DNA of 64,000 nt, from the NCBI RefSeq assembly GCF_004364285.1, contig NZ_SOBE01000002.1:930001-994000 (forward strand), given 5' to 3'. The position numbers and the translations under genes are program-made. The notes below the pieces were generated by a model. That model was not told the origin of the DNA and searched no databases. It saw only the letters and a list, made by a program, of their open reading frames with translations. This document shows positions 1 to 64,000 of the stretch, in pieces; positions within the stretch are counted from its first letter, which is position 1; every line of letters begins with the position of its first letter. Origin of the DNA: Frigoribacterium sp. PhB116. Lineage in GTDB: Bacteria > Actinomycetota > Actinomycetes > Actinomycetales > Microbacteriaceae.

Positions 1-696
1 GACGACGCGACCCGCGCCTCCGGGACGCCGACGGGTGCGGACCGCCCCCGTCCTGCGTACGGCGAGTACGCCCCGACGCCCGCGGGCGGTGCCGCCGCGC
101 CGTCCGAGCAGCAGCCGGTCGCCTCCGGCGCACCTCAGGACGCCCCTCAGCAGGGCTCGCCCTACGGTGCCCCGCAGCAGGCCGCGCCCGCGTCGTCGCC
201 CACGACCGGCGCCCCCGGCCCCAAGGGCATCGGCGCCTTCGCCGGCGAGGGTCACCCCCAGACGCTGGCGACCTTCACGCGATACGAAGACGCGCAGTCC
301 GCCGTCGACCTGCTCAGCGACGAGGGCTTCCCCGTCGAGAGCGTGTCGATCGTCGGCCACGACATCCGCACGGTCGAGAACGTCGCCGGCCGCCTGACCA
401 CCGGCAAGGCCGCGGCGCGCGGTGCCGCGGGCGGTGCGTGGTTCGGGCTCCTGCTCGGCCTGCTCTTCAGCATCTTCGCCCCGGGCGTCGCGTTCATCGG
501 CGTCCTGCTCATCGCCCTCGGCGCCGGTGCCCTGTGGGGCGCCCTGTGGGGCGCGGTCGGCCACGCCGCCACGCGTGGTCGTCGCGACTTCGCCTCGGTC
601 AAGACGATGGAGGCGGGCCGCTACGAGGTGCTCGTCCGTGGCGAGCTCTCCGCCCGCGCCCACCAGGTGCTCGCGCAGGGTCGCAAGGTCGGCTAG
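1..696 (+). CDS. General stress protein 17M-like protein, 5' truncated by window edge
   Basis: The frame is open from base 1, so the start lies upstream; 231 residues are visible. About 80 low-complexity residues rich in Pro, Ala, Gln and Gly come first. From about residue 88 a compact domain (TLATFTRYEDAQSAVDLL) resembles the general stress protein 17M/YflT N-terminal fold. A glycine-rich hydrophobic hairpin at about residues 143-187 should span or insert into the membrane, and a short charged C-terminal domain follows. Proteins of this architecture are common in actinobacteria as stress-associated membrane proteins of unknown biochemistry. It converges on an SDR gene, with a strong terminator between them. 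The family call is good; the function is not established. Confidence 0.75.
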   Translation, partial: DDATRASGTPTGADRPRPAYGEYAPTPAGGAAAPSEQQPVASGAPQDAPQQGSPYGAPQQAAPASSPTTGAPGPKGIGAFAGEGHPQTLATFTRYEDAQSAVDLLSDEGFPVESVSIVGHDIRTVENVAGRLTTGKAAARGAAGGAWFGLLLGLLFSIFAPGVAFIGVLLIALGAGALWGALWGAVGHAATRGRRDFASVKTMEAGRYEVLVRGELSARAHQVLAQGRKVG

Positions 697-719
697 CAAC
701 AGCCTCCGGAAGTGCACCG

Positions 720-757
720 ACGACGAAGGGCCCCGCATCTGCGGGGCCCTTCGTCGT
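720..757. terminator. Bidirectional intrinsic terminator
   Basis: A perfect 17-bp inverted repeat with a 4-nt ATCT loop lies between convergent genes. The left arm reads ACGACGAAGGGCCCCGC. The same arm start (CACGACGAAGGGCCCCG) recurs in the terminator near 24.06 kb. Confidence 0.9.
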
Positions 758-783
758 GTCAGGGCGTCCCGACGGTCACCGCC

Positions 784-1683
784 TCACGGTGTGACCATCC
801 CGCCGTTCACGTTCAGCGTCTCGCCCGCGACGAAGCTCGACTCGGCGCTGGTGAGGAACACGTAGGCGGGCGCCTGCTCGGCGGGCTGAGCGGCGCGTCC
901 CATCGGCGACTCGCTCGAGCCGAACTCGGGCAGGGTCTCGGGGTCGACGCCCTGCGTCACCTGCAGCACGGACCAGGTCGGCCCGGGAGCGACGACGTTC
1001 ACGCGGATGCCCTTGCCGACGAGCTGCTGCGCGAGGCCCTTCGAGAAGTTGTTGATCGCGCCCTTGGTGGTCGCGTAGTCGAGGCGGTCGGGCGCCGGCG
1101 TGTAGGCCTCGAGCGAGGCCGTGTTGACGATCGTGGAGCCGGGCTGCAGGTGGGGCAGGGCCGCCTTGATGATCCAGAAGGGCGCGTACACGTTGGTCTT
1201 GAACGTGCGGTCGAACTGCTCGTCCGTGATCTGGTCGATCGACTCCTGCCAGACCTGGACCCCGGCGACGTTGACGATCGCGTCGAGCCCGCCCATGCCG
1301 TCGACGGCCTGCTGCACGAGCTCACGACAGAAGGAGGCGCTGGTCAGGTCTCCGGGGACGGCCACGGCCTTCTGCCCGGCCGCCTCGACGAGCGACACGA
1401 CGTGGCGCGCGTCCTCCTCCTCCTCGGGCAGGTACGAGAGGGTGACGTCCGCGCCCTCCCGGGCGAAGGCGATGGCCACGGCCGCGCCGATGCCGGAGTC
1501 GGCGCCGGTGATGAGCGCCTTGCGCCCTGTGAGGCGGCCGGTGCCGCGGTAGGTCTCCTCGCCGAGGTCGGGGACGGGCGTCATGCGCGACTGGAGCCCG
1601 GGCTCCGGCTGCTGCTGCACCTCCGGGCTGATCACGGGATAGCGGGTGCGGGGGTCGTCGAAGGTGTACTGATCGCGGGTCAT
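784..1683 (-). CDS. SDR family oxidoreductase (GSP39/YghA-like)
   Basis: A 299-residue short-chain dehydrogenase with the NAD(P)-binding motif TGADSGIGAA and the catalytic Y-x-x-x-K in DYATTKGAINN. The ~50-residue Pro/Tyr-rich N-terminal tail before the Rossmann fold is typical of the general-stress-protein-39/YghA subgroup, which acts on sugars, polyols or aldehydes; the substrate is unknown. It is clearly paralogous to the SDR at 16.3-17.2 kb. The ATG start was chosen because the tail then matches the paralogue and because TATCAC (1695-1690) ends 6 nt upstream, like many promoters in this window. An earlier in-frame start would add 41 Arg/Cys-rich residues with no family support. Confidence 0.85.
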   Translation of the reverse strand: MTRDQYTFDDPRTRYPVISPEVQQQPEPGLQSRMTPVPDLGEETYRGTGRLTGRKALITGADSGIGAAVAIAFAREGADVTLSYLPEEEEDARHVVSLVEAAGQKAVAVPGDLTSASFCRELVQQAVDGMGGLDAIVNVAGVQVWQESIDQITDEQFDRTFKTNVYAPFWIIKAALPHLQPGSTIVNTASLEAYTPAPDRLDYATTKGAINNFSKGLAQQLVGKGIRVNVVAPGPTWSVLQVTQGVDPETLPEFGSSESPMGRAAQPAEQAPAYVFLTSAESSFVAGETLNVNGGMVTP

Positions 1684-1761
1684 GCACCCGTGATACGCCG
1701 TCGGGCTGGTCGCCTGCTCAGGGCTGGGGCCTGCCGGGGTACGCGCGCACCGCCTCCTGGA

Positions 1762-1793
1762 CAATCGTGTGGGGCACCAATCGTTGGTACACT
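1762..1793 (+). promoter_or_regulatory. Promoter and probable OhrR/MarR operator
   Basis: TACACT (1788-1793) is a -10-like box ending 6 nt before the ATG of the small zinc-ribbon gene. It overlaps the inverted repeat ACCAA-TCG-TTGGT (1776-1788). CAATCGT occurs twice, at 1762-1768 and 1778-1784, 16 bp apart on the same face of the helix. Palindromes over the -10 box of their own operon are typical of MarR-family autoregulators, and one is encoded just downstream. The operator role is inferred. Confidence 0.5.
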
Positions 1794-1799
1794 CACGAC

Positions 1800-2063
1800 A
1801 TGGCATCGACGAGATCCTCCCGGGCCGGGCGTGAGCCCGACCACGAGCACGGCAGCTGGTTCGGCGACGCGGTCGAGCGGATGAACGCCCGACTCCGCCC
1901 CTACATCGGCGGCGCGCAGCTCGGCATCCGCGACGAGGCGCCGGTCGTGGCCCCGGCGCACGGCGGAGCGTGCCCGCTCTGCGGCCGCCCGATGGACGAG
2001 CACGTCGTCGACCGCTCCGGCCCGCGTACGATGCTGCACTGCCCGCGGGACGCAGGCGAGTGA
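1800..2063 (+). CDS. Small zinc-ribbon-like protein upstream of OhrR
   Basis: An 87-residue protein of unknown function. Its C-terminal half has CPLCGRPM followed 22 residues later by LHCP, which could form a small metal-binding ribbon with only three visible cysteines plus a histidine. The N-terminal half is Arg/Ser-rich (MASTRSSRAGREPDHEHG). The stop overlaps the GTG of the MarR gene (GTGA), so the two are translationally coupled. The ATG was chosen because the -10 box lies 6 nt upstream. A redox or metal-related role next to an OhrR regulator is attractive but unproven. Confidence 0.7.
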   Translation: MASTRSSRAGREPDHEHGSWFGDAVERMNARLRPYIGGAQLGIRDEAPVVAPAHGGACPLCGRPMDEHVVDRSGPRTMLHCPRDAGE

Positions 2064-2575
2064 GCGGCCCGGCCCGCGCCTCCGTGCCGGTCGACCCGTC
2101 GCCGGTCGGCCCGTCGGCCGTCGACCCGTCGCCGGTCGACCCGTCCGCCGTCGATCCGCTCGCGCTCGAGAGCCAGATCTGCTTCGCCCTGTCCGTCGCC
2201 TCGCGCAGCGTGGTGTCCGCCTACCGTCCCGTGCTCGAGCCGATGGGACTGACCCACCCGCAGTACCTCGTGATGCTCGCCCTCTGGGAGCAGCAGCCGC
2301 TGGCGCTCCGCGACCTCGCCCGGCTGCTGCGGCTCGACCCCGGCACGCTGTCGCCGCTGGTGAAGCGTCTCGAGGTGCAGGGCCTGGTGACCCGCGGTCG
2401 GAGCGCGGACGACGAACGAGCGCTGAGCATCGAGCTGACCGGCGCGGGGATCGCCCTTCGCGAACGGGCCGAGTCGATCCCCGAGCGCATGATGACCCGG
2501 CTCGACGTCACCCGCGACGAGCTGGTGCTGCTGCACCGCGCCATGGCGAAGCTGATCGCGGCGGCCGAGGCCTGA
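2060..2575 (+). CDS. ohrR: OhrR-type MarR family transcriptional regulator
   Basis: 171 residues. After a 33-residue repetitive tail (VDPSPVGPSAVDPSPVDPSA) the protein matches OhrR: ESQICFALSVASR carries the reactive N-terminal cysteine (Cys41 here), followed by LTHPQYLVMLALWE and the winged helix-turn-helix (LRLDPGTLSPLVKRLEVQGLV). OhrR repressors sense organic hydroperoxides by oxidation of that cysteine. No ohr peroxidase gene lies in the window, so the main target may be elsewhere or may be its own operon. The GTG start overlaps the upstream stop by 4 nt. A later start near LALESQ would remove the repeat tail and cannot be excluded. Confidence 0.8.
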   Translation: MSGPARASVPVDPSPVGPSAVDPSPVDPSAVDPLALESQICFALSVASRSVVSAYRPVLEPMGLTHPQYLVMLALWEQQPLALRDLARLLRLDPGTLSPLVKRLEVQGLVTRGRSADDERALSIELTGAGIALRERAESIPERMMTRLDVTRDELVLLHRAMAKLIAAAEA

Positions 2576-2594
2576 GCCGCACCTGTCGCGGCGG

Positions 2595-3992
2595 TCAGTC
2601 GCGGGGCAGGCGCGGCAGCGGGCGCTCGGAGAGCCAGGCCGCGAAGAGCGCCTCGAGCTCGCCGGCGTCGTGGCCGCTGACGCGCACGCAGTGCCGCACG
2701 AAGTCGTCGGTCGACACGGCGCCGTGCCGGTTCTCGTCGGCCCAGCCGCGGAGCACGGCGGAGAACGCGTCGTCGCCGATCGTCAGCCGCAGGGCCTGCA
2801 GCGTCAGGGCGCCGCGCTTGTACACGCGGTCGTCGAACATCGCGTCCGGTCCGGGGTCGCCGACCGTGATGTCGTGCGGCGGCAGGGCGAGCCGCAGGTG
2901 CGTGCGGCGGGCGTGGGTCGCGACCGAGGCGCCGCCGGACCACTCCGACCAGAGCCACTCGGCATAGCAGGCGAACCCCTCGTTGAGCCAGATGTGCCGC
3001 CAGGAGGCGACGCCGACGCTGTTGCCGAACCACTGGTGGGCGAGCTCGTGCGCGATCAGCCGATCGCTGCCGGAGCGCCCGTCGGCGTGGTTGGCCCCGA
3101 AGACGGCGACGCCCTGCGCCTCCAGCGGGATCTCGAGGTCGTCCGCCGTCACCACCACCGTGTAGCCGCCGAAGGGGTACGGGCCGAAGGCGGCCGTGAA
3201 GCAGCGCACCATCTCGGGCACGGCGCCGAAGTCGTGGTCGATCCGCGCGCGCAGGTCGGGCGGGCCGACGAGGGCGCCGCGGAGGGGCGCGTCGTCGGTG
3301 CCGAGGGCGAGCTCGCGCGACTCGTAGCGGCCGATCTGCACGGTGGCGAGGTAGCTCGAGGTCGGCTCGGGCTGCTCGAAGGTCCAGGTGACCTTGCCGG
3401 GACTCGAGCGACGGGACACGAGGTCGCCGTTGCAGACCACGTGGTAGCCGTGCTCCACGTCGATCCGGGTGCGGTAGGTGGCCTTGTCGCCCGGGCGGTC
3501 GTTGCACGGGAACCAGGTCGCGGCGCCGTCCGGCTGCGCCGCGACGATGACCCCGTCCGTGAGCTCCTCCCAGCCGACCTCGCCCCACGGGCCGCGCCGT
3601 GGGGCCGGCCGGCCCGAGTAGTCGACGACGGTGGTGAACCGGGCGCCCGCCTCCGCGTCCTGGGGCAGCGTCACCGTCAGCTTCGTCGTGCTCTGGCTGA
3701 AGCGGGCCTTGTGTCCGTCGACGCGCACGCGCGAGACGCGGAGGCCGACGAGGTCGAAGACCGCACGACGCAGCGGCGCCGTGGCGACGGCCGAGACGGT
3801 CGCCCGGCCGTCGAGCCGGTTGGTGGCGACCCGGTACGAGAGCTCGAGGTCGTAGGAGGCGACGGTGAAGTCGTCAGCGCCGCTGCCCGGCGTGTACTGG
3901 TCGGGCAGAGCGTCACGGGGCACAGCGTCGTCGGGCACAGTGCCATCGAACACGCTCTCGTCGGTCGCGGTGCCGTCGGACGGTCCGCTCAC
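2595..3992 (-). CDS. M1 family zinc metallopeptidase (aminopeptidase) of the pls operon
   Basis: 465 residues. The zinc site is complete: HELAHQ at 315-320 (His315, Glu316, His319) and the third ligand Glu338 in WLNEGF. Tyr391 (YKRGALTLQ) is the likely transition-state tyrosine. The GxMEN exopeptidase motif is replaced by AQGVAVFGANH. There is no signal peptide; the first ~35 residues are an acidic repeat (DGTVPDDAVPRDALPDQ). At 465 residues it is much shorter than PepN (~870), retaining the N-terminal beta domain and the catalytic domain. Its GTG overlaps the stop of the synthetase gene (GTGA). By analogy with peptide-degrading peptidases reported in poly-lysine producers, it may degrade or trim the polymer; that is inference. 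Confidence 0.85.
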   Translation of the reverse strand: MSGPSDGTATDESVFDGTVPDDAVPRDALPDQYTPGSGADDFTVASYDLELSYRVATNRLDGRATVSAVATAPLRRAVFDLVGLRVSRVRVDGHKARFSQSTTKLTVTLPQDAEAGARFTTVVDYSGRPAPRRGPWGEVGWEELTDGVIVAAQPDGAATWFPCNDRPGDKATYRTRIDVEHGYHVVCNGDLVSRRSSPGKVTWTFEQPEPTSSYLATVQIGRYESRELALGTDDAPLRGALVGPPDLRARIDHDFGAVPEMVRCFTAAFGPYPFGGYTVVVTADDLEIPLEAQGVAVFGANHADGRSGSDRLIAHELAHQWFGNSVGVASWRHIWLNEGFACYAEWLWSEWSGGASVATHARRTHLRLALPPHDITVGDPGPDAMFDDRVYKRGALTLQALRLTIGDDAFSAVLRGWADENRHGAVSTDDFVRHCVRVSGHDAGELEALFAAWLSERPLPRLPRD

Positions 3993-6900
3993 GAGGTGGC
4001 CGCGTGGTAGTCGGAGTGGCGGACCTCGCGCCACGGCCCGATCGGGTTGCCGCTCCACCGGCTGCCGACGGGCACGCCCTCGCCGCGCATCACGAGGGAG
4101 GCAGGGCCGACGGTGGCGTGGCTGCCGACCACGGCCGCCGGCAGCACGACGCTGTGGGGGCCGAGGGCGGCGCCGGCGTCGAGGGTCACGGCGTCCATGG
4201 ACATGATCCGGTCGTGGAACAGGTGCGTCTGCACCACGCAGCCCCGGCCGACGGTCGATCCGTCGCCCAGGGTGACCAGGTCGGCCTCGGGCAGCCAGTA
4301 GCTGTCCGTCCAGACGCCGCGGCCGATGCGGGCCCCGAGGCTGCGGAGCCACCACACGAGCGCGGGCGTCCCCGTGGCGGCCCGGGCGAACCACGGCGCG
4401 GCCAGCATCTCGGTGAAGACGTCGGCCACCTCGCTGCGCCAGACGAACGACGACCAGAGCGGCTGCTCACCGGCCCGCACACGGCCGATCAGGGCCCACT
4501 TGGAGGCGGTGGTCACGACGGCGGCGACGAGCCCGGCCGCGATCAGGACGACTCCGCTCGCGAGCCCCGCCAGCAGCGGGCCCCACGCGGCGGCGAGGCC
4601 GGCGAGGGCGAAGAGCACCCCGGTGCCGAGCAGCACGGTGACGACGACGGGGACGACGCGGCCGAGCTCCCACGCGGCGCGCGCGACCCGCAGCCGCGTC
4701 GGGGGGCGGAACGTGAGCGACTCGTCGGCAGCAGCCACGGTGCGCCGCAGCCGGACGGGCGGCGACCCGAGCCAGGACGAGCCGGGACGCGACTTCGGGG
4801 GAGCCGCCGAGAGCACGGCGACGAGGCCGTCGTCGGGCACCCGGTGGCCGGGCCCTGCCATGCCCGAGTTCCCCAGGAACGCGCGGCGCCCGATCTCGGC
4901 CCGGGCCACGCGCAGGTGCCCGCCGCCGAGCTCGTACGAGGCGACGAGCGTGTCGTCGGCGAGGAACGCGCCGTCGCGGACGGTCGTCATGACGGGCAGC
5001 AGCAGCACCGTCGACGCCTCGACGTCCCGGCCCACGCGGGCCCCCAGGAGGCGCAGCCACACCGGGGTCGCGAGGCTCGAGTAGATCGGGAACAGATACG
5101 TCCGCGCGAGGTCGAGCAGCCGCTCCGTGCTCCAGACCTGCCAGCCGACGCGGCTGCGGACCGGCCACGTCCCCTCGGCCACGCCGAGGCCGAGCAGACG
5201 GACCAGCACGACGACCGCGACGGCGGCGACGACGCCGGCGACGAGCGTGCCGGGCACGATCCAGGCGGCTGCCCGCCACCAGGCCTCGCCGAGCGTCGCC
5301 GAGCCGCGCACGCCGGCCGCGACCACGACGGCGCCGGCCACGAGCGAGACCCCGGGCAGCAGCGACAGCAGCACCGACGAGGCGCCGTAGGCCCACAGCC
5401 ACCGGGTCGCGCGAGGAGGACGCTCCGCGGGCCACCAGGCCTTGGCGCGCCCGCTGCGGGCGGCCGGCGAGCCCGACCAGGCCTGCCCGGCCGGCACGCG
5501 CCCGAAGACCGCCGAGCCGGGCGCGACCGTGGCGTGCTTGCCGATGCGGGTGCCGGGCAGCAGCGTGCTGCGCATGCCCACGGTGCTGCCCGCGCCGATC
5601 CGGACGGCTCCGAGGCGGAGCACGTCGCCGTCGAGCCACCAGCCCGAGAGGTCGACCTCGGGCTCGATCGAGGCGCCCCGGCCGACCCGCAGCATGCCCG
5701 TGACCGGCGGCAGGGCGTGCAGGTCGACGTCGGGGGCGATCCGTGCGCCGAGCGCCCTCGCGTAGTAGCTCACCCAGGGGGCACCGGCGAGGCCGACCGC
5801 GGCGACCTGCTCCTGCACCTGCTCGGCGGCCCAGAGCCGGAGGTGAACGCTGCCGCCGCGCGGGTGGTCGCCGGCCTGGACGCCCCGCAGCAGGAGGCGC
5901 GCGGCGACGACCGAGATCAGCATGCGTCCTGGCGGCGTCACGAACAGGACGAGGCCGGCGGCCAGGAGCCAGGGGGAGGTGCGGGGCAGGAACTCGAAGC
6001 CGTCGACCGTCCGCAGAACCGCCGACGCGGTGAGCGCCCAGACGAGCCAGCGGAGCCCGCCGAGCGTCTGCAGGGGGAGCGCGAGCAGGGTCTGCAGCCA
6101 CTGCGCGCGCAGCGGCGTGGGGGCTGAGCGGCGGTAGTCGTCCCGGCCGGTTCCGGTTCCGGTGCCGCCGCCTTTCTCACCTCGCTCCTCGGCGCGGGCG
6201 GCGAGGTCGGCCGCCATCGAGCCGAGCCGCGGGTGCGAGTAGACGTCGGCCACGGTGTACTCGGGGTCGCGCGAGCGGATGCGGGCCACGAGCTGCGCCG
6301 CGGCCAGCGAGCCGCCGCCGAGGTCGAAGAAGTCGGCGGCCGCGTCGACGACGGGCAGCCCGAGCACGGCCTGCCAGTCGGCGGAGAGGACGGCCTCGTC
6401 GGCGCGCAGCCCCGTCTCGGCGGCGCCCTGCTCGGGCAGGGGCCAGGGCAGCGCCTCCCGGTCGATCTTGCCCGACGTCTTCGTCGGCAGGTCGCCGTCG
6501 ACGACGGCGAGGAGCGGGACGAGCGCAGCGGGGAGCTCCGTGCGGAGGCGGGCCAGCGCCTCCGTGCGGTCGAGGGCGGCGCCCGCCACCAGGGCGAGGT
6601 AGCCGACGATGACCTGGTTGCCGGCGTCGGTCGTCCGCACCGCCGCCGCCGCGCCGGCGACGTCCGGCAGCGCCTGCAGGGCCGTCTCGATCTCGCCCAG
6701 CTCGATGCGGCGACCGCCGACCTTGACCTGGTCGTCGGCGCGGCCCTGGAACACGAGGCCCTCGCGCTCGAGGCGCACCAGGTCGCCGCTCCGGTAGGCG
6801 CGGGCCCAGCCGAGCCCCTCGTGCGGCGCGTACTTCTCGGCGTCCTTCGCGGGGTCGAGGTAGCGCGCGAGTCCCGCGCCGCCGATGATCAGCTCGCCGA

Positions 6901-8002
6901 CCTCGCCCTCGGCGACCGGCCGGCCCGCCGCGTCCACGACGGCCGCGTCCCAGCCGTCGAGGGGCACGCCGATGCGGACGGGCTCGCCCGGCACGACCAG
7001 TGCTCCGGTGGCGACGACGGTGGACTCGGTCGGCCCGTAGGTGTTCCAGACCTCGCGGCCGTCGGCGCAGACCCGGCCGACGAGGTCGGACGGGAACGCC
7101 TCGCCGCCGAAGATCAGCAGCCGGACCGACTCGAGCGCCTCGGCCGGCCACAGCGCCGCGAGGGTCGGCACGGTCGAGACGACGGTGATGCCGTGCGTCA
7201 CGAGCCACGGCCCGAGGTCGGCCCCCGACCGGACCAGGCTGCGCGGCGCGGGCACCAGGCAGGCGCCGCTGCGCCAGGCGAGCCACATCTCCTCGCAGGA
7301 GGCGTCGAAGGCGACCGAGAGACCGGCCAGCACCCGGTCGCCCGGCCCGAGCGGCTCCTCCTGCAGGAACAGCCGCGCCTCGGCGTCGACGAAGGCGGAC
7401 GCTGCCCGGTGGCTGGCGGCGACGCCCTTGGGCGTGCCGGTCGAGCCCGAGGTGAAGATGACCCAGGCGTCGTCCGCGGGCCTGGGAGCGGCGGCGGCGA
7501 CCGACGGGACGCCCTGCGTCGTCGTGCTGGCGTGCGGGACCCGACCGCTGAACAGGGCGGCGCCCTCGAGGTCGCCCTGCCCGGGCGTCCGGTAGACGCC
7601 GCCGGCGCCCACGACGCCCGCCACGTCGGCCTCGCCGAAGACCAGCGCGGCGCGCTCCTCGGGGTCGTCGGCGTCGACCGGCACGTACGCTGCACCGGCC
7701 GTGAGCACGGCCAGGATCGCGAGGTGGAGGCGCCGGTCGCCCGACGGCATCCGCACGCCGACCCGGTCGCCCCGGCCCACGCCTGCGTCGACGAGCACGC
7801 CGGCCGCCGTCGCGACCTGCGCCGAGAGCTCGCGGTAGCTCAGTGCCCCGCGCTCGTCCTCGAGGGCCGAGGCCTCGGGGTGCGCGAGCGTCGTCGCCCA
7901 CAGCACGTCGACGAGGGTGCGCGGCTCGGCCGCGAGCGGCGACCGGAGGAAGGTCGCGGCGGGGAACGGGTCGGGCGTCGGCGTCGAGGGGGTGTCCGGC
8001 AT
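3989..8002 (-). CDS. Pls/PosA family non-ribosomal peptide synthetase (poly-amino acid synthetase)
   Basis: 1337 residues, close to the ~1320 of epsilon-poly-L-lysine synthetase. Adenylation domain: residues ~30-520, with FTSGSTGTPKG (183-193), FDASCEEMW (Asp233 for the alpha-amino group; Glu237 at the position of Trp239 in GrsA), NTYGPTEST, and TSGKIDREAL (Lys512). Carrier domain: ~533-600, with DFFDLGGGSL (Ser565 takes the phosphopantetheine arm). The rest alternates membrane segments with three soluble left-handed beta-helix (hexapeptide-repeat) acyltransferase-like domains, the layout that replaces condensation and thioesterase domains in Pls. There is no classical C or TE domain. Glu at the pocket position fits a basic diamino acid (Lys, Orn, Dab or Dpr), but the monomer is not determined. 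SD-like GGAGAG lies 9 nt before the ATG. Confidence 0.9.
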   Translation of the reverse strand: MPDTPSTPTPDPFPAATFLRSPLAAEPRTLVDVLWATTLAHPEASALEDERGALSYRELSAQVATAAGVLVDAGVGRGDRVGVRMPSGDRRLHLAILAVLTAGAAYVPVDADDPEERAALVFGEADVAGVVGAGGVYRTPGQGDLEGAALFSGRVPHASTTTQGVPSVAAAAPRPADDAWVIFTSGSTGTPKGVAASHRAASAFVDAEARLFLQEEPLGPGDRVLAGLSVAFDASCEEMWLAWRSGACLVPAPRSLVRSGADLGPWLVTHGITVVSTVPTLAALWPAEALESVRLLIFGGEAFPSDLVGRVCADGREVWNTYGPTESTVVATGALVVPGEPVRIGVPLDGWDAAVVDAAGRPVAEGEVGELIIGGAGLARYLDPAKDAEKYAPHEGLGWARAYRSGDLVRLEREGLVFQGRADDQVKVGGRRIELGEIETALQALPDVAGAAAAVRTTDAGNQVIVGYLALVAGAALDRTEALARLRTELPAALVPLLAVVDGDLPTKTSGKIDREALPWPLPEQGAAETGLRADEAVLSADWQAVLGLPVVDAAADFFDLGGGSLAAAQLVARIRSRDPEYTVADVYSHPRLGSMAADLAARAEERGEKGGGTGTGTGRDDYRRSAPTPLRAQWLQTLLALPLQTLGGLRWLVWALTASAVLRTVDGFEFLPRTSPWLLAAGLVLFVTPPGRMLISVVAARLLLRGVQAGDHPRGGSVHLRLWAAEQVQEQVAAVGLAGAPWVSYYARALGARIAPDVDLHALPPVTGMLRVGRGASIEPEVDLSGWWLDGDVLRLGAVRIGAGSTVGMRSTLLPGTRIGKHATVAPGSAVFGRVPAGQAWSGSPAARSGRAKAWWPAERPPRATRWLWAYGASSVLLSLLPGVSLVAGAVVVAAGVRGSATLGEAWWRAAAWIVPGTLVAGVVAAVAVVVLVRLLGLGVAEGTWPVRSRVGWQVWSTERLLDLARTYLFPIYSSLATPVWLRLLGARVGRDVEASTVLLLPVMTTVRDGAFLADDTLVASYELGGGHLRVARAEIGRRAFLGNSGMAGPGHRVPDDGLVAVLSAAPPKSRPGSSWLGSPPVRLRRTVAAADESLTFRPPTRLRVARAAWELGRVVPVVVTVLLGTGVLFALAGLAAAWGPLLAGLASGVVLIAAGLVAAVVTTASKWALIGRVRAGEQPLWSSFVWRSEVADVFTEMLAAPWFARAATGTPALVWWLRSLGARIGRGVWTDSYWLPEADLVTLGDGSTVGRGCVVQTHLFHDRIMSMDAVTLDAGAALGPHSVVLPAAVVGSHATVGPASLVMRGEGVPVGSRWSGNPIGPWREVRHSDYHAATS

Positions 8003-8108
8003 CGGTCGGGCTCTCCGGGTGGGCTCGGGGCGAGGGCTGCCCGATCGATCGAGCGAGCTGCTCGGTCGTGGGGGCGGCGCGCGGCGGGCGGCGTGGTCGC
8101 TCGGGAAC

Positions 8109-8816
8109 CTAGGCCGCCGCGGTGGCCGGGAGGTGAACGCGGACGCGCGCGCGGTCGAGCCCGGGGCCGGCCACGGCGGCCACGAGAGGGCTCGGCAGCG
8201 CCAGGTCGGCGACGGTGGGGGCCGGGCCGGGGAGCTCCGACTCCGGGGCAGCGTCGCCCTCGACCTGCTCGCTCCAGACGCCCGGCGCCGTCGGCCGCAG
8301 GGTCACCGCGTCGGGGTCGCGGGTCAGGCCCTCGCCCGTCGACTTGAGCAGCGCTTCCGTGCGCACCCAGCGGGCGAGGTCGCCTGACGGGCGGATGCCT
8401 GCTGACGCGGCCTCGAGGTCGACGCCCACGTCGAGCCCGCGGCGGAGCGCGATCAACGCGTGCCCCTCCGAGCGGCTCAGCGAGAAGCGCAGCGGGCGGC
8501 CGGACGCCAGCGCCGGGCGGCCGTGCGGGCCGCCGCAGCGCGGGCACGCCTCACGGACGAGCTCGACCGCCGACGGGTGCACCTCCAGCGACGCGCCCAG
8601 CAGGAGGCGGAGGGCGACGTGCGAGACCAGCCAGCGATGGCGGTCGGTCGCGTCGTGCAGCCGCGCGGCCCTGGCCCGCTCGTCGGCGTCGAGCCACGAC
8701 GCCGGGGCGCCCTCCGGCCGTGCCAGCCCGAGCGAGGCGACGACGCCGTCGGCCGTGTCGTCCAGCGGCACCAGCCAGGTCGACACCGGTGCCGGAGGGA
8801 ACAGGGCGGTGGTCAC
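8109..8816 (-). CDS. 4'-phosphopantetheinyl transferase, Sfp type
   Basis: 235 residues. VGVDLEAAS is the Mg-binding motif and WVRTEALLKSTGEGL is the W/FxxxEAxxK motif of Sfp-type PPTases. CPRCGGPHGRP is the P-loop-like element seen in actinobacterial members. It should convert the apo carrier domain of the adjacent synthetase to the holo form by transferring phosphopantetheine from CoA to Ser565. It lies 106 nt upstream of the synthetase gene and 4 nt downstream of the small first gene, so co-transcription is likely. The start is GTG. Confidence 0.9.
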   Translation of the reverse strand: MTTALFPPAPVSTWLVPLDDTADGVVASLGLARPEGAPASWLDADERARAARLHDATDRHRWLVSHVALRLLLGASLEVHPSAVELVREACPRCGGPHGRPALASGRPLRFSLSRSEGHALIALRRGLDVGVDLEAASAGIRPSGDLARWVRTEALLKSTGEGLTRDPDAVTLRPTAPGVWSEQVEGDAAPESELPGPAPTVADLALPSPLVAAVAGPGLDRARVRVHLPATAAA

Positions 8817-8820
8817 GAGC

Positions 8821-9132
8821 TCAGCGCAGCGGCTGCGGGGCCACAGCCGGGCGTGACCAGCGGACGTCGACCGGCCGGCCGACCACCCGCGACTCGATCT
8901 CGCTGCGGAACGACTCGACGAAGTGCGCGGCGGAGCGCTCGTCCGAGACGACGACGTCGAGGCGCAGCGAGCGCAGCTCGTCGGTGACGAGCACGGGGCC
9001 GTCGCAGAAGCGCAGCAGGTACTGGTGGGACTTCACGGGGATGCTCTCCCAGTGCCGCCGCAGGCTCGTCTCGAGCTGGCGGACGGAGTCGATGCCGTCG
9101 GCCTGCCGCACCTCGGCGCTGATCGCGATCAT
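8821..9132 (-). CDS. Conserved-looking 103-residue protein, first gene of the pls operon
   Basis: Family not recognised. The protein starts MIAISAEVRQADGIDSVRQL and alternates short strands and helices, with a charged centre (HWESIPVKSHQYLLRF) and a C-terminal VDVRW. There are no membrane segments, no signal peptide and one cysteine. The stop is 4 nt before the PPTase GTG. CACGAT (9144-9139) ends 6 nt before the ATG and may be the -10 box of the whole operon. Codon use is like its neighbours. A role in regulating or assembling the synthetase is possible from position only. Confidence 0.65.
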   Translation of the reverse strand: MIAISAEVRQADGIDSVRQLETSLRRHWESIPVKSHQYLLRFCDGPVLVTDELRSLRLDVVVSDERSAAHFVESFRSEIESRVVGRPVDVRWSRPAVAPQPLR

Positions 9133-9242
9133 GCGGGCATCGTGCACCCCGCGAGCGACGAGCACGTGAACGCGAGGTGACGGTCTCCTGCGCAGCCGGC
9201 CGGTGCCTCTCCCGGCGGCCGGGGGCACCCGCCGCCCCATTC

Positions 9243-9252
9243 GTATTACCAT
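9243..9252. promoter_or_regulatory. AT-rich core of the pls/gntK divergent region
   Basis: GTATTACCAT is one of the few AT-rich spots in the region. It contains TACCAT on the + strand and TAATAC on the - strand, both -10-like. The + box would give the gluconokinase leader a transcript start near 9259. No good -35 is visible. Confidence 0.35.
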
Positions 9253-9349
9253 TGGGCCGAGAGCGGCGCCGACGCCTCTGCGTCGCCGGTCGGCTCGCAG
9301 CCCCATCCGACGACGAGATCGCACGGTCGCGACCTCGAGAGGACACGAC

Positions 9350-9421
9350 ATGACCACCCCGAGCCCCGCGCCCGTCCCCTCCGCCTCCGCCTCGGCCTCG
9401 GCCTCGGGCGAGGCTCGCTGA
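9350..9421 (+). CDS. Upstream ORF (23-residue peptide) coupled to gluconokinase
   Basis: MTTPSPAPVPSASASASASG is followed by EAR and a stop that overlaps the gntK ATG (TGATG). It has a good Shine-Dalgarno sequence (GAGAGGA, 9337-9343), better than the one directly before gntK. The Ser-Ala run comes from a hexanucleotide repeat (tccgcc/tcggcc). It may serve translational coupling rather than act as a functional peptide. There is no run of a single amino acid typical of attenuation. Confidence 0.45.
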   Translation: MTTPSPAPVPSASASASASGEAR

Positions 9422-10005
9422 TGGCCACCCTCGAGAACGCGGGCGCCGCCTCCTCGGCGCCGCTCGTGCCGGGGTCGGCCCGCCACCCGGCGCACGACTC
9501 GGACCCGGTGCTCGTCGTGATGGGGGTGTCGGGGTCGGGCAAGTCGACCGTCGCCGCCCTCGTCGCCGAGCGCCTCGGCTGGGACCTCGCCGAGGGCGAC
9601 GACCTGCACCCCGACGAGAACGTCGCCAAGATGGCCGCTGGTCAGCCGCTCGACGACGACGACCGGGCGCCCTGGCTCGACACGGTCTCGTCGTGGATCG
9701 TCGAGCACGCGATGCAGGGCGTGCCCGGCGTCATCACCTGCTCGGCGCTGAAGCGGAAGTACCGCGACGTGCTGCGCGAGCACAACGTCGTCTTCGTCTA
9801 CCTGCAGGGCAGCGGTGACCTGATCGGCGGCCGGATGTCCGAGCGCTCGGGGCACTTCATGCCGACGACGCTGCTCGACTCGCAGGTCGCGACGCTCGAG
9901 CCGCCGCAGGCCGACGAGCGACACGTCGTCGTCGACGCCACGCGCACCCCGGAGGAGGAGGCGGATGACGTGCTCCGCCTGCTCGGCCTGACGCCCGTCG
10001 CCTGA
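9421..10005 (+). CDS. gntK: Gluconokinase
   Basis: 194 residues. A 28-residue Ala/Pro-rich N-terminal extension precedes VLVVMGVSGSGKST, the P-loop, then DDLHPDENVAKM (sugar-binding region), CSALKRKYRD and FMPTTLLDSQ, all diagnostic of bacterial GntK. It phosphorylates gluconate to 6-phosphogluconate for the pentose phosphate or phosphoketolase route. The start overlaps the stop of a short upstream ORF. No gluconate permease or GntR regulator lies next to it. A gluconolactonase-like gene and phosphoketolase are found 9-14 kb away. Confidence 0.92.
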   Translation: MATLENAGAASSAPLVPGSARHPAHDSDPVLVVMGVSGSGKSTVAALVAERLGWDLAEGDDLHPDENVAKMAAGQPLDDDDRAPWLDTVSSWIVEHAMQGVPGVITCSALKRKYRDVLREHNVVFVYLQGSGDLIGGRMSERSGHFMPTTLLDSQVATLEPPQADERHVVVDATRTPEEEADDVLRLLGLTPVA

Positions 10006-10038
10006 CGACGGCCGCCTCACGCGCGCCCTGAGCCGTCG

Positions 10039-10073
10039 GAGAAGGTCCTGCCCGTGTTCGGGGAGGACCTCTC
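10039..10073. terminator. Hairpin between convergent gntK and GNAT genes
   Basis: GAGAAGGTCCT (10039-10049) pairs with AGGACCTCTC (10064-10073) with one bulged base. The loop is 14 nt. There is no U-run on either side, so efficiency is uncertain. Confidence 0.5.
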
Positions 10074-10115
10074 CCGTCGGTTCGCGCTCCTGCTGATCGG
10101 GCATGCGCCTGCCGA

Positions 10116-10676
10116 TCAGGCGCCGGAGGCGCGGGTGGCGCGGTACAGGACGTGGGGCCGGAGGCGGTGGCCGGGCGGCAGGGCCGGGTGCTCGAAGTCG
10201 TCGGCCGGGTCGCGCGTCAGGCCGAGCCGCTCCATCAAGGCACGGGAGCGGAGGTTGGTCGCGGCCGTGAAGCTCACGACCTCGGGCAGGTCGAGCCCGT
10301 CGGGGTCGAGGGCGGTGCGGAGCACCTCGCGCGCGGCCTCGGTGGCGAGGCCCTGTCCCCAGGCGTCACGGCGCAGGCGCCAGCCGATCTCGACCTGGTC
10401 GGCGAGCGGCCGGCCGCCGACGACCACGTCGACCGACGGTCGCGACAGGCCGACGAAGCCGAGCAGCTGGTGGTCGGCGCGTCGCTCGACTGCCCAGAGG
10501 CCGAAGCCGTCCGCGTCGAAGCCCTGCTCGATCCGGTCGATCATCGCGTCGGACTCGGCCCGGGTGCGCGTCGAGGGGAAGAACTCCATCACGACGGGGT
10601 CCGCGTTCAGCGCCGCGAACGGCTCGCGGTCGGCGTCGCGCCAGCGGCGGAGGAGGAGACGGTCGGTGGTGGGCAC
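10116..10676 (-). CDS. GNAT family N-acetyltransferase (RimJ/RimL-like)
   Basis: 186 residues. It begins TDRLLLRRWRDADREPFAAL and contains QVEIGWRLRRDAWGQGLATEA, where WGQGLATEA is the acetyl-CoA pyrophosphate loop, then NLRSRALMERLGL. This is the Acetyltransf_3 (RimJ/RimL) pattern for N-terminal or small-molecule acetylation; the substrate is unknown. The GTG start was chosen because TACCGT (10688-10683) ends 6 nt upstream. An imperfect CTGATCGG...CCGATCAG hairpin overlaps its stop codon. Confidence 0.85.
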   Translation of the reverse strand: MPTTDRLLLRRWRDADREPFAALNADPVVMEFFPSTRTRAESDAMIDRIEQGFDADGFGLWAVERRADHQLLGFVGLSRPSVDVVVGGRPLADQVEIGWRLRRDAWGQGLATEAAREVLRTALDPDGLDLPEVVSFTAATNLRSRALMERLGLTRDPADDFEHPALPPGHRLRPHVLYRATRASGA

Positions 10677-10752
10677 GGGTCGACGGTAGCGGAGGCGACC
10701 GGCCGACCCGCGCCTCCTGCGGGCCGACCCGCGGTTCATGCTGCGGCTGCTG

Positions 10753-11250
10753 TCAGGCTGCGGGGCCGGGCGCGGTGCGTCCGGCGGCGGCGCGCGCGCG
10801 GGCCGTGTCGGCGCGCGGGCCGACGGGCACCGCCTCCGTCGCCAGGGCGAGGCCGGAGGCGGGCATCCCGACGTACATGCTCTCGGCGCGCTCGACGACG
10901 AACGTCTCGTGCCAGATGCCGACCGCGCCCGGCGCCTTGCGGGCACGGCGGTTGAAGGCGCTCCACGCGGGACGGTGGGCCTGGTCGGCCGAGCCGGCGT
11001 AGGCGTAGAGCTTCTCGAGCGAGTCCCAGTACTGCACCAGCACCGGCCCTCGCGAGCCGATCGTGGTGCGTAGGCCGCGGAGCCCCGACTCCTTGTCCCT
11101 GAACAGCTCGACGATCATCGGGGTCATCGCGGCGAACACGGGCAGCCACTGGTCGGGCCGCCAGACCTTGTTGACGCGCATGCCGATCAGGAAGACGACG
11201 AGCTCGCCGTCGTGCCGGTGGGTCGTCCTGCCGGGGATGACACGGGCCAT
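10753..11250 (-). CDS. DUF4188 domain-containing protein
   Basis: 165 residues. ELVVFLIGMRVNKVWRPDQW, GPVLVQYWDSLEKLYAYA and GIWHETFVVERAESMYVGMP are the conserved blocks of DUF4188, a family with a ferredoxin-like/monooxygenase-type fold whose members often neighbour MerR regulators. No catalytic role is established. The C-terminal ~20 residues are Ala/Arg-rich. GAAGGAGCG is a clear ribosome-binding site before the ATG. It is divergent from a MerR gene across a symmetric operator and is probably its target. Confidence 0.8.
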   Translation of the reverse strand: MARVIPGRTTHRHDGELVVFLIGMRVNKVWRPDQWLPVFAAMTPMIVELFRDKESGLRGLRTTIGSRGPVLVQYWDSLEKLYAYAGSADQAHRPAWSAFNRRARKAPGAVGIWHETFVVERAESMYVGMPASGLALATEAVPVGPRADTARARAAAGRTAPGPAA

Positions 11251-11293
11251 GATCTCGCTCCTTCGACGCGTCTGCGCGGGTGGGTGCCTGGTG

Positions 11294-11349
11294 ATTGGAT
11301 AGTGTTGCTCTCCAGTGCGCTCCCATCTTGGAGAGTGCAGCTATCCAAT
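11294..11349. promoter_or_regulatory. Symmetric divergent operator of the DUF4188/MerR pair
   Basis: Two nested inverted repeats share one centre. The outer arms are ATTGGATAG (11294-11302) and CTATCCAAT (11341-11349), a perfect 9 bp. The inner arms are CTCTCCA (11309-11315) and TGGAGAG (11329-11335). Each half therefore reads GGATAG, five variable bases, CTCTCCA. Each gene sees CTATCCAAT on its proximal side, so both promoters probably lie inside the element and a MerR dimer could control both. Confidence 0.65.
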
Positions 11350-11363
11350 GTCAAGGGGGACCC

Positions 11364-12008
11364 GTGCGCATCTCCGAGCTCGCCGACGTCAGCGGCGTCC
11401 CGATCGCGACCATCAAGTACTACCTGCGCGAGGGGCTGCTGCCCGAGGGCGAGCGCACCTCGGCGACGCAGGCCCGCTACGGCGACGAGCACGTGCGGCG
11501 GCTCAGGCTCGTGCGGGCGCTGGTCGGCCCCGGCGGGCTGAGCGTGGCGCGGGCACGCGGAGTGCTCGAGTTCCTCGACCTGGAACACGACTCGGTGGGG
11601 GAGGTGCTCGGCGTCGCCCAGCACGCGGTCACGCCCGACGCTCCCGAGGGAGTCGACCACGCCCGGGCCCGCGGCCTCGTCGAGCGCTGGGGCTGGACCG
11701 TCGACCCCGGTGACGGCCCGGTGCTCGCCGCGCTCGAGGTCGCCGTCGACGGGCTCGAGGCCGCCGGCTTCGACCTGCCGCCCGAGCGCCTCGACGGCTA
11801 CGCGCGGGCCATGCACGACGTCGCGGACGCCGAGATCGCGGGTGTCCCGCTCGAGAGCGTCGACGCGGCCGTGCAGTACGTGGTGCTGGGCACGGTGCTG
11901 GTCGAGCCGTTGCTGCTGGCGCTCCGGCGGCTGGCGCAGCAGGACTCGTCGTGGCGGCGCTTCGGCGACCTCGTCGGCGGGCTGCCGGTGCCGCCGCCTC
12001 CGGTCTAG
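11364..12008 (+). CDS. MerR family transcriptional regulator
   Basis: 214 residues. The N-terminal MerR helix-turn-helix is RISELADVSGVPIATIKYYL, with the second block EERTSATQARYGDEHVRRLRLV. The rest is a helical region with no cysteines, so metal sensing of the usual type is unlikely; a hydrophobic or organic ligand or oligomerisation domain is more plausible. The GTG start follows SD-like AAGGGGG and gives the standard VRISELA beginning. It probably controls the divergent DUF4188 gene and itself. Confidence 0.88.
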   Translation: MRISELADVSGVPIATIKYYLREGLLPEGERTSATQARYGDEHVRRLRLVRALVGPGGLSVARARGVLEFLDLEHDSVGEVLGVAQHAVTPDAPEGVDHARARGLVERWGWTVDPGDGPVLAALEVAVDGLEAAGFDLPPERLDGYARAMHDVADAEIAGVPLESVDAAVQYVVLGTVLVEPLLLALRRLAQQDSSWRRFGDLVGGLPVPPPPV

Positions 12009-12029
12009 GGCTCGACAGGGGCGGCGACC

Positions 12030-13424
12030 CTAGGAGGCGCGGCGCGTGCCCCGCAGGCCGACGAACGAGACGAGCGCGCTGCCGACGAGCAGCACCGCGA
12101 CCACGACGACGACGCGGTGGAACCCTTCGACCGTGAGGGCGCCTCCGGCGATCACCCCCAGGAACGCCACGGCGACCAACCCGGCCACCCGCGAGATCGC
12201 GTTGTTGACCGCCGACGCGATGCCCGACCTGGCCGGCGAGATGCCCGACAGCACGGCCGAGGTGAGCGGCGCGACCGTGACGGAGAGCCCGAGCCCGAAG
12301 AGGACGACCCCGGGAACGACCTGCCACCAGACGTCGATCGGGTCACGGACGAGCAGCATCCAGAGGAACCCGCTCGCCGTGATCAGCGGCCCGACCGTCA
12401 TGAAGAGGCGGGGCCCGTGCGTCGCGGCGAGCGTGCCGAACATCGTCGAGAAGAGCAGCGACACGATCGTCGTCGGCAGGGTGACGAGGCCGGCGAGCGT
12501 GGCCGAGAGGCCGGCGAGCTCCTGCACGACGAGGGGGATGGTCAGCGTGCCGAGGTTGATGGCGGCGTAGAGGCCGACGGTGGCGAGGTTGCCGACGGCG
12601 AACTCGCGGGTGCGGAACAGATCCAGCGGCATCATCGGCTGCGGCGCCCGCCGCTCCCACCAGACGAAGGCGACGAGCGCGACGACGCCGACGACGAGCG
12701 GCACGACGACGAACCAGGCGCCGAACCCGACGCGCTGGCCCTCGATGAGCGCGAAGACCGGGCCCGCGAGGCCGACCGCGGCGAGCACGGCGCCGCCGAC
12801 GTCGACGCGGGCAGGCTGGTCGGGCCCGCCCCGGTGCGCGTCGCCGGGCAGGCGCGTCATCAGCGCGAGCGTCAGCACCACCGGCACGACCACCACGGCG
12901 AACACCCAGCGCCAGCCGAGGGTGTCGACGAGGGCGCCGCCGGCGAGCGGGCCGATCAGGAACGCGACGCCCGTCCAGGCGGTCCACGAGCCGATCGCGC
13001 GGCCCTGGGCCGGCCCGCTGAAGGTCGACGTGATGAGTGCGAGGCTCGACGGGACGAGCAGGGCCGCCGCGACGCCCTGCAGCGCGCGGGCGGCGATGAG
13101 CAGGCCGGGGTCGGGCGCGAGCGCGGCGAGGACGCTCGTCAGCGCGAACGCGACGAGGCCGGCTCGCAGCACCCGCACCCGGCCGAACGTGTCGCTGAGC
13201 GAGCCCGCGACGAGCATCAACGAGCCGAGGGCGAGCAGGTACGCGTCGACGACCCACTGCTGCAGGGTCAGGTCCGCCCCGCCCGCCGGGCCCGCGCCTC
13301 CGTCGCCGAGGTCTCGTGCGATCGCCGGCAGCGCGACGGTCACGATCGACCCGTCGAGGAACGCCACGAAGGAGGCGAGGACCGCGACCACGAGGACGAT
13401 GCGCTGGCCGCGGGCGTCTGTCAT
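12030..13424 (-). CDS. MFS drug/multidrug exporter (DHA2, EmrB/QacA-like)
   Basis: 464 residues and about 14 hydrophobic segments. FLDGSIVTVALPAIARDLG is motif D1, GSLSDTFGRVRVLRAG is motif A, and GWRWVFAVVVVPVV with PARSGIASAVNNAISRVAG matches QacA/EmrB proteins. It is likely a proton-coupled efflux pump for hydrophobic or cationic drugs; the substrate is unknown. GGGAGGAG lies about 9 nt before the ATG. No local TetR regulator is present. A dispersed palindromic repeat lies between this gene's start and the 3' end of ligD. Confidence 0.88.
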   Translation of the reverse strand: MTDARGQRIVLVVAVLASFVAFLDGSIVTVALPAIARDLGDGGAGPAGGADLTLQQWVVDAYLLALGSLMLVAGSLSDTFGRVRVLRAGLVAFALTSVLAALAPDPGLLIAARALQGVAAALLVPSSLALITSTFSGPAQGRAIGSWTAWTGVAFLIGPLAGGALVDTLGWRWVFAVVVVPVVLTLALMTRLPGDAHRGGPDQPARVDVGGAVLAAVGLAGPVFALIEGQRVGFGAWFVVVPLVVGVVALVAFVWWERRAPQPMMPLDLFRTREFAVGNLATVGLYAAINLGTLTIPLVVQELAGLSATLAGLVTLPTTIVSLLFSTMFGTLAATHGPRLFMTVGPLITASGFLWMLLVRDPIDVWWQVVPGVVLFGLGLSVTVAPLTSAVLSGISPARSGIASAVNNAISRVAGLVAVAFLGVIAGGALTVEGFHRVVVVVAVLLVGSALVSFVGLRGTRRAS

Positions 13425-13470
13425 CCCCCGAGTCTCCTCCCTGCCGGTGTCGGCCGCGGTCCCGCTCTCA

Positions 13471-13528
13471 CACCCTGCAGTGGACGATGCACCCCGCAAC
13501 GACGGGGTGCATCGTCCACTCCGGGGTG
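13471..13528. repeat. Dispersed palindromic element, copy 1
   Basis: An imperfect palindrome with ~26-nt arms (two mismatches) around a 6-nt centre. The inner 18 bp are perfect (AGTGGACGATGCACCCCG and its complement, 13479-13496/13503-13520). The arm itself contains CACCC(C/T)G twice. It lies in a ~110-bp gap upstream of the MFS gene and downstream of ligD. A second copy lies at 56.55 kb. Confidence 0.8.
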
Positions 13529-13537
13529 CCAGACGGG

Positions 13538-16129
13538 TCAGCTCTCGCGGACGACGTCGTCGGGCGACTTGTCGGGGCGCCAGCCGCGCCACGACGGCTG
13601 GCGGAGGCGGCCGGTCGAGGTCCACTCGGCGAACGACACCTCGCCGACCCGTGACGGCGTGATCCAGTGCGCGTCGCGGGCGTCGGCGGCGGGCACGTCG
13701 ACGAGCGGGCTGGTCTTCCGCTCGACTCCGCGGAACTCCGTCAGCAGCGCGTCGAGGTCGCGATCGCGGAAGCCCGTGCCCACCCGTCCGACGTACACGA
13801 GCCCCTCGTCGCCGGGCACGCCCATCAGCAGCGAGCCGACGCCGGAGGCGCGACGCCCGTTCCCGGGACGCCAGCCCGCGATCACCACCTCCTGCGTCGC
13901 GTGGTGCTTCATCTTGATCCAGGCGCGAGAGCGTCGGCCGGCGCTGTAGGTCGCGTCGCGGCGCTTGGCGACCACCCCCTCGAGCCGGAGGCGCTGCGAG
14001 GTCCGCATCGCCTCCTCCAGGTCGCCGTCGAAGACGGCGGGCACGTCGACCGGGCCCTCGGAGGTCACGATCCGCTCGAGCACCTCGCGTCGTTCGTCGT
14101 AGGTCGACCGCAGCAGCGACCTGCCCTCGGCGTGCAGCACGTCGAAGAGCAGGTACCGGATCGGCGCTCCCTTCGCGGCCTGCTCGACCTCACGGGGCTT
14201 CGTCAGGCCCATCCGCGTCTGCAGCAGCCCGAAGTCGGGGCGACCGACCTCGTCGACGGCCACGACCTCGCCGTCGAGCACCGCGCCTCCGTCGCTCTCG
14301 ACCTGGTCTGCCAGCACCTGCAGCTCGGGGTAGGCAGGGGTCAGGTCGTGGCCGTTGCGGCTGGTCAGCGTCACGCGGTCGCCCTGGACGACGGCGATCG
14401 CGCGGATGCCGTCCCACTTCATCTCGATCGCCCAGTCGTCGTCGACGTCGGCGGCGGTGCCCGCGACGGCGAGCATCGGGGAGACGGGATCGAGCGCATC
14501 GCCGGGATCGTCGCCTGACCGGTCCGACGAGGAGGCGCGGGTCGAGCGGGCAGATCCGGACCCGGTCCCCGAGCCGATCACCGTCCGCCCCTTCCTGCTG
14601 GACTTCTTCCCGGCCTCCTTCTTCGCCGTCATCGTGCCGTGACCGCCCGAGGAGCCCCCGTCGGCGCCTCCCGCGTCGTCGTCCTTCATCCGGTGGATCA
14701 ACCAGTTCTGGTCGGCCTTGCCGCCGCCGTGGCCGGTGTGGATCAGGGCGACCCGGCGGGTGCCGCGCTGCTCCCCGTGCAGCACGGCGATCACCTCCTT
14801 GCTGTCCCGCCATTTCTCGACGTCGTAGGTGCCTGAGTCCCAGATGGTGACCTCGCCGGCGCCGTACTCGCCCTTCGCGATGGTGCCCTCGAAGGTGCCG
14901 TACTCGAGCGGGTGGTCCTCGGTCATCACGGCGAGGTGGTTCGTGCCGGGGTCGTCGGGCTCGCCCTTGGGCAGGGCCCAGCTGACGAGGACGCCGTCGT
15001 GCTCGAGGCGGAAGTCCCAGTGCAGGCGGCTGGCGTGGTGCTCCTGGATGACGAAGCTGCGGCCGTCGCTGGTCGGCGGGGCGGCGGCGGGAACCGGCTC
15101 GGCGGTCTTCGACGCGTCGCGCATGGAGCGGTACTTCGCGAGGCGGTCGCGCCGCTCGCGCGTCTCGCCGTCGCCGTCGGCCGTCTGGTCGTGCTCGGGA
15201 GACTCGGTGTTGCGCATGTCGTCGCCGAGCTCACCCGGCGGCACGGGCGTGCCGCTCGAGACATCGGCCAGCGGGTCTCCTCGGCGCTTCAGCCTGGCCA
15301 GGACCTCGGTGTACTCGAGCTGCTCGAGGCTCTTGGACGCCAGCTCGCGCCAGGTGCGCGGCATCGCGACGGTCGGCCGCTCGCGGCCGCGCAGCGAGTA
15401 CGGCGCCACCGTCGTCTTGTTGCCGTTGTTCTGCGACCAGTCGAGCAGCACCTTGCCCCGGCGGTCGGCCTTGCCCATCGTGCTCAGCACGAGGTCGGGG
15501 TGGTCGGCCTCGACGGCCCGGGCGAGCTCGTGGGCGACGTCGCTGACCTGGGCACTCGTCTGCTTCCCGTCGAGCCGCGCGTAGAGGTGCACGCCCTTGC
15601 TGCCGCTCGTCACCGGCACGAGCTCGAGGCCCATGCCGTCGAGCAGGGGCCGCAGCAGCTGGGCGACCTCGACGCACTCGGCCAGGCCCACGCCCTCGCC
15701 CGGGTCGAGGTCGAGCACGAGCCGGTCGGGGTTCCGCTGCGCACCGCGCGGGCCGAAGCGCCACTGCGGCACGTGCACCTCGAGCGCCGCGACCTGGGCC
15801 AGCCAGGTCAGCGTCGCGAGGTCGCTGACCATCGGGTAGACGTTGGCGTGGTCCTTGTGCTCGATCTCGTGACGCGCGACCCACTCTGGTGCCGAGTCGG
15901 GCAGGTTCTTCTCGAAGAAGACCTCGCCGTCGACGCCGTTCACCCAGCGCTTCCGCGTCGCGGGACGGCCCTCGACGTGCGGCAGCATCCACTCCGCCAC
16001 GGCGGCGTAGTAGCCGAGGACGTCCGCCTTCGTCGTGCCGCTCGCGGGGTAGAGCACCTTGTCGAGGTTGGTGAGCTGCAGCGTGTGCCCGCCGACCTGC
16101 ACGCGCTCGCCGCGTCCCTTGCTGGCCAT
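13538..16129 (-). CDS. ligD: Multifunctional NHEJ DNA ligase LigD (POL-PE-LIG)
   Basis: 863 residues in the mycobacterial domain order. The polymerase/primase domain (~1-290) has the metal-binding pair in LVLDLDPGEG (Asp140, Asp142). The 3'-phosphoesterase domain (~345-490) has EHHASRLHWDFRLEHDG. A ~60-residue Ser/Gly/Lys linker follows, then the ATP-dependent ligase (~550-863) with nucleotidyl-lysine Lys571 in EMKWDGIRA. It fills, trims and seals double-strand breaks with Ku, whose gene is 1.1 kb away. The start codon follows GAGGAGG, which here is part of the recurring GGAGGCGC motif. Confidence 0.95.
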   Translation of the reverse strand: MASKGRGERVQVGGHTLQLTNLDKVLYPASGTTKADVLGYYAAVAEWMLPHVEGRPATRKRWVNGVDGEVFFEKNLPDSAPEWVARHEIEHKDHANVYPMVSDLATLTWLAQVAALEVHVPQWRFGPRGAQRNPDRLVLDLDPGEGVGLAECVEVAQLLRPLLDGMGLELVPVTSGSKGVHLYARLDGKQTSAQVSDVAHELARAVEADHPDLVLSTMGKADRRGKVLLDWSQNNGNKTTVAPYSLRGRERPTVAMPRTWRELASKSLEQLEYTEVLARLKRRGDPLADVSSGTPVPPGELGDDMRNTESPEHDQTADGDGETRERRDRLAKYRSMRDASKTAEPVPAAAPPTSDGRSFVIQEHHASRLHWDFRLEHDGVLVSWALPKGEPDDPGTNHLAVMTEDHPLEYGTFEGTIAKGEYGAGEVTIWDSGTYDVEKWRDSKEVIAVLHGEQRGTRRVALIHTGHGGGKADQNWLIHRMKDDDAGGADGGSSGGHGTMTAKKEAGKKSSRKGRTVIGSGTGSGSARSTRASSSDRSGDDPGDALDPVSPMLAVAGTAADVDDDWAIEMKWDGIRAIAVVQGDRVTLTSRNGHDLTPAYPELQVLADQVESDGGAVLDGEVVAVDEVGRPDFGLLQTRMGLTKPREVEQAAKGAPIRYLLFDVLHAEGRSLLRSTYDERREVLERIVTSEGPVDVPAVFDGDLEEAMRTSQRLRLEGVVAKRRDATYSAGRRSRAWIKMKHHATQEVVIAGWRPGNGRRASGVGSLLMGVPGDEGLVYVGRVGTGFRDRDLDALLTEFRGVERKTSPLVDVPAADARDAHWITPSRVGEVSFAEWTSTGRLRQPSWRGWRPDKSPDDVVRES

Positions 16130-16224
16130 CCGGCGCCTCCTCGTGTCGTCTGCCTGCTCGCCTGACTCGATGATGCTCGTTCGTCGTACGGGGCGTCCCG
16201 GACGCCCGCGCCTGCGGACCGCGA

Positions 16225-16260
16225 CGGCCCGCCTCCCCGCCGAGGCGGGGGAGCGGGCCG
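16225..16260 (-). terminator. Terminator downstream of the second SDR gene
   Basis: A 17-bp stem with two mismatches and a 2-nt loop. The outer arms are CGGCCCGC and GCGGGCCG. It follows the SDR stop and precedes the ligD promoter region, so it insulates ligD. The rest of the SDR-ligD gap shows one GCGCCTCC motif adjoining the ligD start. Confidence 0.7.
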
Positions 16261-16289
16261 CGAGCGGAGCCGAGGAGGTGCGGTGCCGG

Positions 16290-17177
16290 TCAGACCGCCG
16301 GCATCGCTCCCGCGATCGTGATGGTCGCGCCCGAGGTGTAGCTCGACTCCGGGCTCACGAGGTGCACGTAGGCGGCGGCGAGCTCGGCCGGCTGGCCGGG
16401 GCGGCCGTACGGCGCCTGGCCGCCGAACTCCGACACGGTCTCGGCGTCGTCCGAGCCGGGCTGCAACGGCGTCCAGACCGGGCCGGGCGAGACCTGGTTG
16501 ACGCGGATGCCCTTGGGGGCGAGCTGCTGGGCGAGACCCGCCGTGAAGACGCCGATGGCGCCCTTCGTCAAGGCGTAGTCGATCTTGTCGGGGCTCGGCT
16601 GCGTGCCCTGCACCGAGCCGGTCGTGACGATCGACGAGCCGGGCTCGAGGTGCGGGATGACCGCCTGCGACAGCCAGAACAGCGAGTAGACGTTGGTCTT
16701 GATGGTCGAGTCGATGTCCTCGGTGCTGAGCGTGAGGATGTCGTCGTTGCTCTTCATCCGGCCGGCGACCATGACGAGCGTGTCGAGCCCGCCGAGCTCC
16801 TCGACGGCCTTCGCGACGAGGTCCTTGCAGTACTGCTCGTCCGAGATGTCGCCGGGCACCAGGACGACGCGGCGCCCCTCGCCCTCGAGCAGGTCCCGCA
16901 CCTCCTCGGCGTCTGCCTGCTCACTCGGCAAGTAGCTGAGAACGAGGTCGGCGCCCTCGCGGCTGAGCGCGATCGCGGCGGCGCGTCCGATGCCGGAGTC
17001 GCCGCCGGTGACGATGCCGCGGAAGCCGACGAGGCGCTCCTTGCCGACGTAGCTGGTCTCGCCGTGGTCGGGCTTCGGGTCCATCTTCCAGGCCTCGCCC
17101 GGCAGCGACTGCTCCTGCTTCGGGAACGGCGGCGCGGGGTACAGGTCGACCGGGCTCTTCTTGTCGTATTGGCTCAT
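16290..17177 (-). CDS. SDR family oxidoreductase (GSP39/YghA-like), second copy
   Basis: 295 residues: a Tyr/Pro-rich N-terminal tail (DLYPAPPFPKQEQSLPG), then TGGDSGIGRAAAIA and catalytic DYALTKGAIGV. Blocks such as EGADLVLSYLP and KTNVYSLFWL align with the SDR at 0.8-1.7 kb, so the two are paralogues. It is probably an NAD(P)-dependent stress-induced dehydrogenase of unknown substrate. It is divergent from ku with ~90 bp between starts. In several bacteria NHEJ genes are stationary-phase or stress controlled; a shared control region here is inferred. Confidence 0.88.
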   Translation of the reverse strand: MSQYDKKSPVDLYPAPPFPKQEQSLPGEAWKMDPKPDHGETSYVGKERLVGFRGIVTGGDSGIGRAAAIALSREGADLVLSYLPSEQADAEEVRDLLEGEGRRVVLVPGDISDEQYCKDLVAKAVEELGGLDTLVMVAGRMKSNDDILTLSTEDIDSTIKTNVYSLFWLSQAVIPHLEPGSSIVTTGSVQGTQPSPDKIDYALTKGAIGVFTAGLAQQLAPKGIRVNQVSPGPVWTPLQPGSDDAETVSEFGGQAPYGRPGQPAELAAAYVHLVSPESSYTSGATITIAGAMPAV

Positions 17178-17270
17178 GCGGTCCACGGTGCCCGAGAGAC
17201 GGGGGGACGTGCCCGGCACTTGTACCCGCTCGTCGGTCATTCGGAGCGCATGCGGAGGAACATGACCGTC

Positions 17271-18281
17271 ATGCGATCGATCTGGAAGGGCGCGATCACG
17301 TTCGGGCTCGTCAACGTGCCCGTGAAGCTCTACAGCGCCACCGAGGACCACGACGTCTCGCTGCACCAGGTGCACGACGCCGACGGCGGTCGGATCCGGT
17401 ACCAGCGCAAGTGCGAGATCTGCGGCCGCGTCGTCGACTACGAGCACATCGACAAGGCGTTCGACGACGGTGACCGCACGGTGGTGCTCACGGCGGACGA
17501 CCTGAAGTCCCTGCCCGAGGAGCGCTCGCGCGAGATCGACGTGCTCGAGTTCGTGCCGAGCGACCAGCTCGACCCGCTGATGTTCGACCGCAGCTACTTC
17601 CTCGAGCCCGACTCCGCCTCGCCCAAGGCCTACGTGCTGCTGCGGCGCACCCTCGAGGAGACCGACCGCACGGCCATCGTGCACTTCTCGCTGCGGCAGA
17701 AGACCCGGCTCGCCGCGCTGCGCGTGCGGGGCGACGTGCTCGTGCTGCAGACGTTGCTCTGGGACGACGAGGTTCGCGAGGCACGGTTCCCCGTGCTCGA
17801 CGAGAAGGTGCGGATCAGCGGAAAGGAGCTCGACATGTCGGGCTCGCTGGTCGAGTCGCTCGGGGACGACTTCGACCCGTCGCAGTTCGGCGACGACTAC
17901 CAGGAGGAGCTCCGGAAGCTCATCGACGCCAAGCTCGAGGAAGGCGAGTCGCTCGACACCGACGCGACCTTCGGCCGCTCGGGGGACGACGACGAGGACG
18001 GCGACGGATCCGGCGACGGCGAGGTGATCGACCTGATGGAGGCGCTCCGCCAGTCGGTGGAGCGCAGTCGGTCGGGCGCGAAGAAGGCCCCGGCCAAGAA
18101 GCCCGCCGCGAAGAAGGCGCCTGCAGCCGAGAAGGCGCCTGCCGAGAAGAAGCCCGCTGCCGAGAAGAAGCCCGCCGCGAAGAAGTCAGCTCCGAAGAAG
18201 CCTGCGGCGAAGAAGTCTGCGGCCGGGAAGAAGGCCGCCGCGGCGAAGGACAAGCCCGCTGCGGAGAAGAAGGCGAGCTGA
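17271..18281 (+). CDS. ku: NHEJ end-binding protein Ku
   Basis: 336 residues. MRSIWKGAITFGLVNVPVKL is the canonical Ku N terminus, with CEICGRVVDYEHIDKAF and LLRRTLEETDRTAIVHF following. It forms a ring on DNA ends and recruits LigD. The last ~75 residues are a Lys/Ala/Pro tail of AKKxxAxKKPAAKK-type repeats, longer than in minimal Ku and reminiscent of histone H1. This ATG was chosen for family agreement and because GGAGGA lies 11 nt upstream; an ATG 9 nt earlier would sit only 2 nt from that sequence. Confidence 0.95.
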   Translation: MRSIWKGAITFGLVNVPVKLYSATEDHDVSLHQVHDADGGRIRYQRKCEICGRVVDYEHIDKAFDDGDRTVVLTADDLKSLPEERSREIDVLEFVPSDQLDPLMFDRSYFLEPDSASPKAYVLLRRTLEETDRTAIVHFSLRQKTRLAALRVRGDVLVLQTLLWDDEVREARFPVLDEKVRISGKELDMSGSLVESLGDDFDPSQFGDDYQEELRKLIDAKLEEGESLDTDATFGRSGDDDEDGDGSGDGEVIDLMEALRQSVERSRSGAKKAPAKKPAAKKAPAAEKAPAEKKPAAEKKPAAKKSAPKKPAAKKSAAGKKAAAAKDKPAAEKKAS

Positions 18282-18311
18282 CGACGCCCGCCTCGGCGAG
18301 GGGCCGCGACC

Positions 18312-18587
18312 TCAGCGGTCGCGCAGCATCTCGATCAGGTCGTCCTTCTTCGCGTCGCTGTAGCCGCTGAGCCCGAGTTCCTTCGCGCGGCCGCGCAGGT
18401 CGTCGACGGTCCAGTCGTCGTACGACCCCGAGCGGCCGCCCTTCGCCGCCACCTTCTCCTCGCTGTTTCCCTTCTGGGCAGCAGCGTTGGAGATGCGCGC
18501 CGACTTCTCCTTCGAGTTGCCCTCGTCGCGCAGGGCTTCGTACATCTCGGGGTTCTTCAGCTGCGGGGGTGTGTCGTCCTTAGGCAT
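18312..18587 (-). CDS. Small Rho-N/SAP-like protein (DUF7218-type)
   Basis: 91 residues. The C-terminal ~38 residues (DDWTVDDLRGRAKELGLSGY followed by DAKKDDLIEMLRD) form a helix-turn-helix like the Rho termination factor N-terminal/SAP domain, which binds nucleic acid. The N-terminal half is hydrophilic and repeats EGNSKEKSARISNAA/KGNSEEKVAAKGG. Proteins of this type are common and unstudied in actinobacteria. TACGGT (18600-18595) ends 7 nt before the ATG. It converges with ku; a weak CGCGACC/GGTCGCG hairpin spans its stop. Confidence 0.8.
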   Translation of the reverse strand: MPKDDTPPQLKNPEMYEALRDEGNSKEKSARISNAAAQKGNSEEKVAAKGGRSGSYDDWTVDDLRGRAKELGLSGYSDAKKDDLIEMLRDR

Positions 18588-18663
18588 GCCCGAGACCGTA
18601 CTCCGCGACGGAGGCGCACGACCGGTCGGCAGGACCGGCGCGCGCCCCCGTGCAGGAGACGAC

Positions 18664-21069
18664 CTAGCGGCCGAACTCCCACTCGACGACCTCGGGCAGG
18701 TCCTCGCCGTGCTCGTAGGCGTACTCGCGGGCTTCGGCGCGCTTCGCCTCGAACTCGGCGACCAGGTCGGGGTGCGCCTCGGCGAGACCCGGCACGCGGT
18801 GCAGCACGTCGAGCACGAGCCGGTACCGGTCGATGTCGTTGAGCATCGCCATGTCGAAGGGGGTGGTGGTGGTGCCCTTCTCCTGGAAGCCGCGCACGTG
18901 CAGGCCGTCGTGGTTCGTGCGGCGGTAGGTGAGTTGGTGCACGAGCGACGGGTAGCCGTGGAAGTCGAAGACCACCGGCGTCGACGTCGTGAACAACGCG
19001 TCGAAGTCGTCGCTGGTGAGTCCGTGCGAGTGCTCGTCGGCGTCCTGCAGGCGCATCAGGTCGACGACGTTGACGACGCGGGTCCGCAGGTCGGGGAGGC
19101 GCTGACGGAGGATGTCCGCGGCGGCCACCGTCTCGAGGGTCGGCACGTCGCCCGCGCAGGCCAGCACGACATCCGGGTCGACGCCCGCGACGGGCGTGCC
19201 CTCGGTGCCCGCCCACTCCCAGATGCCCGCGCCGGCGGCGACGTGCGCCTCCGCCTCGGGCAGCGACAGCCAGGCCGGCGCCTCCTGCTTGCCGGCCACG
19301 ATCACGTTGACCGTGTCCGTCGTGCGGAGCGCGTGGTCGGCGACCGCGAGCAGCGTGTTCGCGTCGGGCGCGAGGTAGATCCGCACGAGGTGCGCCTGCT
19401 TGTTGACGACGACGTCGAGGAACCCCGGGTCCTGGTGCGAGAACCCGTTGTGGTCCTGCCGCCAGACGTGCGACGACAGCAGGTACGTGAACGACGAGAT
19501 CGGCTCGCGCCAGGCGATGTCGGTCGAGCTCTCGAGCCACTTCGCGTGCTGGTTGAACATCGAGTCGACGATGTGGACGAACGCCTCGTACGTGTTGAGG
19601 AGGCCGTGGCGGCCGGTGAGCAGGTAGCCCTCCATGAGGCCCTGGAGCAGGTGCTCGCTCAGCACCTCCGTCACCCGGCCGCCGTGCGCGACGTGCTCGT
19701 CCTCCTCCTCGATGCGGGCCGCCCACACGCGGTCGGTCACGTCGAAGACCGGGTCGAGGCGGTTGGAGACCGTCTCGTCGGGCCCGAAGAGCCGGAACGA
19801 CGCGGGGTTGTCGCGGACGACGTCCGTCAGCCAGCGACCGAGCACCCGGGTGGCCTCGGCCGTCGTGCGTCGGTCGTCGCTCGTCTCGACGGCGTGCGAG
19901 CGGTAGTCGGTCAGGGAGAGCGGACGCCGCACCAGCCCGCCGTTCGAGGCGGGGATCGCGCTCATGCGCTTCTCGCCGCGGGGCCGGAGCTCGTCGAGGA
20001 ACGCGGCGGGCGCGCCGGTCTCGTCGAACAGTTCGTCGGCGCCGTACGAGCGCATCCAGGCGTCGAGCTGCTCGCGGTGCTCGTCGTTCTCGCGGACACC
20101 GCTCAGCGGCACCTGGTGCGCACGCCAGGTGCCCTCGACCTTCCTGCCGTCGACCACCTTCGGGCCCGTCCAGCCCTTGGGGGTGCGCAGGACGATCATC
20201 GGCCAGCGCGGCCGCTCCGTGCTCTCGCCCGAGCGCGCCTCCTGCTGGATCTGGTCGATGCGGCCGAAGGCCTCGTCGAGCGCCGCGGCCATCTGCGCGT
20301 GCACCACCATCGGGTCCTCGCCGTCGAACCCGCCCGACACGACGATCGGCTGGTACCCGTAGCCGCGGAACAGCTCGAGCAGCTCGCCCTCGGGGATGCG
20401 GGCGAGGATGGTCGGGTTCGCGATCTTGTAGCCGTTGAGGTTGAGGATCGGCAGCACGGCGCCGTCGTGCACGGCGTCGAGCAGCTTGTTGGCGTGCCAG
20501 CTCGTCGCGAGCGGACCGGTCTCGGCCTCGCCGTCGCCGATCACGCAGACGGCCACGAGGTCGGGGTCGTCGAGCACCGCTCCGTAGGCGTGGCTCAGCG
20601 AGTAGCCGAGCTCACCGCCCTCGTTGATCGAGCCCGGCGTCTCGGGGGCCGCGTGCGAGGGGATGCCGCCCGGGAACGAGAACTGGCGGAACAGCTCATG
20701 CATGCCGTCCCGGTCGAGGGGCACCTGCGGGAACAGCTCGGAGTAGGTGTGCTCGAGCCAGGTGTTCGCCACCATCGCAGGGCCCCCGTGGCCGGGGCCG
20801 CAGACGTAGAGCAGGTCGCGGTCGTCGCGGCGGATCACCCGGTTGAGGTGCGCGTAGACGAGGCTCAGCGCGGGCGACGTGCCCCAGTGGCCGAGCAGGC
20901 GCGGCTTGATGTCGTCCCGCGCGATCGGACGATCGAGCATCGGGTTGTCGCGCAGGTAGATCTGCCCGACGGTCAGGTAGTTGGCCGCGCGCCACCAGGC
21001 GTCGACGAGCCGGAGGTCGTCCGGCGTCGCGGGCACGGCGGGTGCGGCGGGCGAGGTGGTGTCGGTCAT
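18664..21069 (-). CDS. xfp: Phosphoketolase (xylulose-5-phosphate/fructose-6-phosphate)
   Basis: 801 residues, the full family length. Diagnostic blocks are [47 protein letters not shown], and [20 protein letters not shown] (thiamine diphosphate/Mg site). It cleaves xylulose-5-P or fructose-6-P to acetyl-phosphate plus a sugar phosphate. Its ATG overlaps the stop of the upstream GH15 gene (ATGA), linking glucan breakdown and acetyl-phosphate formation in one operon. No ackA or pta lies in the window, so the fate of the acetyl-phosphate is decided elsewhere. The family call is secure; substrate preference is not. Confidence 0.95.
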
Positions 21070-23030
21070 CGGTTCTCCTGTCGGTCGTCGTCGGTCTCCG
21101 TCCGGCGGTCCGTGCCAGCGTCCTCGCGTCGGTCCCCGGGCTGCATGCCGAGCTCCGTGCGCATCTCGTCGATGGTGATGGCCGCGTTGACCAGGGCGAG
21201 GTGGCTGAGGCCCTGGGGCATGTTCCCGAGGAACTGCCCGTCGTCGGCGCTGATCATCTCGGTGAAGAGCCCGACGTCGTTCGACTGGACCACGAGCTCG
21301 TCCATCAGCTCCACTGCCTCGTCGACCCGGCCGACGCAGGCCAGGGCGCCCGCGAGCCAGAAGGCGCAGGCGACGAAGGTGCCCTCCTCCGCGTCGACGC
21401 CGCTGTAGCGGAACACCAGCGGTCCCGCGCCCAGCTCGTCGCGGATCGCGTCGATGGTCCGCGACATCCGGTCGCCGCGGTCGAAGCCGCTGGGCGCGTG
21501 CAGCAGGACAGACGCGTCCAGGGCGTCGCTGTCGGGGTGCATGAGGTACGCGCCGCGCTCCTCCGACCAGCCGTGCTCGTCGATCCACTCGACGATCAGG
21601 TCGCGGTTCTCCTCCCAGTGGGCCTTGTCGTCGGCGGTGGGGTGCATCTGGCCGAGCTCGGTCAGCTCGAGGGCCGAGGTGATCGCCTGCCAGCAGCCCA
21701 TCTTGCTGCTGACGTAGTGCTGCTCGTCCGGCAGCTCCCACATGCCGCTGTCCTTCTCCTGCCAGCGCCGGCACGCGTCGTCGGCGAACCCGGCCAGCAG
21801 ATCCTGGGTGGACTCGTCGAGCAGGTTGCCGCCGTGGGCGTACTGGCTGGCGACGGCGAGGATGTCGGCGAAGACGCCGAGCTGCAGCTGGTCGCCGGCG
21901 GGGTTGCCCTTGTAGACGGGGCCGATGCTCCGCCAGCCCTCCGAACCGGTCTCGTGCGTGCCGTCGGAGACGGTCCCGTCGAGGCGCAGGAAGATGTGCA
22001 TCTCGCGCCCGTTCTCCTTGAGGGCCTTGAGCATCCACGAGACGGCGGCGTGCGGCTCCTCACGCAGCCCGAAGCGCAGCAGCGCGTCGACGGTGTACGC
22101 GAGGTCGCGCACCCAGGCGAAGCGGTAGTCCCAGTTCTTGTCGCCCGTGAAGTTCTCGGGCAGGGCGGTGGTCGCCGCCGCCGCGATGGCACCGGTGGGG
22201 CTGTAGATCAGCAGCTTGAGGGCGAGTGCGCTGCGGTGCACGGCGTCCGCCCACGGGCCTTCCCAGCTGAACTCGGTCGACCAGCCCTCCCAGTTCTCGA
22301 TGGTGCGGTCGATGCCCTCGTCGACCACGTGCGGGTCGGGCAGGTGCAACGGCTCGTCCTCGACGCCGCAGAGGCACAGCAGCGAGCGCGACCCGGGCGA
22401 CGTGGTGAACGCCCCGCGGAACTCGAGGGGACCGTCGGGGTGGCCGTCGCCGGGCTCGGTGGGGTCGGTGCGGCCGTGCTCGAAGCCGACGAGCGCGAGG
22501 TTGATGTCCGCGGCGCGGAGCAGGGGGCCGTGCACGGTGTCGACGCGCACGATGGGGTGCGTCCCGAACGCGTTGCCGGGCACGACCGCCCAGCGCATCT
22601 CGACGGAGCCCTCGAGGCCGTCGACGCGGCGCGCGAGCTCGCCCCAGGGCAGGCGGCCGGCCACGCCCGTGACGAGGGCGTCGGTGACCTCGACGGTGCC
22701 CGCGGAGGTGCGGAACCGGGTCCGCAGGACGTTCGTGCCGGGCACGTACGCGCGCTGCACCTCGAAGTCGTCGTCGACCGGGCGCAGCTCGACGCGGCCC
22801 CCGTCGGCCGAGTCGACGATGCCGGAGAAGACCGGGTCGCTCGGCAGCGACGGGAACGGCAGCCAGTCGATCTGGCCGTCTCGGGCGATCAGCGCGACGG
22901 TGCGGCCGTCGCCGATCGCCCCGTACGAGCGGAGGGCGACGTAGCCGTCCTCCCTGGGGTCGGGGGCCGACCAGGCGTCGTCGTGGAAGTCGTCGGTGTC
23001 GTCGGGGGCGCTCTGGAGGGTGTCGGTCAC
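21066..23030 (-). CDS. Glycoside hydrolase family 15 protein (glucoamylase/trehalase-like)
   Basis: 654 residues. The N-terminal beta-sandwich begins [20 protein letters not shown] and the catalytic (alpha/alpha)6 barrel contains [40 protein letters not shown] and [16 protein letters not shown]. The 'DYRFAWVRD' block is typical of intracellular GH15 enzymes annotated as glucoamylase, some of which are trehalases. There is no signal peptide, so it probably acts in the cytoplasm on maltodextrins or trehalose. The GTG start fits CACCCT (23043-23038), a -10-like box 7 nt upstream. The C-terminal tail is Arg/Asp-rich. Confidence 0.9.
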
Positions 23031-23153
23031 GCTGTCTAGGGTGCTCTCCCGCGCCTCCTCGTGCCCGCCGCTGCCAGGGGTCTGTGCGGAACGGGACCTC
23101 TCCGTACCCCTGGGGAGGAGGCGGCGGCCAGGCCGGACGCGTAGACGGGACGG

Positions 23154-24029
23154 ATGACCGAGCGCACCCCACCCCGCCCCCGCCTGTTCCTCGACGCGAG
23201 GGCGACGCTCGGCGAGAGCCCCGTCTGGGACGTCGACGCACAGGAACTCGTCTGGACGGACATCACCCCAGGGCTGCTGCACCGCACCTCGGCGGACGGC
23301 CTGCGCGACCGGTCCCTGCCGGTCGACCCGCCCCTCCCGAGCTTCCAGCGCCGTCGCGGGGGCGGGCTCGTCGCCGCCCTCGAGGACCAGATCGTGCTCA
23401 CGGACGACGACGGCGGCTCGCTGCAGGTGCTCGCGGCCGTCGAGCTCGCCAAGGAGGGCATGCGCCTGAACGAGGGCAAGTGCGACCCGTTCGGCGCGTT
23501 CGTCGTCGGGGCCCTCGACCCGGACGGGGCGCCGGTCGCCGGCCTCTGGCGCGTCGGGCCCGACGGCGACGTCACGATGCTGCGCGACGACTTCACGACG
23601 ACCAACGGCTTCGAGTGGAACGACGACGGCTCCGAGATCTACCTCACCGACACCGACCGGGAGACGATCTACCGCGCCTCGTGGGACGCCGAGGGGACGC
23701 TCGGCGAGCTCGTCCCGTTCTCGTCGGGCGGGTCGCACGACGGACTCGCCCGCGACGAGCTCGGCGAGTTCTGGGGCGCCGTCCACGGCGAGAGCGTCGT
23801 CGTCCACCTCGACCGCGACGGCGAGGTCGTCGAGCGCATCGAGTTCCCCGTGCCCCTCCTGACCGGCATCGGGTTCGGCGGTGCCGACCTGCGCACGCTC
23901 TTCGTCCTGTCGGCGCGTGAGGGGCTCGACGACGACCAGCTCGCTGAGCACCCGCTCAGCGGAGGCGTGTTCGCGCTCGGCCTCGACCGCGCCGGCCGGG
24001 CGCCGTTCCTGTTCGGTCCGCAGGCCTGA
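23154..24029 (+). CDS. SMP-30/gluconolactonase/LRE family protein
   Basis: 291 residues. The beta-propeller signature includes LGESPVWDVDAQELVWTDI (metal ligand Glu), LNEGKCDPFGAFVVG and TTNGFEWNDDGSEIYLTDTD (Asn and Asp ligands). Members hydrolyse sugar lactones such as gluconolactone using a divalent metal. It is divergent from the GH15-phosphoketolase operon and, with gluconokinase elsewhere in the window, suggests gluconate metabolism. TAGACG (23142-23147) ends 6 nt before the ATG. An 8-bp inverted repeat (CCAGGGGT/ACCCCTGG, 23074-23081/23106-23113) in the shared upstream region may be an operator. Confidence 0.88.
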   Translation: MTERTPPRPRLFLDARATLGESPVWDVDAQELVWTDITPGLLHRTSADGLRDRSLPVDPPLPSFQRRRGGGLVAALEDQIVLTDDDGGSLQVLAAVELAKEGMRLNEGKCDPFGAFVVGALDPDGAPVAGLWRVGPDGDVTMLRDDFTTTNGFEWNDDGSEIYLTDTDRETIYRASWDAEGTLGELVPFSSGGSHDGLARDELGEFWGAVHGESVVVHLDRDGEVVERIEFPVPLLTGIGFGGADLRTLFVLSAREGLDDDQLAEHPLSGGVFALGLDRAGRAPFLFGPQA

Positions 24030-24063
24030 GCTCGCAGGCCAGACCCGACGGTCCACACACGAC

Positions 24064-24106
24064 GAAGGGCCCCGGGGAGGCGCGGTGCGCGTCCCCGGGG
24101 CCCTTC
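24064..24106. terminator. Bidirectional intrinsic terminator
   Basis: A perfect 15-bp stem (GAAGGGCCCCGGGGA and its complement) with a 13-nt loop, between convergent genes. The loop contains GGCGCG, part of the recurring GGAGGCGC motif. Confidence 0.85.
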
Positions 24107-24125
24107 CGCCCGGTCTCGTCCCGGC

Positions 24126-25343
24126 TCAGATCCGTCCGACGAGCCCCTCGCTCGACACGTCCGTGCCCTCGGCCAGGACGGCGCGGGCGGCGTCACGGGC
24201 GTCGTCGACGTTCCAGAGCAGGACGCCGACCACGGCGCCGTCCGACAGGTAGTACGCCACGGCCGACCCGTCGCCCTTGTCGTCGACCACGGTCTCGAGC
24301 GACGCGTCGAGCGTCCCGACCGCCTCGTACGAGATGTCGAAGACCCTCGAGTAGTAGTACGGCGTGTGCCCGTACGTCTCGTCGGCCCCGGCCATGACGC
24401 GCCCGACGAAGGCGCCCTGCTCCTTGGCGTTGTCGACGTGCTCGACACGGCGGCGGCCCAGGATGCGGTCCGGGTAGGAGGCGACGTCGCCGGCGGCGAA
24501 GACGTGCGGGTCCGAGGTGCGCAGCGAGGCGTCGACGACGATGCCGTCCTCGACCTCGAGGCCAGCCGCCTCGGCCAGCTCAGTCGACGGCGTGATGCCG
24601 AGGCCGACGGCCACGGCGTCGGCCTCGAGCGACGTCCCGTCGTCGAGCACGACCTGCACCCCGGCGTCCGAGGCCGAGCCGCCCTCGACGCGACGTCCCT
24701 TCACGAGCGTGACGCCCGCCTCCTCGAAGGCCGCCTCGAAGCGCGTGGCGATCTCGGCCGGGAACACCGAGCCGCCGAGCACGTCGTCGGGCGTGACCAG
24801 GGTCACGCGGGTGTCGTTCTGCACGAGCGCCGCGGCGAGCTCGGTGCCGATGTAGCTGCCGCCGACGACGACGGCGCGGCGTCCCTCGCCCGAGAGCTCG
24901 CGCAGCCGTCGGTAGTCGCCCGCGGTGCGGAAGTGCACGACGCGGTCGTCCTCGGGCAGGTCGAGCCGGGTCGGCGTGCCGCCGGTCGCCAGCAGGAGGC
25001 GCCCCCACGACACGGTCCGCCCGTCGTCGGTCGTGACGGTGCGGGCCTCGCGGTCGACGGCGGTGACCGAGGTGCGCAGGCGGATCTCGGCCCCCGACGC
25101 CTCGCGGGTGCCCAGGTCGTTGTCCGACGCGGTGTACTCGGGGTCGATCCAGAGCTTCTTCGAGAGCGCGGGGCGCGTGTACGGCTCGTCGACGTCGTCG
25201 CTGACGATCAGGACGGTCGCGTCGGGGTCGGCCTCGTGGACGGCCTTGGCCGCGGCGTCGGCGGTCATGCCCCCGCCCACGACGACGTGGTCGAAGGAGT
25301 CAGGTGTGGTGTCCGTGCTGGTGCGGTCGCTCGTGTCCGTCAT
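24126..25343 (-). CDS. FAD-dependent NAD(P)H/ferredoxin reductase-like oxidoreductase
   Basis: 405 residues. FDHVVVGGGMTADAAAKAV is the FAD-binding Rossmann motif, VVVGGSYIGTELAAAL the NAD(P)-binding motif, and DPHVFAAGDVASYPD the second FAD contact. The C-terminal domain (YSRVFDISYEAVGTL, VVGVLLWNV) matches the ferredoxin reductase/AIF-like group. It probably passes electrons from NAD(P)H to a ferredoxin, rubredoxin or oxygen. No ferredoxin gene is adjacent. The dps gene lies upstream on the same strand, beyond a G-rich tandem repeat. GGAGG lies 7 nt before the ATG. Confidence 0.85.
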   Translation of the reverse strand: MTDTSDRTSTDTTPDSFDHVVVGGGMTADAAAKAVHEADPDATVLIVSDDVDEPYTRPALSKKLWIDPEYTASDNDLGTREASGAEIRLRTSVTAVDREARTVTTDDGRTVSWGRLLLATGGTPTRLDLPEDDRVVHFRTAGDYRRLRELSGEGRRAVVVGGSYIGTELAAALVQNDTRVTLVTPDDVLGGSVFPAEIATRFEAAFEEAGVTLVKGRRVEGGSASDAGVQVVLDDGTSLEADAVAVGLGITPSTELAEAAGLEVEDGIVVDASLRTSDPHVFAAGDVASYPDRILGRRRVEHVDNAKEQGAFVGRVMAGADETYGHTPYYYSRVFDISYEAVGTLDASLETVVDDKGDGSAVAYYLSDGAVVGVLLWNVDDARDAARAVLAEGTDVSSEGLVGRI

Positions 25344-25426
25344 GTGGTGCCTCCAGGTCGTGGGAAGGGCACCGCACCGGAGGTCGCGTAGGGGATCTCC
25401 GGGGCGGTGCCCAGTCGGTGGTGCCC

Positions 25427-25468
25427 GCGGGGGGCGGGCGGCGGGGGGCGGGCGGCGGGGGGCGGGCG
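25427..25468. repeat. Three perfect 14-bp G-rich tandem repeats
   Basis: The unit GCGGGGGGCGGGCG occurs three times in succession and is followed by a partial fourth. Each unit has a run of six and a run of three guanines on the + strand, enough for stacked G-quadruplexes. It lies just after the dps stop and before the reductase gene; mRNA of either gene would carry the C-rich strand. Confidence 0.85.
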
Positions 25469-25476
25469 GCGGGTCG

Positions 25477-26016
25477 CTAGTTGGCGACGGCGCCGACGCG
25501 GTCCTGGCCCTCGGCCATGGCGTCCTCGTCACGTCCGCGCGTGTCCGCCGACGCGGCGTCCTTCTCCGGGTGGCGGTTCTCGGCACCGGTCATCCAGGCG
25601 AGCTGCTCGAGGCGCTCGAGGATGCTGTGCAGCACGTCGGCCGTAGTCGGGTCCTCGTCGTCGACGTCGTCGTGCACCGTGCGCATGGTGTCGACGACGG
25701 CGTACATGCGGTCGACGATCAGGTCGACGACCGAGGTGGTCTCGACCGGGCCGGCGGGGAACTGCACGAGGCTGGTCTCGTTCGCGACCGTGTTCGAACG
25801 GCCGTCGGGCACGAGGTAGACGGCGCGCATGCGCTCGGCGACCTCGTCGCTGAACTCGCGGGCCGCGTCGACGATCTCGTCGAGCTGCAGGTGCAGGTCG
25901 CGGAAGTTGCTGCCGAGCAGGTTCCAGTGCGCCTGCTTGCCCTGGATGTGGAGCTCGATGAGGTCGACGAGGACCTTCTGCATGGACTCGCGCAGGGCGG
26001 GGGATCCTTGGAACAC
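25477..26016 (-). CDS. dps: Dps family DNA-protecting ferritin-like protein
   Basis: 179 residues. HIQGKQAHWNLLGSNFRDLH and LQLDEIVDAA carry the His, Asp and Glu ligands of the intersubunit ferroxidase site. Dps 12-mers oxidise Fe(II) with peroxide and store iron, and many bind DNA. The C-terminal ~30 residues (RHPEKDAASADTRGRDEDAM) are hydrophilic and acidic rather than Lys-rich, so DNA binding through the tail is doubtful. The GTG start follows GAAGGAG 4 nt upstream. Confidence 0.93.
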   Translation of the reverse strand: MFQGSPALRESMQKVLVDLIELHIQGKQAHWNLLGSNFRDLHLQLDEIVDAAREFSDEVAERMRAVYLVPDGRSNTVANETSLVQFPAGPVETTSVVDLIVDRMYAVVDTMRTVHDDVDDEDPTTADVLHSILERLEQLAWMTGAENRHPEKDAASADTRGRDEDAMAEGQDRVGAVAN

Positions 26017-26205
26017 GGGGACTCCTTCAGTCGTGGGGGCGTGCGGCCGTCGAGCCGCTGCGTCGCACCGGTGAGGGTGCGTCGTGGACGGTAGTCCCGT
26101 CCCGCCCGGCGGCGGTCCAGCTTCCGGGGGACACCCAGGTGAGCAGGCGCGGATCGGCCCTCGCGCGCTGCAGCCCTCGACCTCGTCTCGAAACCGGTGG
26201 CGTGG

Positions 26206-26234
26206 TATCTTCTCGACGGCGACCGATCGGTCGC
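26206..26234 (+). promoter_or_regulatory. Promoter with a 16-bp palindrome over the start site
   Basis: TATCTT (26206-26211) is a -10-like box. Eight bases on lies a perfect 16-bp palindrome GCGACCGATCGGTCGC (26219-26234), covering the expected transcript start of the small gene at 26278. This is a usual repressor operator position. No candidate regulator is adjacent. The rest of the ~260-bp gap back to dps shows nothing further. Confidence 0.5.
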
Positions 26235-26277
26235 GTTTCGACGGGCACCGGCGCCCGTCCAGCTCTGAGGGGGGCAC

Positions 26278-26652
26278 ATGAGCGAGGGATCGCAGGGCTT
26301 CGAGTCCGTCGAGGTGACGCGGCTGCGCCGCGAGATCGAGAGCGCCTGGGGCGCGTTCGACGACATCGACCAGATGGCGTGGGACCACCGCGTCCTCGTC
26401 GTCCGCTACGTGATCGGAGCGCTGCCCGACGCGGCCAGCGCCGCAGCCCGTGCCGGCCATGCCGGCCTGGCCCTCCGCCTCCTCGACGACGCGGCCCAGT
26501 TCCCGCCGCCGTGGGCGTCGATCTGCACCGGCTGGGTGCGTGCGCTCGCCGCCTCGCGCGCTGCCGTCGAGTTCCGGGACGCCCCGGTCTGGGTCGACGA
26601 CGAGCCCGCCGGGACCGCTGCCGGCTCGGCTCCGGCGCACAGCGTCGCCTGA
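26278..26652 (+). CDS. Hypothetical 124-residue protein
   Basis: No family recognised. Mostly helical and soluble: charged N terminus (FESVEVTRLRREIESAWGAF), a central Ala-rich helical pair (ARAGHAGLALRLLDDAAQF), and a Pro/Ala-rich C terminus. There are no membrane segments and one cysteine. The start follows a strong purine-rich site (TGAGGGGGG). A well-placed palindrome in the leader suggests it is a regulated gene. Confidence 0.65.
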   Translation: MSEGSQGFESVEVTRLRREIESAWGAFDDIDQMAWDHRVLVVRYVIGALPDAASAAARAGHAGLALRLLDDAAQFPPPWASICTGWVRALAASRAAVEFRDAPVWVDDEPAGTAAGSAPAHSVA

Positions 26653-26676
26653 GCACCTCGGCCTAGCGTCGGGGCC

Positions 26677-27435
26677 ATGACCTCTGCACCGTCCCGGGGC
26701 CGCGGCCGCCGTCGCGTCGGCCTGGTCCGCTTCGCCGCGACCGTGGTGACCGACTACGCCTTCGTCTGGCGCGTGCACCTCGTGCCGCGGTCCGGCCGCG
26801 TCGTCCCCGCACGGTGGCGGCACGGCGACCGCGCCCCCGTGCTGCTGCTGCCGGGCGTCTACGAGACCTGGCGGCACCTCCGGGTCATCGGCGAGCGCCT
26901 GTCCGGCCTCGGGCACCCGGTCGTCGTCGTGCCCGGCATGCGCCACAACCGGCAGCCGATCCCGGCGACCGCGGAGGCGGCGCAGCGCGTCCTCGACGCG
27001 CACGACCTGCGCGGGGTCGTCGTCGTCGCCCACAGCAAGGGCGGCCTCGTCGGCAAGTCGATGATGGTCGGCACCGACGTCGACCGGCGCATCGAGCGGA
27101 TGGTCGCGATCAACAGCCCGTTCTCGGGCACGCGCTGGTCGCGGGTGCTGCCGAACCCCGCGCTGCGGGCGTTCTCGCCCAGCGACGCCGCGCTGCTGCA
27201 GCTCGCCGAGCAGCTCGAGGCGAACGAGCGCATCGTCTCGATGGCCTCGGGCTTCGACGCGCACGTGACCGAGGGCAGCGAGCTGCCGGGAGCCGAGAAC
27301 GTGACGTTCCCCGTCGACGGGCACTTTCGGCCGCTCGGGAACCCCGCGTGCGTCGACATGATCGTGGCCGCGGTCGAGGGGGAGGACCCCCACGCTGCCG
27401 TCGACGCCCTCAGCGCCGAGGGCTCAGCGCCCTGA
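26677..27435 (+). CDS. Alpha/beta hydrolase, lipase-like
   Basis: 252 residues. VLLLPGVYETWRHLRVIGERL holds the oxyanion region and VVVVAHSKGGLVGKSMM the nucleophile elbow (Ser in HSKGG). NSPFSGTRWSRVL resembles class-2 triacylglycerol lipases, and the C-terminal VDGHFRPLGNP offers the catalytic His. It probably cleaves an ester; the substrate is unknown. The N terminus is Arg-rich without a signal peptide. TAGCGT (26664-26669) ends 7 nt before the ATG. Its 3' end overlaps the convergent hydrolase gene by 26 nt. Confidence 0.82.
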   Translation: MTSAPSRGRGRRRVGLVRFAATVVTDYAFVWRVHLVPRSGRVVPARWRHGDRAPVLLLPGVYETWRHLRVIGERLSGLGHPVVVVPGMRHNRQPIPATAEAAQRVLDAHDLRGVVVVAHSKGGLVGKSMMVGTDVDRRIERMVAINSPFSGTRWSRVLPNPALRAFSPSDAALLQLAEQLEANERIVSMASGFDAHVTEGSELPGAENVTFPVDGHFRPLGNPACVDMIVAAVEGEDPHAAVDALSAEGSAP

Positions 27436-28378
27436 CCGTCTCCCGCGGTCGCTCGACGTGCGCGAAGTGCCCGCAGCCGACCAGCACCGTCGTCCGCGCC
27501 TCCGGCAGCAGGTCCCGCAGCCGCACGAGGTCGTCCGGCCGCGCGAACGCGTCCTCCGCCCCGGCGACGACCGCGACCGGGCAGGTGATCCGCGCCCACG
27601 TGCCGGTGTCGTAGCCCACGCCCGACTCGACGGCCGCGACGAAGGCCCGCGGCCGGATCTCGGCGACGAACGCCTCGAGCACCGACCGGGGCACCCGACG
27701 CACGTGCCGGAAGACGGGAGCGGACAGCGTGCGCAGCAGGCCGACCCTGGCGGCACCGGCGAGCAGGGGGCCGGAGGCGCGGGGCAGCACCCGGAACACC
27801 ACCCGCAGCAGCACGAGGGCCGGCACCGTCCGCAGCCCGCGCCACGGCCGCGACGCGGCCTCGAGAGCGGAGAACGTCGTAGGGGAGACGAGCCCCAGCG
27901 ACCGCACGCGACCGGGCGTCTGGGCGGCGACGTGCAGCGCGACCAGGGCGCCGAGCGAGTGGCCGACGAGGTCGAAGCGGTCGAGCCCGCAGGAGTCGGC
28001 CACGGCGTGGACGACCCGGGACGCCGCGTGCACGTCGAGGGCGACGGCGGGGGCCGGGCTGGCACCCCAGCCCGGCAGGTCGATCAGCACGAGCGGGCCG
28101 GCGAGAGCCGCCGGGGCGTCCGCGCCGGCCTCGCGCACGGCACGGCGGAGCGGCAGCCACGTCGTCCACGAGCCGGCCGCCCCGTGCAGCATCACCGTCG
28201 CGGAGGCGCGGGCCGCGTCGCCGGCAGCGCCCACGTCGTCGAGGACGGCCGACCGGTGCAGCACGACCCGGCCGTCGGCGGTGTCGACGACGCCCTCGGC
28301 CAGGTCGCGCGCCTCCTCGGGGTCGAGCCCGAAGGGCGCGTAGGGGTCGCCGGGGGCCGCCCGCCGGTCGCCGGTCAC
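27410..28378 (-). CDS. Alpha/beta fold hydrolase
   Basis: 322 residues. ATVMLHGAAGSWTTWLPLR, LIDLPGWGASPAP and FDLVGHSLGALVALHVA (Ser in GHSLG) define the fold. GAEDAFARPDDLVRL and GCGHFAHVERPRETV supply the Asp and His. This pattern fits esterases, haloperoxidase-like enzymes or C-C hydrolases; the substrate is unknown. The GTG overlaps the stop of the FUSC-family gene (GTGA), so the two are co-translated. It converges and overlaps with a second hydrolase gene. Confidence 0.85.
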   Translation of the reverse strand: MTGDRRAAPGDPYAPFGLDPEEARDLAEGVVDTADGRVVLHRSAVLDDVGAAGDAARASATVMLHGAAGSWTTWLPLRRAVREAGADAPAALAGPLVLIDLPGWGASPAPAVALDVHAASRVVHAVADSCGLDRFDLVGHSLGALVALHVAAQTPGRVRSLGLVSPTTFSALEAASRPWRGLRTVPALVLLRVVFRVLPRASGPLLAGAARVGLLRTLSAPVFRHVRRVPRSVLEAFVAEIRPRAFVAAVESGVGYDTGTWARITCPVAVVAGAEDAFARPDDLVRLRDLLPEARTTVLVGCGHFAHVERPRETVRALSPRR

Positions 28379-29508
28379 TCGTCGATGATCTCTTCGCGCA
28401 CCCGGCGGATGTCCTCGAGCAGCGAACCGATCAGCACCCAGTGCTCCGGGTCGGGCCGGAGCACCCGCACCGGCGCCGTCAGGGCGGGGGCCTCGGGCCA
28501 GGCGTCGTGGCTCGTGTCGGCGTCGCCGACGTCGAACGGCGGGCGCTCGCCGCCGAGCGGGGGCTGTCCGTGCAGCCGACGCTCGTCCGGTGACGGCCCC
28601 GAGGAGGCGGGTGCCGAGCCGGCCTCGGCCTTCCGTCCCCGGAGCCGCAGGTCGTGTGCCGCCCGGTGCAGCTCCTCCGCGATCTGGCCCACGGCCGGGT
28701 CGTCCACGAGCTCGACGTCGTAGTTGTCGTGCACGGAGCGGGTCATTCCGACGGCGCGGTGCACGAGCGCCGTCAGCCGGACCAGCAGCGCCGCGTCCGC
28801 CTCGAGCACGGTCCGCTGCCGGCTCGCGCGCGGGTTGAGCATGAGGCTCTCCTCGCCCGCGGCGACGGCGGCGGCGGCCTTCGCCTGGAGGTCTCGCAGG
28901 CCTCGCGCCTGCACGAGCACGGCGCCGAGACGGTCGCGGTCGCTCGGCGTCGAGAGCACGGCGCCGAGCTCGTCCAGCACCGCCGCGAGGTCGCGGGTGA
29001 GGCGGCCGACCGCCAGGTGGGCGGGCGCGAGCAGCACCGGGGGGACCACGAGGGCGTTGATCGCCAGGGCGACCACGGCGCCGATGACGGTCTCGAGCAC
29101 CCGGTCGAGCGCGTAGTCGGGGGTCTGCGCCCCGATCGCGAGCACGAGCATCGCCGAGATGGGCACCTGGTTCGCGCTGCTCGGGGTGAGGCGGAGCGCC
29201 CACGAGACGAGCAGGCTGACGACGACGATGCCGAGGACGATCCAGGTGGAGGCGCCGAACAGCTGACCTGCTGCGAACGCGATCAGCACGCCCGCGACCA
29301 CGCCGACGCTCCGCTCGAGCCCGCGCACGAGCGACTGGTTGACGCTCGGCAGGACGACGAGCAGCGCGGCGATCGCGGCGAAGATCGGCAGGGGCTGCTG
29401 CAGCAGCGCGACCGACGCGAACCAGGCGACGACGACCGCGGCGGACGTCTTGGCGACCTGGAGCAGAGGGGTGCGCCGCGTCTGACGGATGCGCGAGACG
29501 AGGTGCAC
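28375..29508 (-). CDS. FUSC/aromatic acid exporter family membrane protein
   Basis: 377 residues. About six membrane segments occupy residues 18-165 (KTSAAVVVAWFASVALL to LVVPPVLLAPAHL), followed by a long helical cytoplasmic domain. LPSVNQSLVRGLERSVGVVAG resembles the FUSC/ArAE family, whose members export hydroxylated aromatic acids. Length suggests a half-size unit that dimerises. It overlaps and is coupled to an alpha/beta hydrolase, perhaps supplying or removing the same compound. GTG start with GGGAG upstream. Confidence 0.78.
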   Translation of the reverse strand: MHLVSRIRQTRRTPLLQVAKTSAAVVVAWFASVALLQQPLPIFAAIAALLVVLPSVNQSLVRGLERSVGVVAGVLIAFAAGQLFGASTWIVLGIVVVSLLVSWALRLTPSSANQVPISAMLVLAIGAQTPDYALDRVLETVIGAVVALAINALVVPPVLLAPAHLAVGRLTRDLAAVLDELGAVLSTPSDRDRLGAVLVQARGLRDLQAKAAAAVAAGEESLMLNPRASRQRTVLEADAALLVRLTALVHRAVGMTRSVHDNYDVELVDDPAVGQIAEELHRAAHDLRLRGRKAEAGSAPASSGPSPDERRLHGQPPLGGERPPFDVGDADTSHDAWPEAPALTAPVRVLRPDPEHWVLIGSLLEDIRRVREEIIDE

Positions 29509-29602
29509 GCTCCCGAGGATACCGTCGCGCCCGCATCACGATCGGGTAACCGTGCCGCGCCGTCGGCCCGCGGTGGCGGCCTCCGACGGGTTTACTGAAC
29601 GC

Positions 29603-30847
29603 GTGTGGCCGAACTCAGCAGAGGTGCTCCCCGCGGCCTTCGCCGGCTCGGGGCTCACCGTCGTCGCCTTCCGGCCCCACTCGGTCGAGCCCTCCGGGCA
29701 CGGGTTCCTCTACGGCTACGAGGTCGACACGGTCGACGAGGCGGGCACCTCCGACACGGTCCTGACCTTCATCGACACGGACGTGTCGACGGCGGACGCG
29801 ACGAGCGTCCTCACCACCGACCCGTCGACGGGGCAGCAGCTCGCCGTCTGGGCCTACCCGGCCGACCCGCTCCTCCCGGCACTCGCCGGCGTCACCTACC
29901 CCGACCGCGTCACCGAGTCGCTGGCCGCGCTCGGCATCGTGGTCACCTCGCCGACCCTCAGCGTCGCCGCGTACCGGCCGGGCAAGAGGGCGGTCATCCG
30001 GCTCGACTCGCCCGAGACGACCGTGTTCGTCAAGGTCGTCCGCCCCGACCGCGTCGCCCCGATCGTCGCCCAGCACGAGGCATTCCGAGCGCAGGGCCTC
30101 CCGGTGCCCCGCGTGCTCGCGTCGCGGCCCGACGGGCTCCTCGTGCTCGAGCGAGTCCCCGGCGTGCCGGCGGGGCAGCGCGTCGCCGACCTCGCGGACG
30201 AGCCGCGCTTCGTGCGGCAGATCGTCGACCTCGGCCGGCTGGTCGCCGGCGTGCACATCACGAACCGGGCCCAGTCGGACGCCCTCGACCACGCGGACTG
30301 GCACCGCGGCACGCTGTCGACGGCCCTGCCGCAGCGTGCGCCCGAGATCCACGCCCTGTACGGCGAGATCGAGCGTCGGCGGTCGTCCTGGACGGGCGAC
30401 GCCCTCGCCGTCATCCACGGCGACCTCCACCTCGAGCAGCTCTTCGTGGACCCGGAGCGGCCGTGGCACGTCACCGGCCTGCTCGACATCGACACCGCCG
30501 GGCTCGGCCACCCCGCCCGCGACGCCGCGGCCCTGGTCGCCCACCTCGTCGTCACGGGGCAGTGGCACCGCGGCAACGGCGACGAGTCCGAGGCTCGCGC
30601 GTGCGAGCGGCTCGCGGACGAGCTCTCGCGCACCTGGGCGCGCGCGGCGCCGGAGCTCGCCGACCGCCTCGCCCCGGCGGCCGCGGCCCAGCTGCTCGCC
30701 CACGCGGGGGGCCAGGCGACGCTCGGCACGGACACCGGGCGGCGCAAGGCGGAGCAGCTGCTCGGCGCCGCGGCCGGGGCCCTCGGCGGCTGGCCGGCCC
30801 CCGCCGCCCGCGACACGGCGGCGCCCGGTGGCGTCGCGGGCGCGTGA
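29603..30847 (+). CDS. Aminoglycoside-phosphotransferase-fold kinase
   Basis: 414 residues. VFVKVVRP holds the ATP-binding lysine, VIHGDLHLEQLFVD the catalytic loop (Asp) and LLDIDTAGLGHPARD the metal-binding DxD. In the Brenner loop HGDxxxxN the usual Asn is Gln (HGDLHLEQ), as in the maltokinase 6 kb on. It is longer than drug-resistance APH enzymes and has an N-terminal domain of ~150 residues, so a sugar or other small-molecule kinase is likelier than an antibiotic-modifying enzyme. TTTACT (29591-29596) ends 6 nt before this GTG, which supports the start. Confidence 0.78.
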   Translation: MWPNSAEVLPAAFAGSGLTVVAFRPHSVEPSGHGFLYGYEVDTVDEAGTSDTVLTFIDTDVSTADATSVLTTDPSTGQQLAVWAYPADPLLPALAGVTYPDRVTESLAALGIVVTSPTLSVAAYRPGKRAVIRLDSPETTVFVKVVRPDRVAPIVAQHEAFRAQGLPVPRVLASRPDGLLVLERVPGVPAGQRVADLADEPRFVRQIVDLGRLVAGVHITNRAQSDALDHADWHRGTLSTALPQRAPEIHALYGEIERRRSSWTGDALAVIHGDLHLEQLFVDPERPWHVTGLLDIDTAGLGHPARDAAALVAHLVVTGQWHRGNGDESEARACERLADELSRTWARAAPELADRLAPAAAAQLLAHAGGQATLGTDTGRRKAEQLLGAAAGALGGWPAPAARDTAAPGGVAGA

Positions 30848-31272
30848 GCGCGTAAAGTAGGGCGCAGCACCGTCCGTGTCGTCGTCCGACACGGTGGGTC
30901 CGACACGACCGGCGGCGGCTCGTCCGCCTCGCAGGTCTGTGTCGGCCAGGTCCGTGTCGGCCAGGTCTGCACGGGCCCGGTGACGTGTCGCCGGCACCGC
31001 GCCTCCTCCGCACCTCGCGTCTGAGGCTGGTTCCGTCCGTCCGTGCCTTCCCGCCGTCCGACCCGAAGTCGTCCGGTCGTGTCTCGTCTCGCCCCGGTGT
31101 CCGCACCGCGGCGGTCCGTCGCGTCGGGGCAGGCGAGGGCCGGGGCACACGAGAGCCGGCGCAGACGAGAGCCGGGGCCAGCCCCCGGGCCGGAGCGCCG
31201 CACCGCAGCACCACCCGTCGTCGCTCGACGACACAGCACCGTCGACCGTCGCGTCGACCACGAGGAGGAGCC
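30848..31272 (+). other. 425-bp gap with tandem repeats upstream of the SNF2 gene
   Basis: I see no credible gene. TAAAGT (30853-30858) could be a -10 box. CCGTGTCG/CGACACGG (30874-30881/30887-30894) forms a hairpin. Three 15-bp units CAGGTC(T/C)GTGTCGGC, the third degenerate, run from 30932 to 30976. Two 16-bp units CA(C/G)ACGAGAGCCGG(C/G)G run from 31146 to 31177. It may be a long 5' UTR or a decayed region. Confidence 0.5.
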
Positions 31273-33405
31273 TTGGCTCGACCAGGCCAGCGTCAGCAGG
31301 GCGGCACCCGCACCGCCCCCCAGAAGCACCGCCGCCGCGAGGTGGACAACGACGGGCTCATCCCCGTCCTCGCCCGGGCCGTGCGCGAGGTGGAGGCCGC
31401 CGCCCAGCGCGGGCAGGTGAAGCCCTCCAGCCGCACGAAGTTCCAGGTCATCGCGCTGCTGATGCGCGAGGAGCGCGCCCGCGTCAAGGTCGACAAGGCG
31501 ATCAGCGACTCCGAGCGCGCCGAGCAGATGAAGCGCCTCGACGGCGTCGCCCAGATCCTCGCGAAGACCGCGGCCCGCGACACGTCGCTCATCGCCCTGC
31601 TCGGCGAGGACGCGGTCGTGTCCGAGAGCGCCAAGGCCCTCAAGCGCGACATGCAGATGTCCGCCGGCATGGAGCTCGCGCCCGAGGAGCAGGTCGTCGT
31701 GCGCGAGGCCGCGCCCGTCGCGCCCGTCTCCGAGCGCCAGGTCGTGCCGCAGTCGGTCGTCTCGCGTCAGCTCGCCAACCCGTTCCTGCCGCCGGACTTC
31801 TCGCTCGCCGAGGTCACCCGCGAGGTGCACCCGGTGCGCCTCGCCAACTGGGAGCTCTTCGGCCCGCTCTTCAAGTCGTTCGAGTACGGCGCCGGCGGCG
31901 GATCCGCGTGCATGCCGCTCCCCGAGCCGACGACCGTCGACGCCCCGGCCGGCGCGACTCTCATGCACCACCAGGCACAGCTCGTCGAGTCCGCCCGCCA
32001 GGGCCACCGCACCTACCTGCTCGCCGACGAGCCCGGCCTCGGCAAGACGGCCCAGTCGCTGCTCGCCGCGCAGGCGGCAGGCGCCTACCCGCTGCTCGTC
32101 GTCGTGCCCAACGTCGTCAAGACGAACTGGGCCCGCGAGGTCCAGCTCTGGACGCCGACCCGCACGGCCACGGTCATCCACGGCGACGGCGACACCCTCG
32201 ACGCCTTCGCCGACGTGGTGATCGTCAACTACGAGGTGCTCGACCGCCACGTCGGCTGGCTGGGCGACCTCGGCTTCAAGGGCATGATCGTCGACGAGGC
32301 GCACTTCATCAAGAACAAGGAGTCGCAGCGGTCACGGCACGTGCTGCAGCTGTCGGAGCGCATCCGCTCGCGCACGGCGCACCCGCTGCTGATGGCGCTC
32401 ACCGGCACGCCGCTGATCAACGACATCGAAGATTTCCGGGCGATCTGGGAGTTCCTCGGCTGGATCGGCGACAAGAAGCCCGCCGCCGAGCTCATGGAAC
32501 AGCTCGAGGAGGCGGGCCTCACGCCGGCCGATCCCGGCTTCTTCTCGTCCGCCCGCGAGATCGTCATCGACCTCGGCATCGTCCGACGCCGCAAGGTCGA
32601 CGTCGCCGCGGACATCCCGGCCCGCCGCATCGCCGACCTCCCCGTCGAGCTCGACGACGAGGCCGGTCGCTCCATCCGCGAGGCCGAGCGCGAGCTGGCC
32701 CGCCGTCTCGTCTCCCGGTACCGGTCCGCGCTCGCGGCCCGCACCTCCGGCGTCCGGGTCGAGGGGATCGACCACGACCTGGTGCGCCAGGTCGCCAAGT
32801 GGGAGCTCGAGGACACGACCACCGCGAAGAACGGCGAGAACGTCTTCAGCATGGTGCGCCGCATCGGCCAGGCCAAGGCCGGGCTCGCCGCGGACTACAC
32901 CGCGCAGCTCGCCCGCAACGTCGGCAAGGTCGTCTTCTTCGCCAAGCACATCGACGTGATGGACGTCGCCGAACAGACCTTCGCGAAGCGCGGCATCAAG
33001 TACTCGTCGATCCGCGGCGACCAGACGCCGGCCGTGCGCCAGCGCCAGATCGACGCGTTCGTGGACGACCCCGAGGTCGAGGTCGTCGTCTGCTCGCTCA
33101 CGGCGGCCGGCGTCGGGCTCAACCTGCAGGTCGCGTCGAACGTCGTGCTCGCCGAGCTGTCGTGGACGGACGCCGAGCAGACGCAGGCCATCGACCGCGT
33201 GCACCGCATCGGCCAGGAAGAACCCGTCACCGCCTGGCGCGTCATCGCCGCCCAGACCATCGACACGAAGATCGCCGAGCTGATCGACAGCAAGGCGGGC
33301 CTCGCGGCGCGCGCCCTCGACGGCGACGACAGCGAGGTGGTCGACTCGACCGACATCCAGCTCAGCGCGCTCGTCGCCCTCCTCACGGAGGCCCTCGCCG
33401 AGTAG
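31273..33405 (+). CDS. SNF2-type DEAD/DEAH-box ATPase
   Basis: 710 residues with a TTG start. The SWI2/SNF2 core begins near residue 220: LADEPGLGKTAQS (motif I, with Pro where DEMGLGKT is usual), IVDEAHFIKN (motif II), LTGTPLINDIEDF (motif III), VVFFAKHIDVMDV, and QAIDRVHRIGQ (motif VI). The N-terminal ~200 residues are helical and charged, without a known domain. It probably translocates on DNA to remodel protein-DNA complexes. TTG was chosen because GAGGAGGAG lies just upstream and the frame before it is repetitive and Arg-rich. Confidence 0.88.
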   Translation: MARPGQRQQGGTRTAPQKHRRREVDNDGLIPVLARAVREVEAAAQRGQVKPSSRTKFQVIALLMREERARVKVDKAISDSERAEQMKRLDGVAQILAKTAARDTSLIALLGEDAVVSESAKALKRDMQMSAGMELAPEEQVVVREAAPVAPVSERQVVPQSVVSRQLANPFLPPDFSLAEVTREVHPVRLANWELFGPLFKSFEYGAGGGSACMPLPEPTTVDAPAGATLMHHQAQLVESARQGHRTYLLADEPGLGKTAQSLLAAQAAGAYPLLVVVPNVVKTNWAREVQLWTPTRTATVIHGDGDTLDAFADVVIVNYEVLDRHVGWLGDLGFKGMIVDEAHFIKNKESQRSRHVLQLSERIRSRTAHPLLMALTGTPLINDIEDFRAIWEFLGWIGDKKPAAELMEQLEEAGLTPADPGFFSSAREIVIDLGIVRRRKVDVAADIPARRIADLPVELDDEAGRSIREAERELARRLVSRYRSALAARTSGVRVEGIDHDLVRQVAKWELEDTTTAKNGENVFSMVRRIGQAKAGLAADYTAQLARNVGKVVFFAKHIDVMDVAEQTFAKRGIKYSSIRGDQTPAVRQRQIDAFVDDPEVEVVVCSLTAAGVGLNLQVASNVVLAELSWTDAEQTQAIDRVHRIGQEEPVTAWRVIAAQTIDTKIAELIDSKAGLAARALDGDDSEVVDSTDIQLSALVALLTEALAE

Positions 33406-33451
33406 CTGCACCTCGCGCCGGACTGCCGTCTCGACACTGCACCGGCCGCCC

Positions 33452-33515
33452 CGGCGGGCGAGTTCGTCGGTCCCGGGCCGTCATGGCAGCCCGGCTGCGA
33501 CGAACTCGCCCGCCG
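33452..33515. repeat. Long inverted repeat between SNF2 and VOC genes
   Basis: Perfect 18-bp arms (33452-33469 CGGCGGGCGAGTTCGTCG; 33498-33515) with a 28-nt interior that itself holds CCGGGC/GCCCGG. It could terminate SNF2 transcripts, but the long arms, structured interior and lack of a U-run resemble an extragenic palindrome. CGCCTCCCAGGAGGCG just after it forms a further small hairpin. Confidence 0.65.
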
Positions 33516-33588
33516 TCGAGGGACGCCTCCCAGGAGGCGGGAGTTGGGTCGGGTGACCACCACACGCACGCACCCGAAGGAGCACCCC

Positions 33589-33984
33589 ATGCCCGAGATC
33601 CAGGGCTACGCCCACGTCGCCATCACCGTGTCCGACCTCGACGCGAGCCTCGCGTTCTACGAGTCGCTGCTCGGTGCTCCGCCCGTCGGGCAGATCGTGC
33701 TGGACGGGCTCGACCGTCGCCTCTTCTCGGTCGGCAACGGCCAGATCCTCGGCGTGACCGCCTACACCGAGGGCAAGGCAGTCCCCTTCGACCCGACCGT
33801 GCCCGGCCTCGACCACATCGGCTTCGCCGTGGCCGACCGCGACGCCGTCGTCGCCTGGCAGGAGCACGCCGCGTCGGTCGGCATCGAGTCCGACCTCGAG
33901 GACCCCGACTTCGGCACCACCCTGATGGTCAAGGACCCCGACGGCAACCAGATCGAGTTCTTCGCGGCCGCACCGCAGAGCTGA
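33589..33984 (+). CDS. VOC family (glyoxalase/dioxygenase superfamily) protein
   Basis: 131 residues. It starts IQGYAHVAITVSDLDASLAF and ends DPDGNQIEFFAAA, the paired beta-alpha-beta-beta-beta units of the vicinal oxygen chelate fold. His in YAHVAI, His in GLDHIGFAV and Glu in NQIEFF are placed as metal ligands. It could act in glyoxal detoxification, ring cleavage or drug binding; the function is not resolved. GAAGGAGC gives a strong ribosome-binding site. Confidence 0.85.
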   Translation: MPEIQGYAHVAITVSDLDASLAFYESLLGAPPVGQIVLDGLDRRLFSVGNGQILGVTAYTEGKAVPFDPTVPGLDHIGFAVADRDAVVAWQEHAASVGIESDLEDPDFGTTLMVKDPDGNQIEFFAAAPQS

Positions 33985-33998
33985 CGCGACTCGGCGCA

Positions 33999-34042
33999 CG
34001 AGAACGCCCCGCGCCTCCTGAGGGAGGGACGGGGCGTTCTCG
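33999..34042. terminator. Bidirectional intrinsic terminator
   Basis: A perfect 13-bp stem (CGAGAACGCCCCG and its complement) with an 18-nt loop containing GCGCCTCC, between convergent VOC and mycoredoxin genes. Confidence 0.85.
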
Positions 34043-34072
34043 CGTCGCAGGCGCCGGTGCGCCTGGTGGCTG

Positions 34073-34345
34073 TCAGAGCCCGAGCTTCGCCTTCACGTCG
34101 GCGAGCGACGGGTTCGTCGCGGTCGAGCCGTCGGGGAAGATCACGGTCGGCACCGTCTGGTTGCCGCCGTTGACGCTCTCGACGATCTCGGCGGTGCCCG
34201 CGACCTCTTCGATGTTGACCTCGGTGAAGCCGATGCCCTGCTTGCCGAGCTGCTGCTTCAGGCGGGCGCAGTAGCCGCACCACGACGTGCTGAACATCGT
34301 GATGGAGCCGGCTTCGGGGACGTAGGAGGTGGCGGTGTCGGTCAT
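34073..34345 (-). CDS. Mycoredoxin (glutaredoxin-like)
   Basis: 90 residues. ITMFSTSWCGYCARLKQQL holds the CxxC pair in the WCGYC context typical of mycoredoxin-1, and TVPTVIFPDGS holds the cis-Pro. It reduces mycothiol mixed disulfides in actinobacteria. The ATG was preferred over a GTG two codons earlier because TAGCCT (34357-34352) ends 6 nt upstream of the ATG. Confidence 0.92.
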   Translation of the reverse strand: MTDTATSYVPEAGSITMFSTSWCGYCARLKQQLGKQGIGFTEVNIEEVAGTAEIVESVNGGNQTVPTVIFPDGSTATNPSLADVKAKLGL

Positions 34346-34420
34346 GGGCACAGGCTATGCCCGGTCGGCGGTGAGGGACGGGGGAGTTGGCTGGGAGGAA
34401 CGACACGAGGAGGACACACC

Positions 34421-36178
34421 GTGGCAGACACCGTCGCCGACCAGATCATCGCCCAGCTCGTCGCCGCCGGGGTCCGGCGCATCTACGGGATCGTCGGCGA
34501 CAGCCTGAACCCGATCGTCGACGCGGTCCGCCGCACCGGAGGTTCGGCGAAGGGCGGCATCGACTGGATCCACGTGCGCAACGAGGAGGCGGCGGCCTTC
34601 ATGGCGTCCGGCGACGCGCAGATGAGCGGCGAGCTCGCCGTCTGCGCCGGCTCCTGCGGCCCCGGCAACCTGCACCTGATCAACGGCCTCTACGACGCCC
34701 ACCGCAGCCGTGCGAAGGTGCTCGCGATCGCGAGCCACATCCCCAGCGCGATGATCGGCACCGACTACTTCCAGGAGACGCACCCCGACCGGCTCTTCGT
34801 CGAGTGCTCGGGCTACTCCGAGATGATCTCGACGGCCGTCCAGTCGCCGTCGGTCGTCGCCTCCGCCATCCGGCACGCGGTGGCCGGGCACGGCGTCAGC
34901 GTCGTGACGCTGCCCGGCGACATCGCGGAGCTCGAGGCGCAGGGCGCCACGCCGCCCCACCTCACGACCCGCGCCCCCGAGCTCGTCCCCGCGCAGGAGG
35001 ACGTGCAGGCCCTCGCCGACGCGATCAACGCGGCCGGCACCGTCGCCTTCTTCGTCGGCGAGGGAGGCCGCGGCGCCCACGACGAGATCATCGAGCTGGC
35101 CGGCGTCGTCGGGGCGCCGATCGGCCACAGCCTGCGCGGCAAGGACGTCATCCAGCACGACAACCCCTACGACGTCGGCATGACGGGCCTGCTCGGCTAC
35201 GGGGCCGCGCACGCGGGCATCCACGACGCCGACCTGCTCGTGCTGCTCGGCACCGACTTCCCCTACCCGCAGTTCCTGCCCGACGGCGACCAGGTGACGG
35301 TCGCCCAGGTCGACGTCGAGGCCGCCGTGATCGGTCGTCGCGCGACGGTGCACGTGCCGGTTCACGGTGCCGTGCTGCCCACCCTGCGCATGCTGAAGCC
35401 GCTGGTGAAGCCCAAGAAGAGCCGTCGGTTCCTCGACAAGACGCTCGAGAAGCACGAGAAGCTGATGGGCAGCGTCGTGGGCGCGTACACGAAGAGGGCC
35501 GAGAAGCTCGTCCCGATCCACCCCGAGTACGCGGCGTCGATCCTCGACGAGATCGCCGCCGACGACGCGATCTTCACGGCCGACACGGGAATGGCGAACG
35601 TGTGGGCGGCCCGGTACATCACGCCGACGGCCGATCGTCGCGTCTTCGGCTCGTACCTGCACGGCTCGATGGCGAACGCCCTGCCGCACGCGCTCGGAGC
35701 CCAGCTCGCGTTCCCCGGCCGCCAGGTCGTCTCGATGTCGGGCGACGGCGGGCTCTCGATGCTGATGGGCGAGCTGATCACGGCGAAGATGTACGAGATC
35801 CCCGTGAAGATCGTCGTCTTCAACAACTCGACCCTCGGCCTGGTCAAGCTCGAGATGCTCGTCGACGGCTACCCGGACTTCGGCGTCGACGTGCCCTACG
35901 TCGACTACGCCGCGGTCGCGCGGTCGATCGGCATCCACGCGGTGCACGTCGACCAGCCGGGCGACCTCCGCGACGGCTTCGAGGCCGTGTTCGAGCACGA
36001 CGGACCGGCGCTGATCGACATCGCGACCGACCCGCAGGCGCTCTCGCTGCCTCCCGCGATCACGGGGGCCCAGGTGAAGGGCTTCTCGCTGGCGATGTCG
36101 AAGATCGTCATGAACGGAGGCGCGGGCGAGGTCGTGTCGATGGCGCGCTCGAACCTGCGCAACGTGCCGCGGCCGTAG
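34421..36178 (+). CDS. poxB: Pyruvate oxidase / pyruvate:quinone oxidoreductase
   Basis: 585 residues in the three-domain thiamine-diphosphate enzyme layout. VRNEEAAAFMASG carries the catalytic Glu, SCGPGNLHLINGLYDAHRS and a central FAD-binding domain follow, and SGDGGLSMLMGELITAK to NNSTLGLVKLEM is the ThDP/Mg motif. ALPHALGAQLAFPGRQVV is typical of PoxB rather than acetolactate synthase. It converts pyruvate to acetate and CO2 (quinone) or acetyl-phosphate (oxygen); which is not decided by sequence alone. GAGGAGGA lies 6 nt before the GTG. Phosphoketolase, elsewhere in the window, feeds the same pool. Confidence 0.92.
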   Translation: MADTVADQIIAQLVAAGVRRIYGIVGDSLNPIVDAVRRTGGSAKGGIDWIHVRNEEAAAFMASGDAQMSGELAVCAGSCGPGNLHLINGLYDAHRSRAKVLAIASHIPSAMIGTDYFQETHPDRLFVECSGYSEMISTAVQSPSVVASAIRHAVAGHGVSVVTLPGDIAELEAQGATPPHLTTRAPELVPAQEDVQALADAINAAGTVAFFVGEGGRGAHDEIIELAGVVGAPIGHSLRGKDVIQHDNPYDVGMTGLLGYGAAHAGIHDADLLVLLGTDFPYPQFLPDGDQVTVAQVDVEAAVIGRRATVHVPVHGAVLPTLRMLKPLVKPKKSRRFLDKTLEKHEKLMGSVVGAYTKRAEKLVPIHPEYAASILDEIAADDAIFTADTGMANVWAARYITPTADRRVFGSYLHGSMANALPHALGAQLAFPGRQVVSMSGDGGLSMLMGELITAKMYEIPVKIVVFNNSTLGLVKLEMLVDGYPDFGVDVPYVDYAAVARSIGIHAVHVDQPGDLRDGFEAVFEHDGPALIDIATDPQALSLPPAITGAQVKGFSLAMSKIVMNGGAGEVVSMARSNLRNVPRP

Positions 36179-36202
36179 GGCCCGGCACGGCAGCGCGAAG
36201 GC

Positions 36203-36237
36203 GGCGCGGCACCGGTCCCCAGGACCGGCGCCGCGCC
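36203..36237. terminator. Bidirectional intrinsic terminator
   Basis: A 16-bp stem with one A/C mismatch and a CCA loop, between convergent poxB and maltokinase genes. GCGCCTCC follows immediately. Confidence 0.8.
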
Positions 36238-36294
36238 TCCTCCGCTCCGTCACCACCGCGCGCGTGGCGCGAGGCAGAGGCGGCGGTGCGGGCC

Positions 36295-37650
36295 TCAGCC
36301 CGCGCGGCGACCCGACCGCGCGACGAGTCGAGCGACCGCAGCGAGCGGGATGCCGATCCAGTCCGGCCGGTTCCGCTTCTCGTAGATGGCCTCGTACACG
36401 GCCTTGTCGATCTCGAACGCGTCGAGCAGGGCGCGCTGGGCGCGCACGTCGACCCCCGAGGAGGCGATGTACCCGTCGACGAAGGCGACCCGCGAGTCGT
36501 GCGCCCAGGCTGCCGCGTCGACCGGGGGAGACTGCTGCGCGAGCGACCCGGCGACGTAGTCGAACGAGCGGAGCATGCCGGCGATGTCCCGCAGCACGAG
36601 GTCGGCACGCGAGCGCTCGGGCATCGGCCGGAGAGGCTCGCCCTCGAAGTCGAGCAGGGTCCAGCCGCGGCTGGGCGACTGGAGGGCCTGCCCGAGGTGC
36701 AGGTCGCCGTGGATCCGCTGGAGGCGCGGCCACGTCAGGGACTCGGCCGCGTCGTAGACCGCGAGGACCGCCTCCTCGTGCTCGGCGATCTCGGGCACCT
36801 CGCGCGCCGCGATCGAGATGCGGCGCCGCATGCTCGTGAGGGCCTCGGCGACGGCCGAGGCGTCGGCGTCGACCGTGCCGAGCTGCTCGGCGAGGGTGGC
36901 GTGCACCTCGGCGACGGCGGTCCCGAGCTCGCGGGCGGAGGTGGTGAAGTCCTGGCCGGCGGAGGCGGCGTCGAGTGCGACGCGCCAGGCGTCCTCGGCT
37001 CCGGCGAGGAACTCCTGCGAGAAGGCGAGGTGGCCGCGCGCCTCGCCGTGGTCGCGGCCGGGGTCGGGCCAGGTGGCGTGCAGCGACCCGAACGTCGTCG
37101 GCACCCTGGTCGAGCCGCCCTCGGTCAGCGCGGCCTGGGTCGTGACGTCGGGGTTGTCGCCGTGGTGCAGCACCCGGAACACCTTCGCGATGGCGTGCTC
37201 GACGGGCCCGCCCTCGAGGTCGTAGATGATCGACGTGTTCGACTGCTCGCCCTTCAGCACGCGCGACCTCCGCACCCGCCCGGCCTCGACCAGCGGCGTG
37301 CCGTCGACGACGACGTCGGACCCCTCCACGTGGGCACGGCTCGACATCAGCTCGAAGAGGTGACGCGCGTACGCGGGGTCGTGCGGGGCGTCGTAGAGGT
37401 AGAGGTCGTCGGCCGAGCCGATGAAGGCCGCGTCGCCGCCGGGCAGCGGGGTGCGGCGCGCGACCACGGGCACCTGGTACAGCACGGGCAGCTCGGGCGC
37501 CTCGTCGATCACGAGCAGCGTCATCGCGAGGACGCCGTCGAGGTCGGCCTCGAACGACCCGATCACCCGGATCGCGGGCGTGCTCCCCTTCGTGGCGTAC
37601 CAGCGCTGTCGCGCCATCCATCCGGCAAGGGTCGGCGCGACGTCGCTCAT
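36295..37650 (-). CDS. mak: Maltokinase (Mak/Pep2-like)
   Basis: 451 residues. The N-terminal cap domain (WMARQRWYATKG, characteristic of maltokinases) precedes a kinase domain with IHGDLHLGQALQS and LLDFEGEPLRPMPERS. RDIAGMLRSFDYVAG is also typical. It phosphorylates maltose with ATP to maltose-1-phosphate, the donor for GlgE alpha-glucan synthesis, usually after TreS. Neither treS nor glgE is adjacent. TAGGGT (37662-37657) ends 6 nt before the ATG. Confidence 0.9.
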   Translation of the reverse strand: MSDVAPTLAGWMARQRWYATKGSTPAIRVIGSFEADLDGVLAMTLLVIDEAPELPVLYQVPVVARRTPLPGGDAAFIGSADDLYLYDAPHDPAYARHLFELMSSRAHVEGSDVVVDGTPLVEAGRVRRSRVLKGEQSNTSIIYDLEGGPVEHAIAKVFRVLHHGDNPDVTTQAALTEGGSTRVPTTFGSLHATWPDPGRDHGEARGHLAFSQEFLAGAEDAWRVALDAASAGQDFTTSARELGTAVAEVHATLAEQLGTVDADASAVAEALTSMRRRISIAAREVPEIAEHEEAVLAVYDAAESLTWPRLQRIHGDLHLGQALQSPSRGWTLLDFEGEPLRPMPERSRADLVLRDIAGMLRSFDYVAGSLAQQSPPVDAAAWAHDSRVAFVDGYIASSGVDVRAQRALLDAFEIDKAVYEAIYEKRNRPDWIGIPLAAVARLVARSGRRAG

Positions 37651-37769
37651 GCCCCGACCCTACGCCCGCGGGCAGGTGCGGAGACCGGCGAGTCCGGAGG
37701 CTGGCGGGTCCGGACCCGCCGGGCTCGGGGCGAAGGCGGTCCGGAGGCCGGTGCGTTAGAACGGTCTCC

Positions 37770-38558
37770 ATGACCACCAACGAGCAGACCGAGATCGAGC
37801 GCAAGTACGACGTCGACGAGGAGGCGGTCGTCCCCGACTTCGCCCGCGTCTCGAGCGTCGCGGACCCCGCAGGAGGCGCCGGCTCCGTCCTCGAGGTCGC
37901 CCGCGTCGAGCGCTCCGCCCCCGCGCACCTCCGTGCCGTCTACCACGACACGGAGGACCACCTCCTGCTGGGCTCTCGCATCACGCTCCGCCGACGGACG
38001 GGAGGCCACGACGAGGGCTGGCACCTCAAGCTCCCTCCCGCGGCCGCCGGCTCGGCCTCGAGTGGTGAGGACTCGAGTGGTCAGGAGATGTCCTCCGAGA
38101 CCTCTCAGGGGACAGGAACCGACCACTCGACGGCCGCATCAGCCTCCGACGGCAGCACCCGGGGGCGGCGCGAGGTGCACGCGCCCCTCGGCTCGGAGGA
38201 CGAGGGAGTCCCCGCCGAGCTGCTCGCCCGGGTCGAGGAGCAGCTCGGCGGCCGGACGGTCGCGCCCGTGATCGTGCTCGAGACGACGCGCACGGCGACG
38301 ACGCTCCGCGACCGGGAGGGCGCGCCCCTGGCCGAGCTCGCCGACGACGTCGTCACGGCGACCGTGTCGGGCCGCGAGGGGGCCGAGCCCGTCGTCCGTC
38401 GCTGGCGCGAGTGGGAGGCGGAGCTCGCCCCCGGCGTCGACGGCCCGTCGGGAGACGCCCTGCTCGACGCGATCGAGACGCGCCTGCTCGCCGCCGGCGC
38501 CGTCCCCTCGACGTCGCGCTCGAAGCTCGCCCGGGGCCTCGGCGCCGAGCCCGCCTGA
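37770..38558 (+). CDS. CYTH domain protein with a Ser-rich insertion
   Basis: 262 residues. EIERKYDVDE is the CYTH signature, with YHDTEDHLLLGSRITLRRRTG, HLKLP, LETTRTATTLRD, VTATVSG, WREWEAEL and SRSKLARGL following in the order seen in triphosphate tunnel enzymes. Residues ~93-130 are an inserted Ser/Thr/Glu/Gly stretch with a local direct repeat (CTCGAGTGGT) and lower GC, falling in a tunnel loop. Function: triphosphatase or adenylate-cyclase-like; unresolved. No CHAD domain is present. TAGAAC (37757-37762) ends 7 nt before the ATG. Confidence 0.85.
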   Translation: MTTNEQTEIERKYDVDEEAVVPDFARVSSVADPAGGAGSVLEVARVERSAPAHLRAVYHDTEDHLLLGSRITLRRRTGGHDEGWHLKLPPAAAGSASSGEDSSGQEMSSETSQGTGTDHSTAASASDGSTRGRREVHAPLGSEDEGVPAELLARVEEQLGGRTVAPVIVLETTRTATTLRDREGAPLAELADDVVTATVSGREGAEPVVRRWREWEAELAPGVDGPSGDALLDAIETRLLAAGAVPSTSRSKLARGLGAEPA

Positions 38559-38588
38559 GCCCGCGCCCTCGAGGTCAGGCGACGGACG

Positions 38589-39182
38589 TCAGGGGGAGGG
38601 GACGCCGCGGGAGGCGAGCAGCGCCTCGATCTTGCGCACGGTCGCGTCGTTCCGCGCCGTGACCGGCACGGCGAGCGACCGCCACCACGCGGCGGGCACG
38701 CGACTGGCGAGCACGCCGTCGGGCAGCCACTGGTAGACCGCCTCGCCCGTCACGACCATCAGCTCGGGGGCGAGGTCGGACGCAGGAGGCGCCTCCTCGA
38801 CCACGGGACGCCCCGCCTGGGCGAACGCGACCGACAGCAGCTTCGCCTCACGTGACCCGTCGCGCAGCGGGTTCGCCGCCGCGATCCGCGCGAACGCGTC
38901 GCCGCCGAGCACGACGAGCTCGGCGTCGACGCCCGTGCGCTGGCGGACGGCTGCCCGCAGGGCGTCGGCGTCCTCGGCCCCGAGCGGACGATCGGCCGAG
39001 AACACGAGGTTGCCGCTGTTCAGCAGCGTGGCGGCGCGCTGGTGTCCGAGGTCCTCCGCGGCCGCGCGCAGCTCGACCATCGGCACGCGCTTCGCCGTCC
39101 CGACGTTGATCCCGCGCAGCAGCGCGACGTGGTCGAGCCCGACCTGGTCGAGCGCGGCCGTGTCCTGCGCGAGGTGCCCCAC
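38589..39182 (-). CDS. DUF1697 domain-containing protein
   Basis: 197 residues. HVALLRGINVGTAKRVPMVE, TLLNSGNLVFSAD and KLLSVAFAQAG are the family blocks. The fold is ferredoxin-like and the biochemical role is unknown. Its GTG lies 6 nt after the oligopeptidase B stop, so the two are co-transcribed. The normal family start is near VALLRGINVG; the ~17 residues before it have no similarity and the true start could be internal. Confidence 0.85.
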   Translation of the reverse strand: MGHLAQDTAALDQVGLDHVALLRGINVGTAKRVPMVELRAAAEDLGHQRAATLLNSGNLVFSADRPLGAEDADALRAAVRQRTGVDAELVVLGGDAFARIAAANPLRDGSREAKLLSVAFAQAGRPVVEEAPPASDLAPELMVVTGEAVYQWLPDGVLASRVPAAWWRSLAVPVTARNDATVRKIEALLASRGVPSP

Positions 39183-39188
39183 GTCGGC

Positions 39189-41297
39189 CTAGGCGCGGCC
39201 GAGCACGTCGAGCAGCCACGCGAGCTCGAAGGCCCGCTCGCGCCACGACTCGTAGCGTCCGCTGACGCCGCCGTGGCCGGCCGACATCTCGGTCTTGAGC
39301 AGCACGGGAGCGCCGACGTCGCGCAGCCGCGCCGCCCACTTCGCGGGCTCGACGTAGAGCACGCGGGTGTCGTTGAGCGACGTCACCGCGAGGATGCGCG
39401 GGTACGTCGCCCCCTCACGCACGTTCTCGTACGGCGAGTAGCTCGCCATGTACTCGTAGACCTCGGGGTCGTGCAGGGGGTCGCCCCACTCGTCCCACTC
39501 GATCACGGTGAGGGGCAGCGACGGGTCGAGGATGCTCGTCAGGGCGTCGACGAACGGCACGGCCGCGACGATCCCGGCGAACCGCTCCGGTGCGATGTTC
39601 GCGACGGCGCCCATCAGCAGGCCGCCCGCGCTGCCGCCCTCGGCCACGAGGAGCTCGGGGCTGGTGCGTCCCTCAGCGATCAGGTGGTCGGCGACGTCGA
39701 CGAAGTCGGTGAAGGTGTTCTTCTTCGACAGGGTCTTGCCCTGCTCGTACCAGGCGCGGCCCATCTCGCCGCCGCCGCGCACGTGCGCGACCGCGAAGAC
39801 CACGCCGCGGTCGAGCATCGAGAGGCGGGCGACGCTGAAGCCCGGGTCGATGCTGTGCTCGTACGAGCCGTAGCCGTAGAGGTGCAGGGGAGCCGGCTCG
39901 CCGACGCGGACGGCGTCGCGCCGCCAGACGAGCGAGATCGGGATGCGGGTGCCGTCGGCAGCCGTCGCCCACTCGCGGGCCTGCTGGTAGTCGGCGGAGT
40001 CGTAGTCGCCGAGCACGACCTGGCGCTTGAGCACACGGCGCTCGCCGTTGCGCACGTCGAGGTCGACGACGGTCGAGGGCGTCGTGAACGACGTGTGGAC
40101 GAACCGCACGGTCGGCTGGGCGAACTCGGGGCCGCCCGACGCCCCTGCCGAGAACAGCGGCTCGTCGAACTCGACCTCGACCGGCTCGCCGATGCCGTCG
40201 GGGCCCAGGGGGACGACCGAGAAGCGCGGCAGCGCCTCGCGGCGGTACTCGACGACGAGGTGCCCGGCGAAGGCGTCGACCGACTCGAGTCGGACGGAGG
40301 CGCTGTGCGGCACGACGACCTGGCGGTCGGTCGTCGAGGTCGGGTCGTCGGCCGGCACGTCGACCAGCTCGAAGTTCTCGGCACCGTCGTTGTGGACGAC
40401 CAGGAGGCGGTCGCTGCCCGCGATCACGGCGTGCTCCACCTCGTACTCGACGCCCTCCCGGCGGGGCCAGACGACCCGGAACTCGCCGGTCGGGTGGGTC
40501 GCGTCCAGCAGCCAGGTCTCGCTGGTGATCTTCGAGCCCATCTCGATCAGCAGGTACTGGCGGCTGCGGGTGAGGCCGACGCCGATCCAGAAGCGCTCGT
40601 CGGGCTCGGTCATCACGACGACGTCGTCGCCCGTCGTGCCGACACGGTGCCGCCAGATGGTGTCGGGCCGCCACGCCTCGTCGACGGTGGGGTAGAAGAT
40701 CCACTCGCCGGTCGCGTCGAACACGGCGCCGGGAGCGGTGTCCTCGACGCGGTCGTCGAGGTCGCGGCCGGTCTCGAGGTCGCGGACCCGCAGCAGGTAG
40801 CGCTCGTCGCCCGTCGTGTCGACGGCCCAGGCCAGGCGGGTGCCGTCGGCCGAGACGTCGAAGCTGCCGAGCGAGAAGAAGTCGTGCCCCTCGGCCTCGA
40901 CGTTGCCGTCGAGCAGCACCTGCTCGCCCTCGGCGGCGCGGTCGGCGGCGATCGCCGGGGGAGTCCAGTCGTCCGGCCCGGAGATCGGGGCGCGGCAGTG
41001 GATGCCGTACTGCTTCCCCTCCGCCGTGCGCGAGTAGTACCACCACGAGCCCTCGCGCACGGGAACGCCGAGGTCGGTCTCCTGCACGCGGCCCTTGATC
41101 TCCTCGAAGATCGTCTCGCGCAGGGCGGCCAGGTGGTCGGTCTGCTCGGCCGTGTACGCGTTCTCGGCCTCGAGGTGGGCGATCACCTCGGGGTCCTCCT
41201 TGTCGCGCAGCCACTCGTAGGCGTCGACGACGTCGTGGCCGTGGTGGCTGCGGACGACGGGCTTCTGCGGGGCGCGGGGAGGGGTGAGGGAGGCCAT
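39189..41297 (-). CDS. ptrB: Oligopeptidase B / S9A prolyl oligopeptidase family serine peptidase
   Basis: 702 residues. An N-terminal seven-bladed propeller (DAYEWLRDKEDPEVIAHLEA at its start, a family hallmark) precedes the hydrolase domain: LVAEGGSAGGLLMGAVAN (nucleophile Ser), NDTRVLYVEPAKW (Asp) and SAGHGGVSGRYESW (His). VRGGGEMGRAWYEQGK is diagnostic of PtrB. It cleaves short peptides after basic residues in the cytoplasm. TAGGCT (41309-41304) ends 6 nt before the ATG. DUF1697 follows in the operon. Confidence 0.93.
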   Translation of the reverse strand: MASLTPPRAPQKPVVRSHHGHDVVDAYEWLRDKEDPEVIAHLEAENAYTAEQTDHLAALRETIFEEIKGRVQETDLGVPVREGSWWYYSRTAEGKQYGIHCRAPISGPDDWTPPAIAADRAAEGEQVLLDGNVEAEGHDFFSLGSFDVSADGTRLAWAVDTTGDERYLLRVRDLETGRDLDDRVEDTAPGAVFDATGEWIFYPTVDEAWRPDTIWRHRVGTTGDDVVVMTEPDERFWIGVGLTRSRQYLLIEMGSKITSETWLLDATHPTGEFRVVWPRREGVEYEVEHAVIAGSDRLLVVHNDGAENFELVDVPADDPTSTTDRQVVVPHSASVRLESVDAFAGHLVVEYRREALPRFSVVPLGPDGIGEPVEVEFDEPLFSAGASGGPEFAQPTVRFVHTSFTTPSTVVDLDVRNGERRVLKRQVVLGDYDSADYQQAREWATAADGTRIPISLVWRRDAVRVGEPAPLHLYGYGSYEHSIDPGFSVARLSMLDRGVVFAVAHVRGGGEMGRAWYEQGKTLSKKNTFTDFVDVADHLIAEGRTSPELLVAEGGSAGGLLMGAVANIAPERFAGIVAAVPFVDALTSILDPSLPLTVIEWDEWGDPLHDPEVYEYMASYSPYENVREGATYPRILAVTSLNDTRVLYVEPAKWAARLRDVGAPVLLKTEMSAGHGGVSGRYESWRERAFELAWLLDVLGRA

Positions 41298-41342
41298 CCC
41301 GCCAGCCTAGCCAGGCTGCCGCGTCGTGCTCCGGCTCGCGCC

Positions 41343-42188
41343 TCAGACCCCGCGGTCGGACCCCGTGAGGCCGTCCTGCTCGGGGACGTCGGGGTACTCG
41401 TCGGACGCGACGTGGCTCTCGGCGGGGCCGGGGGCCGCCTCCTGTCGACGGATCTCGGCCGCCTCCTCCGGGGTGCCGGCCTTCTCGGCGCCGCCGGCGG
41501 TGCGCACGCCCGGCAGCGTGGCGAGGCCGTCCAGGTCGTCGTCGGGCACGCCTGCGGGGTCGGGCAGGTCGGCGGGGTCGGGCAGGTCGGCAGGGGCTGG
41601 CTGGTCGGCGTGCGCGTCGCTGGTCATGCGGGCGACGGTACCCGCGCCTCCCGGCCGCAGTCCGTCGTCCGCCAGCAGGGTCGTCGGGGCCCGCAGCCCC
41701 GCGACGGTCGGGGCGAGGTGCGCCTCGCCCGGCTCGAGGTCGGCGATGGCCCGGCGCGGGTCGCGGAGGCGTCGGACGCTCTCGTTGAGCCGCGCGTGCA
41801 GCTGCATGAGGTGCAGGCGGTACAGGTCGGGAGCGTCCTCGCTGTCGTCGAGGAACGTGTTGCACGCCAGCGTCATCTCGTTGAGCACGGGCAACGCGGT
41901 CGAGCGCGGACGCGTGCGCCGACGTGCCGCGCGGATCACGCCCCGCAGCGCGCCGATCGACCGCCGTGCGTGCTGCCAGCCGGGGTCGCGGGTCGCGGCG
42001 TCGGGGCTGCGCGTGGCGGAGATGCGCCGGAGCACCCGCCGGAAGTGGATCTCGGTCACGAGCTCGTTGAGGGCCGAGGCCTCGGCCCGACGCGACTCGA
42101 GCAGCCGCACGAGCAGGTTCGAGGCGAAGGCCGCCCCGGCGCCGAGGAACGCGCCGAGCGTCACGGTGAGGACGTCGCTCCAGATCAT
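41343..42188 (-). CDS. Hypothetical protein with N-terminal membrane anchor and acidic tail
   Basis: 281 residues, family not recognised. One membrane segment lies at ~8-28 (VTLGAFLGAGAAFASNLLV), then a basic helical region to ~180, then an acidic Pro/Ala-rich tail with ADLPDPADLPDPAGVPDD. TAGCGT (42200-42195) ends 6 nt before the ATG. The tail begins at an internal Met (MTSDAHADQP) preceded by a GCGCCTCC motif normally found between genes here, so this may be two genes fused in frame, or the tail may have its own start. Confidence 0.6.
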   Translation of the reverse strand: MIWSDVLTVTLGAFLGAGAAFASNLLVRLLESRRAEASALNELVTEIHFRRVLRRISATRSPDAATRDPGWQHARRSIGALRGVIRAARRRTRPRSTALPVLNEMTLACNTFLDDSEDAPDLYRLHLMQLHARLNESVRRLRDPRRAIADLEPGEAHLAPTVAGLRAPTTLLADDGLRPGGAGTVARMTSDAHADQPAPADLPDPADLPDPAGVPDDDLDGLATLPGVRTAGGAEKAGTPEEAAEIRRQEAAPGPAESHVASDEYPDVPEQDGLTGSDRGV

Positions 42189-42272
42189 GCGGCCACGCTA
42201 GCCGCGACCCCCGACAGCGCGACGCCGAGAACGAGACGTCGCGAGGTCGCCGCCCCAGACGCGGTCAGCCCC

Positions 42273-42623
42273 TCAGCGCGACGCCGCGTCGATGCGCCCC
42301 ATCAACGACCAGACGGCGCGCGACAGCTCCGGGTGCCACAGCGCGACCCCGCGGAGGAACCGCAGCTCGTCCTCGGCCCCGAGACCGCCCGCGACGGGCA
42401 CGCCCTCGACGCCCCGGGCGTCGGCGCGGATGCCGATCACGACCTGCTCGTCGACGGTCGGCAGCGACGGCACGACGTCCCACGGGTCCTCGCCTCCGCG
42501 GCAGCGCAGCTCGATCAGGGCGGCCAGCTCGTCGTGCGCCTCGGCCCGCAGCACCTCGAGGCTCCGGCCGGCGCCGCGGAACTCCGGCACGCCGCCGCGG
42601 GGTGCGTCGGGCGTCTCGGGCAT
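42273..42623 (-). CDS. Hypothetical 116-residue protein
   Basis: Not recognised. Soluble and mostly helical: EVLRAEAHDELAALIELRCR, then ELRFLRGVALWHPELSRAVW. One cysteine; no membrane segment. TAGGGT (42636-42631) ends 7 nt before the ATG, and codon use is like the neighbours, which supports it as a real gene. It is divergent from the NUDIX gene with ~120 bp between. Confidence 0.65.
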   Translation of the reverse strand: MPETPDAPRGGVPEFRGAGRSLEVLRAEAHDELAALIELRCRGGEDPWDVVPSLPTVDEQVVIGIRADARGVEGVPVAGGLGAEDELRFLRGVALWHPELSRAVWSLMGRIDAASR

Positions 42624-42741
42624 GACGACGACCCTACGCGGGGCGTCCCTGGACGCCTCCTCGGTGCCCGTCGCGCGGCTCCCGCGTCCCGGTGCCGCGG
42701 TCCTGCTCGGCGCCGGGCCGCCGGTCGCTACCCTGGGCGGC

Positions 42742-43224
42742 ATGCCCTACCGCGTCTGCGTCACGTACCTGCTGCGCGAGCGCGACGGGGTCGCCCAGGT
42801 GCTGCTCGGCCGCAAGAAGACCGGCCTCGGCGTCGGCTACCACGTGGGCCTCGGCGGCAAGCTCGAGCCGGGCGAGACGGCCGTCGAGGCGGCGGTCCGC
42901 GAGGTCGCCGAGGAGGCGGGCGTGACGGTCGACCCTGCCGACCTCGACCCCCGGGGCGAGCTGCTCTACCTCTTCCCCCACCGCGAGTCGTGGAGCCAGC
43001 GGTCGTCCGTGTTCGTGACGACCCGCTGGCAGGGCGAGCCGGCCGAGAGCGACGAGCTCGTGCCCGCCTGGCACGACGTGGCCGACCTGCCCCTCGACGA
43101 GATGTGGGACGACGCCCGGCAGTGGCTGCCCGGCGTGCTCGTCGGGGGACACGTGGCCCACGAGTTCACCTTCGGCGACGACCTCGCGACGGTGGTCTCC
43201 GACCGGCCGCTGCCCACCTCCTGA
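42742..43224 (+). CDS. NUDIX hydrolase (8-oxo-dGTP diphosphatase-like)
   Basis: 160 residues. The Nudix box is complete: GGKLEPGETAVEAAVREVAE followed by EAGV. GRKKTGLGVGYHVGLGGK resembles MTH1-type enzymes that hydrolyse oxidised nucleotides. TACCCT (42729-42734) ends 7 nt before the ATG, and no Shine-Dalgarno sequence is present. Two hairpins follow the stop. Confidence 0.9.
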   Translation: MPYRVCVTYLLRERDGVAQVLLGRKKTGLGVGYHVGLGGKLEPGETAVEAAVREVAEEAGVTVDPADLDPRGELLYLFPHRESWSQRSSVFVTTRWQGEPAESDELVPAWHDVADLPLDEMWDDARQWLPGVLVGGHVAHEFTFGDDLATVVSDRPLPTS

Positions 43225-43239
43225 GGCCCCGTCCGGTCC

Positions 43240-43297
43240 GCAGAACGGAGGACTCCGGCGCGTTCTGCCCCCTCTCGGGTGCCCCCGCAAGAGGGGG
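43240..43297 (+). terminator. Two consecutive hairpins after the NUDIX gene
   Basis: GCAGAACG/CGTTCTGC (43240-43247/43261-43268) is followed at once by CCCCCTCT/AGAGGGGG (43268-43275/43290-43297). TACAGT (43321-43326) just beyond is a -10-like box for the next small gene. Confidence 0.65.
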
Positions 43298-43381
43298 ACG
43301 CACGCTCCGGGCGCGATCCCTACAGTCGATGGAGACGAGTCATTCGGGTGACAGATCAACACGATCAGGAGAGAGTGCGAC

Positions 43382-43687
43382 ATGAGCGGACACCAGGCGG
43401 TCACCATCCGTGCGACACGCACGACGGGTGGCACGCGACGGTGGGCCGAGTTGTCCCTGACGACACCGCGATGGGTGGTGGCCCTCGGGTGGGCCGTCGC
43501 CGTTGCCGCGATCGTCGTGGGCGCCGTGCTGGGGAGCACGGGACTCGCACTCTCCCTGATCGGCACCGCCGCGGTGCTCACGCGCTTCGCGGTCGTCGCC
43601 GTCCGCTTCGCGCACTCGGACCGGGCCGCCGAACAGGCCCTGCTCGCCAGGCGCGGAGCGGCCGCGGTCGCTGCCGGGAGCCGCTGA
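43382..43687 (+). CDS. Small membrane protein, 101 residues
   Basis: Unrecognised family. Two membrane segments lie around residues 30-50 (WVVALGWAVAVAAIVVGAVL) and 53-75 (GLALSLIGTAAVLTRFAVV), between a basic N terminus and a short Arg/Ala-rich C terminus. AGGAGAGA lies about 8 nt before the ATG. A near-perfect palindromic terminator follows. Confidence 0.7.
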   Translation: MSGHQAVTIRATRTTGGTRRWAELSLTTPRWVVALGWAVAVAAIVVGAVLGSTGLALSLIGTAAVLTRFAVVAVRFAHSDRAAEQALLARRGAAAVAAGSR

Positions 43688-43713
43688 CCAGGCGATCGAC
43701 GGCCGACCGCGAC

Positions 43714-43744
43714 ACGGGCCCGTGTGCACTGCACACGGGCCCGT
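43714..43744. terminator. Bidirectional terminator, 15-bp palindrome
   Basis: Perfect 15-bp arms (ACGGGCCCGTGTGCA and its complement) around a single C, between convergent genes. The first and last 10 bases of each arm are themselves self-complementary (ACGGGCCCGT). Confidence 0.85.
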
Positions 43745-43760
43745 CGTCGTCTGCAGGGAC

Positions 43761-45062
43761 CTAGCGGCCGTCGGCGTCGTCCCGCCGCGGCACCACGCGC
43801 ACCGGCCGCGTGTCGAGCCCCGTGTCCTCGAGCCCGCCCGGAGCCCCGAGGAACATGTCGCCGTGCACGTCGCCGTCGACGTCCGAGCCGTCGTCCGCGC
43901 CCGCCTCGTACCGCCTCCGCTCGTCCTCGGGCACCGTGTCGATGCTGCCCGTGTCGGTCGCGACGAGCCCGTGCCGCGCGAGCACGTCGTCGCGCTCGCT
44001 GATGAGGAAGTCGCGGTTCGCGGCCTGTGCGTCGGCGAACATGGTCGTCCGGCCCGTGACGATGCGGCGGATGCGCCGCCGCTCCCACCACGCCTTGCCG
44101 ACGATCATCAGGACGACACCGGCGACGGCGTAGCTGACGAGCATCGTCAGGCCGCGGCCGTAGCCGGGGCCGACGTCGTAGAGCACGCGCTTGAGCATCT
44201 CGGTGATGCCGCTGCCGACGACGACGGTGTTCAGCCAGGCGAAGGGCTGCGGCATGAACCACGAGGGGTAGGCGCCGCCCGAGGCGGGCATCGACAGGAA
44301 GACGAAGACGATCATCGCGGGCAGGGCGACGAAGCGCCCTGCGAAGTAGCTGATGCCGTTCACGGTCAGGCCGATGGCCGTGATCCAGGCCCAGCCGAGC
44401 AGCACCAGCTCGCCGTAGTGCCCCTGCACCGCGCCGATCACCGGCCCGGCAAGGGTGTTCGTGATGAGCGAGATCAGCAGCGCGCCGACGACGATCACCG
44501 ACACCCGGGTGCGGTGCCGCAGCGGCGCGCCCATCAGGCCGATGAACATCGCGACCATGTAGCCGCCGATGCACCAGGCGAGCATGAGGTAGAGCGACAC
44601 CGTGCCGTACTCGTCGTAGGCGGGCAAGGGCGCGAGGTCCTGGACGACGGGCGTCGCTCCTCCGGCCTCGAGCACCGGCGTGAGCATCGCGGGGATCAGC
44701 GCCGACACCTGGTACTGGTGCGCGCTCGCCTTGTAGATGGTCGAGCCGGCCGGGTCCCAGGCGACGGCAGCGTGACCGGTGCGGACGGCCTCGCGCGCCT
44801 CCTCGACGGTGGTCTCGCCGCGGACGACGAAGACGCCGGGGTCCGCCTCGTCGAGCGCCTGCTGCAGCTCCGACGACGACCCGACGACCGCGATCGGCAC
44901 GTCGTGGGGGTGCGGGGCGTGGAACGCGGCGATGTAGCACAGGCAGAAGCCGACGATGAAGAACAGCGGCAGCCAGAGCTGCAGCCCGATCAGCTGCAGC
45001 GACGGGTGCAGTGTCGAGTACCAGCGGCGGAAGCGCCCCGGATCGGGCTTCGTCGACGTCAC
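43761..45062 (-). CDS. YhgE/Pip-like or ABC-2-type membrane protein (DUF3533-like)
   Basis: 433 residues. One membrane segment at ~30-50 is followed by a ~110-residue extracytoplasmic loop (IAVVGSSSELQQALDEADPG onward), then five or six segments clustered from ~165 to 345, and an acidic cytoplasmic tail. This order fits DUF3533/YhgE-type proteins related to ABC-2 permeases; no ATPase partner is adjacent. Function unknown. AAGGAGG lies 4 nt before the GTG. It follows the antiporter gene by 40 bp, so the two may be co-transcribed. Confidence 0.7.
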   Translation of the reverse strand: MTSTKPDPGRFRRWYSTLHPSLQLIGLQLWLPLFFIVGFCLCYIAAFHAPHPHDVPIAVVGSSSELQQALDEADPGVFVVRGETTVEEAREAVRTGHAAVAWDPAGSTIYKASAHQYQVSALIPAMLTPVLEAGGATPVVQDLAPLPAYDEYGTVSLYLMLAWCIGGYMVAMFIGLMGAPLRHRTRVSVIVVGALLISLITNTLAGPVIGAVQGHYGELVLLGWAWITAIGLTVNGISYFAGRFVALPAMIVFVFLSMPASGGAYPSWFMPQPFAWLNTVVVGSGITEMLKRVLYDVGPGYGRGLTMLVSYAVAGVVLMIVGKAWWERRRIRRIVTGRTTMFADAQAANRDFLISERDDVLARHGLVATDTGSIDTVPEDERRRYEAGADDGSDVDGDVHGDMFLGAPGGLEDTGLDTRPVRVVPRRDDADGR

Positions 45063-45102
45063 GCGTCCTCCTTCTCGCTCGCCGTCACGATACGCCCGGC
45101 CC

Positions 45103-46815
45103 TCACGACCGTGTGCTCGACATCGCGTTGGTGTCCATGGCGAGCTCCTCCGCGTCGATGCCGAGCAGCACGTGGCGCATGACCTCCTCGTCGAGGGCGC
45201 CCGCGTCGCGCTCGCGCAGAACCACCTCGCGCCGCTTGTCGAGCAGCTCGCGCCGGATCTTGCTGATCGCCCGCGGCACCTCGCGTCGGCGGTCGCGCTC
45301 GGCGCCCGTGACGGTGCGGTCGGAGGCGTCCTCGACGGCGCCGCGCTGGAGGGCGTCGTTCTGTCGCACGAGCCTGGCCGTGGCCGCCTGGATCGCCCGC
45401 TCGGTCAGCTCGGGGCCGTACTGCGCCGTCCACGCCGCCCGCCGCGCCTCGACGTGCTCGAGCGTCTCGGCGGTGCTCGTCGCGAAGAGCGCGAGCTGGG
45501 CGGCGAGGTCGCGGTCGCGCTGGCTCGTGTCCTGGACGCCGAGCCGGCGGATCACGGCAGGCAGCGTCAGCCCCTGCAGCAGCAGCGTCCCCACGGTCAC
45601 CACGAACGCGATGAGGAACATGGTGTCGCGCGCGGGCACGGGCACCCCGCTCTCGGTCACGGCGGGGATCGACACGACGGCGGCGAGCGTCACCACCCCG
45701 CGCATGCCCGTCCACGAGATGACGCTCAGCTGCCGCCAGTCCAGCCGCGGCTGCGGGTGGTAGCGCACGCGTCGCAGCGCCGGCACCCGGCGCATGCCCC
45801 GCAGGAGGCGCGACAAGAGCAGGTAGCGCAGCACGCGGGCCGCGTAGTAGCTCGCGAAGACGAACGCGGGCCGGACGAGCACCACCACCGCGAGGACGAC
45901 GAAGGCGACCCCGACGCTCTGGCCGAGTCCTCGGTCGCTCGCGGCCACCTCCTGGACGACCGTGCGCAGCTGCAGCCCGATCAGGGCGAAGACGAAGCCC
46001 TCGAGCAGCACGTCGGCGGCGGCCCAGAACGGGCGCTCCTGCAGGCGGGTCGCGTAGCCGGTGCGGGGCGAGTTGAAGCCCACGAAGAGGCCGGCCGCGA
46101 CCACGGCGAGCACGCCCGAGCCGCTCAGCTCCTCGGCCGTGATGTACGCGATGAACGGCAGCAGCAGCCCGATCACGTTCTCGATGACGGGGTCGTCGAT
46201 GCGCATCCGCACGCGGTGCGCGACGAAGCCGAGCACGAGGCCGACGGCGACGCCCACGCCGATGGCGAGGCCGAAGATGCCGAGGTCCTCCCAGAGCGTC
46301 AATGAGGCGCCCCCCACGATCGCGAGGAACACCTTCACCAGCGTCAGCGACGCCGCGTCGTTGATCAGGCTCTCGCCCGAGAGCACGGTCATCACCTTGC
46401 GGGGCAGGCCGAGCTTGCGACCGATCGCGGCGGCCGAGACCGCGTCGGGCGGGGCGACGACGGCTCCGACGAGCACGGCGGCCGGCCACGTCATGTCGGG
46501 GATCAGCACGTAGGCGACCCCGCCCACCACGAACGCGGTGACGACGACCGCGCCGATGCCGAGCCGCTGGATCTGCACGCGGCTCTCACGGAAGTTCAGC
46601 AGCGACACGTCGAGGGACGCCGAGTAGAGCAGCGGCGGCAGCACGACCGTGAGGATGACCTCGCTGTCGATCTGGATGTCGGGCACCCCGGGCAGGAACG
46701 ACACGGCGAGCGCCACGGCGACCGTGAGCAGCGGGGCCGGCAGGCCCTTCCAGCGCGCGAAGCCGGTGACGAGGAGGGAGCCCGAGAGGATGATCAGCAC
46801 TTCGGCGAGTTCCAT
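45103..46815 (-). CDS. CPA1 family Na+/H+ antiporter
   Basis: 570 residues. About 11-12 membrane segments fill residues 1-400; AAVLVGAVVAPPDAVSAAAIG and LSGESLINDAASLTLVKVF carry the conserved Asp residues of the ion path (NhaP/SLC9 type). The C-terminal ~150 residues are a helical cytoplasmic domain. It exchanges Na+ (or K+) for H+ and supports pH and salt homeostasis. Confidence 0.9.
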   Translation of the reverse strand: MELAEVLIILSGSLLVTGFARWKGLPAPLLTVAVALAVSFLPGVPDIQIDSEVILTVVLPPLLYSASLDVSLLNFRESRVQIQRLGIGAVVVTAFVVGGVAYVLIPDMTWPAAVLVGAVVAPPDAVSAAAIGRKLGLPRKVMTVLSGESLINDAASLTLVKVFLAIVGGASLTLWEDLGIFGLAIGVGVAVGLVLGFVAHRVRMRIDDPVIENVIGLLLPFIAYITAEELSGSGVLAVVAAGLFVGFNSPRTGYATRLQERPFWAAADVLLEGFVFALIGLQLRTVVQEVAASDRGLGQSVGVAFVVLAVVVLVRPAFVFASYYAARVLRYLLLSRLLRGMRRVPALRRVRYHPQPRLDWRQLSVISWTGMRGVVTLAAVVSIPAVTESGVPVPARDTMFLIAFVVTVGTLLLQGLTLPAVIRRLGVQDTSQRDRDLAAQLALFATSTAETLEHVEARRAAWTAQYGPELTERAIQAATARLVRQNDALQRGAVEDASDRTVTGAERDRRREVPRAISKIRRELLDKRREVVLRERDAGALDEEVMRHVLLGIDAEELAMDTNAMSSTRS

Positions 46816-47004
46816 GCGGCGTGAGTCCCCGTTCCGTCGGTGCAGAAGTGCAGTGTGTGAAGTCGTTCACCAGTCTCTCAGGCGGCACCTCGGAGAACTC
46901 CGGATGAACGACGGTCGTCGGGCGGACGACCGGTGCGCGACGGGCCTGCGACCGGTGCGCCGCCGGTGTCTGCCGCCTCCGCCTCCTGCTCGTAGAGTCG
47001 GGTC

Positions 47005-48552
47005 GTGACCCGCACCGCTGACGACAACCCCCTGCTGCGCGAGACCGCCGGCGGCCTCGTCCGCGGGGTGCGCGAGCGGGGCGTGCTCGCCTGGCGCGGC
47101 ATCCCGTACGCGGCGGCTCCCACCGGCGCTCGCCGCTTCCGGGCCCCGGCCCCGGCCGCTCCCTGGTCGGGCGTCCGCGACGCCGCCGAGTTCGGCCCGG
47201 CCGCCCCGCAGGACCGAGGGCAGTTCGTCGGCGTCGACCGCCGCACCCCGCTCGACGAGGACTGCCTCACCGTCAACGTCGTCGCACCCCGCGCCTCCCG
47301 GCCGGGCGACCGCCTCCCGGTGCTCGTCTACGTCCACGGAGGCGCGTACAGCGTCGGCTCGTCGCGCGAGTACCCGAGACAGGGCGAGACGCTGGTGCGC
47401 GACTCCGGGCTCGTCTACGTCAGCATCAACTACCGGCTGGGCGCGCTCGGCTGGCTCGACCTCTCGCACTGGTCGACTCCCGAGCGCCCGGTCGAGTCGA
47501 ACCTGGGACTGCGCGACCAGGTCGCGGCGCTCGAGTGGGTCCGCGCCAACGTCGCGGCGTTCGGGGGAGACCCCGGCGCGGTCACCCTCTCGGGCGAGAG
47601 CTCGGGCGGCAACGCGGTGACGACGCTCATGACGGTGCCGTCGGCACGCGGCCTCTTCGCCCGGGCCATCGCGCAGAGCTCGCCGACGAACGCGGTCTAC
47701 CTGCCCGAGGTGACCCGGCGCTGGGCGGCCGAGTTCCTCGAGCTGCTGAGCCACCAGGTCGGCGACGACGACCTCGAGTCGACGTCGCTCGACGACGCGG
47801 CGCAGATGCTCGAGGAGGCGCCGGTCGCCTCGATCGTGCGGGCGGCGGCCGAGCTGCAGCTCCGCACCCCGGACGAGGAGCCGGGCACGATCTGCTTCTG
47901 CCCGGTGATCGACGGCGACGTACTGCCGGAACGGCCCCTCGACGCCTTCAAGGCCGGCCGGGCCCACCCCGTGCCTCTGATCATCGGGACGAACGACCGC
48001 GAGGGCTCGGTCTTCACGGGGCGGCGGGACATCCTCGCGACGACCAAGCCGCGCATCCGCGCGATCTTCGCCGCCACCGCCAAGCCGTCCCGCAAGGCGA
48101 TCAAGAAGCTCTACCCCGGGCTGCCCGACCGCCCGGCAGCGCTCGACTTCGGCGGGGACTACGCGTTCTGGTTCCCGTCGGTGAAGGTCGCCGAGCGCCA
48201 CGCGCGCCACCAGCCGGTGCGCTTCTACCGCTTCGACGCCGCGCCGCGCATCCTCCGCGTCGCCGGGGTCGACGCGTTCCACGGGCTCGAGCTCTGGGCG
48301 CTCTACGACCGGATGCGCACGCCGTTCGGCTGGGCGATGAGCCTGCTGGGCGGTCGTCGCGCGTTCCTCCGCACGGCCTCCCGCATGCGCGCACGCTGGG
48401 TCGAGTTCGTCCTCACCGGGGCGGTCGCCGACTGGCCGACCTACGAGCCCGAGCGCCGCCGCACGCTGGTCATCGACGACGTCGACCGGGTCGAGGAAGA
48501 CCCGCGGGGCGACCGGCGCCGGGCCTGGCAGGAGTTCGTGCCGCACGTCTGA
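47005..48552 (+). CDS. Type B carboxylesterase family protein
   Basis: 515 residues. RGIPYAAAPTGARRFRAP, EDCLTVNVVAPR, VYVHGGAYSVGS, and VTLSGESSGGNAVTTLM (nucleophile Ser in GESSG) are carboxylesterase type B blocks, with GLELWALYD supplying the late His region. There is no signal peptide. Substrate unknown. TAGAGT (46993-46998) ends 6 nt before the GTG. GACCGGTGCGC occurs twice in the preceding ~190-bp gap. Confidence 0.88.
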   Translation: MTRTADDNPLLRETAGGLVRGVRERGVLAWRGIPYAAAPTGARRFRAPAPAAPWSGVRDAAEFGPAAPQDRGQFVGVDRRTPLDEDCLTVNVVAPRASRPGDRLPVLVYVHGGAYSVGSSREYPRQGETLVRDSGLVYVSINYRLGALGWLDLSHWSTPERPVESNLGLRDQVAALEWVRANVAAFGGDPGAVTLSGESSGGNAVTTLMTVPSARGLFARAIAQSSPTNAVYLPEVTRRWAAEFLELLSHQVGDDDLESTSLDDAAQMLEEAPVASIVRAAAELQLRTPDEEPGTICFCPVIDGDVLPERPLDAFKAGRAHPVPLIIGTNDREGSVFTGRRDILATTKPRIRAIFAATAKPSRKAIKKLYPGLPDRPAALDFGGDYAFWFPSVKVAERHARHQPVRFYRFDAAPRILRVAGVDAFHGLELWALYDRMRTPFGWAMSLLGGRRAFLRTASRMRARWVEFVLTGAVADWPTYEPERRRTLVIDDVDRVEEDPRGDRRRAWQEFVPHV

Positions 48553-48677
48553 GCGGAGCCGGACGGAGCCGGTCGGAGCCGCGTGCTGAGAGCGCGGAGC
48601 GGGTGTGCCGGACTCCGCGCGCGTCGTCCTCGGACACCTGCCGTCCACCTCCTCGTCGCGGGCCGTGCACCTCCGAG

Positions 48678-48706
48678 TTGACCGCTGTTCACCGGGGTGC
48701 GAGTGT
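48678..48706 (+). promoter_or_regulatory. Promoter of the PiT permease gene
   Basis: TTGACC (48678-48683), a 17-bp spacer and GAGTGT (48701-48706) make the clearest -35/-10 pair in the window. The -10 box ends 6 nt before the GTG, so the transcript should be leaderless. Confidence 0.6.
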
Positions 48707-48712
48707 TGCCCG

Positions 48713-50014
48713 GTGGATCTCACGCTCATCGTCGTCCTGGTCATCGTCCTGGCCCTCTTCTTCGACTTCACCAACGGGTTCCACGACACGGCCAACGCCA
48801 TGGCGACCCCGATCGCGACGGGGGCGATGAAGCCCAAGGTCGCGGTGACGGTGGCCGCCGTGCTCAACCTCGTCGGCGCCTTCCTCAGCACCGAGGTGGC
48901 CAAGACCGTCTCGGGCGGCATCATCCGCGAGGGCGACGGCGGGGTGCAGATCTCGCCCGAGATGATCTTCGCCGGGCTGATCGGCGCCGTCGTCTGGAAC
49001 ATGTTCACCTGGCTGCGCGGCCTGCCGTCGAGCTCGTCGCACGCTCTCTTCGGCGGCCTGATCGGCGCCGCCGTCGTCGGCGCCGGCCTCAGCTCGGTCG
49101 ACTTCTCGGTCGTGCTCTCGAAGGTCGTGCTGCCCGCGCTGCTGGCTCCGCTCATCGCCGGGCTCGTCGGCTACACGGCCACCCGGCTCGCCTACCGGAT
49201 CACGCGTCGCCGCGACGACAAGAGCGAGCGGGGCGGCTTCCGCTACGGCCAGATCTTCACGTCGTCGTTGGTCGCGCTCGCCCACGGCACGAACGACGCC
49301 CAGAAGACGATGGGCGTCATCACCCTGACGCTGATCGCGTCGGGCGCCCTCGGAGCAGGCTCGGGCCCGCCCCTCTGGGTCGTCGTGGTCTGCGCGTTCG
49401 CGATCGCGCTCGGCACGTACACGGGCGGCTGGCGGATCATCCAGACCATGGGAGGCGGCCTCACCGAGGTCAAGCCGACCCAGGGCTTCTCCGCCGAGGC
49501 GTCGACCACGGCCACCGTGCTGGCGTCCAGCCACCTCGGCTTCGCGCTCTCGACGACGCAGGTCGCGAGCGGCTCGATCATCGGCGCGGGGCTCGGACGT
49601 CGCGGCGCCAAGATCCAGTGGAGCACCGCCGGCAAGATCGTCGCCGCCTGGTTCATCACCCTGCCCGCGAGCGCTGCGGTCGGCGCCGTCGCGGCGTTCA
49701 TCGCCTCGGCGGGCATCGTCGGGCTCGTCGTCGACGCCGTCGTCGGGGTCGCGGTCATCGCGGGGATCTTCCTGCTGTCGCGTCGCCGCCCGCACGACCA
49801 GTCGGCGGCCATGGAGGTCGACGTGGCGGCGACGAGCGTCCTGTCCCGCCGCCGTGCCCGCCGCGCCGAGAAGAAGGGCCGCGTCGACACGCCCGCCGGG
49901 GGAGTGGAGGCGCCGTTCGTCCGGCTGGACGACCCGCCCGTCGCGACGACGACCGCCGACCGCGGCGACCGAGCTGACCGCACCGACCGCACCGACGACG
50001 GGACGACCCGATGA
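48713..50014 (+). CDS. pit: Low-affinity inorganic phosphate transporter, PiT family
   Basis: 433 residues, about ten membrane segments. The two inverted PiT signatures are FTNGFHDTANAMATPIATG near the start and AHGTNDAQKTMGVITL in the middle. It imports phosphate with protons, usually as a metal-phosphate complex. No PhoU-like DUF47 gene precedes it, unlike many pit operons. The C-terminal tail is Asp/Arg/Thr-rich. The GTG start is set by the promoter and because the first membrane segment begins there; the upstream frame is Cys/Arg-rich. Its stop overlaps the ATG of a small membrane protein. Confidence 0.92.
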   Translation: MDLTLIVVLVIVLALFFDFTNGFHDTANAMATPIATGAMKPKVAVTVAAVLNLVGAFLSTEVAKTVSGGIIREGDGGVQISPEMIFAGLIGAVVWNMFTWLRGLPSSSSHALFGGLIGAAVVGAGLSSVDFSVVLSKVVLPALLAPLIAGLVGYTATRLAYRITRRRDDKSERGGFRYGQIFTSSLVALAHGTNDAQKTMGVITLTLIASGALGAGSGPPLWVVVVCAFAIALGTYTGGWRIIQTMGGGLTEVKPTQGFSAEASTTATVLASSHLGFALSTTQVASGSIIGAGLGRRGAKIQWSTAGKIVAAWFITLPASAAVGAVAAFIASAGIVGLVVDAVVGVAVIAGIFLLSRRRPHDQSAAMEVDVAATSVLSRRRARRAEKKGRVDTPAGGVEAPFVRLDDPPVATTTADRGDRADRTDRTDDGTTR

Positions 50015-50223
50015 ACATCGACTGGTCCGCCTTCGTCACCGTCGCCCTGGTGTCGCTGTTCTCCGCCGCCGCCTTGGTGACGGTCTACTCGCTGGGCCTC
50101 CGCCTCCTCACGGTCGACGACCGGAGCGTCGTCCGCACGGTCGCCGGCTACGCGTGCTTCGTGCTCTGCGGCCTCGGCGTCCTCTACGGCATCTACCTGA
50201 TCGTCCCGGCGCTGCACCGCTGA
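50011..50223 (+). CDS. Small two-segment membrane protein coupled to pit
   Basis: 70 residues: FVTVALVSLFSAAALVTVYS and a second segment (YACFVLCGLGVLYGIYLIV) joined by a short charged loop. Unknown family. The ATGA overlap with pit suggests coupled translation and a role as accessory subunit or regulator of the permease; this is inferred from position only. Confidence 0.75.
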   Translation: MNIDWSAFVTVALVSLFSAAALVTVYSLGLRLLTVDDRSVVRTVAGYACFVLCGLGVLYGIYLIVPALHR

Positions 50224-50237
50224 CGATCGGCGGCCGG

Positions 50238-51764
50238 TCAGCGCGTGCGGACCGGCCCGGTGGGCAGTGCCGCGTCCGCGTACACGGGCTCACGTCGCGG
50301 GATCGCCACGGCGAGCAGCACGCTGAGCAGCGCCACGGCCCCGCCGAGCACGAACGTCAGTCGGAAGCCGGCCTCGGTCGGCACCGATCCACCGGCGAAC
50401 GGCATCGAGTTGGCGGTGAGCAGCAGCCCGACCACGGCCGACGCGCTGGTCGTGCCGAGCGAGCGCATCAGGGTGTTCAGGCCGTTGGCCGCGGCCGTCT
50501 CGGTGGCGGGCACGGCGTGCATGATCAGCGTCGGCATGGCCGCGTAGGCGAGCCCGATCCCGAAGCCGATCAGCACCGACACGAGCACGATCTGCCAGAC
50601 CTGGTCGAACGCGACCGCGGCGACCGCGTAGCTGACGACGATGATCGACCCGCCGACGACGAGGCAGATGCGCGCGCCGAAGCGGGCGGTGGCCCGTGCG
50701 GCGACCGGAGCCATCAGCATCATCACGACGCCCGAGGGCGCGAGGCAGAGCGACGCGACCATGATGCTCTGGCCGAGGCCCACGCCGGTCTCGGCCGGCA
50801 GCTCGAGCAGCTGCGGCAGCGACACGTTGCTGCCGAAGAGCGCGAAGCCGAGCGCGACCGACGCGAGGTTCGTCAGCAGCACGGCAGGGCGGACGGCGAC
50901 CCGCAGGTCGACGAGCGGACTGCTGACCCGCAGCTGGTAGAAGCCCCACAGCACGAGCACGGCCAGGCCGGTCAGGCCGGAGGCGAGGGTCGAGCCGCTG
51001 AGCCAGCCCCAGTCGTTGCCCTTCGAGACCGCGAGCAGCACGCCCGTGAGCCCGATCGCGAGGCCGATCGCTCCGGGCAGGTCGAAGCGGCCCTCGGTGC
51101 GGAGCGTGCTGGCGGGCACGAGCCAGGCCACGAGGGCGAAGACGACGACGCCGAGCAGGGCGGCGGTCCAGAAGAGCACGTGCCAGTCGAAGGTGACCGA
51201 GATCCAGGCGCTGAGCGGCAGGCCGACCGCGCCGCCGAAGCCGAGGGTGGCGCTGACGAGGGCGACGGCTCCGCCGAGGCGCTCGGCGGGCAACGTGTCG
51301 CGGAGGATGCTGATCGCGAGCGGGATGATGCCGAGCGCGGTGCCCTGCAGCGCACGACCGATGATCAGCGGAACGAGCTCGGACGTGGAGGCGGCGACGA
51401 TCGACCCGACGATCATCACGACGACCAGGGCGAGCACGATCCGGCGCTTGCCCATGAGGTCGCCGAGGCGTCCGGCGATCGGGGTGACGACGGCGCCGGC
51501 GAGCAGGGTCGCGGTGATGATCCAGGTCGTGTCGGCGGGGTCGGCGTCGAGCAGCTCGGGGAACGACGGCACGATCGGGATCACGAGCATCTGCATCAGG
51601 GCCGCGACGAGGCCCGAGAAGGCCAGCACCGCGGTGACGACGCGCGGGTCGGGTGCCCGGGTCAGGCGCCGCCGCTCGGCCGGGGTGAGCGACGAGGCGC
51701 CTCCGGGAGCAGGGTCGCCCTCGGGGGCGTCGGGGCGGGCGTCGTCGTGCGTCGTGGTGGTCAT
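50238..51764 (-). CDS. MFS transporter (DHA2-like exporter)
   Basis: 508 residues, about 14 hydrophobic segments. MLVIPIVPSFPELLDADPAD, GRLGDLMGKRRIVLAL (motif A) and GRALQGTALGIIPLAISILR define a drug/H+ antiporter. The ~40-residue N terminus is hydrophilic. The transcript probably starts ~180 nt upstream from TAGCGT (51957-51952). A palindrome next to that box suggests repression, though no regulator gene is adjacent. Confidence 0.88.
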   Translation of the reverse strand: MTTTTHDDARPDAPEGDPAPGGASSLTPAERRRLTRAPDPRVVTAVLAFSGLVAALMQMLVIPIVPSFPELLDADPADTTWIITATLLAGAVVTPIAGRLGDLMGKRRIVLALVVVMIVGSIVAASTSELVPLIIGRALQGTALGIIPLAISILRDTLPAERLGGAVALVSATLGFGGAVGLPLSAWISVTFDWHVLFWTAALLGVVVFALVAWLVPASTLRTEGRFDLPGAIGLAIGLTGVLLAVSKGNDWGWLSGSTLASGLTGLAVLVLWGFYQLRVSSPLVDLRVAVRPAVLLTNLASVALGFALFGSNVSLPQLLELPAETGVGLGQSIMVASLCLAPSGVVMMLMAPVAARATARFGARICLVVGGSIIVVSYAVAAVAFDQVWQIVLVSVLIGFGIGLAYAAMPTLIMHAVPATETAAANGLNTLMRSLGTTSASAVVGLLLTANSMPFAGGSVPTEAGFRLTFVLGGAVALLSVLLAVAIPRREPVYADAALPTGPVRTR

Positions 51765-51951
51765 GCGTCTTCTCGGCTGGCGGCCCGGGGGCGGCGGTCG
51801 GGTGGGGCGGCACGCGGCGCTGCGGTCCTGCGCGGCGAGGATGTGGCGCTGCGGTGATGCTCTGTCGCCGCTGTGCTCGTCGAGAAGGCGGCGACGCATC
51901 GGTGCAGAGGCTGCAACTCGGGCGGCGTCGAGAAGCTTCCCACGGTTCGCG

Positions 51952-52017
51952 ACGCTAGTCGACACCTGTCGACGATGTGCGCTCGGCCCGGCCCGCGCCT
52001 CCTCGGCTCGGTAGGCT
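51952..52017. promoter_or_regulatory. Divergent MFS/aspA promoter region with palindrome
   Basis: TAGCGT on the - strand (51957-51952) is the MFS -10 box. The palindrome GTCGACA-CC-TGTCGAC (51958-51973) abuts it, in the -10/-35 spacer. TAGGCT on the + strand (52012-52017) is the aspA -10 box. The remainder of the 324-bp gap is the MFS leader and a ~65-nt aspA leader, with one GCGCCTCC motif. Confidence 0.5.
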
Positions 52018-52088
52018 CGGCAGCGGCCGACCGTCACGGCTCACGAGGTCGTGGCGGCGAACGACGACGACGACGGAGGCACGACACC

Positions 52089-53720
52089 GTGACGACCGAC
52101 AGCACCCGCACCGACGACCAGCACGGTGCCGGCACCGACGACCTCGACGGGCGTCCCGGCGAGCGACCCGCCGATCAGACCGGCGAGCTGCCAGCCGCGC
52201 GCGGGCGGCGCTGCGCCGGACCGAGCACGCGGACCGAGACCGACTCCCTCGGCAGCCGCGAGGTCCCCGCCGACGCCTACTGGGGCATCCACACGGCGCG
52301 GGCGCTCGAGAACTTCCCGATCAGCCAGCGGCCCATCTCCGTCTACCCCGACCTCGTGATCGCGCTCGCGCTCGTCAAGCAGGCCGCCGCCCGCGCGAAC
52401 GTCGAGATCGGCGTGCTCGAACGGCACAAGGCCGACGCCATCGAGCAGGCCTGCGTCGAGATCCGCGGGGGAGCGCTGCACGACGAGTTCGCCGTCGGGG
52501 TGATCCAGGGAGGCGCGGGCACGAGCACGAACATGAACAGCAACGAGGTGATCGCGAACCGGGCCCTCGAGCTGATGGGCCACGCCAAGGGCGACTACGC
52601 GCACCTGCACCCGATCGACGACGTCAACCGCAGCCAGAGCACGAACGACACGTACCCGACCTCGGTGAAGATCGCGATGGTCCTGACGCTCCGCCGCCTC
52701 CTCGACGAGCTCGACCTGCTCGCCACGGCCTTCGCGACCAAGGGGGCCGAGTTCCACGACGTGCTCAAGGTCGGCCGCACCCAGCTGCAGGACGCCGTGC
52801 CGATGACGCTCGGCCAGGAGTTCGTCGGCTTCGCCCACACCCTCGGCGAGGACGTGCAGCGCCTGCGCGACGTCATCCCCCTGCTCGGCGAGATCAACCT
52901 CGGCGCCACGGCCATCGGCACGGGCATCACGGCCGACCCGCAGTACGCGGACGCCGTGCGCCGGCACCTCAGCGAGCTGTCGGGCATGGAGCTCGTCACG
53001 GCACCCGACCTGATCGAGGCGACGAGCGACACCGGCGTCTTCATGACGCTGAGCGGCGCGCTCAAGCGCAGCGCGATCAAGCTGTCGAAGATCTGCAACG
53101 ACCTGCGCCTGCTGTCGTCGGGCCCGCAGGCCGGCATCGGCGAGATCACGCTGCCGCCGCGCCAGGCCGGCTCGTCGATCATGCCGGGCAAGGTGAACCC
53201 CGTGATCCCCGAGGTCGTGAACCAGGTCGCGTTCTCCGTCGCCGGTGCCGACGTGACGGTGACGATGGCGGCGGAGGCGGGGCAGCTGCAGCTCAACGCG
53301 TTCGAGCCCGTCATCACGCACTCGGTGATGCAGAGCCTCCAATGGATGACCTACGCGTGCCGCACCCTGCGGGTCAACTGCGTCGACGGCATCGAGGCGA
53401 ACCGCGCCCGGCTCACGCAGCAGGTCGAGACGAACGTCGGCAGCGTCACGGCGCTGACCCCGTACATCGGCTACTCGGCCGCCGCCGCGATCGCGCACAC
53501 CGCGCTCACGACGAACGCGCCCATCGCGCGGCTCGTCGTCGCGGCGGGCCTCATGAGCGAGGAGCAGGTGCAGAAGGTGCTGTCGCCCGCGCGCCTGTCC
53601 GGTCTCGAGGCCGTGACGAGCGCCATCCCGATCATCGACGTGGACGACCCGGCGGCCGCCGTGGCGCGCGCCGCGAACGCGACCGGGGTGCGCAACCCGG
53701 GCGACGAGACCGCGGGCTGA
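52089..53720 (+). CDS. aspA: Aspartate ammonia-lyase
   Basis: 543 residues. GSREVPADAYWGIHTARALENF opens the family region, GGAGTSTNMNSNEVIANRAL and HPIDDVNRSQSTNDTYPTS follow, and GSSIMPGKVNPVIPE is the signature loop. It interconverts aspartate and fumarate plus ammonia. The first ~60 residues are a hydrophilic Thr/Asp/Gly/Arg extension not found in typical ~470-residue AspA. The GTG was chosen because GGAGG lies 8 nt upstream; a start near the core would lack a ribosome-binding site. Confidence 0.93.
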   Translation: MTTDSTRTDDQHGAGTDDLDGRPGERPADQTGELPAARGRRCAGPSTRTETDSLGSREVPADAYWGIHTARALENFPISQRPISVYPDLVIALALVKQAAARANVEIGVLERHKADAIEQACVEIRGGALHDEFAVGVIQGGAGTSTNMNSNEVIANRALELMGHAKGDYAHLHPIDDVNRSQSTNDTYPTSVKIAMVLTLRRLLDELDLLATAFATKGAEFHDVLKVGRTQLQDAVPMTLGQEFVGFAHTLGEDVQRLRDVIPLLGEINLGATAIGTGITADPQYADAVRRHLSELSGMELVTAPDLIEATSDTGVFMTLSGALKRSAIKLSKICNDLRLLSSGPQAGIGEITLPPRQAGSSIMPGKVNPVIPEVVNQVAFSVAGADVTVTMAAEAGQLQLNAFEPVITHSVMQSLQWMTYACRTLRVNCVDGIEANRARLTQQVETNVGSVTALTPYIGYSAAAAIAHTALTTNAPIARLVVAAGLMSEEQVQKVLSPARLSGLEAVTSAIPIIDVDDPAAAVARAANATGVRNPGDETAG

Positions 53721-53826
53721 CGAGCGGTCCGCAGGAGGCGGGGTTCCGGTCCGGCCTGCACCGCGCCTCCCCGGTACCGGCCGGGAACCCCTGGGCGCCG
53801 TCCGGCGGGCACGATACGGTCTCGGG

Positions 53827-54336
53827 ATGACCGAGCGTTCACGAGACGGCCGCCTGATCGTGCGGATGTTCCCCGATCACGTGGGCACGGTGCTCTGGTC
53901 CGGCGGTGCGGTCGACCTCGACGATGCCCGCCTGTCGCCGGGACTCCAGGACGATCTCCGAGCATGGGACGCGTTCCACCGGTCGCGCCTCGATCCGGAC
54001 GTCCCGTCGCACGCGCCTGAGGACGAGCACGAGTTCGCCGTCACCGGCGGTGCCCTGGCCGGGCGGGTCGCCGACGAGCTCGGGCGCGGCGTGGAGGTGC
54101 ACCTGATGGTCGAGGGGCGCCAGGTCTTCAGGTCTGCGGAGCCGCCGACCAACCCCAGGGCGGCGAAGGCCCTGCACGTGCGAGCAGAGCGGCAGGCCGA
54201 GGAGGCTCGAGCCTTCACGGAGAGACTGGGTGGTGGCCGCTGGTACGCCTACAGCCCTGCCTCGGGTGATCGTTTCTCGCCGGACCGCCCCGCTGCGGGC
54301 AGGACGTCCGACAGCGTCCGTCCTGAGCGATCGTGA
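53827..54336 (+). CDS. Hypothetical 169-residue protein
   Basis: Not recognised. A soluble acidic protein (RMFPDHVGTVLWSGGAVDLD; LQDDLRAWDAFHRSRLDPDV) with a helical Arg/Glu-rich stretch (KALHVRAERQAEEARAFTER) and a disordered C terminus. TACGGT (53815-53820) ends 6 nt before the ATG. It begins a run of small unknown genes. Confidence 0.68.
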   Translation: MTERSRDGRLIVRMFPDHVGTVLWSGGAVDLDDARLSPGLQDDLRAWDAFHRSRLDPDVPSHAPEDEHEFAVTGGALAGRVADELGRGVEVHLMVEGRQVFRSAEPPTNPRAAKALHVRAERQAEEARAFTERLGGGRWYAYSPASGDRFSPDRPAAGRTSDSVRPERS

Positions 54337-54403
54337 CGTCGTCGGCCGAGCACGGCGGGTGCTGACGGAGCGGCGGACCGCTGCGGCGCGCGGGGGCCGG
54401 CGG

Positions 54404-54835
54404 TCACCCCTCGGCAGACGGCAGCCGGAGTGCCGGGGTGCGGTCGATCCCGTCCTTCCGGGGGGAGGCGAAGAGCCGCAGGTCGGAGTGGTCGCCACGG
54501 CAGATCGCAGCGGCCATCCGGTGGGCGCGTGCGGCGTTCCGCACGGGGGACCAGGGGTCGGCGTCCGGCTGCACCGCGGTGATGTCGGACGCCAGCCGAT
54601 CGTGGTGCGCGGCCGCGTCCTCGAGGTCGCCGTCGCAGTCGCGGGTGATGATCGCCGCCAGTCTCAGCTGGGCCTCGAGCGTCTCGACCCCCACGTCGGT
54701 CGGCTCGTTCGTCCGGAGGATCCGGACGAGCTCGCTCAGCGCGGTGGTCCGAGCCCAGGCTGTGTGGCGAGAGGACTCGTCGACCGGGTACCTCGTCATG
54801 AGGTGCTCGATGCGTCGTCCGAGGTGATCCGTCAT
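54404..54835 (-). CDS. Unknown protein, paralogue A of a divergent pair
   Basis: 143 residues, family not recognised. Key blocks: RYPVDESSRHTAWARTTALS, AAAHHDRLASDITAV, ARAHRMAAAICRGDHSDLRL followed by FAS, and C-terminal TPALRLPS. It is soluble and helical, with conserved His, Asp, Arg and one conserved Cys in the CRGDH block. By eye about 80 of ~140 positions match the gene facing away from it 130 bp on. GAGGAT (54847-54842) ends 6 nt before the ATG, the same box and spacing as in the partner. Confidence 0.75.
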   Translation of the reverse strand: MTDHLGRRIEHLMTRYPVDESSRHTAWARTTALSELVRILRTNEPTDVGVETLEAQLRLAAIITRDCDGDLEDAAAHHDRLASDITAVQPDADPWSPVRNAARAHRMAAAICRGDHSDLRLFASPRKDGIDRTPALRLPSAEG

Positions 54836-54967
54836 GCGGTCATCCTCTCAGCGCACTCCGGTCAGGACCTCCTCGCGTCGACGTCGACGTCGGCGGTCGC
54901 GGTCTGGGGGCCGACGGGCCGTCCCCGTGTTCCCGAGCCTCGGCCAGCGGCGTGCGAGGATCGGCCC

Positions 54968-55390
54968 ATGACCGACGTGCTCCTCGATCGCATCACCAGC
55001 CTGGTCGAGCGCTACCCCGTCGACGAGACGTCGGTGCTCACGGCGTGGGCTCGCATCCGCGTTCTCAGTGTGCTGGTCGGTGATCTCTCCGCAGAGAGCC
55101 GCGACGACGAGGCGGTCGCGGTGCTGCAGTCCCAGCTCGGCCTCGCTGCGAGCATCACCCTGTCGTCCGGCGGGAGCCTCGAGGTCGCCGCGGGACACCA
55201 CGACCGTCTGGCAGCGGACCTCGCGGCGGTCCGCACGGAGAAGGGCCGGCGGTCACCGCTCGCCAGCGCCGCGCGCGCCCACAGGATGGCCGCCGCCGTC
55301 TGTCGAGGTGACCATGCTGACCTCCGGCTCTTCGCGTCAGCTCGCCCTGACGGTCGCGACTACACCGGCGCGCTCCGTCTGCCGGCCTGA
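54968..55390 (+). CDS. Unknown protein, paralogue B of a divergent pair
   Basis: 140 residues. It shares RYPVDETSVLTAWAR, AGHHDRLAADLAAV, ARAHRMAAAVCRGDHADLRL followed by FAS, and ALRLPA with the divergent neighbour. It differs mainly in the linker at ~38-55 and in the residues before the RAHRM block. GAGGAT (54956-54961) lies 6 nt before the ATG. The pair looks like an inverted duplication that carried its promoter. Function unknown. Confidence 0.75.
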   Translation: MTDVLLDRITSLVERYPVDETSVLTAWARIRVLSVLVGDLSAESRDDEAVAVLQSQLGLAASITLSSGGSLEVAAGHHDRLAADLAAVRTEKGRRSPLASAARAHRMAAAVCRGDHADLRLFASARPDGRDYTGALRLPA

Positions 55391-55446
55391 GGAGCGGCCG
55401 CTCCTTCACCTGCCCGCGTCCGCTTCCCGCACGGGTCGTGGGCTGG

Positions 55447-56019
55447 TCAGTCGGGCCGCCGATCGAGCGCCTGCCTCGGACGCTGTTCGTCCGCCAGCAC
55501 CGCGAAGACCAGGGTGTCCGTCCACTCGCCCTTGCTCCAGAAGTCCTGCCGGTGGTGCGCCTCCTGGCGCATGCCCACGCGGGCGGCGAGGCGTTCGGAC
55601 GCCGCGTTGCGGGCGTCCAGCTGCGCCGTGACGCGGTGGACGTCGTCCTGTCCGAACGCGATCCGCAGACCGGCCGCGACCGCCTCGGTCGCGTAGCCGT
55701 CGCCTCCGTGCGCGGGGTCGAGAGTCCAGCCGATCTCGACGGTGCGCCGCTCCTGCTCCGTGCGCCACAGCGACACCGTGCCGATGAGGAGGCCCTCCCG
55801 CTCGACCACGAGGGCGAGCGCCCCGACGGGCTCGGCCAGGTCGGTCCGGGGCAGGCGTCGCTCGAGCTGTGCCTCGCCGTCCTCGAGGGTCCACGGGTCC
55901 TGCAGGAGGTACCTCGCGACGTCCGGCCGGGAGTGGATCGCCACGAGCCGGTCCAGATCGCTGGAGCGATGGAGGCGCAGCGCCAGTCGAGGCGTCGTCG
56001 CCACCGTGTCCGAGTCCAT
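55447..56019 (-). CDS. GNAT family N-acetyltransferase
   Basis: 190 residues. RLALRLHRSSDLDRLVAIHS, VEIGWTLDPAHGGDGYATEA (GGDGYATEA is the acetyl-CoA loop) and NAASERLAARVGMRQEAHHR place it in the Acetyltransf_3/RimJ-like group. The acceptor is unknown. It is distinct from the GNAT at 10.1-10.7 kb. GAAGAT lies 7 nt before the ATG. Confidence 0.85.
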   Translation of the reverse strand: MDSDTVATTPRLALRLHRSSDLDRLVAIHSRPDVARYLLQDPWTLEDGEAQLERRLPRTDLAEPVGALALVVEREGLLIGTVSLWRTEQERRTVEIGWTLDPAHGGDGYATEAVAAGLRIAFGQDDVHRVTAQLDARNAASERLAARVGMRQEAHHRQDFWSKGEWTDTLVFAVLADEQRPRQALDRRPD

Positions 56020-56129
56020 GGCCTCGATCTTCCCGCATCCGTCGCACCTGGTCGCCAGGGGCGGGAGGCCTCGTGTCGTCGTCGCGACGAGGGCTGAGGG
56101 CTGAGAGCTGCTCTGCCTATCCTCGGAGG

Positions 56130-56555
56130 ATGACGGAGCACGACGACCTGATCGAGATCGCCAGGACCAGCATCAACCCGCATCGCGTGGGCGGTCGCCT
56201 CTTCGGTGACGTCGCGTCGGCGCTCGAGACGACCACCGGCGCGATCCACGTGGGCGTCTGCATCGACACCGGCTCGGGGACGGGCTTCTGCGCCGAGCAC
56301 GCGGCGGTCGCCTCCATGGTCACGAGCGGCGAGTACGCGATCGCCCGCATCGTGGCCGTCTGGCAGGACGACGACGAGCGCCTGACCGTGCTGCCTCCCT
56401 GCGGCCGGTGCCGCGAGTTCATCCGGCAGATCGACCCGTCCAACATCGACGCAACGATCGTCCTCGGTCAGGGCAGGACGGCACCGCTGCGCACCCTGCT
56501 CCCGGAGTGGGCGTGGCCCGAGCCGGAGCCTCCTCGTCGCCGGGACACCCCGTAG
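56130..56555 (+). CDS. Cytidine/blasticidin-S deaminase-like protein
   Basis: 141 residues. The zinc site is CAEHAA (Cys ligand and catalytic Glu) with PPCGRCREF (two Cys ligands), and the substrate-binding N-terminal half includes GRLFGDVASALETTTGAIHV. Having Cys rather than His in the first motif fits the tetrameric CDA/blasticidin-S deaminase group. Substrate uncertain: cytidine, a nucleoside antibiotic or another cytosine derivative. TATCCT (56118-56123) ends 6 nt before the ATG. The stop codon lies inside copy 2 of the palindromic element. Confidence 0.82.
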   Translation: MTEHDDLIEIARTSINPHRVGGRLFGDVASALETTTGAIHVGVCIDTGSGTGFCAEHAAVASMVTSGEYAIARIVAVWQDDDERLTVLPPCGRCREFIRQIDPSNIDATIVLGQGRTAPLRTLLPEWAWPEPEPPRRRDTP

Positions 56556-56604
56556 TGGACGATGCACCCCGTGACGACGGGGGTGCATGGTCCACTACGG
56601 GGTG
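56546..56604. repeat. Dispersed palindromic element, copy 2
   Basis: Arms of 25 nt (56546-56570 and 56580-56604) pair with a single G/G mismatch around a 9-nt centre. The left arm reads CACCCCGTAGTGGACGATGC then ACCCC. It shares nearly the whole sequence with copy 1 at 13.47 kb and overlaps the deaminase stop. It lies between convergent genes and may also terminate transcription. Confidence 0.8.
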
Positions 56605-56619
56605 CAACGCCTGCGGCGG

Positions 56620-57852
56620 CTACGGCGTGGAAGGCTCGGGGGAGCGGGCGGCGTCGACCTCGGGGGCGCGGGCTGAGTCCGACTCCTCGGGCGAGCGCGC
56701 TGCGTCGACCTCGGGCGTCCGCTCCGGCTCGCGGCTGCCGTCGCCGTCCAGGTCGAGCTCGAGCGCGGCCGAGTGGGCGTGGTCGCGGTCGGTGATGTGC
56801 AGCCGCTCGCCCCGCACGTGCAGGTGACGCAGCTCGTCGGCGTCGAGCACGCCCCCGTTCTCACGCAGGGCCCGCTCGCGGAGCGCGCGTCCGACCCGGA
56901 CGTCCCACGCGCCGTTCCGGGCGAGGATGTGGTTGCGGGCCGTGTCGCGCATCGGCAGGGGGATGACCTCCTCGGCCTTCACCCCGCGGCGCAGCTGGCG
57001 CATCCGCAGCACCTCGCTGTCGAGCTCGCCGCCGATGACGAGCACGAAGTTGCTGATGTACGAGTAGAGCAGCACCACCACGACGCCGCCGAGCCAGCCG
57101 TAGAAGCGGTCGTAGTTCGAGACGGTCGACACGTAGAGGGCGAAGCCGAGGGTGCAGACCGCCCAGATGACGAGCGCGAACATGGCGCCGTAGGACACCC
57201 ACCGCAGCCGGGGCGGCCGCACGTTCGGCGTGAAGTAGTAGAGCATCGCGACGGCGAACACCGCGAGGGCGGCGATGACGGGCCACTTGAGCACGTTGTA
57301 GAGGGTGAACCAGGGCTCGCCGAAGCCCGCGGCCTCGCCGATGCCGACGAAGAGCGTCGGAGTGACGAGCAGCAGGGCCGCGATCACGGCGAACGACACC
57401 ATCAGCACGAAGGTGACGATCATCATGTGCCCGCGGAACTTCCAGATGCGCCGCCCCTCCTCGACCTCGTAGGCCGTGTTCATCGCCCGGCCGAAGGCGG
57501 TCGTGTACGACGACAGCGACCACAGCGTCAGCCACAGGCCGATGCCGAAGGCGACGCCCGGGTTCGAGAGGCTGAGCATCTGCTCGAGCGGTCGCCGCAG
57601 GGTGTCGATCGCGTCGGCGCTCAGGACGAAGCGGGCGACCTCGAGGATGTCGTTGACGGCCGCCTCGCCGTCCTGGAAGAGCGCGACGCCCGACACGAGG
57701 GCGAGCGCGGTCGGCAGGATCGCCAGGGTCGAGAAGAACGTCAGGGAGGCGGCGGCGTCGATCGTGCGGTGCCTCAGGAAGTCGTGCCACACCCGCATGA
57801 CGACGTACCGGGTCGGCGACGGGTTCTCCGGGAGGGACCGCGTCGCAGACAT
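56620..57852 (-). CDS. YihY/BrkB family membrane protein
   Basis: 410 residues. Six membrane segments lie between ~35 and 285; RTIDAAASLTFFSTLAILPT and YGWLGGVVVVLLYSYISNFV followed by LVIGGELD are family blocks. The family was once called RNase BN, but its real role (possibly transport) is unknown. The ~120-residue cytoplasmic tail ends in two acidic repeats (PEVDAARSPEESDSARAPEV). TACTCT (57864-57859) ends 6 nt before the ATG. Confidence 0.88.
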   Translation of the reverse strand: MSATRSLPENPSPTRYVVMRVWHDFLRHRTIDAAASLTFFSTLAILPTALALVSGVALFQDGEAAVNDILEVARFVLSADAIDTLRRPLEQMLSLSNPGVAFGIGLWLTLWSLSSYTTAFGRAMNTAYEVEEGRRIWKFRGHMMIVTFVLMVSFAVIAALLLVTPTLFVGIGEAAGFGEPWFTLYNVLKWPVIAALAVFAVAMLYYFTPNVRPPRLRWVSYGAMFALVIWAVCTLGFALYVSTVSNYDRFYGWLGGVVVVLLYSYISNFVLVIGGELDSEVLRMRQLRRGVKAEEVIPLPMRDTARNHILARNGAWDVRVGRALRERALRENGGVLDADELRHLHVRGERLHITDRDHAHSAALELDLDGDGSREPERTPEVDAARSPEESDSARAPEVDAARSPEPSTP

Positions 57853-57988
57853 CCCCTGAGAGTACAGCGGGGGAGGGGCCGGAGCGCGTGCCGTGCGCGC
57901 CGTGGCCGGCGCCCGGCCAGGGCCCGGCCGTCGTCGCGGCCGGCGCCTCCTCGGCCCGCGCCTCCTGCGGGCCCGTAGGGTCGGGGGC

Positions 57989-59407
57989 ATGACGTGGGAC
58001 GACTCCGGACAGCAGCACCAGATCGCCGGGCAGCCCGCGCGGGCGCCCGAGCCCGTCTGGTGGCCGGCGCAGCCGGTGTTCGCGCAGCCTGCGCCGCGAC
58101 GTCGCCCGGTCGCGAGCGGTGTCGCCCTCGCGGTCGGCTTCACGGTGATCGGCGTCTTCGTCCTCGCCCTGGTCGTCTATTTCCTGATCTTCCTGTCGCC
58201 GGGCGTGATCCTCGCCGCGAGCCTGCTCGCCTTCGTGCCGCTCACCATCGTCATGGTGGGCATCTGGCTCGTCGACCGCTGGGAGCCGGAGCCCCGCGTC
58301 GCGCTCTTGTTCGCGTTCCTCTGGGGCGCGGCTGTCTCGGTCGGCACCGCCCTCATCGTCGACCTCGTCGTCGGGTCGGTGCAGGGCCTCGTGGGCATCG
58401 GGGCGCGAGGAGGCGCAGAGGTCTTCGGTGCGGTCGTCCAGGCCCCGATCGTCGAGGAGGTCGCCAAGGGGTTCGGCGTGCTGCTGGTCCTGTGGATCTT
58501 CCGGCGGCACTTCGACGGCCCCGTCGACGGCGTGGTCTACGCCGCGACCGTGGCCGCGGGGTTCGCCTTCGTCGAGAACATCCAGTACTTCGCGCTGCAG
58601 GTCGTCGACGATCTGACGCTCGGCAGCGACGGCCTGGTGTTCGTCTTCGTCGTCCGGGCGCTGATGTCGCCGTTCGCCCACGTCATGTACACGGCGTGCA
58701 CCGGCATCGCGCTCGGCTGGGCGGCTCGACGCACCGGCCGGCTCGGCGCGATCGGCTGGTTCGCCCTCGGCGTCGTGCCCGCCGCCGCCCTGCACGCCCT
58801 CTGGAACGGCGCGCTCGTCGTCGTCGGCGACGGCTTCTTCGTCTACTACCTGCTCGTGCAGGTGCCGATCTTCGTCGCGATGGTGCTGCTGGTCGTCTTC
58901 CTGCGCCGCAACGAGCGCCGCGTCACCCACGCACGGCTCGCCGAGTACGCCGCGGTGGGCTGGTTCAGCGCCGACGAGGTCGCGATGCTGTCGACGGGCG
59001 CCGGCCGCCGTCGAGCACGCCGCTGGGCGGCCGCGAACGGGACGGGGCCCGCCATGCGGCGCTTCGTCTCGGACGCCACGCGCCTCGCCTTCACCCGGCA
59101 GCGGCTCGTCAAGGGCAAGCGCGGACACGACGAGGGCGCACGCCGCGACGAGGCCGACCTGCTGGCGGCGCTCGCCGCGAGCAGGTCCGCGCTGCAGGCG
59201 CCGCCCGCGGCCTTCGTCGGGTGGCCGCAGCAGCCCGCGCTGGCCTGGCAGCAGCAGCAGCAGCCGCAGCCGCAGCCCGAACAGGTCTGGCCGCAGCAGC
59301 CCGCGCAGCGGCAGGTGCCGCAGCAGCCTGTCCAGCAGCACCACTGGCAGGACGGCCCGCCCACGCACGATCCCTGGGGTCGCCCCCTCCCGCCTCCCGG
59401 CTGGTGA
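57989..59407 (+). CDS. PrsW family intramembrane metalloprotease with Gln-rich tail
   Basis: 472 residues. Eight or so membrane segments lie at ~50-310. APIVEEVAKGFGVLLVLW (EExxK), GFAFVENIQYF, SPFAHVMYTACTGIALG and ALHALWNGAL are the PrsW motifs of the ABI/CAAX-type protease superfamily. In Bacillus PrsW cleaves an anti-sigma factor; the target here is unknown. The C-terminal ~75 residues are Gln/Pro/Trp-rich (WQQQQQPQPQPEQVW). TAGGGT (57976-57981) lies 7 nt before the ATG. Confidence 0.9.
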   Translation: MTWDDSGQQHQIAGQPARAPEPVWWPAQPVFAQPAPRRRPVASGVALAVGFTVIGVFVLALVVYFLIFLSPGVILAASLLAFVPLTIVMVGIWLVDRWEPEPRVALLFAFLWGAAVSVGTALIVDLVVGSVQGLVGIGARGGAEVFGAVVQAPIVEEVAKGFGVLLVLWIFRRHFDGPVDGVVYAATVAAGFAFVENIQYFALQVVDDLTLGSDGLVFVFVVRALMSPFAHVMYTACTGIALGWAARRTGRLGAIGWFALGVVPAAALHALWNGALVVVGDGFFVYYLLVQVPIFVAMVLLVVFLRRNERRVTHARLAEYAAVGWFSADEVAMLSTGAGRRRARRWAAANGTGPAMRRFVSDATRLAFTRQRLVKGKRGHDEGARRDEADLLAALAASRSALQAPPAAFVGWPQQPALAWQQQQQPQPQPEQVWPQQPAQRQVPQQPVQQHHWQDGPPTHDPWGRPLPPPGW

Positions 59408-59436
59408 GGCCGACGGCCGCCGCGCCGCCTCCGTCG

Positions 59437-60786
59437 CTACGGCGTCGGGTGGAGCGCGTCGTACGTCCTGAACGACGGCGTGAGCCGTGCCACGACGGCG
59501 ATGAGCACGACGATCAGCGCCCCGCCGAGCAACGGCGGCCACGCCACGCCCGCGGCGGCGACCAGGCCGACGAACAGGTCGCCGACACGCGGCCCGCCGG
59601 TCACGACCACGATGAACACGCCCTGGAGGCGCCCCCGCATGTGGTCGGGAGCCGCGGTCTGCAGGATGGTCGAGCGGAAGATCGAGCTGACGTTGTCGGC
59701 GGCCCCGGCCCCCGCGAGGGCGAGCGCGGCAGCGCCCAGCGCGACCAGGTCGGCCTGTCCCAGCCCCTCCGTCAGCCCGCCGTCGCCGCGCGGCGAGGTG
59801 AGCGCCAGCACGATCCCGAACGCGGCGATGCAGATCCCGTAGACGGTGATCGCGCGGTCCACCGCTCGGCCCTGCAGGCGAACGTGGCCGAGCCGCCCCG
59901 AGAAGACGCTGCTCAGGAGGGCGCCCACCGCGTAGGAGGCGGTGAGGACGCCGACCGTCACCGCACCTCCTCCGATCACCACCGCCCCGACCACGGGGTA
60001 GAGCACCCGCGGCTGCCCGAAGGTCATCGCGATGATGTCGACGACGAAGGTCGTGCGCACCGTCGGCGCCCGCCGCAGGAACCGCATCCCCTCGACCAGG
60101 GACGCCAGCCCCGGACGCTGGGCGTTCCCCTCGGGGCGGATCGGCGGCAGCGTCACGATCCCGAGGAACGCGAACGAGAAGAGCACCACGTCGACCGTGT
60201 AGGTGGGGGCGAAGCCGATGCCCGCGACGAGGACCCCCGCGAGCGCCGGCCCGACGGTGAGCATCAGCCCCGTGCCGATGCCGCCGAGCGCGGCGGCGGC
60301 GGGCAGCAGCGAGGCCGGCAGGAGGCGCGGCACGATCGAGGCGCGCGACGTCGCGATCATCGTCCCGGCCACCGCGTTGACGCAGGTCAGCACGTAGAGC
60401 AGCCCGACCTCGTGCAGGCCGAGCCAGGCGTGCAGGGCGATGGCGGCGGTCGACAGCCAGGCGAAGACGGCGGCGACGAGGGCGACCTTGCGCCGGTCGA
60501 ACGCGTCGGCGAGCATGCCGCCCCAGAGGCCCGCGACGATCATCGGCACGAGCGAGACGACGCCGACCAGCGCGACGGCGAAGGTCGAGCGGGTGATGTC
60601 GTAGACCTCGAGCCCGACGGCGACGAGGGTGAGCTGCGTCCCGATGCCGCTGACGGTGTTGCCGACGAAGAGGCGCGCGAAGGCCGGGCTCTGCCGCAGC
60701 GGCGTGACGTCGACGAGCACCGGACGGCGGGACGGGCCAGGGGCGGGAGTCGGAGTGGTCAAGGCTCCATCATGCGCGATGCGCAC
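59437..60786 (-). CDS. MFS transporter (EntS-like)
   Basis: 449 residues and 12 segments. SPAFARLFVGNTVSGIGTQL, GMLADAFDRRKVALVAAVF (motif A) and APDHMRGRLQGVFIVVVTGG resemble the enterobactin-exporter-like MFS_3 group. The substrate is unknown; no siderophore genes are adjacent. The start is uncertain: GTG at the stated position or TTG 24 nt downstream, which has GGAG before it. Confidence 0.85.
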   Translation of the reverse strand: MRIAHDGALTTPTPAPGPSRRPVLVDVTPLRQSPAFARLFVGNTVSGIGTQLTLVAVGLEVYDITRSTFAVALVGVVSLVPMIVAGLWGGMLADAFDRRKVALVAAVFAWLSTAAIALHAWLGLHEVGLLYVLTCVNAVAGTMIATSRASIVPRLLPASLLPAAAALGGIGTGLMLTVGPALAGVLVAGIGFAPTYTVDVVLFSFAFLGIVTLPPIRPEGNAQRPGLASLVEGMRFLRRAPTVRTTFVVDIIAMTFGQPRVLYPVVGAVVIGGGAVTVGVLTASYAVGALLSSVFSGRLGHVRLQGRAVDRAITVYGICIAAFGIVLALTSPRGDGGLTEGLGQADLVALGAAALALAGAGAADNVSSIFRSTILQTAAPDHMRGRLQGVFIVVVTGGPRVGDLFVGLVAAAGVAWPPLLGGALIVVLIAVVARLTPSFRTYDALHPTP

Positions 60787-60848
60787 CGTTCAGGGTCGAC
60801 GTCCCGCCTCCTCCCGACGACACGAGGAGGCGGTGGTTGGATGGAGCC

Positions 60849-61223
60849 ATGACTCACGACCCCAGCACCAAGCCCGAGATCGACGCCCCCACCGCTCCTG
60901 CTCCCACCGAGCTCGAGATCACTGACATCACGGTCGGCGACGGCGACGAGGCCCAGTCCGGCTCGACCGTCAACGTCCACTACCTCGGTGTCGAGTTCGA
61001 CTCCGGCGAGGAGTTCGACGCGTCGTGGAGCCGCGGCGAGCCCATCAACTTCCCCCTCGCGGCCCTCGTCCGCGGCTGGCAGGAGGGCATCCCCGGCATG
61101 AAGGTCGGCGGCCGCCGCCAGCTCGTCGTCCCGCCCCACCTCGCCTACGGCCCCGTCGGCGGCGGGCACCCGCTCTCCGGCAAGACCCTGATCTTCGTCA
61201 TCGACCTCCTCGGCGTCAGCTGA
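60849..61223 (+). CDS. FKBP-type peptidyl-prolyl cis-trans isomerase
   Basis: 124 residues. VNVHYLGVEFDSGEEFDASW, LVRGWQEGIPGMKVGGRRQL and VPPHLAYGPVGGGHPLSGKT followed by LIFVIDLL cover the FKBP active site. There is no signal peptide, so it is cytoplasmic. TTGGAT (60837-60842) ends 6 nt before the ATG. Its stop overlaps the ATG of the aldo/keto reductase gene (TGATG). Confidence 0.93.
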   Translation: MTHDPSTKPEIDAPTAPAPTELEITDITVGDGDEAQSGSTVNVHYLGVEFDSGEEFDASWSRGEPINFPLAALVRGWQEGIPGMKVGGRRQLVVPPHLAYGPVGGGHPLSGKTLIFVIDLLGVS

Positions 61224-62053
61224 TGACGGCCCCCTCGATCGGCCTCGCCGACGGCCGGACCATCCCGGCCCTCGGCCTCGGCACGTACGGGATGGACGGC
61301 GACGAGGGCGCGGGCCAGGTCGCCACGGCGATCGAGTCCGGCTACCGCCTCCTCGACACGGCCCTCAACTACGGCAACGAGGCGGCGGTCGGCGAGGCCG
61401 TCCGCCGTGTCGACGTGCCGCGGGACGAGCTCGTCGTGACGTCGAAGCTGCCGGGCCGGCACCACGGCTACGAGGAGACGCTGGCGAGCTTCGAGGAGAC
61501 GCGCGCCAACCTGGGCCTCGACTTCGTCGACCTCTACCTGATCCACTGGCCGCTGCCGCGGGTCGACAAGTACGTCGACTCGTTCCGCGCGTTCGTCAAG
61601 CTGCAGGAGGACGGCCTCGTCGGCAGCGTCGGCGTCTCGAACTTCACCGAGGAGCACCTGCAGCGCGTCGCCGACGAGACCGGCGTCGTGCCCGTGGTGA
61701 ACCAGATCGAGCTGCACCCGTACTTCCCCCAGGCGGGGATGCGCGCGGTGCACGAGCGCATGGGCATCGTCACCGAGAGCTGGAGCCCGCTCGCCAAGCA
61801 GAGCGAGCTGCTGCAGGAGGCGGTGGTCACCGAGATCGCCCGAGCCCACGGCAAGACGCCCACCCAGGTCGTCCTGCGCTGGCACGTCCAGCTCGGCGCC
61901 GTGCCCGTGCCCAAGTCGGCCGACCCCGGCCGTCAGCGCGAGAACCTCGACGTCTTCGACTTCGAGCTGTCCGACGACGAGGTGGCGCGCATCAGCGGCC
62001 TCGAGCGCGGCCGGCTCTGGGACGGCGACCCCGAGACGCACGAGGAGTTCTAG
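61223..62053 (+). CDS. Aldo/keto reductase
   Basis: 276 residues. The catalytic tetrad is visible: Asp and Tyr in LLDTALNYGNE, Lys in VVTSKLPG and His in YLIHWPLP. VNQIELHPYFPQ and VPVPKSADPGRQRENLDVF bind NADPH. Related actinobacterial enzymes reduce 2,5-diketo-gluconate or small aldehydes. It is co-translated with FKBP. Confidence 0.93.
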   Translation: MTAPSIGLADGRTIPALGLGTYGMDGDEGAGQVATAIESGYRLLDTALNYGNEAAVGEAVRRVDVPRDELVVTSKLPGRHHGYEETLASFEETRANLGLDFVDLYLIHWPLPRVDKYVDSFRAFVKLQEDGLVGSVGVSNFTEEHLQRVADETGVVPVVNQIELHPYFPQAGMRAVHERMGIVTESWSPLAKQSELLQEAVVTEIARAHGKTPTQVVLRWHVQLGAVPVPKSADPGRQRENLDVFDFELSDDEVARISGLERGRLWDGDPETHEEF

Positions 62054-62086
62054 CTCCGCCTGCGGTCTCGACCCGCTCGGCTCGAC

Positions 62087-62118
62087 ACGCCCGCGTCCTC
62101 CTCGGAGGGCGCGGGCGT
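62087..62118. terminator. Terminator after the FKBP-AKR operon
   Basis: Outer arms ACGCCCGCG/CGCGGGCGT (9 bp) enclose an inner CCTCC/GGAGG pairing. Confidence 0.75.
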
Positions 62119-62154
62119 CGTCGCGGGTGGGGCGGAGGCGCGCCCGGGCACAGG

Positions 62155-62160
62155 TAGACT
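62155..62160 (+). promoter_or_regulatory. -10 box of the HelD-type gene
   Basis: TAGACT lies 37 nt before the GTG, giving a ~30-nt leader with GGAG 8 nt before the start. This gene therefore has a leader and Shine-Dalgarno site, in contrast to the many leaderless-type genes around it. Confidence 0.5.
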
Positions 62161-62197
62161 GGCGTGCCGTCTTTTCCCGAGGGGTGGAGCAAACCTG

Positions 62198-64000
62198 GTG
62201 TCATCTGAGCTCGAGCGCGAACGCGCCTACGTGGCCACGCTGTACGCGCGTCTGGACGAGTTGAAGGCCGACGCCCGCGTGCGGCTGGAGAGCACCCGGC
62301 GAGAAGCCGTGGGCGGCAACCACCAGAGCCGCAGCGAGCGGGACGCGTTCGCGAAGCTCTACGAGGACACGATCACCCAGCTCGGCGCCGTCGACGAGCG
62401 GCTCGCGTTCGGCCGTCTCGAGCTCGAGCGGCCCGACGAGACCGGCAGCGCCCTCCGCTACATCGGCCGGGTCGGCCTGCGCGACCGGCAGCACCACCCG
62501 ATCCTGCTCGACTGGCGGGTGCCCGGCGCGAGCGCCTTCTACCAGGCGACCGCGGCGACGCCGATGGGCGTCCGGGCCCGCCGTCACCTCACGCTCGCCG
62601 GCCGCGCCGTCACCCGCCTCGAGGACGAGGTCTTCGACCCCGACCTGCTCGACCGCGACGACGTGCAGCTGCAGGGCGAGGGCGCGCTGATGGCTGCCCT
62701 CACGGCCCAGCGGACCGGCCGCATGACCGACATCGTCGCCACGATCCAGGCCGAGCAGGACCGGATCATCCGGTCCGAGCTCGACGGCGTCCTCGTCGTC
62801 CAGGGCGGGCCCGGCACGGGCAAGACCGCGGTCGCCCTGCACCGCGCCGCCTACCTGCTCTACTCGCACCGCGACCGCCTGCGCGGCTCCGGCGTGCTCA
62901 TCGTCGGCCCGTCGCGGTCGTTCCTGCGGTACATCGAGCAGGTCCTCCCGTCGCTCGGCGAGAGCGGCGTCGTGCTGTCGAGCCTCGGCGGGCTCTACCC
63001 CGACCTCGAGACCCAGGTCGACGACGCCCCGGACGTCGCGGCGCTCAAGGGCTCGGCCGAGATGGCCGAGCTGATCAAGCGAGCCGTGCGCTCGCGGCAG
63101 GTCCGGCCGACGCAGGCGACCACGATCGACATCAACGGCGAGCGGCTCGTCGTGCAGCCCGAGCTGATCGGCGAGGCCATGCGGCGCGCACAAGAGCGGG
63201 GCAAGCAGCACAACCTCGGCCGGGTCACCTTCAACAAGGCGGCGCTCTCGGCGCTGACCCGCCTGCTCGTGTCGCAGATGCGCGAGCACGGCACGACGGT
63301 CGACGAGTCGGACGAGGCGGTCCTGCGCGAGGACATCCGGCAGTCGCACGACGTCCGGGTGCTGCTCAACACCGCGTGGATGCCCCTGTCGGCCGAGAAG
63401 CTCGTCGAGGACCTGTTCGCGCGCCCGAACTGGCTCGCGACCATCACCCAGCGTTGGACGCCGGCGCAGCGGGCCCTGCTCCAGCGTCCCCGCGGCTCGC
63501 AGTTCACGATCTCCGACGTGCCGCTGCTCGACGAGGCGGCCGAGCTGCTCGGCGAGTTCCAGGCCGGGGTCGACCCCGACAAGCTGGCCCGCAAGCAGCA
63601 GCGCAAGCGCGACATCGAGAACGCCGAGCGCGCCATCGAGAACATGGGCGTCGAGGGCATGGTGTCGGCCGAGCAGATCGCCGGCGGCTTCGCCGAGCGC
63701 GCCGCGTCGATGACCACGTCCGAGCGCGCTGCGGGCGACCGCACCTGGGCCTTCGGGCACGTCGTGGTCGACGAGGCGCAAGAGCTCTCGCCCATGCAGT
63801 GGCGGCTGCTGTCCCGCCGCTGCCCGCTGCGCTCGTTCACCGTCGTCGGCGACATCGCCCAGGCGTCCAGCCCGGCCGCCGCCTCCTCGTGGGACAGGGC
63901 GCTCCAGGCCCTGCTCGGCCGTCGTCGCGGTTCGAGCGTCGCCGGCACCACGGCGCCCTGGCGCCTCGAAGAACTCACGGTCAACTACCGCACGCCGAGC
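62198..64000 (+). CDS. HelD/HelR-type UvrD-like ATPase, 3' truncated by window edge
   Basis: 601 residues are visible and the frame runs off the window. An N-terminal coiled region (ERERAYVATLYARLDELKAD) precedes VVQGGPGTGKTAVALHRAAY (Walker A, residues ~203-210), and VVDEAQELSPMQWRLL (Walker B, ~525) and VVGDIAQAS lead to the truncated second half. HelD proteins bind RNA polymerase through the coiled arms and recycle stalled complexes; some actinobacterial members give rifamycin tolerance. The family is clear; which class is not. Confidence 0.9.
   Translation, partial: MSSELERERAYVATLYARLDELKADARVRLESTRREAVGGNHQSRSERDAFAKLYEDTITQLGAVDERLAFGRLELERPDETGSALRYIGRVGLRDRQHHPILLDWRVPGASAFYQATAATPMGVRARRHLTLAGRAVTRLEDEVFDPDLLDRDDVQLQGEGALMAALTAQRTGRMTDIVATIQAEQDRIIRSELDGVLVVQGGPGTGKTAVALHRAAYLLYSHRDRLRGSGVLIVGPSRSFLRYIEQVLPSLGESGVVLSSLGGLYPDLETQVDDAPDVAALKGSAEMAELIKRAVRSRQVRPTQATTIDINGERLVVQPELIGEAMRRAQERGKQHNLGRVTFNKAALSALTRLLVSQMREHGTTVDESDEAVLREDIRQSHDVRVLLNTAWMPLSAEKLVEDLFARPNWLATITQRWTPAQRALLQRPRGSQFTISDVPLLDEAAELLGEFQAGVDPDKLARKQQRKRDIENAERAIENMGVEGMVSAEQIAGGFAERAASMTTSERAAGDRTWAFGHVVVDEAQELSPMQWRLLSRRCPLRSFTVVGDIAQASSPAAASSWDRALQALLGRRRGSSVAGTTAPWRLEELTVNYRTPS

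Follow-up and report, generated by a model that had tools for sequence, protein, structure and literature searches.

A predicted epsilon-poly-L-lysine cassette with its own phosphopantetheinyl transferase in Frigoribacterium sp. PhB116

The stretch of 64,000 nucleotides analysed from Frigoribacterium sp. PhB116 (the window) has four tightly packed genes on its minus strand, and the question is which of them work together and what they make. They encode a small protein, a 4'-phosphopantetheinyl transferase (PPTase), a synthetase and an M1 metallopeptidase (Table 1), and a preliminary description had read all four as one operon for a cationic poly-amino acid. Its account of the layout was exact when compared with the ORF coordinates: the small protein gene and the PPTase gene are 4 nt apart, 106 nt separate the PPTase gene from the synthetase gene, and the synthetase and peptidase genes overlap by 4 nt. 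The ATG of the synthetase is the first start past the preceding stop in the ORF list. No promoter-like site was found in a promoter scan, and the terminator scan gave one terminator-like site versus 0.5 expected. The locus is very probably an epsilon-poly-L-lysine (epsilon-PL) cassette, making and trimming the polymer. The three-gene core of PPTase, pls and M1 peptidase stands; the small protein is left out.

Table 1. Features of the locus, in window positions or in residues of the synthetase
Feature	Position	Strand	Length and start	Assignment or basis
Small protein gene	8821-9132	minus	103 aa, ATG start	function unassigned
PPTase gene	8109-8816	minus	235 aa, GTG start	Sfp-type 4'-phosphopantetheinyl transferase
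pls	3989-8002	minus	1337 aa, ATG start	epsilon-poly-L-lysine synthetase (predicted)
M1 metallopeptidase gene	2595-3992	minus	465 aa, GTG start	PldII position
Stretch absent at empty site of close relative (locus L083)	2573-8820	n/a		flank alignment
Pls A domain	residues ~10-524			Pfam AMP-binding
Pls T domain	residues ~539-598			Pfam PP-binding
Pls membrane part, three beta-helix domains	from residue ~633			TIGR02353 and AF2 model

Judged by its sequence, the synthetase is a canonical Pls. It matches TIGR02353 with 697.6 bits (cut-off 423.1) and covers positions 2-695 of the 695 in this NCBIfam profile, in agreement with the Pls/PosA type named in the preliminary description. Pfam matches are AMP-binding (209 bits), PP-binding (39.5 bits) and Hexapep (48.4 bits), and neither a Condensation nor a Thioesterase domain was found in the synthetase at E<=1. 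The AF2 model of residues 633-1337 (pLDDT 89.7, pTM 0.89) shows three beta-helix domains along with six long helices. The proposed layout of A domain, carrier domain, membrane part and beta-helices, with no C and TE domains, agrees with both profiles and model. A Pls would be expected to have six membrane segments between its three tandem acetyltransferase-like domains; five of the six model helices pass a simple hydropathy threshold, and the one at about residues 634-663 is below it. Foldseek returned mainly beta-helix acetyltransferases for this model, the best with E 5.2e-5, at a low TM-score over the query of at most 0.15. In Streptomyces Pls, a membrane part with three beta-helix domains links lysines from epsilon-amino to alpha-carboxyl group.

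In a PDB search, the A domain matched the epsilon-poly-L-lysine synthase of S. albulus best (7wew, E 6.3e-186), with 65.4% identity over 482 columns. Asp233 and Glu237 are both present in the pocket as had been described. The ten-residue code, in a register fixed by the GrsA-PheA motifs, is DAESIGTVVK, and it equals that of S. albulus Pls at 10/10 positions. As the code is identical to that of the solved Streptomyces A domain, the predicted substrate is L-lysine, which is narrower than "a diamino acid". The open list "Lys, Orn, Dab or Dpr" was too vague for a lysine code and is rejected. The same code was found in 97/100 loci, a set that counts the window and a duplicate record, and in 99/100 further loci of the family. 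Such a code foretells the activated amino acid, and neither polymer length nor linkage.

A different diamino acid as substrate (ornithine, diaminobutyrate, diaminopropionate or beta-lysine), with a cationic polymer of another kind as product, is very improbable. The family does hold enzymes of this kind: PosA of Acinetobacter baumannii, a delta-poly-L-ornithine synthetase, has the same A-T-membrane architecture and the pocket Asp and Glu, but its code is DMEHNGTVSK and its substrate is L-ornithine (PMC10522769, in part). The same part of that source ties Ala at code position 2, as in the window, to lysine, and Met and Phe to ornithine and Dap/Dab enzymes, respectively. The sole divergent locus in the 100-locus set (L078) has the code DFEYNGTVTK, and its M1 match is weak and lies on the opposite strand. 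A Pls-type synthetase with the lysine code is predicted to make a cationic homopolymer, the product class that had been claimed.

The peptidase has Pfam matches to Peptidase_M1 (89.8 bits) and Peptidase_M1_N (56.3 bits). Residues E291, H315, E316, H319, E338 and Y391 are invariant in 99 aligned rows, and make up the zinc site HExxH-18-E, the catalytic Tyr and the Glu that binds the N-terminus. An M1 gene is the same-strand neighbour of pls in 99/100 loci and in 100/100 further family loci, and the M1 genes adjoining pls in Streptomyces match P0004. The M1 zinc peptidase was rightly named as a partner, and it would be a polymer-degrading, self-protective enzyme of PldII type. A literature search on pls together with M1 peptidase gave no paper. 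In S. albulus, pls and pldII form an operon with a 4-bp overlap, as given in the available part of PMC4361855; the window shares with it the A-domain code and the gene of an M1-type degrading enzyme directly downstream, and differs by the PPTase gene directly upstream of pls. A profile search found no PPTase in the stretches of 13 Streptomyces loci, which are among 80 named loci.

The window PPTase carries the motifs GVDLE and W...EA..K, and G131, D133, E135, W150, E154, A155 and K158 are invariant in 17 aligned rows; G-x-D-x-E and W-x-x-K-E-A-x-x-K are the motifs of Sfp-type enzymes. Just before E154, Thr replaces the Lys of WxxKEAxxK. The match to PF01648 is weak (19.9 bits, below the cut-off of 25), and relatives at the equivalent place in two other genomes of the genus (G005 and G009) score above it, with 28.9 and 28.3 bits, respectively. 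The PDB search with this protein gave one chance-level TetR match and nothing else. The Thr in the motif and the Pfam score below cut-off are counted against the cassette reading.

The tie of this PPTase type to pls is strong. Within the genus it occurs in 8/8 Pls-positive versus 0/8 Pls-negative genomes, and across 299 genomes of the family in 114/116 with Pls versus 18/183 without. It adjoins pls in 88/100 sampled family loci and in 4/4 additional genomes fetched as a check, and stands next to a canonical pls at least once in 39/41 Pls-bearing genera of the family draw, these genera being non-independent samples. The claim that the operon has a PPTase of its own holds. The linked gene is mostly downstream of pls and convergent; it is upstream and co-directional in the genus of the window and in one other genus of the family. 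No report of a PPTase-pls link was found in the literature searched on pls, PPTase and Microbacteriaceae.

A PPTase unspecific for Pls, serving unrelated carrier proteins and a neighbour by descent only, might explain the 18 Pls-negative genomes that contain it. It would also suit genus g8, where none lies beside pls in six loci (one incomplete) and 5/6 genomes carry the PPTase elsewhere, and genus g92, where it lies away from the canonical pls, with another, divergent synthetase at a distance of 1.8-5.5 kb. Against this stand the co-occurrence and linkage counts given above, and no other client is seen in its own genome. PF01648 finds two PPTases there: that of the window and another that is short and AcpS-like. 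Carrier-protein matches are also two; one is the T domain of Pls, the other an ACP flanked by putative FabH and FabF ORFs, and no condensation domain was found in this genome. An unspecific enzyme is therefore improbable, and the PPTase presumably activates the Pls T domain.

The small protein, which the preliminary description counted as the fourth operon member, is a conserved gene of the genus and a bystander outside the system. It has no family above cut-off in Pfam or NCBIfam, with one chance-level match in each. Its gene lies 4 nt from the PPTase gene on the same strand, and is therefore probably co-transcribed, which could suit a working part such as a regulator or helper of Pls. This role is most unlikely, as the gene is present in 16/16 genomes of the genus, of which 8 are without Pls, and the cassette does not adjoin it in 5/8 Pls-bearing ones. 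The order of small protein gene, PPTase, pls and M1, expected to be conserved in relatives, was found in only 3/8 Pls genomes of the genus (window included), in 0/80 named loci and in 0/100 further family loci; the small gene itself occurs at no locus of the latter two sets. A close relative (locus L083) has a site with the small gene and without the cassette: window positions 1-2572 align to L083 5368-7908 at 87%, and 8821-15224 to 7954-14246 at 90%. On these grounds, the small protein was rejected as a part of the system.

In a tree of 56 PPTase rows (40 pls-linked and 16 unlinked), built to see whether all linked enzymes share one origin, these do not form one clade; there are 8 label changes, at least three of them forced by well supported branches. 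The tree is weak, with 24/53 inner branches starred, four rows on long branches and three rows (L207, L209 and L216) less than half filled. Yet the linkage label is far more clustered than by chance, with 8 changes versus a mean of 14 in 500 shuffles, none of them as low, and the number of attachments is therefore not fixed by this tree. Genomes without pls in Microbacteriaceae and other Micrococcales are mostly without this PPTase type. We give even chances to a wider reading, in which pls-pldII is a portable polymer cassette of these groups and a private PPTase was therefore attached to it more than once, upstream and co-directional in the window, convergent and downstream elsewhere. The attachment would make epsilon-poly-lysine production self-sufficient, and within a single genus the cassette would be gained and lost at several sites of the chromosome.

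In the proposed working of the cassette, the PPTase would attach phosphopantetheine to the Pls T domain, and the A domain would activate L-lysine, as the identical pocket code suggests. By analogy with Streptomyces Pls, the membrane part would join the lysines, epsilon-amino to alpha-carboxyl, and the chain would leave the cell. The co-translated M1 peptidase of PldII type may shorten or remove the polymer and so protect the cell, as reported for S. albulus. The cassette is directly behind the resident 103-residue gene and may share its transcript.

Corynebacterium variabile has a pls-peptidase operon, and its pls makes epsilon-PL in S. coelicolor, according to PMC8117764; the synthetase architecture of this and other coryneform Pls equals that of the window, and the peptidase neighbour is present in C. 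variabile. In culture, C. variabile gave no detectable epsilon-PL (PMC8117764), and the window locus may therefore be silent too. Clusters for epsilon-PL are known in Microbacterium and Agrococcus, and Microbacterium is named among the carriers (PMC8117764 and PMC12067966, both in part). The available parts of these two sources mention no PPTase neighbour for the coryneform, Microbacterium and Agrococcus clusters, which sets the window apart; PMC12067966 nowhere uses the word "phosphopantetheinyl" in its main text.

Both the polymer system and its occurrence in related bacteria are already known, the window adds a PPTase of its own, and as a discovery the locus is ordinary. Epsilon-poly-lysine is an antimicrobial polymer used as food preservative and made with Streptomyces. 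It could also be obtained from small, non-filamentous Microbacteriaceae that combine the synthetase with both PPTase and peptidase. The strong co-occurrence of PPTase and Pls suggests one cause by which a transplanted pls might remain silent, namely a T domain left in its apo form.

The four minus-strand ORFs of the cassette region were recovered with the order and spacings of the preliminary description. The cassette (PPTase, pls, and M1 peptidase genes) has G+C content of 76.6% versus 73.2% and 73.5% in the flanks.

Genes of the probable epsilon-poly-L-lysine synthetase (pls) cassette and the adjoining small gene in the window
Gene	Position	Strand	Basis
Small protein	8821-9132	-	ORF, 103 residues
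PPTase	8109-8816	-	ORF, 235 residues
Synthetase (pls)	3989-8002	-	ORF, 1337 residues
M1 peptidase	2595-3992	-	ORF, 465 residues

The synthetase scored 697.6 bits with TIGR02353, the terminal-domain profile of the Pls/PosA family (cut-off 423.1). The nearest solved structure by sequence is 7wew, the epsilon-poly-L-lysine synthase A domain (E 6.3e-186), with which the window A domain shares 65.4% identity over 482 aligned columns. With the pocket register set by the motifs of GrsA-PheA, the pocket residues are D233, A234, E237, S276, I297, G299, T321, V329, V330, and K512. For this pocket, where a diamino acid had been proposed, the extracted ten-residue code is thus DAESIGTVVK, identical to that of 7wew. 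The same code is present in 97 of 100 aligned loci (the window and one duplicate record among them); the exceptions are DAESVGTVVK in L063 and L065 and DFEYNGTVTK in L078. Among 100 further loci of the family Microbacteriaceae, 99 have DAESIGTVVK and one DAESVGTVVK. In the accessible text of one report, the second code position is Ala in lysine enzymes, Met in ornithine PosA, and Phe in Dap/Dab enzymes (PMC10522769). L078 (2581-6639, genome G046) encodes a divergent Pls-like synthetase with 34% identity, and its M1-like gene is weak and lies on the other strand; the product may be another polymer, built from Dap or Dab. At L321 (G153) the synthetase gene is divided between two overlapping frames, through either sequencing error or a break in this copy, and the M1 and PPTase genes are where they usually lie. 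Genome G041 holds, besides a complete pls, extra partial TIGR02353 and AMP-binding stretches (L082 on G041:C14, and G041:C1:867334-870203), which are either fragments or extra synthetases.

Residues 633-1337, the membrane half of the synthetase, were modelled from a 51-sequence alignment (pLDDT 89.7, pTM 0.89). Three beta-helix domains and six long helices are predicted, and five of the six helices passed the hydropathy threshold of 1.6, with the first (about 634-663) below it. The best PDB matches of the model are beta-helix acetyltransferases (best E 5.2e-5), with TM-scores over the query of at most 0.15 among the matches listed. In 100 rows without L078 and 7wew, the polar residues conserved throughout or with a single exception include H762, H1260, and H1263, the latter two within QTHLFHDR of the third beta-helix domain. 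They are no more than catalytic candidates.

With L078 excluded, 99 rows show no variation at the M1 active-site residues E291, H315, E316, H319, E338, and Y391. In 99 of 100 loci, window included, pls is followed by an M1 gene on its own strand, the divergent L078 being the exception, and the M1 gene is on the pls strand in 100/100 loci of the family sample. At L280 it was scored as upstream owing to a long open frame, the end of which is actually behind pls. According to the accessible parts of two reports, the S. albulus genes pls and pldII, the latter for an M1-type degrading enzyme, form a single operon and overlap by 4 bp (PMC4361855), the same arrangement as that of pls and the M1 gene in the window, and self-protection requires PldII (PMC9223678).

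Pls was above the cut-off in 8 of the 16 genomes of the genus, and the PPTase was found in exactly these eight, adjoining pls in each. The eight Pls-negative genomes have one PF01648 match each, while six of the Pls-positive genomes have two, one being the cassette copy. The two matches of G004 are both distinct from its cassette PPTase, which means that this genome encodes an additional one; in G008 there is a single match, its cassette PPTase being below the threshold. Residue 153 of the window PPTase is Thr where the motif WxxKEAxxK usually has Lys. A number of further pls-linked PPTases carry Ile, Val, or Thr at this position, whereas Glu154 and Lys158 are kept.

In the 299 genomes drawn from the family, Pls was above the cut-off in 116 (41 of 85 genera). 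The PPTase profile, built from 17 pls-linked PPTases and covering this type only, with up to 10 candidates scored per genome, matched in 132 genomes: 114 of the 116 with Pls versus 18 of the 183 others (Fisher p 4e-60, uncorrected for kinship). The two Pls genomes without it are G293, which has a Pls fragment only, and G322. Loci were sampled from 100 of the 107 Pls genomes outside the 9 of 116 examined earlier. The PPTase lies within the pls stretch in 88, downstream and convergent in 85 and upstream and co-directional in three (L295, L297, and L303, from the genus that also holds L070); two of the 12 loci without it, L245 and L263, have shortened stretches. Of the remaining seven genomes, the PPTase is beside pls in 4/4 checked, with G293, G324, and G358 outside the check. 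The proposed partnership of PPTase and pls is well supported by its distribution in the genus (8/8 versus 0/8), by the family counts, and by linkage. The PPTase is beside canonical pls at least once in 39 of the 41 Pls genera. Genus g8 is one of the two without; in g92 the PPTase shares a strand with a second, divergent Pls-like synthetase and is 1.8-5.5 kb upstream of it (L318, L319, and L320). These three stretches have no M1 gene, and canonical pls is elsewhere in all three genomes. Three PPTases encoded away from pls in Pls-carrying genomes (L198 in G094, L199 in G095, and L212 in G091) are strong hits of the profile of linked copies, with E from 3e-35 to 9e-49.

In a further set of named loci, the best 80 of at least 591 matches were compared, several of their stretches stopping at contig ends. 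Of these 80 stretches, 26 include a PPTase, namely 23 of 29 from Micrococcales versus 3 of 51 others, as classed by record title. All 40 whole genomes taken from the best 80 have at least one PF01648 match. At least two are present in 13 of 15 genomes with a linked PPTase (linked copy counted where detected) and in 20 of 25 without it, so the latter plausibly use a PPTase encoded elsewhere. In the whole genome of the window organism no condensation domain was found, and the sole additional match to a carrier protein is flanked by ORFs that read as FabH and FabF; the Pls T domain is thus the only evident client of the window PPTase. In a weak tree, pls-linked PPTases diverge fast and are not one clade, which fits repeated attachment to pls.

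The small protein had been counted as a fourth cassette member, and this view was abandoned: it is present in 16/16 genomes of the genus, the eight Pls-negative ones included, and its gene is outside the cassette stretch in five of the eight Pls genomes. In G001 (L083) the counterpart of window 2573-8820 is missing and the MarR-like-gene and small-gene pieces align 45 bases apart; G012 (L084) likewise lacks this counterpart, with the pieces 7 bases apart. The two genes are also close together in the six other Pls-negative genomes (L085-L090). Of the five Pls genomes with the small gene outside the cassette stretch, G005, G009, G013, and G015 have the cassette at one other common site with conserved flanks, and G007 keeps the MarR side of the window-type site. 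Weaker second relatives of the small protein (L049-L062, about 29-36% identity) occur in many genomes of the genus, making it a small unnamed family.

In the accessible texts, Streptomyces and Corynebacterium have epsilon-PL synthetases with a peptidase neighbour, homologues are noted for Microbacterium (PMC8117764), and epsilon-PL clusters are reported in Agrococcus and Microbacterium (PMC12067966). No description of the pls-PPTase link was found in the accessible parts of the open-licence literature searched, where a figure or supplement may show one. The epsilon-PL synthetase-peptidase system is thus an already known one, and the PPTase gene is its well-supported partner, not found described in that literature.
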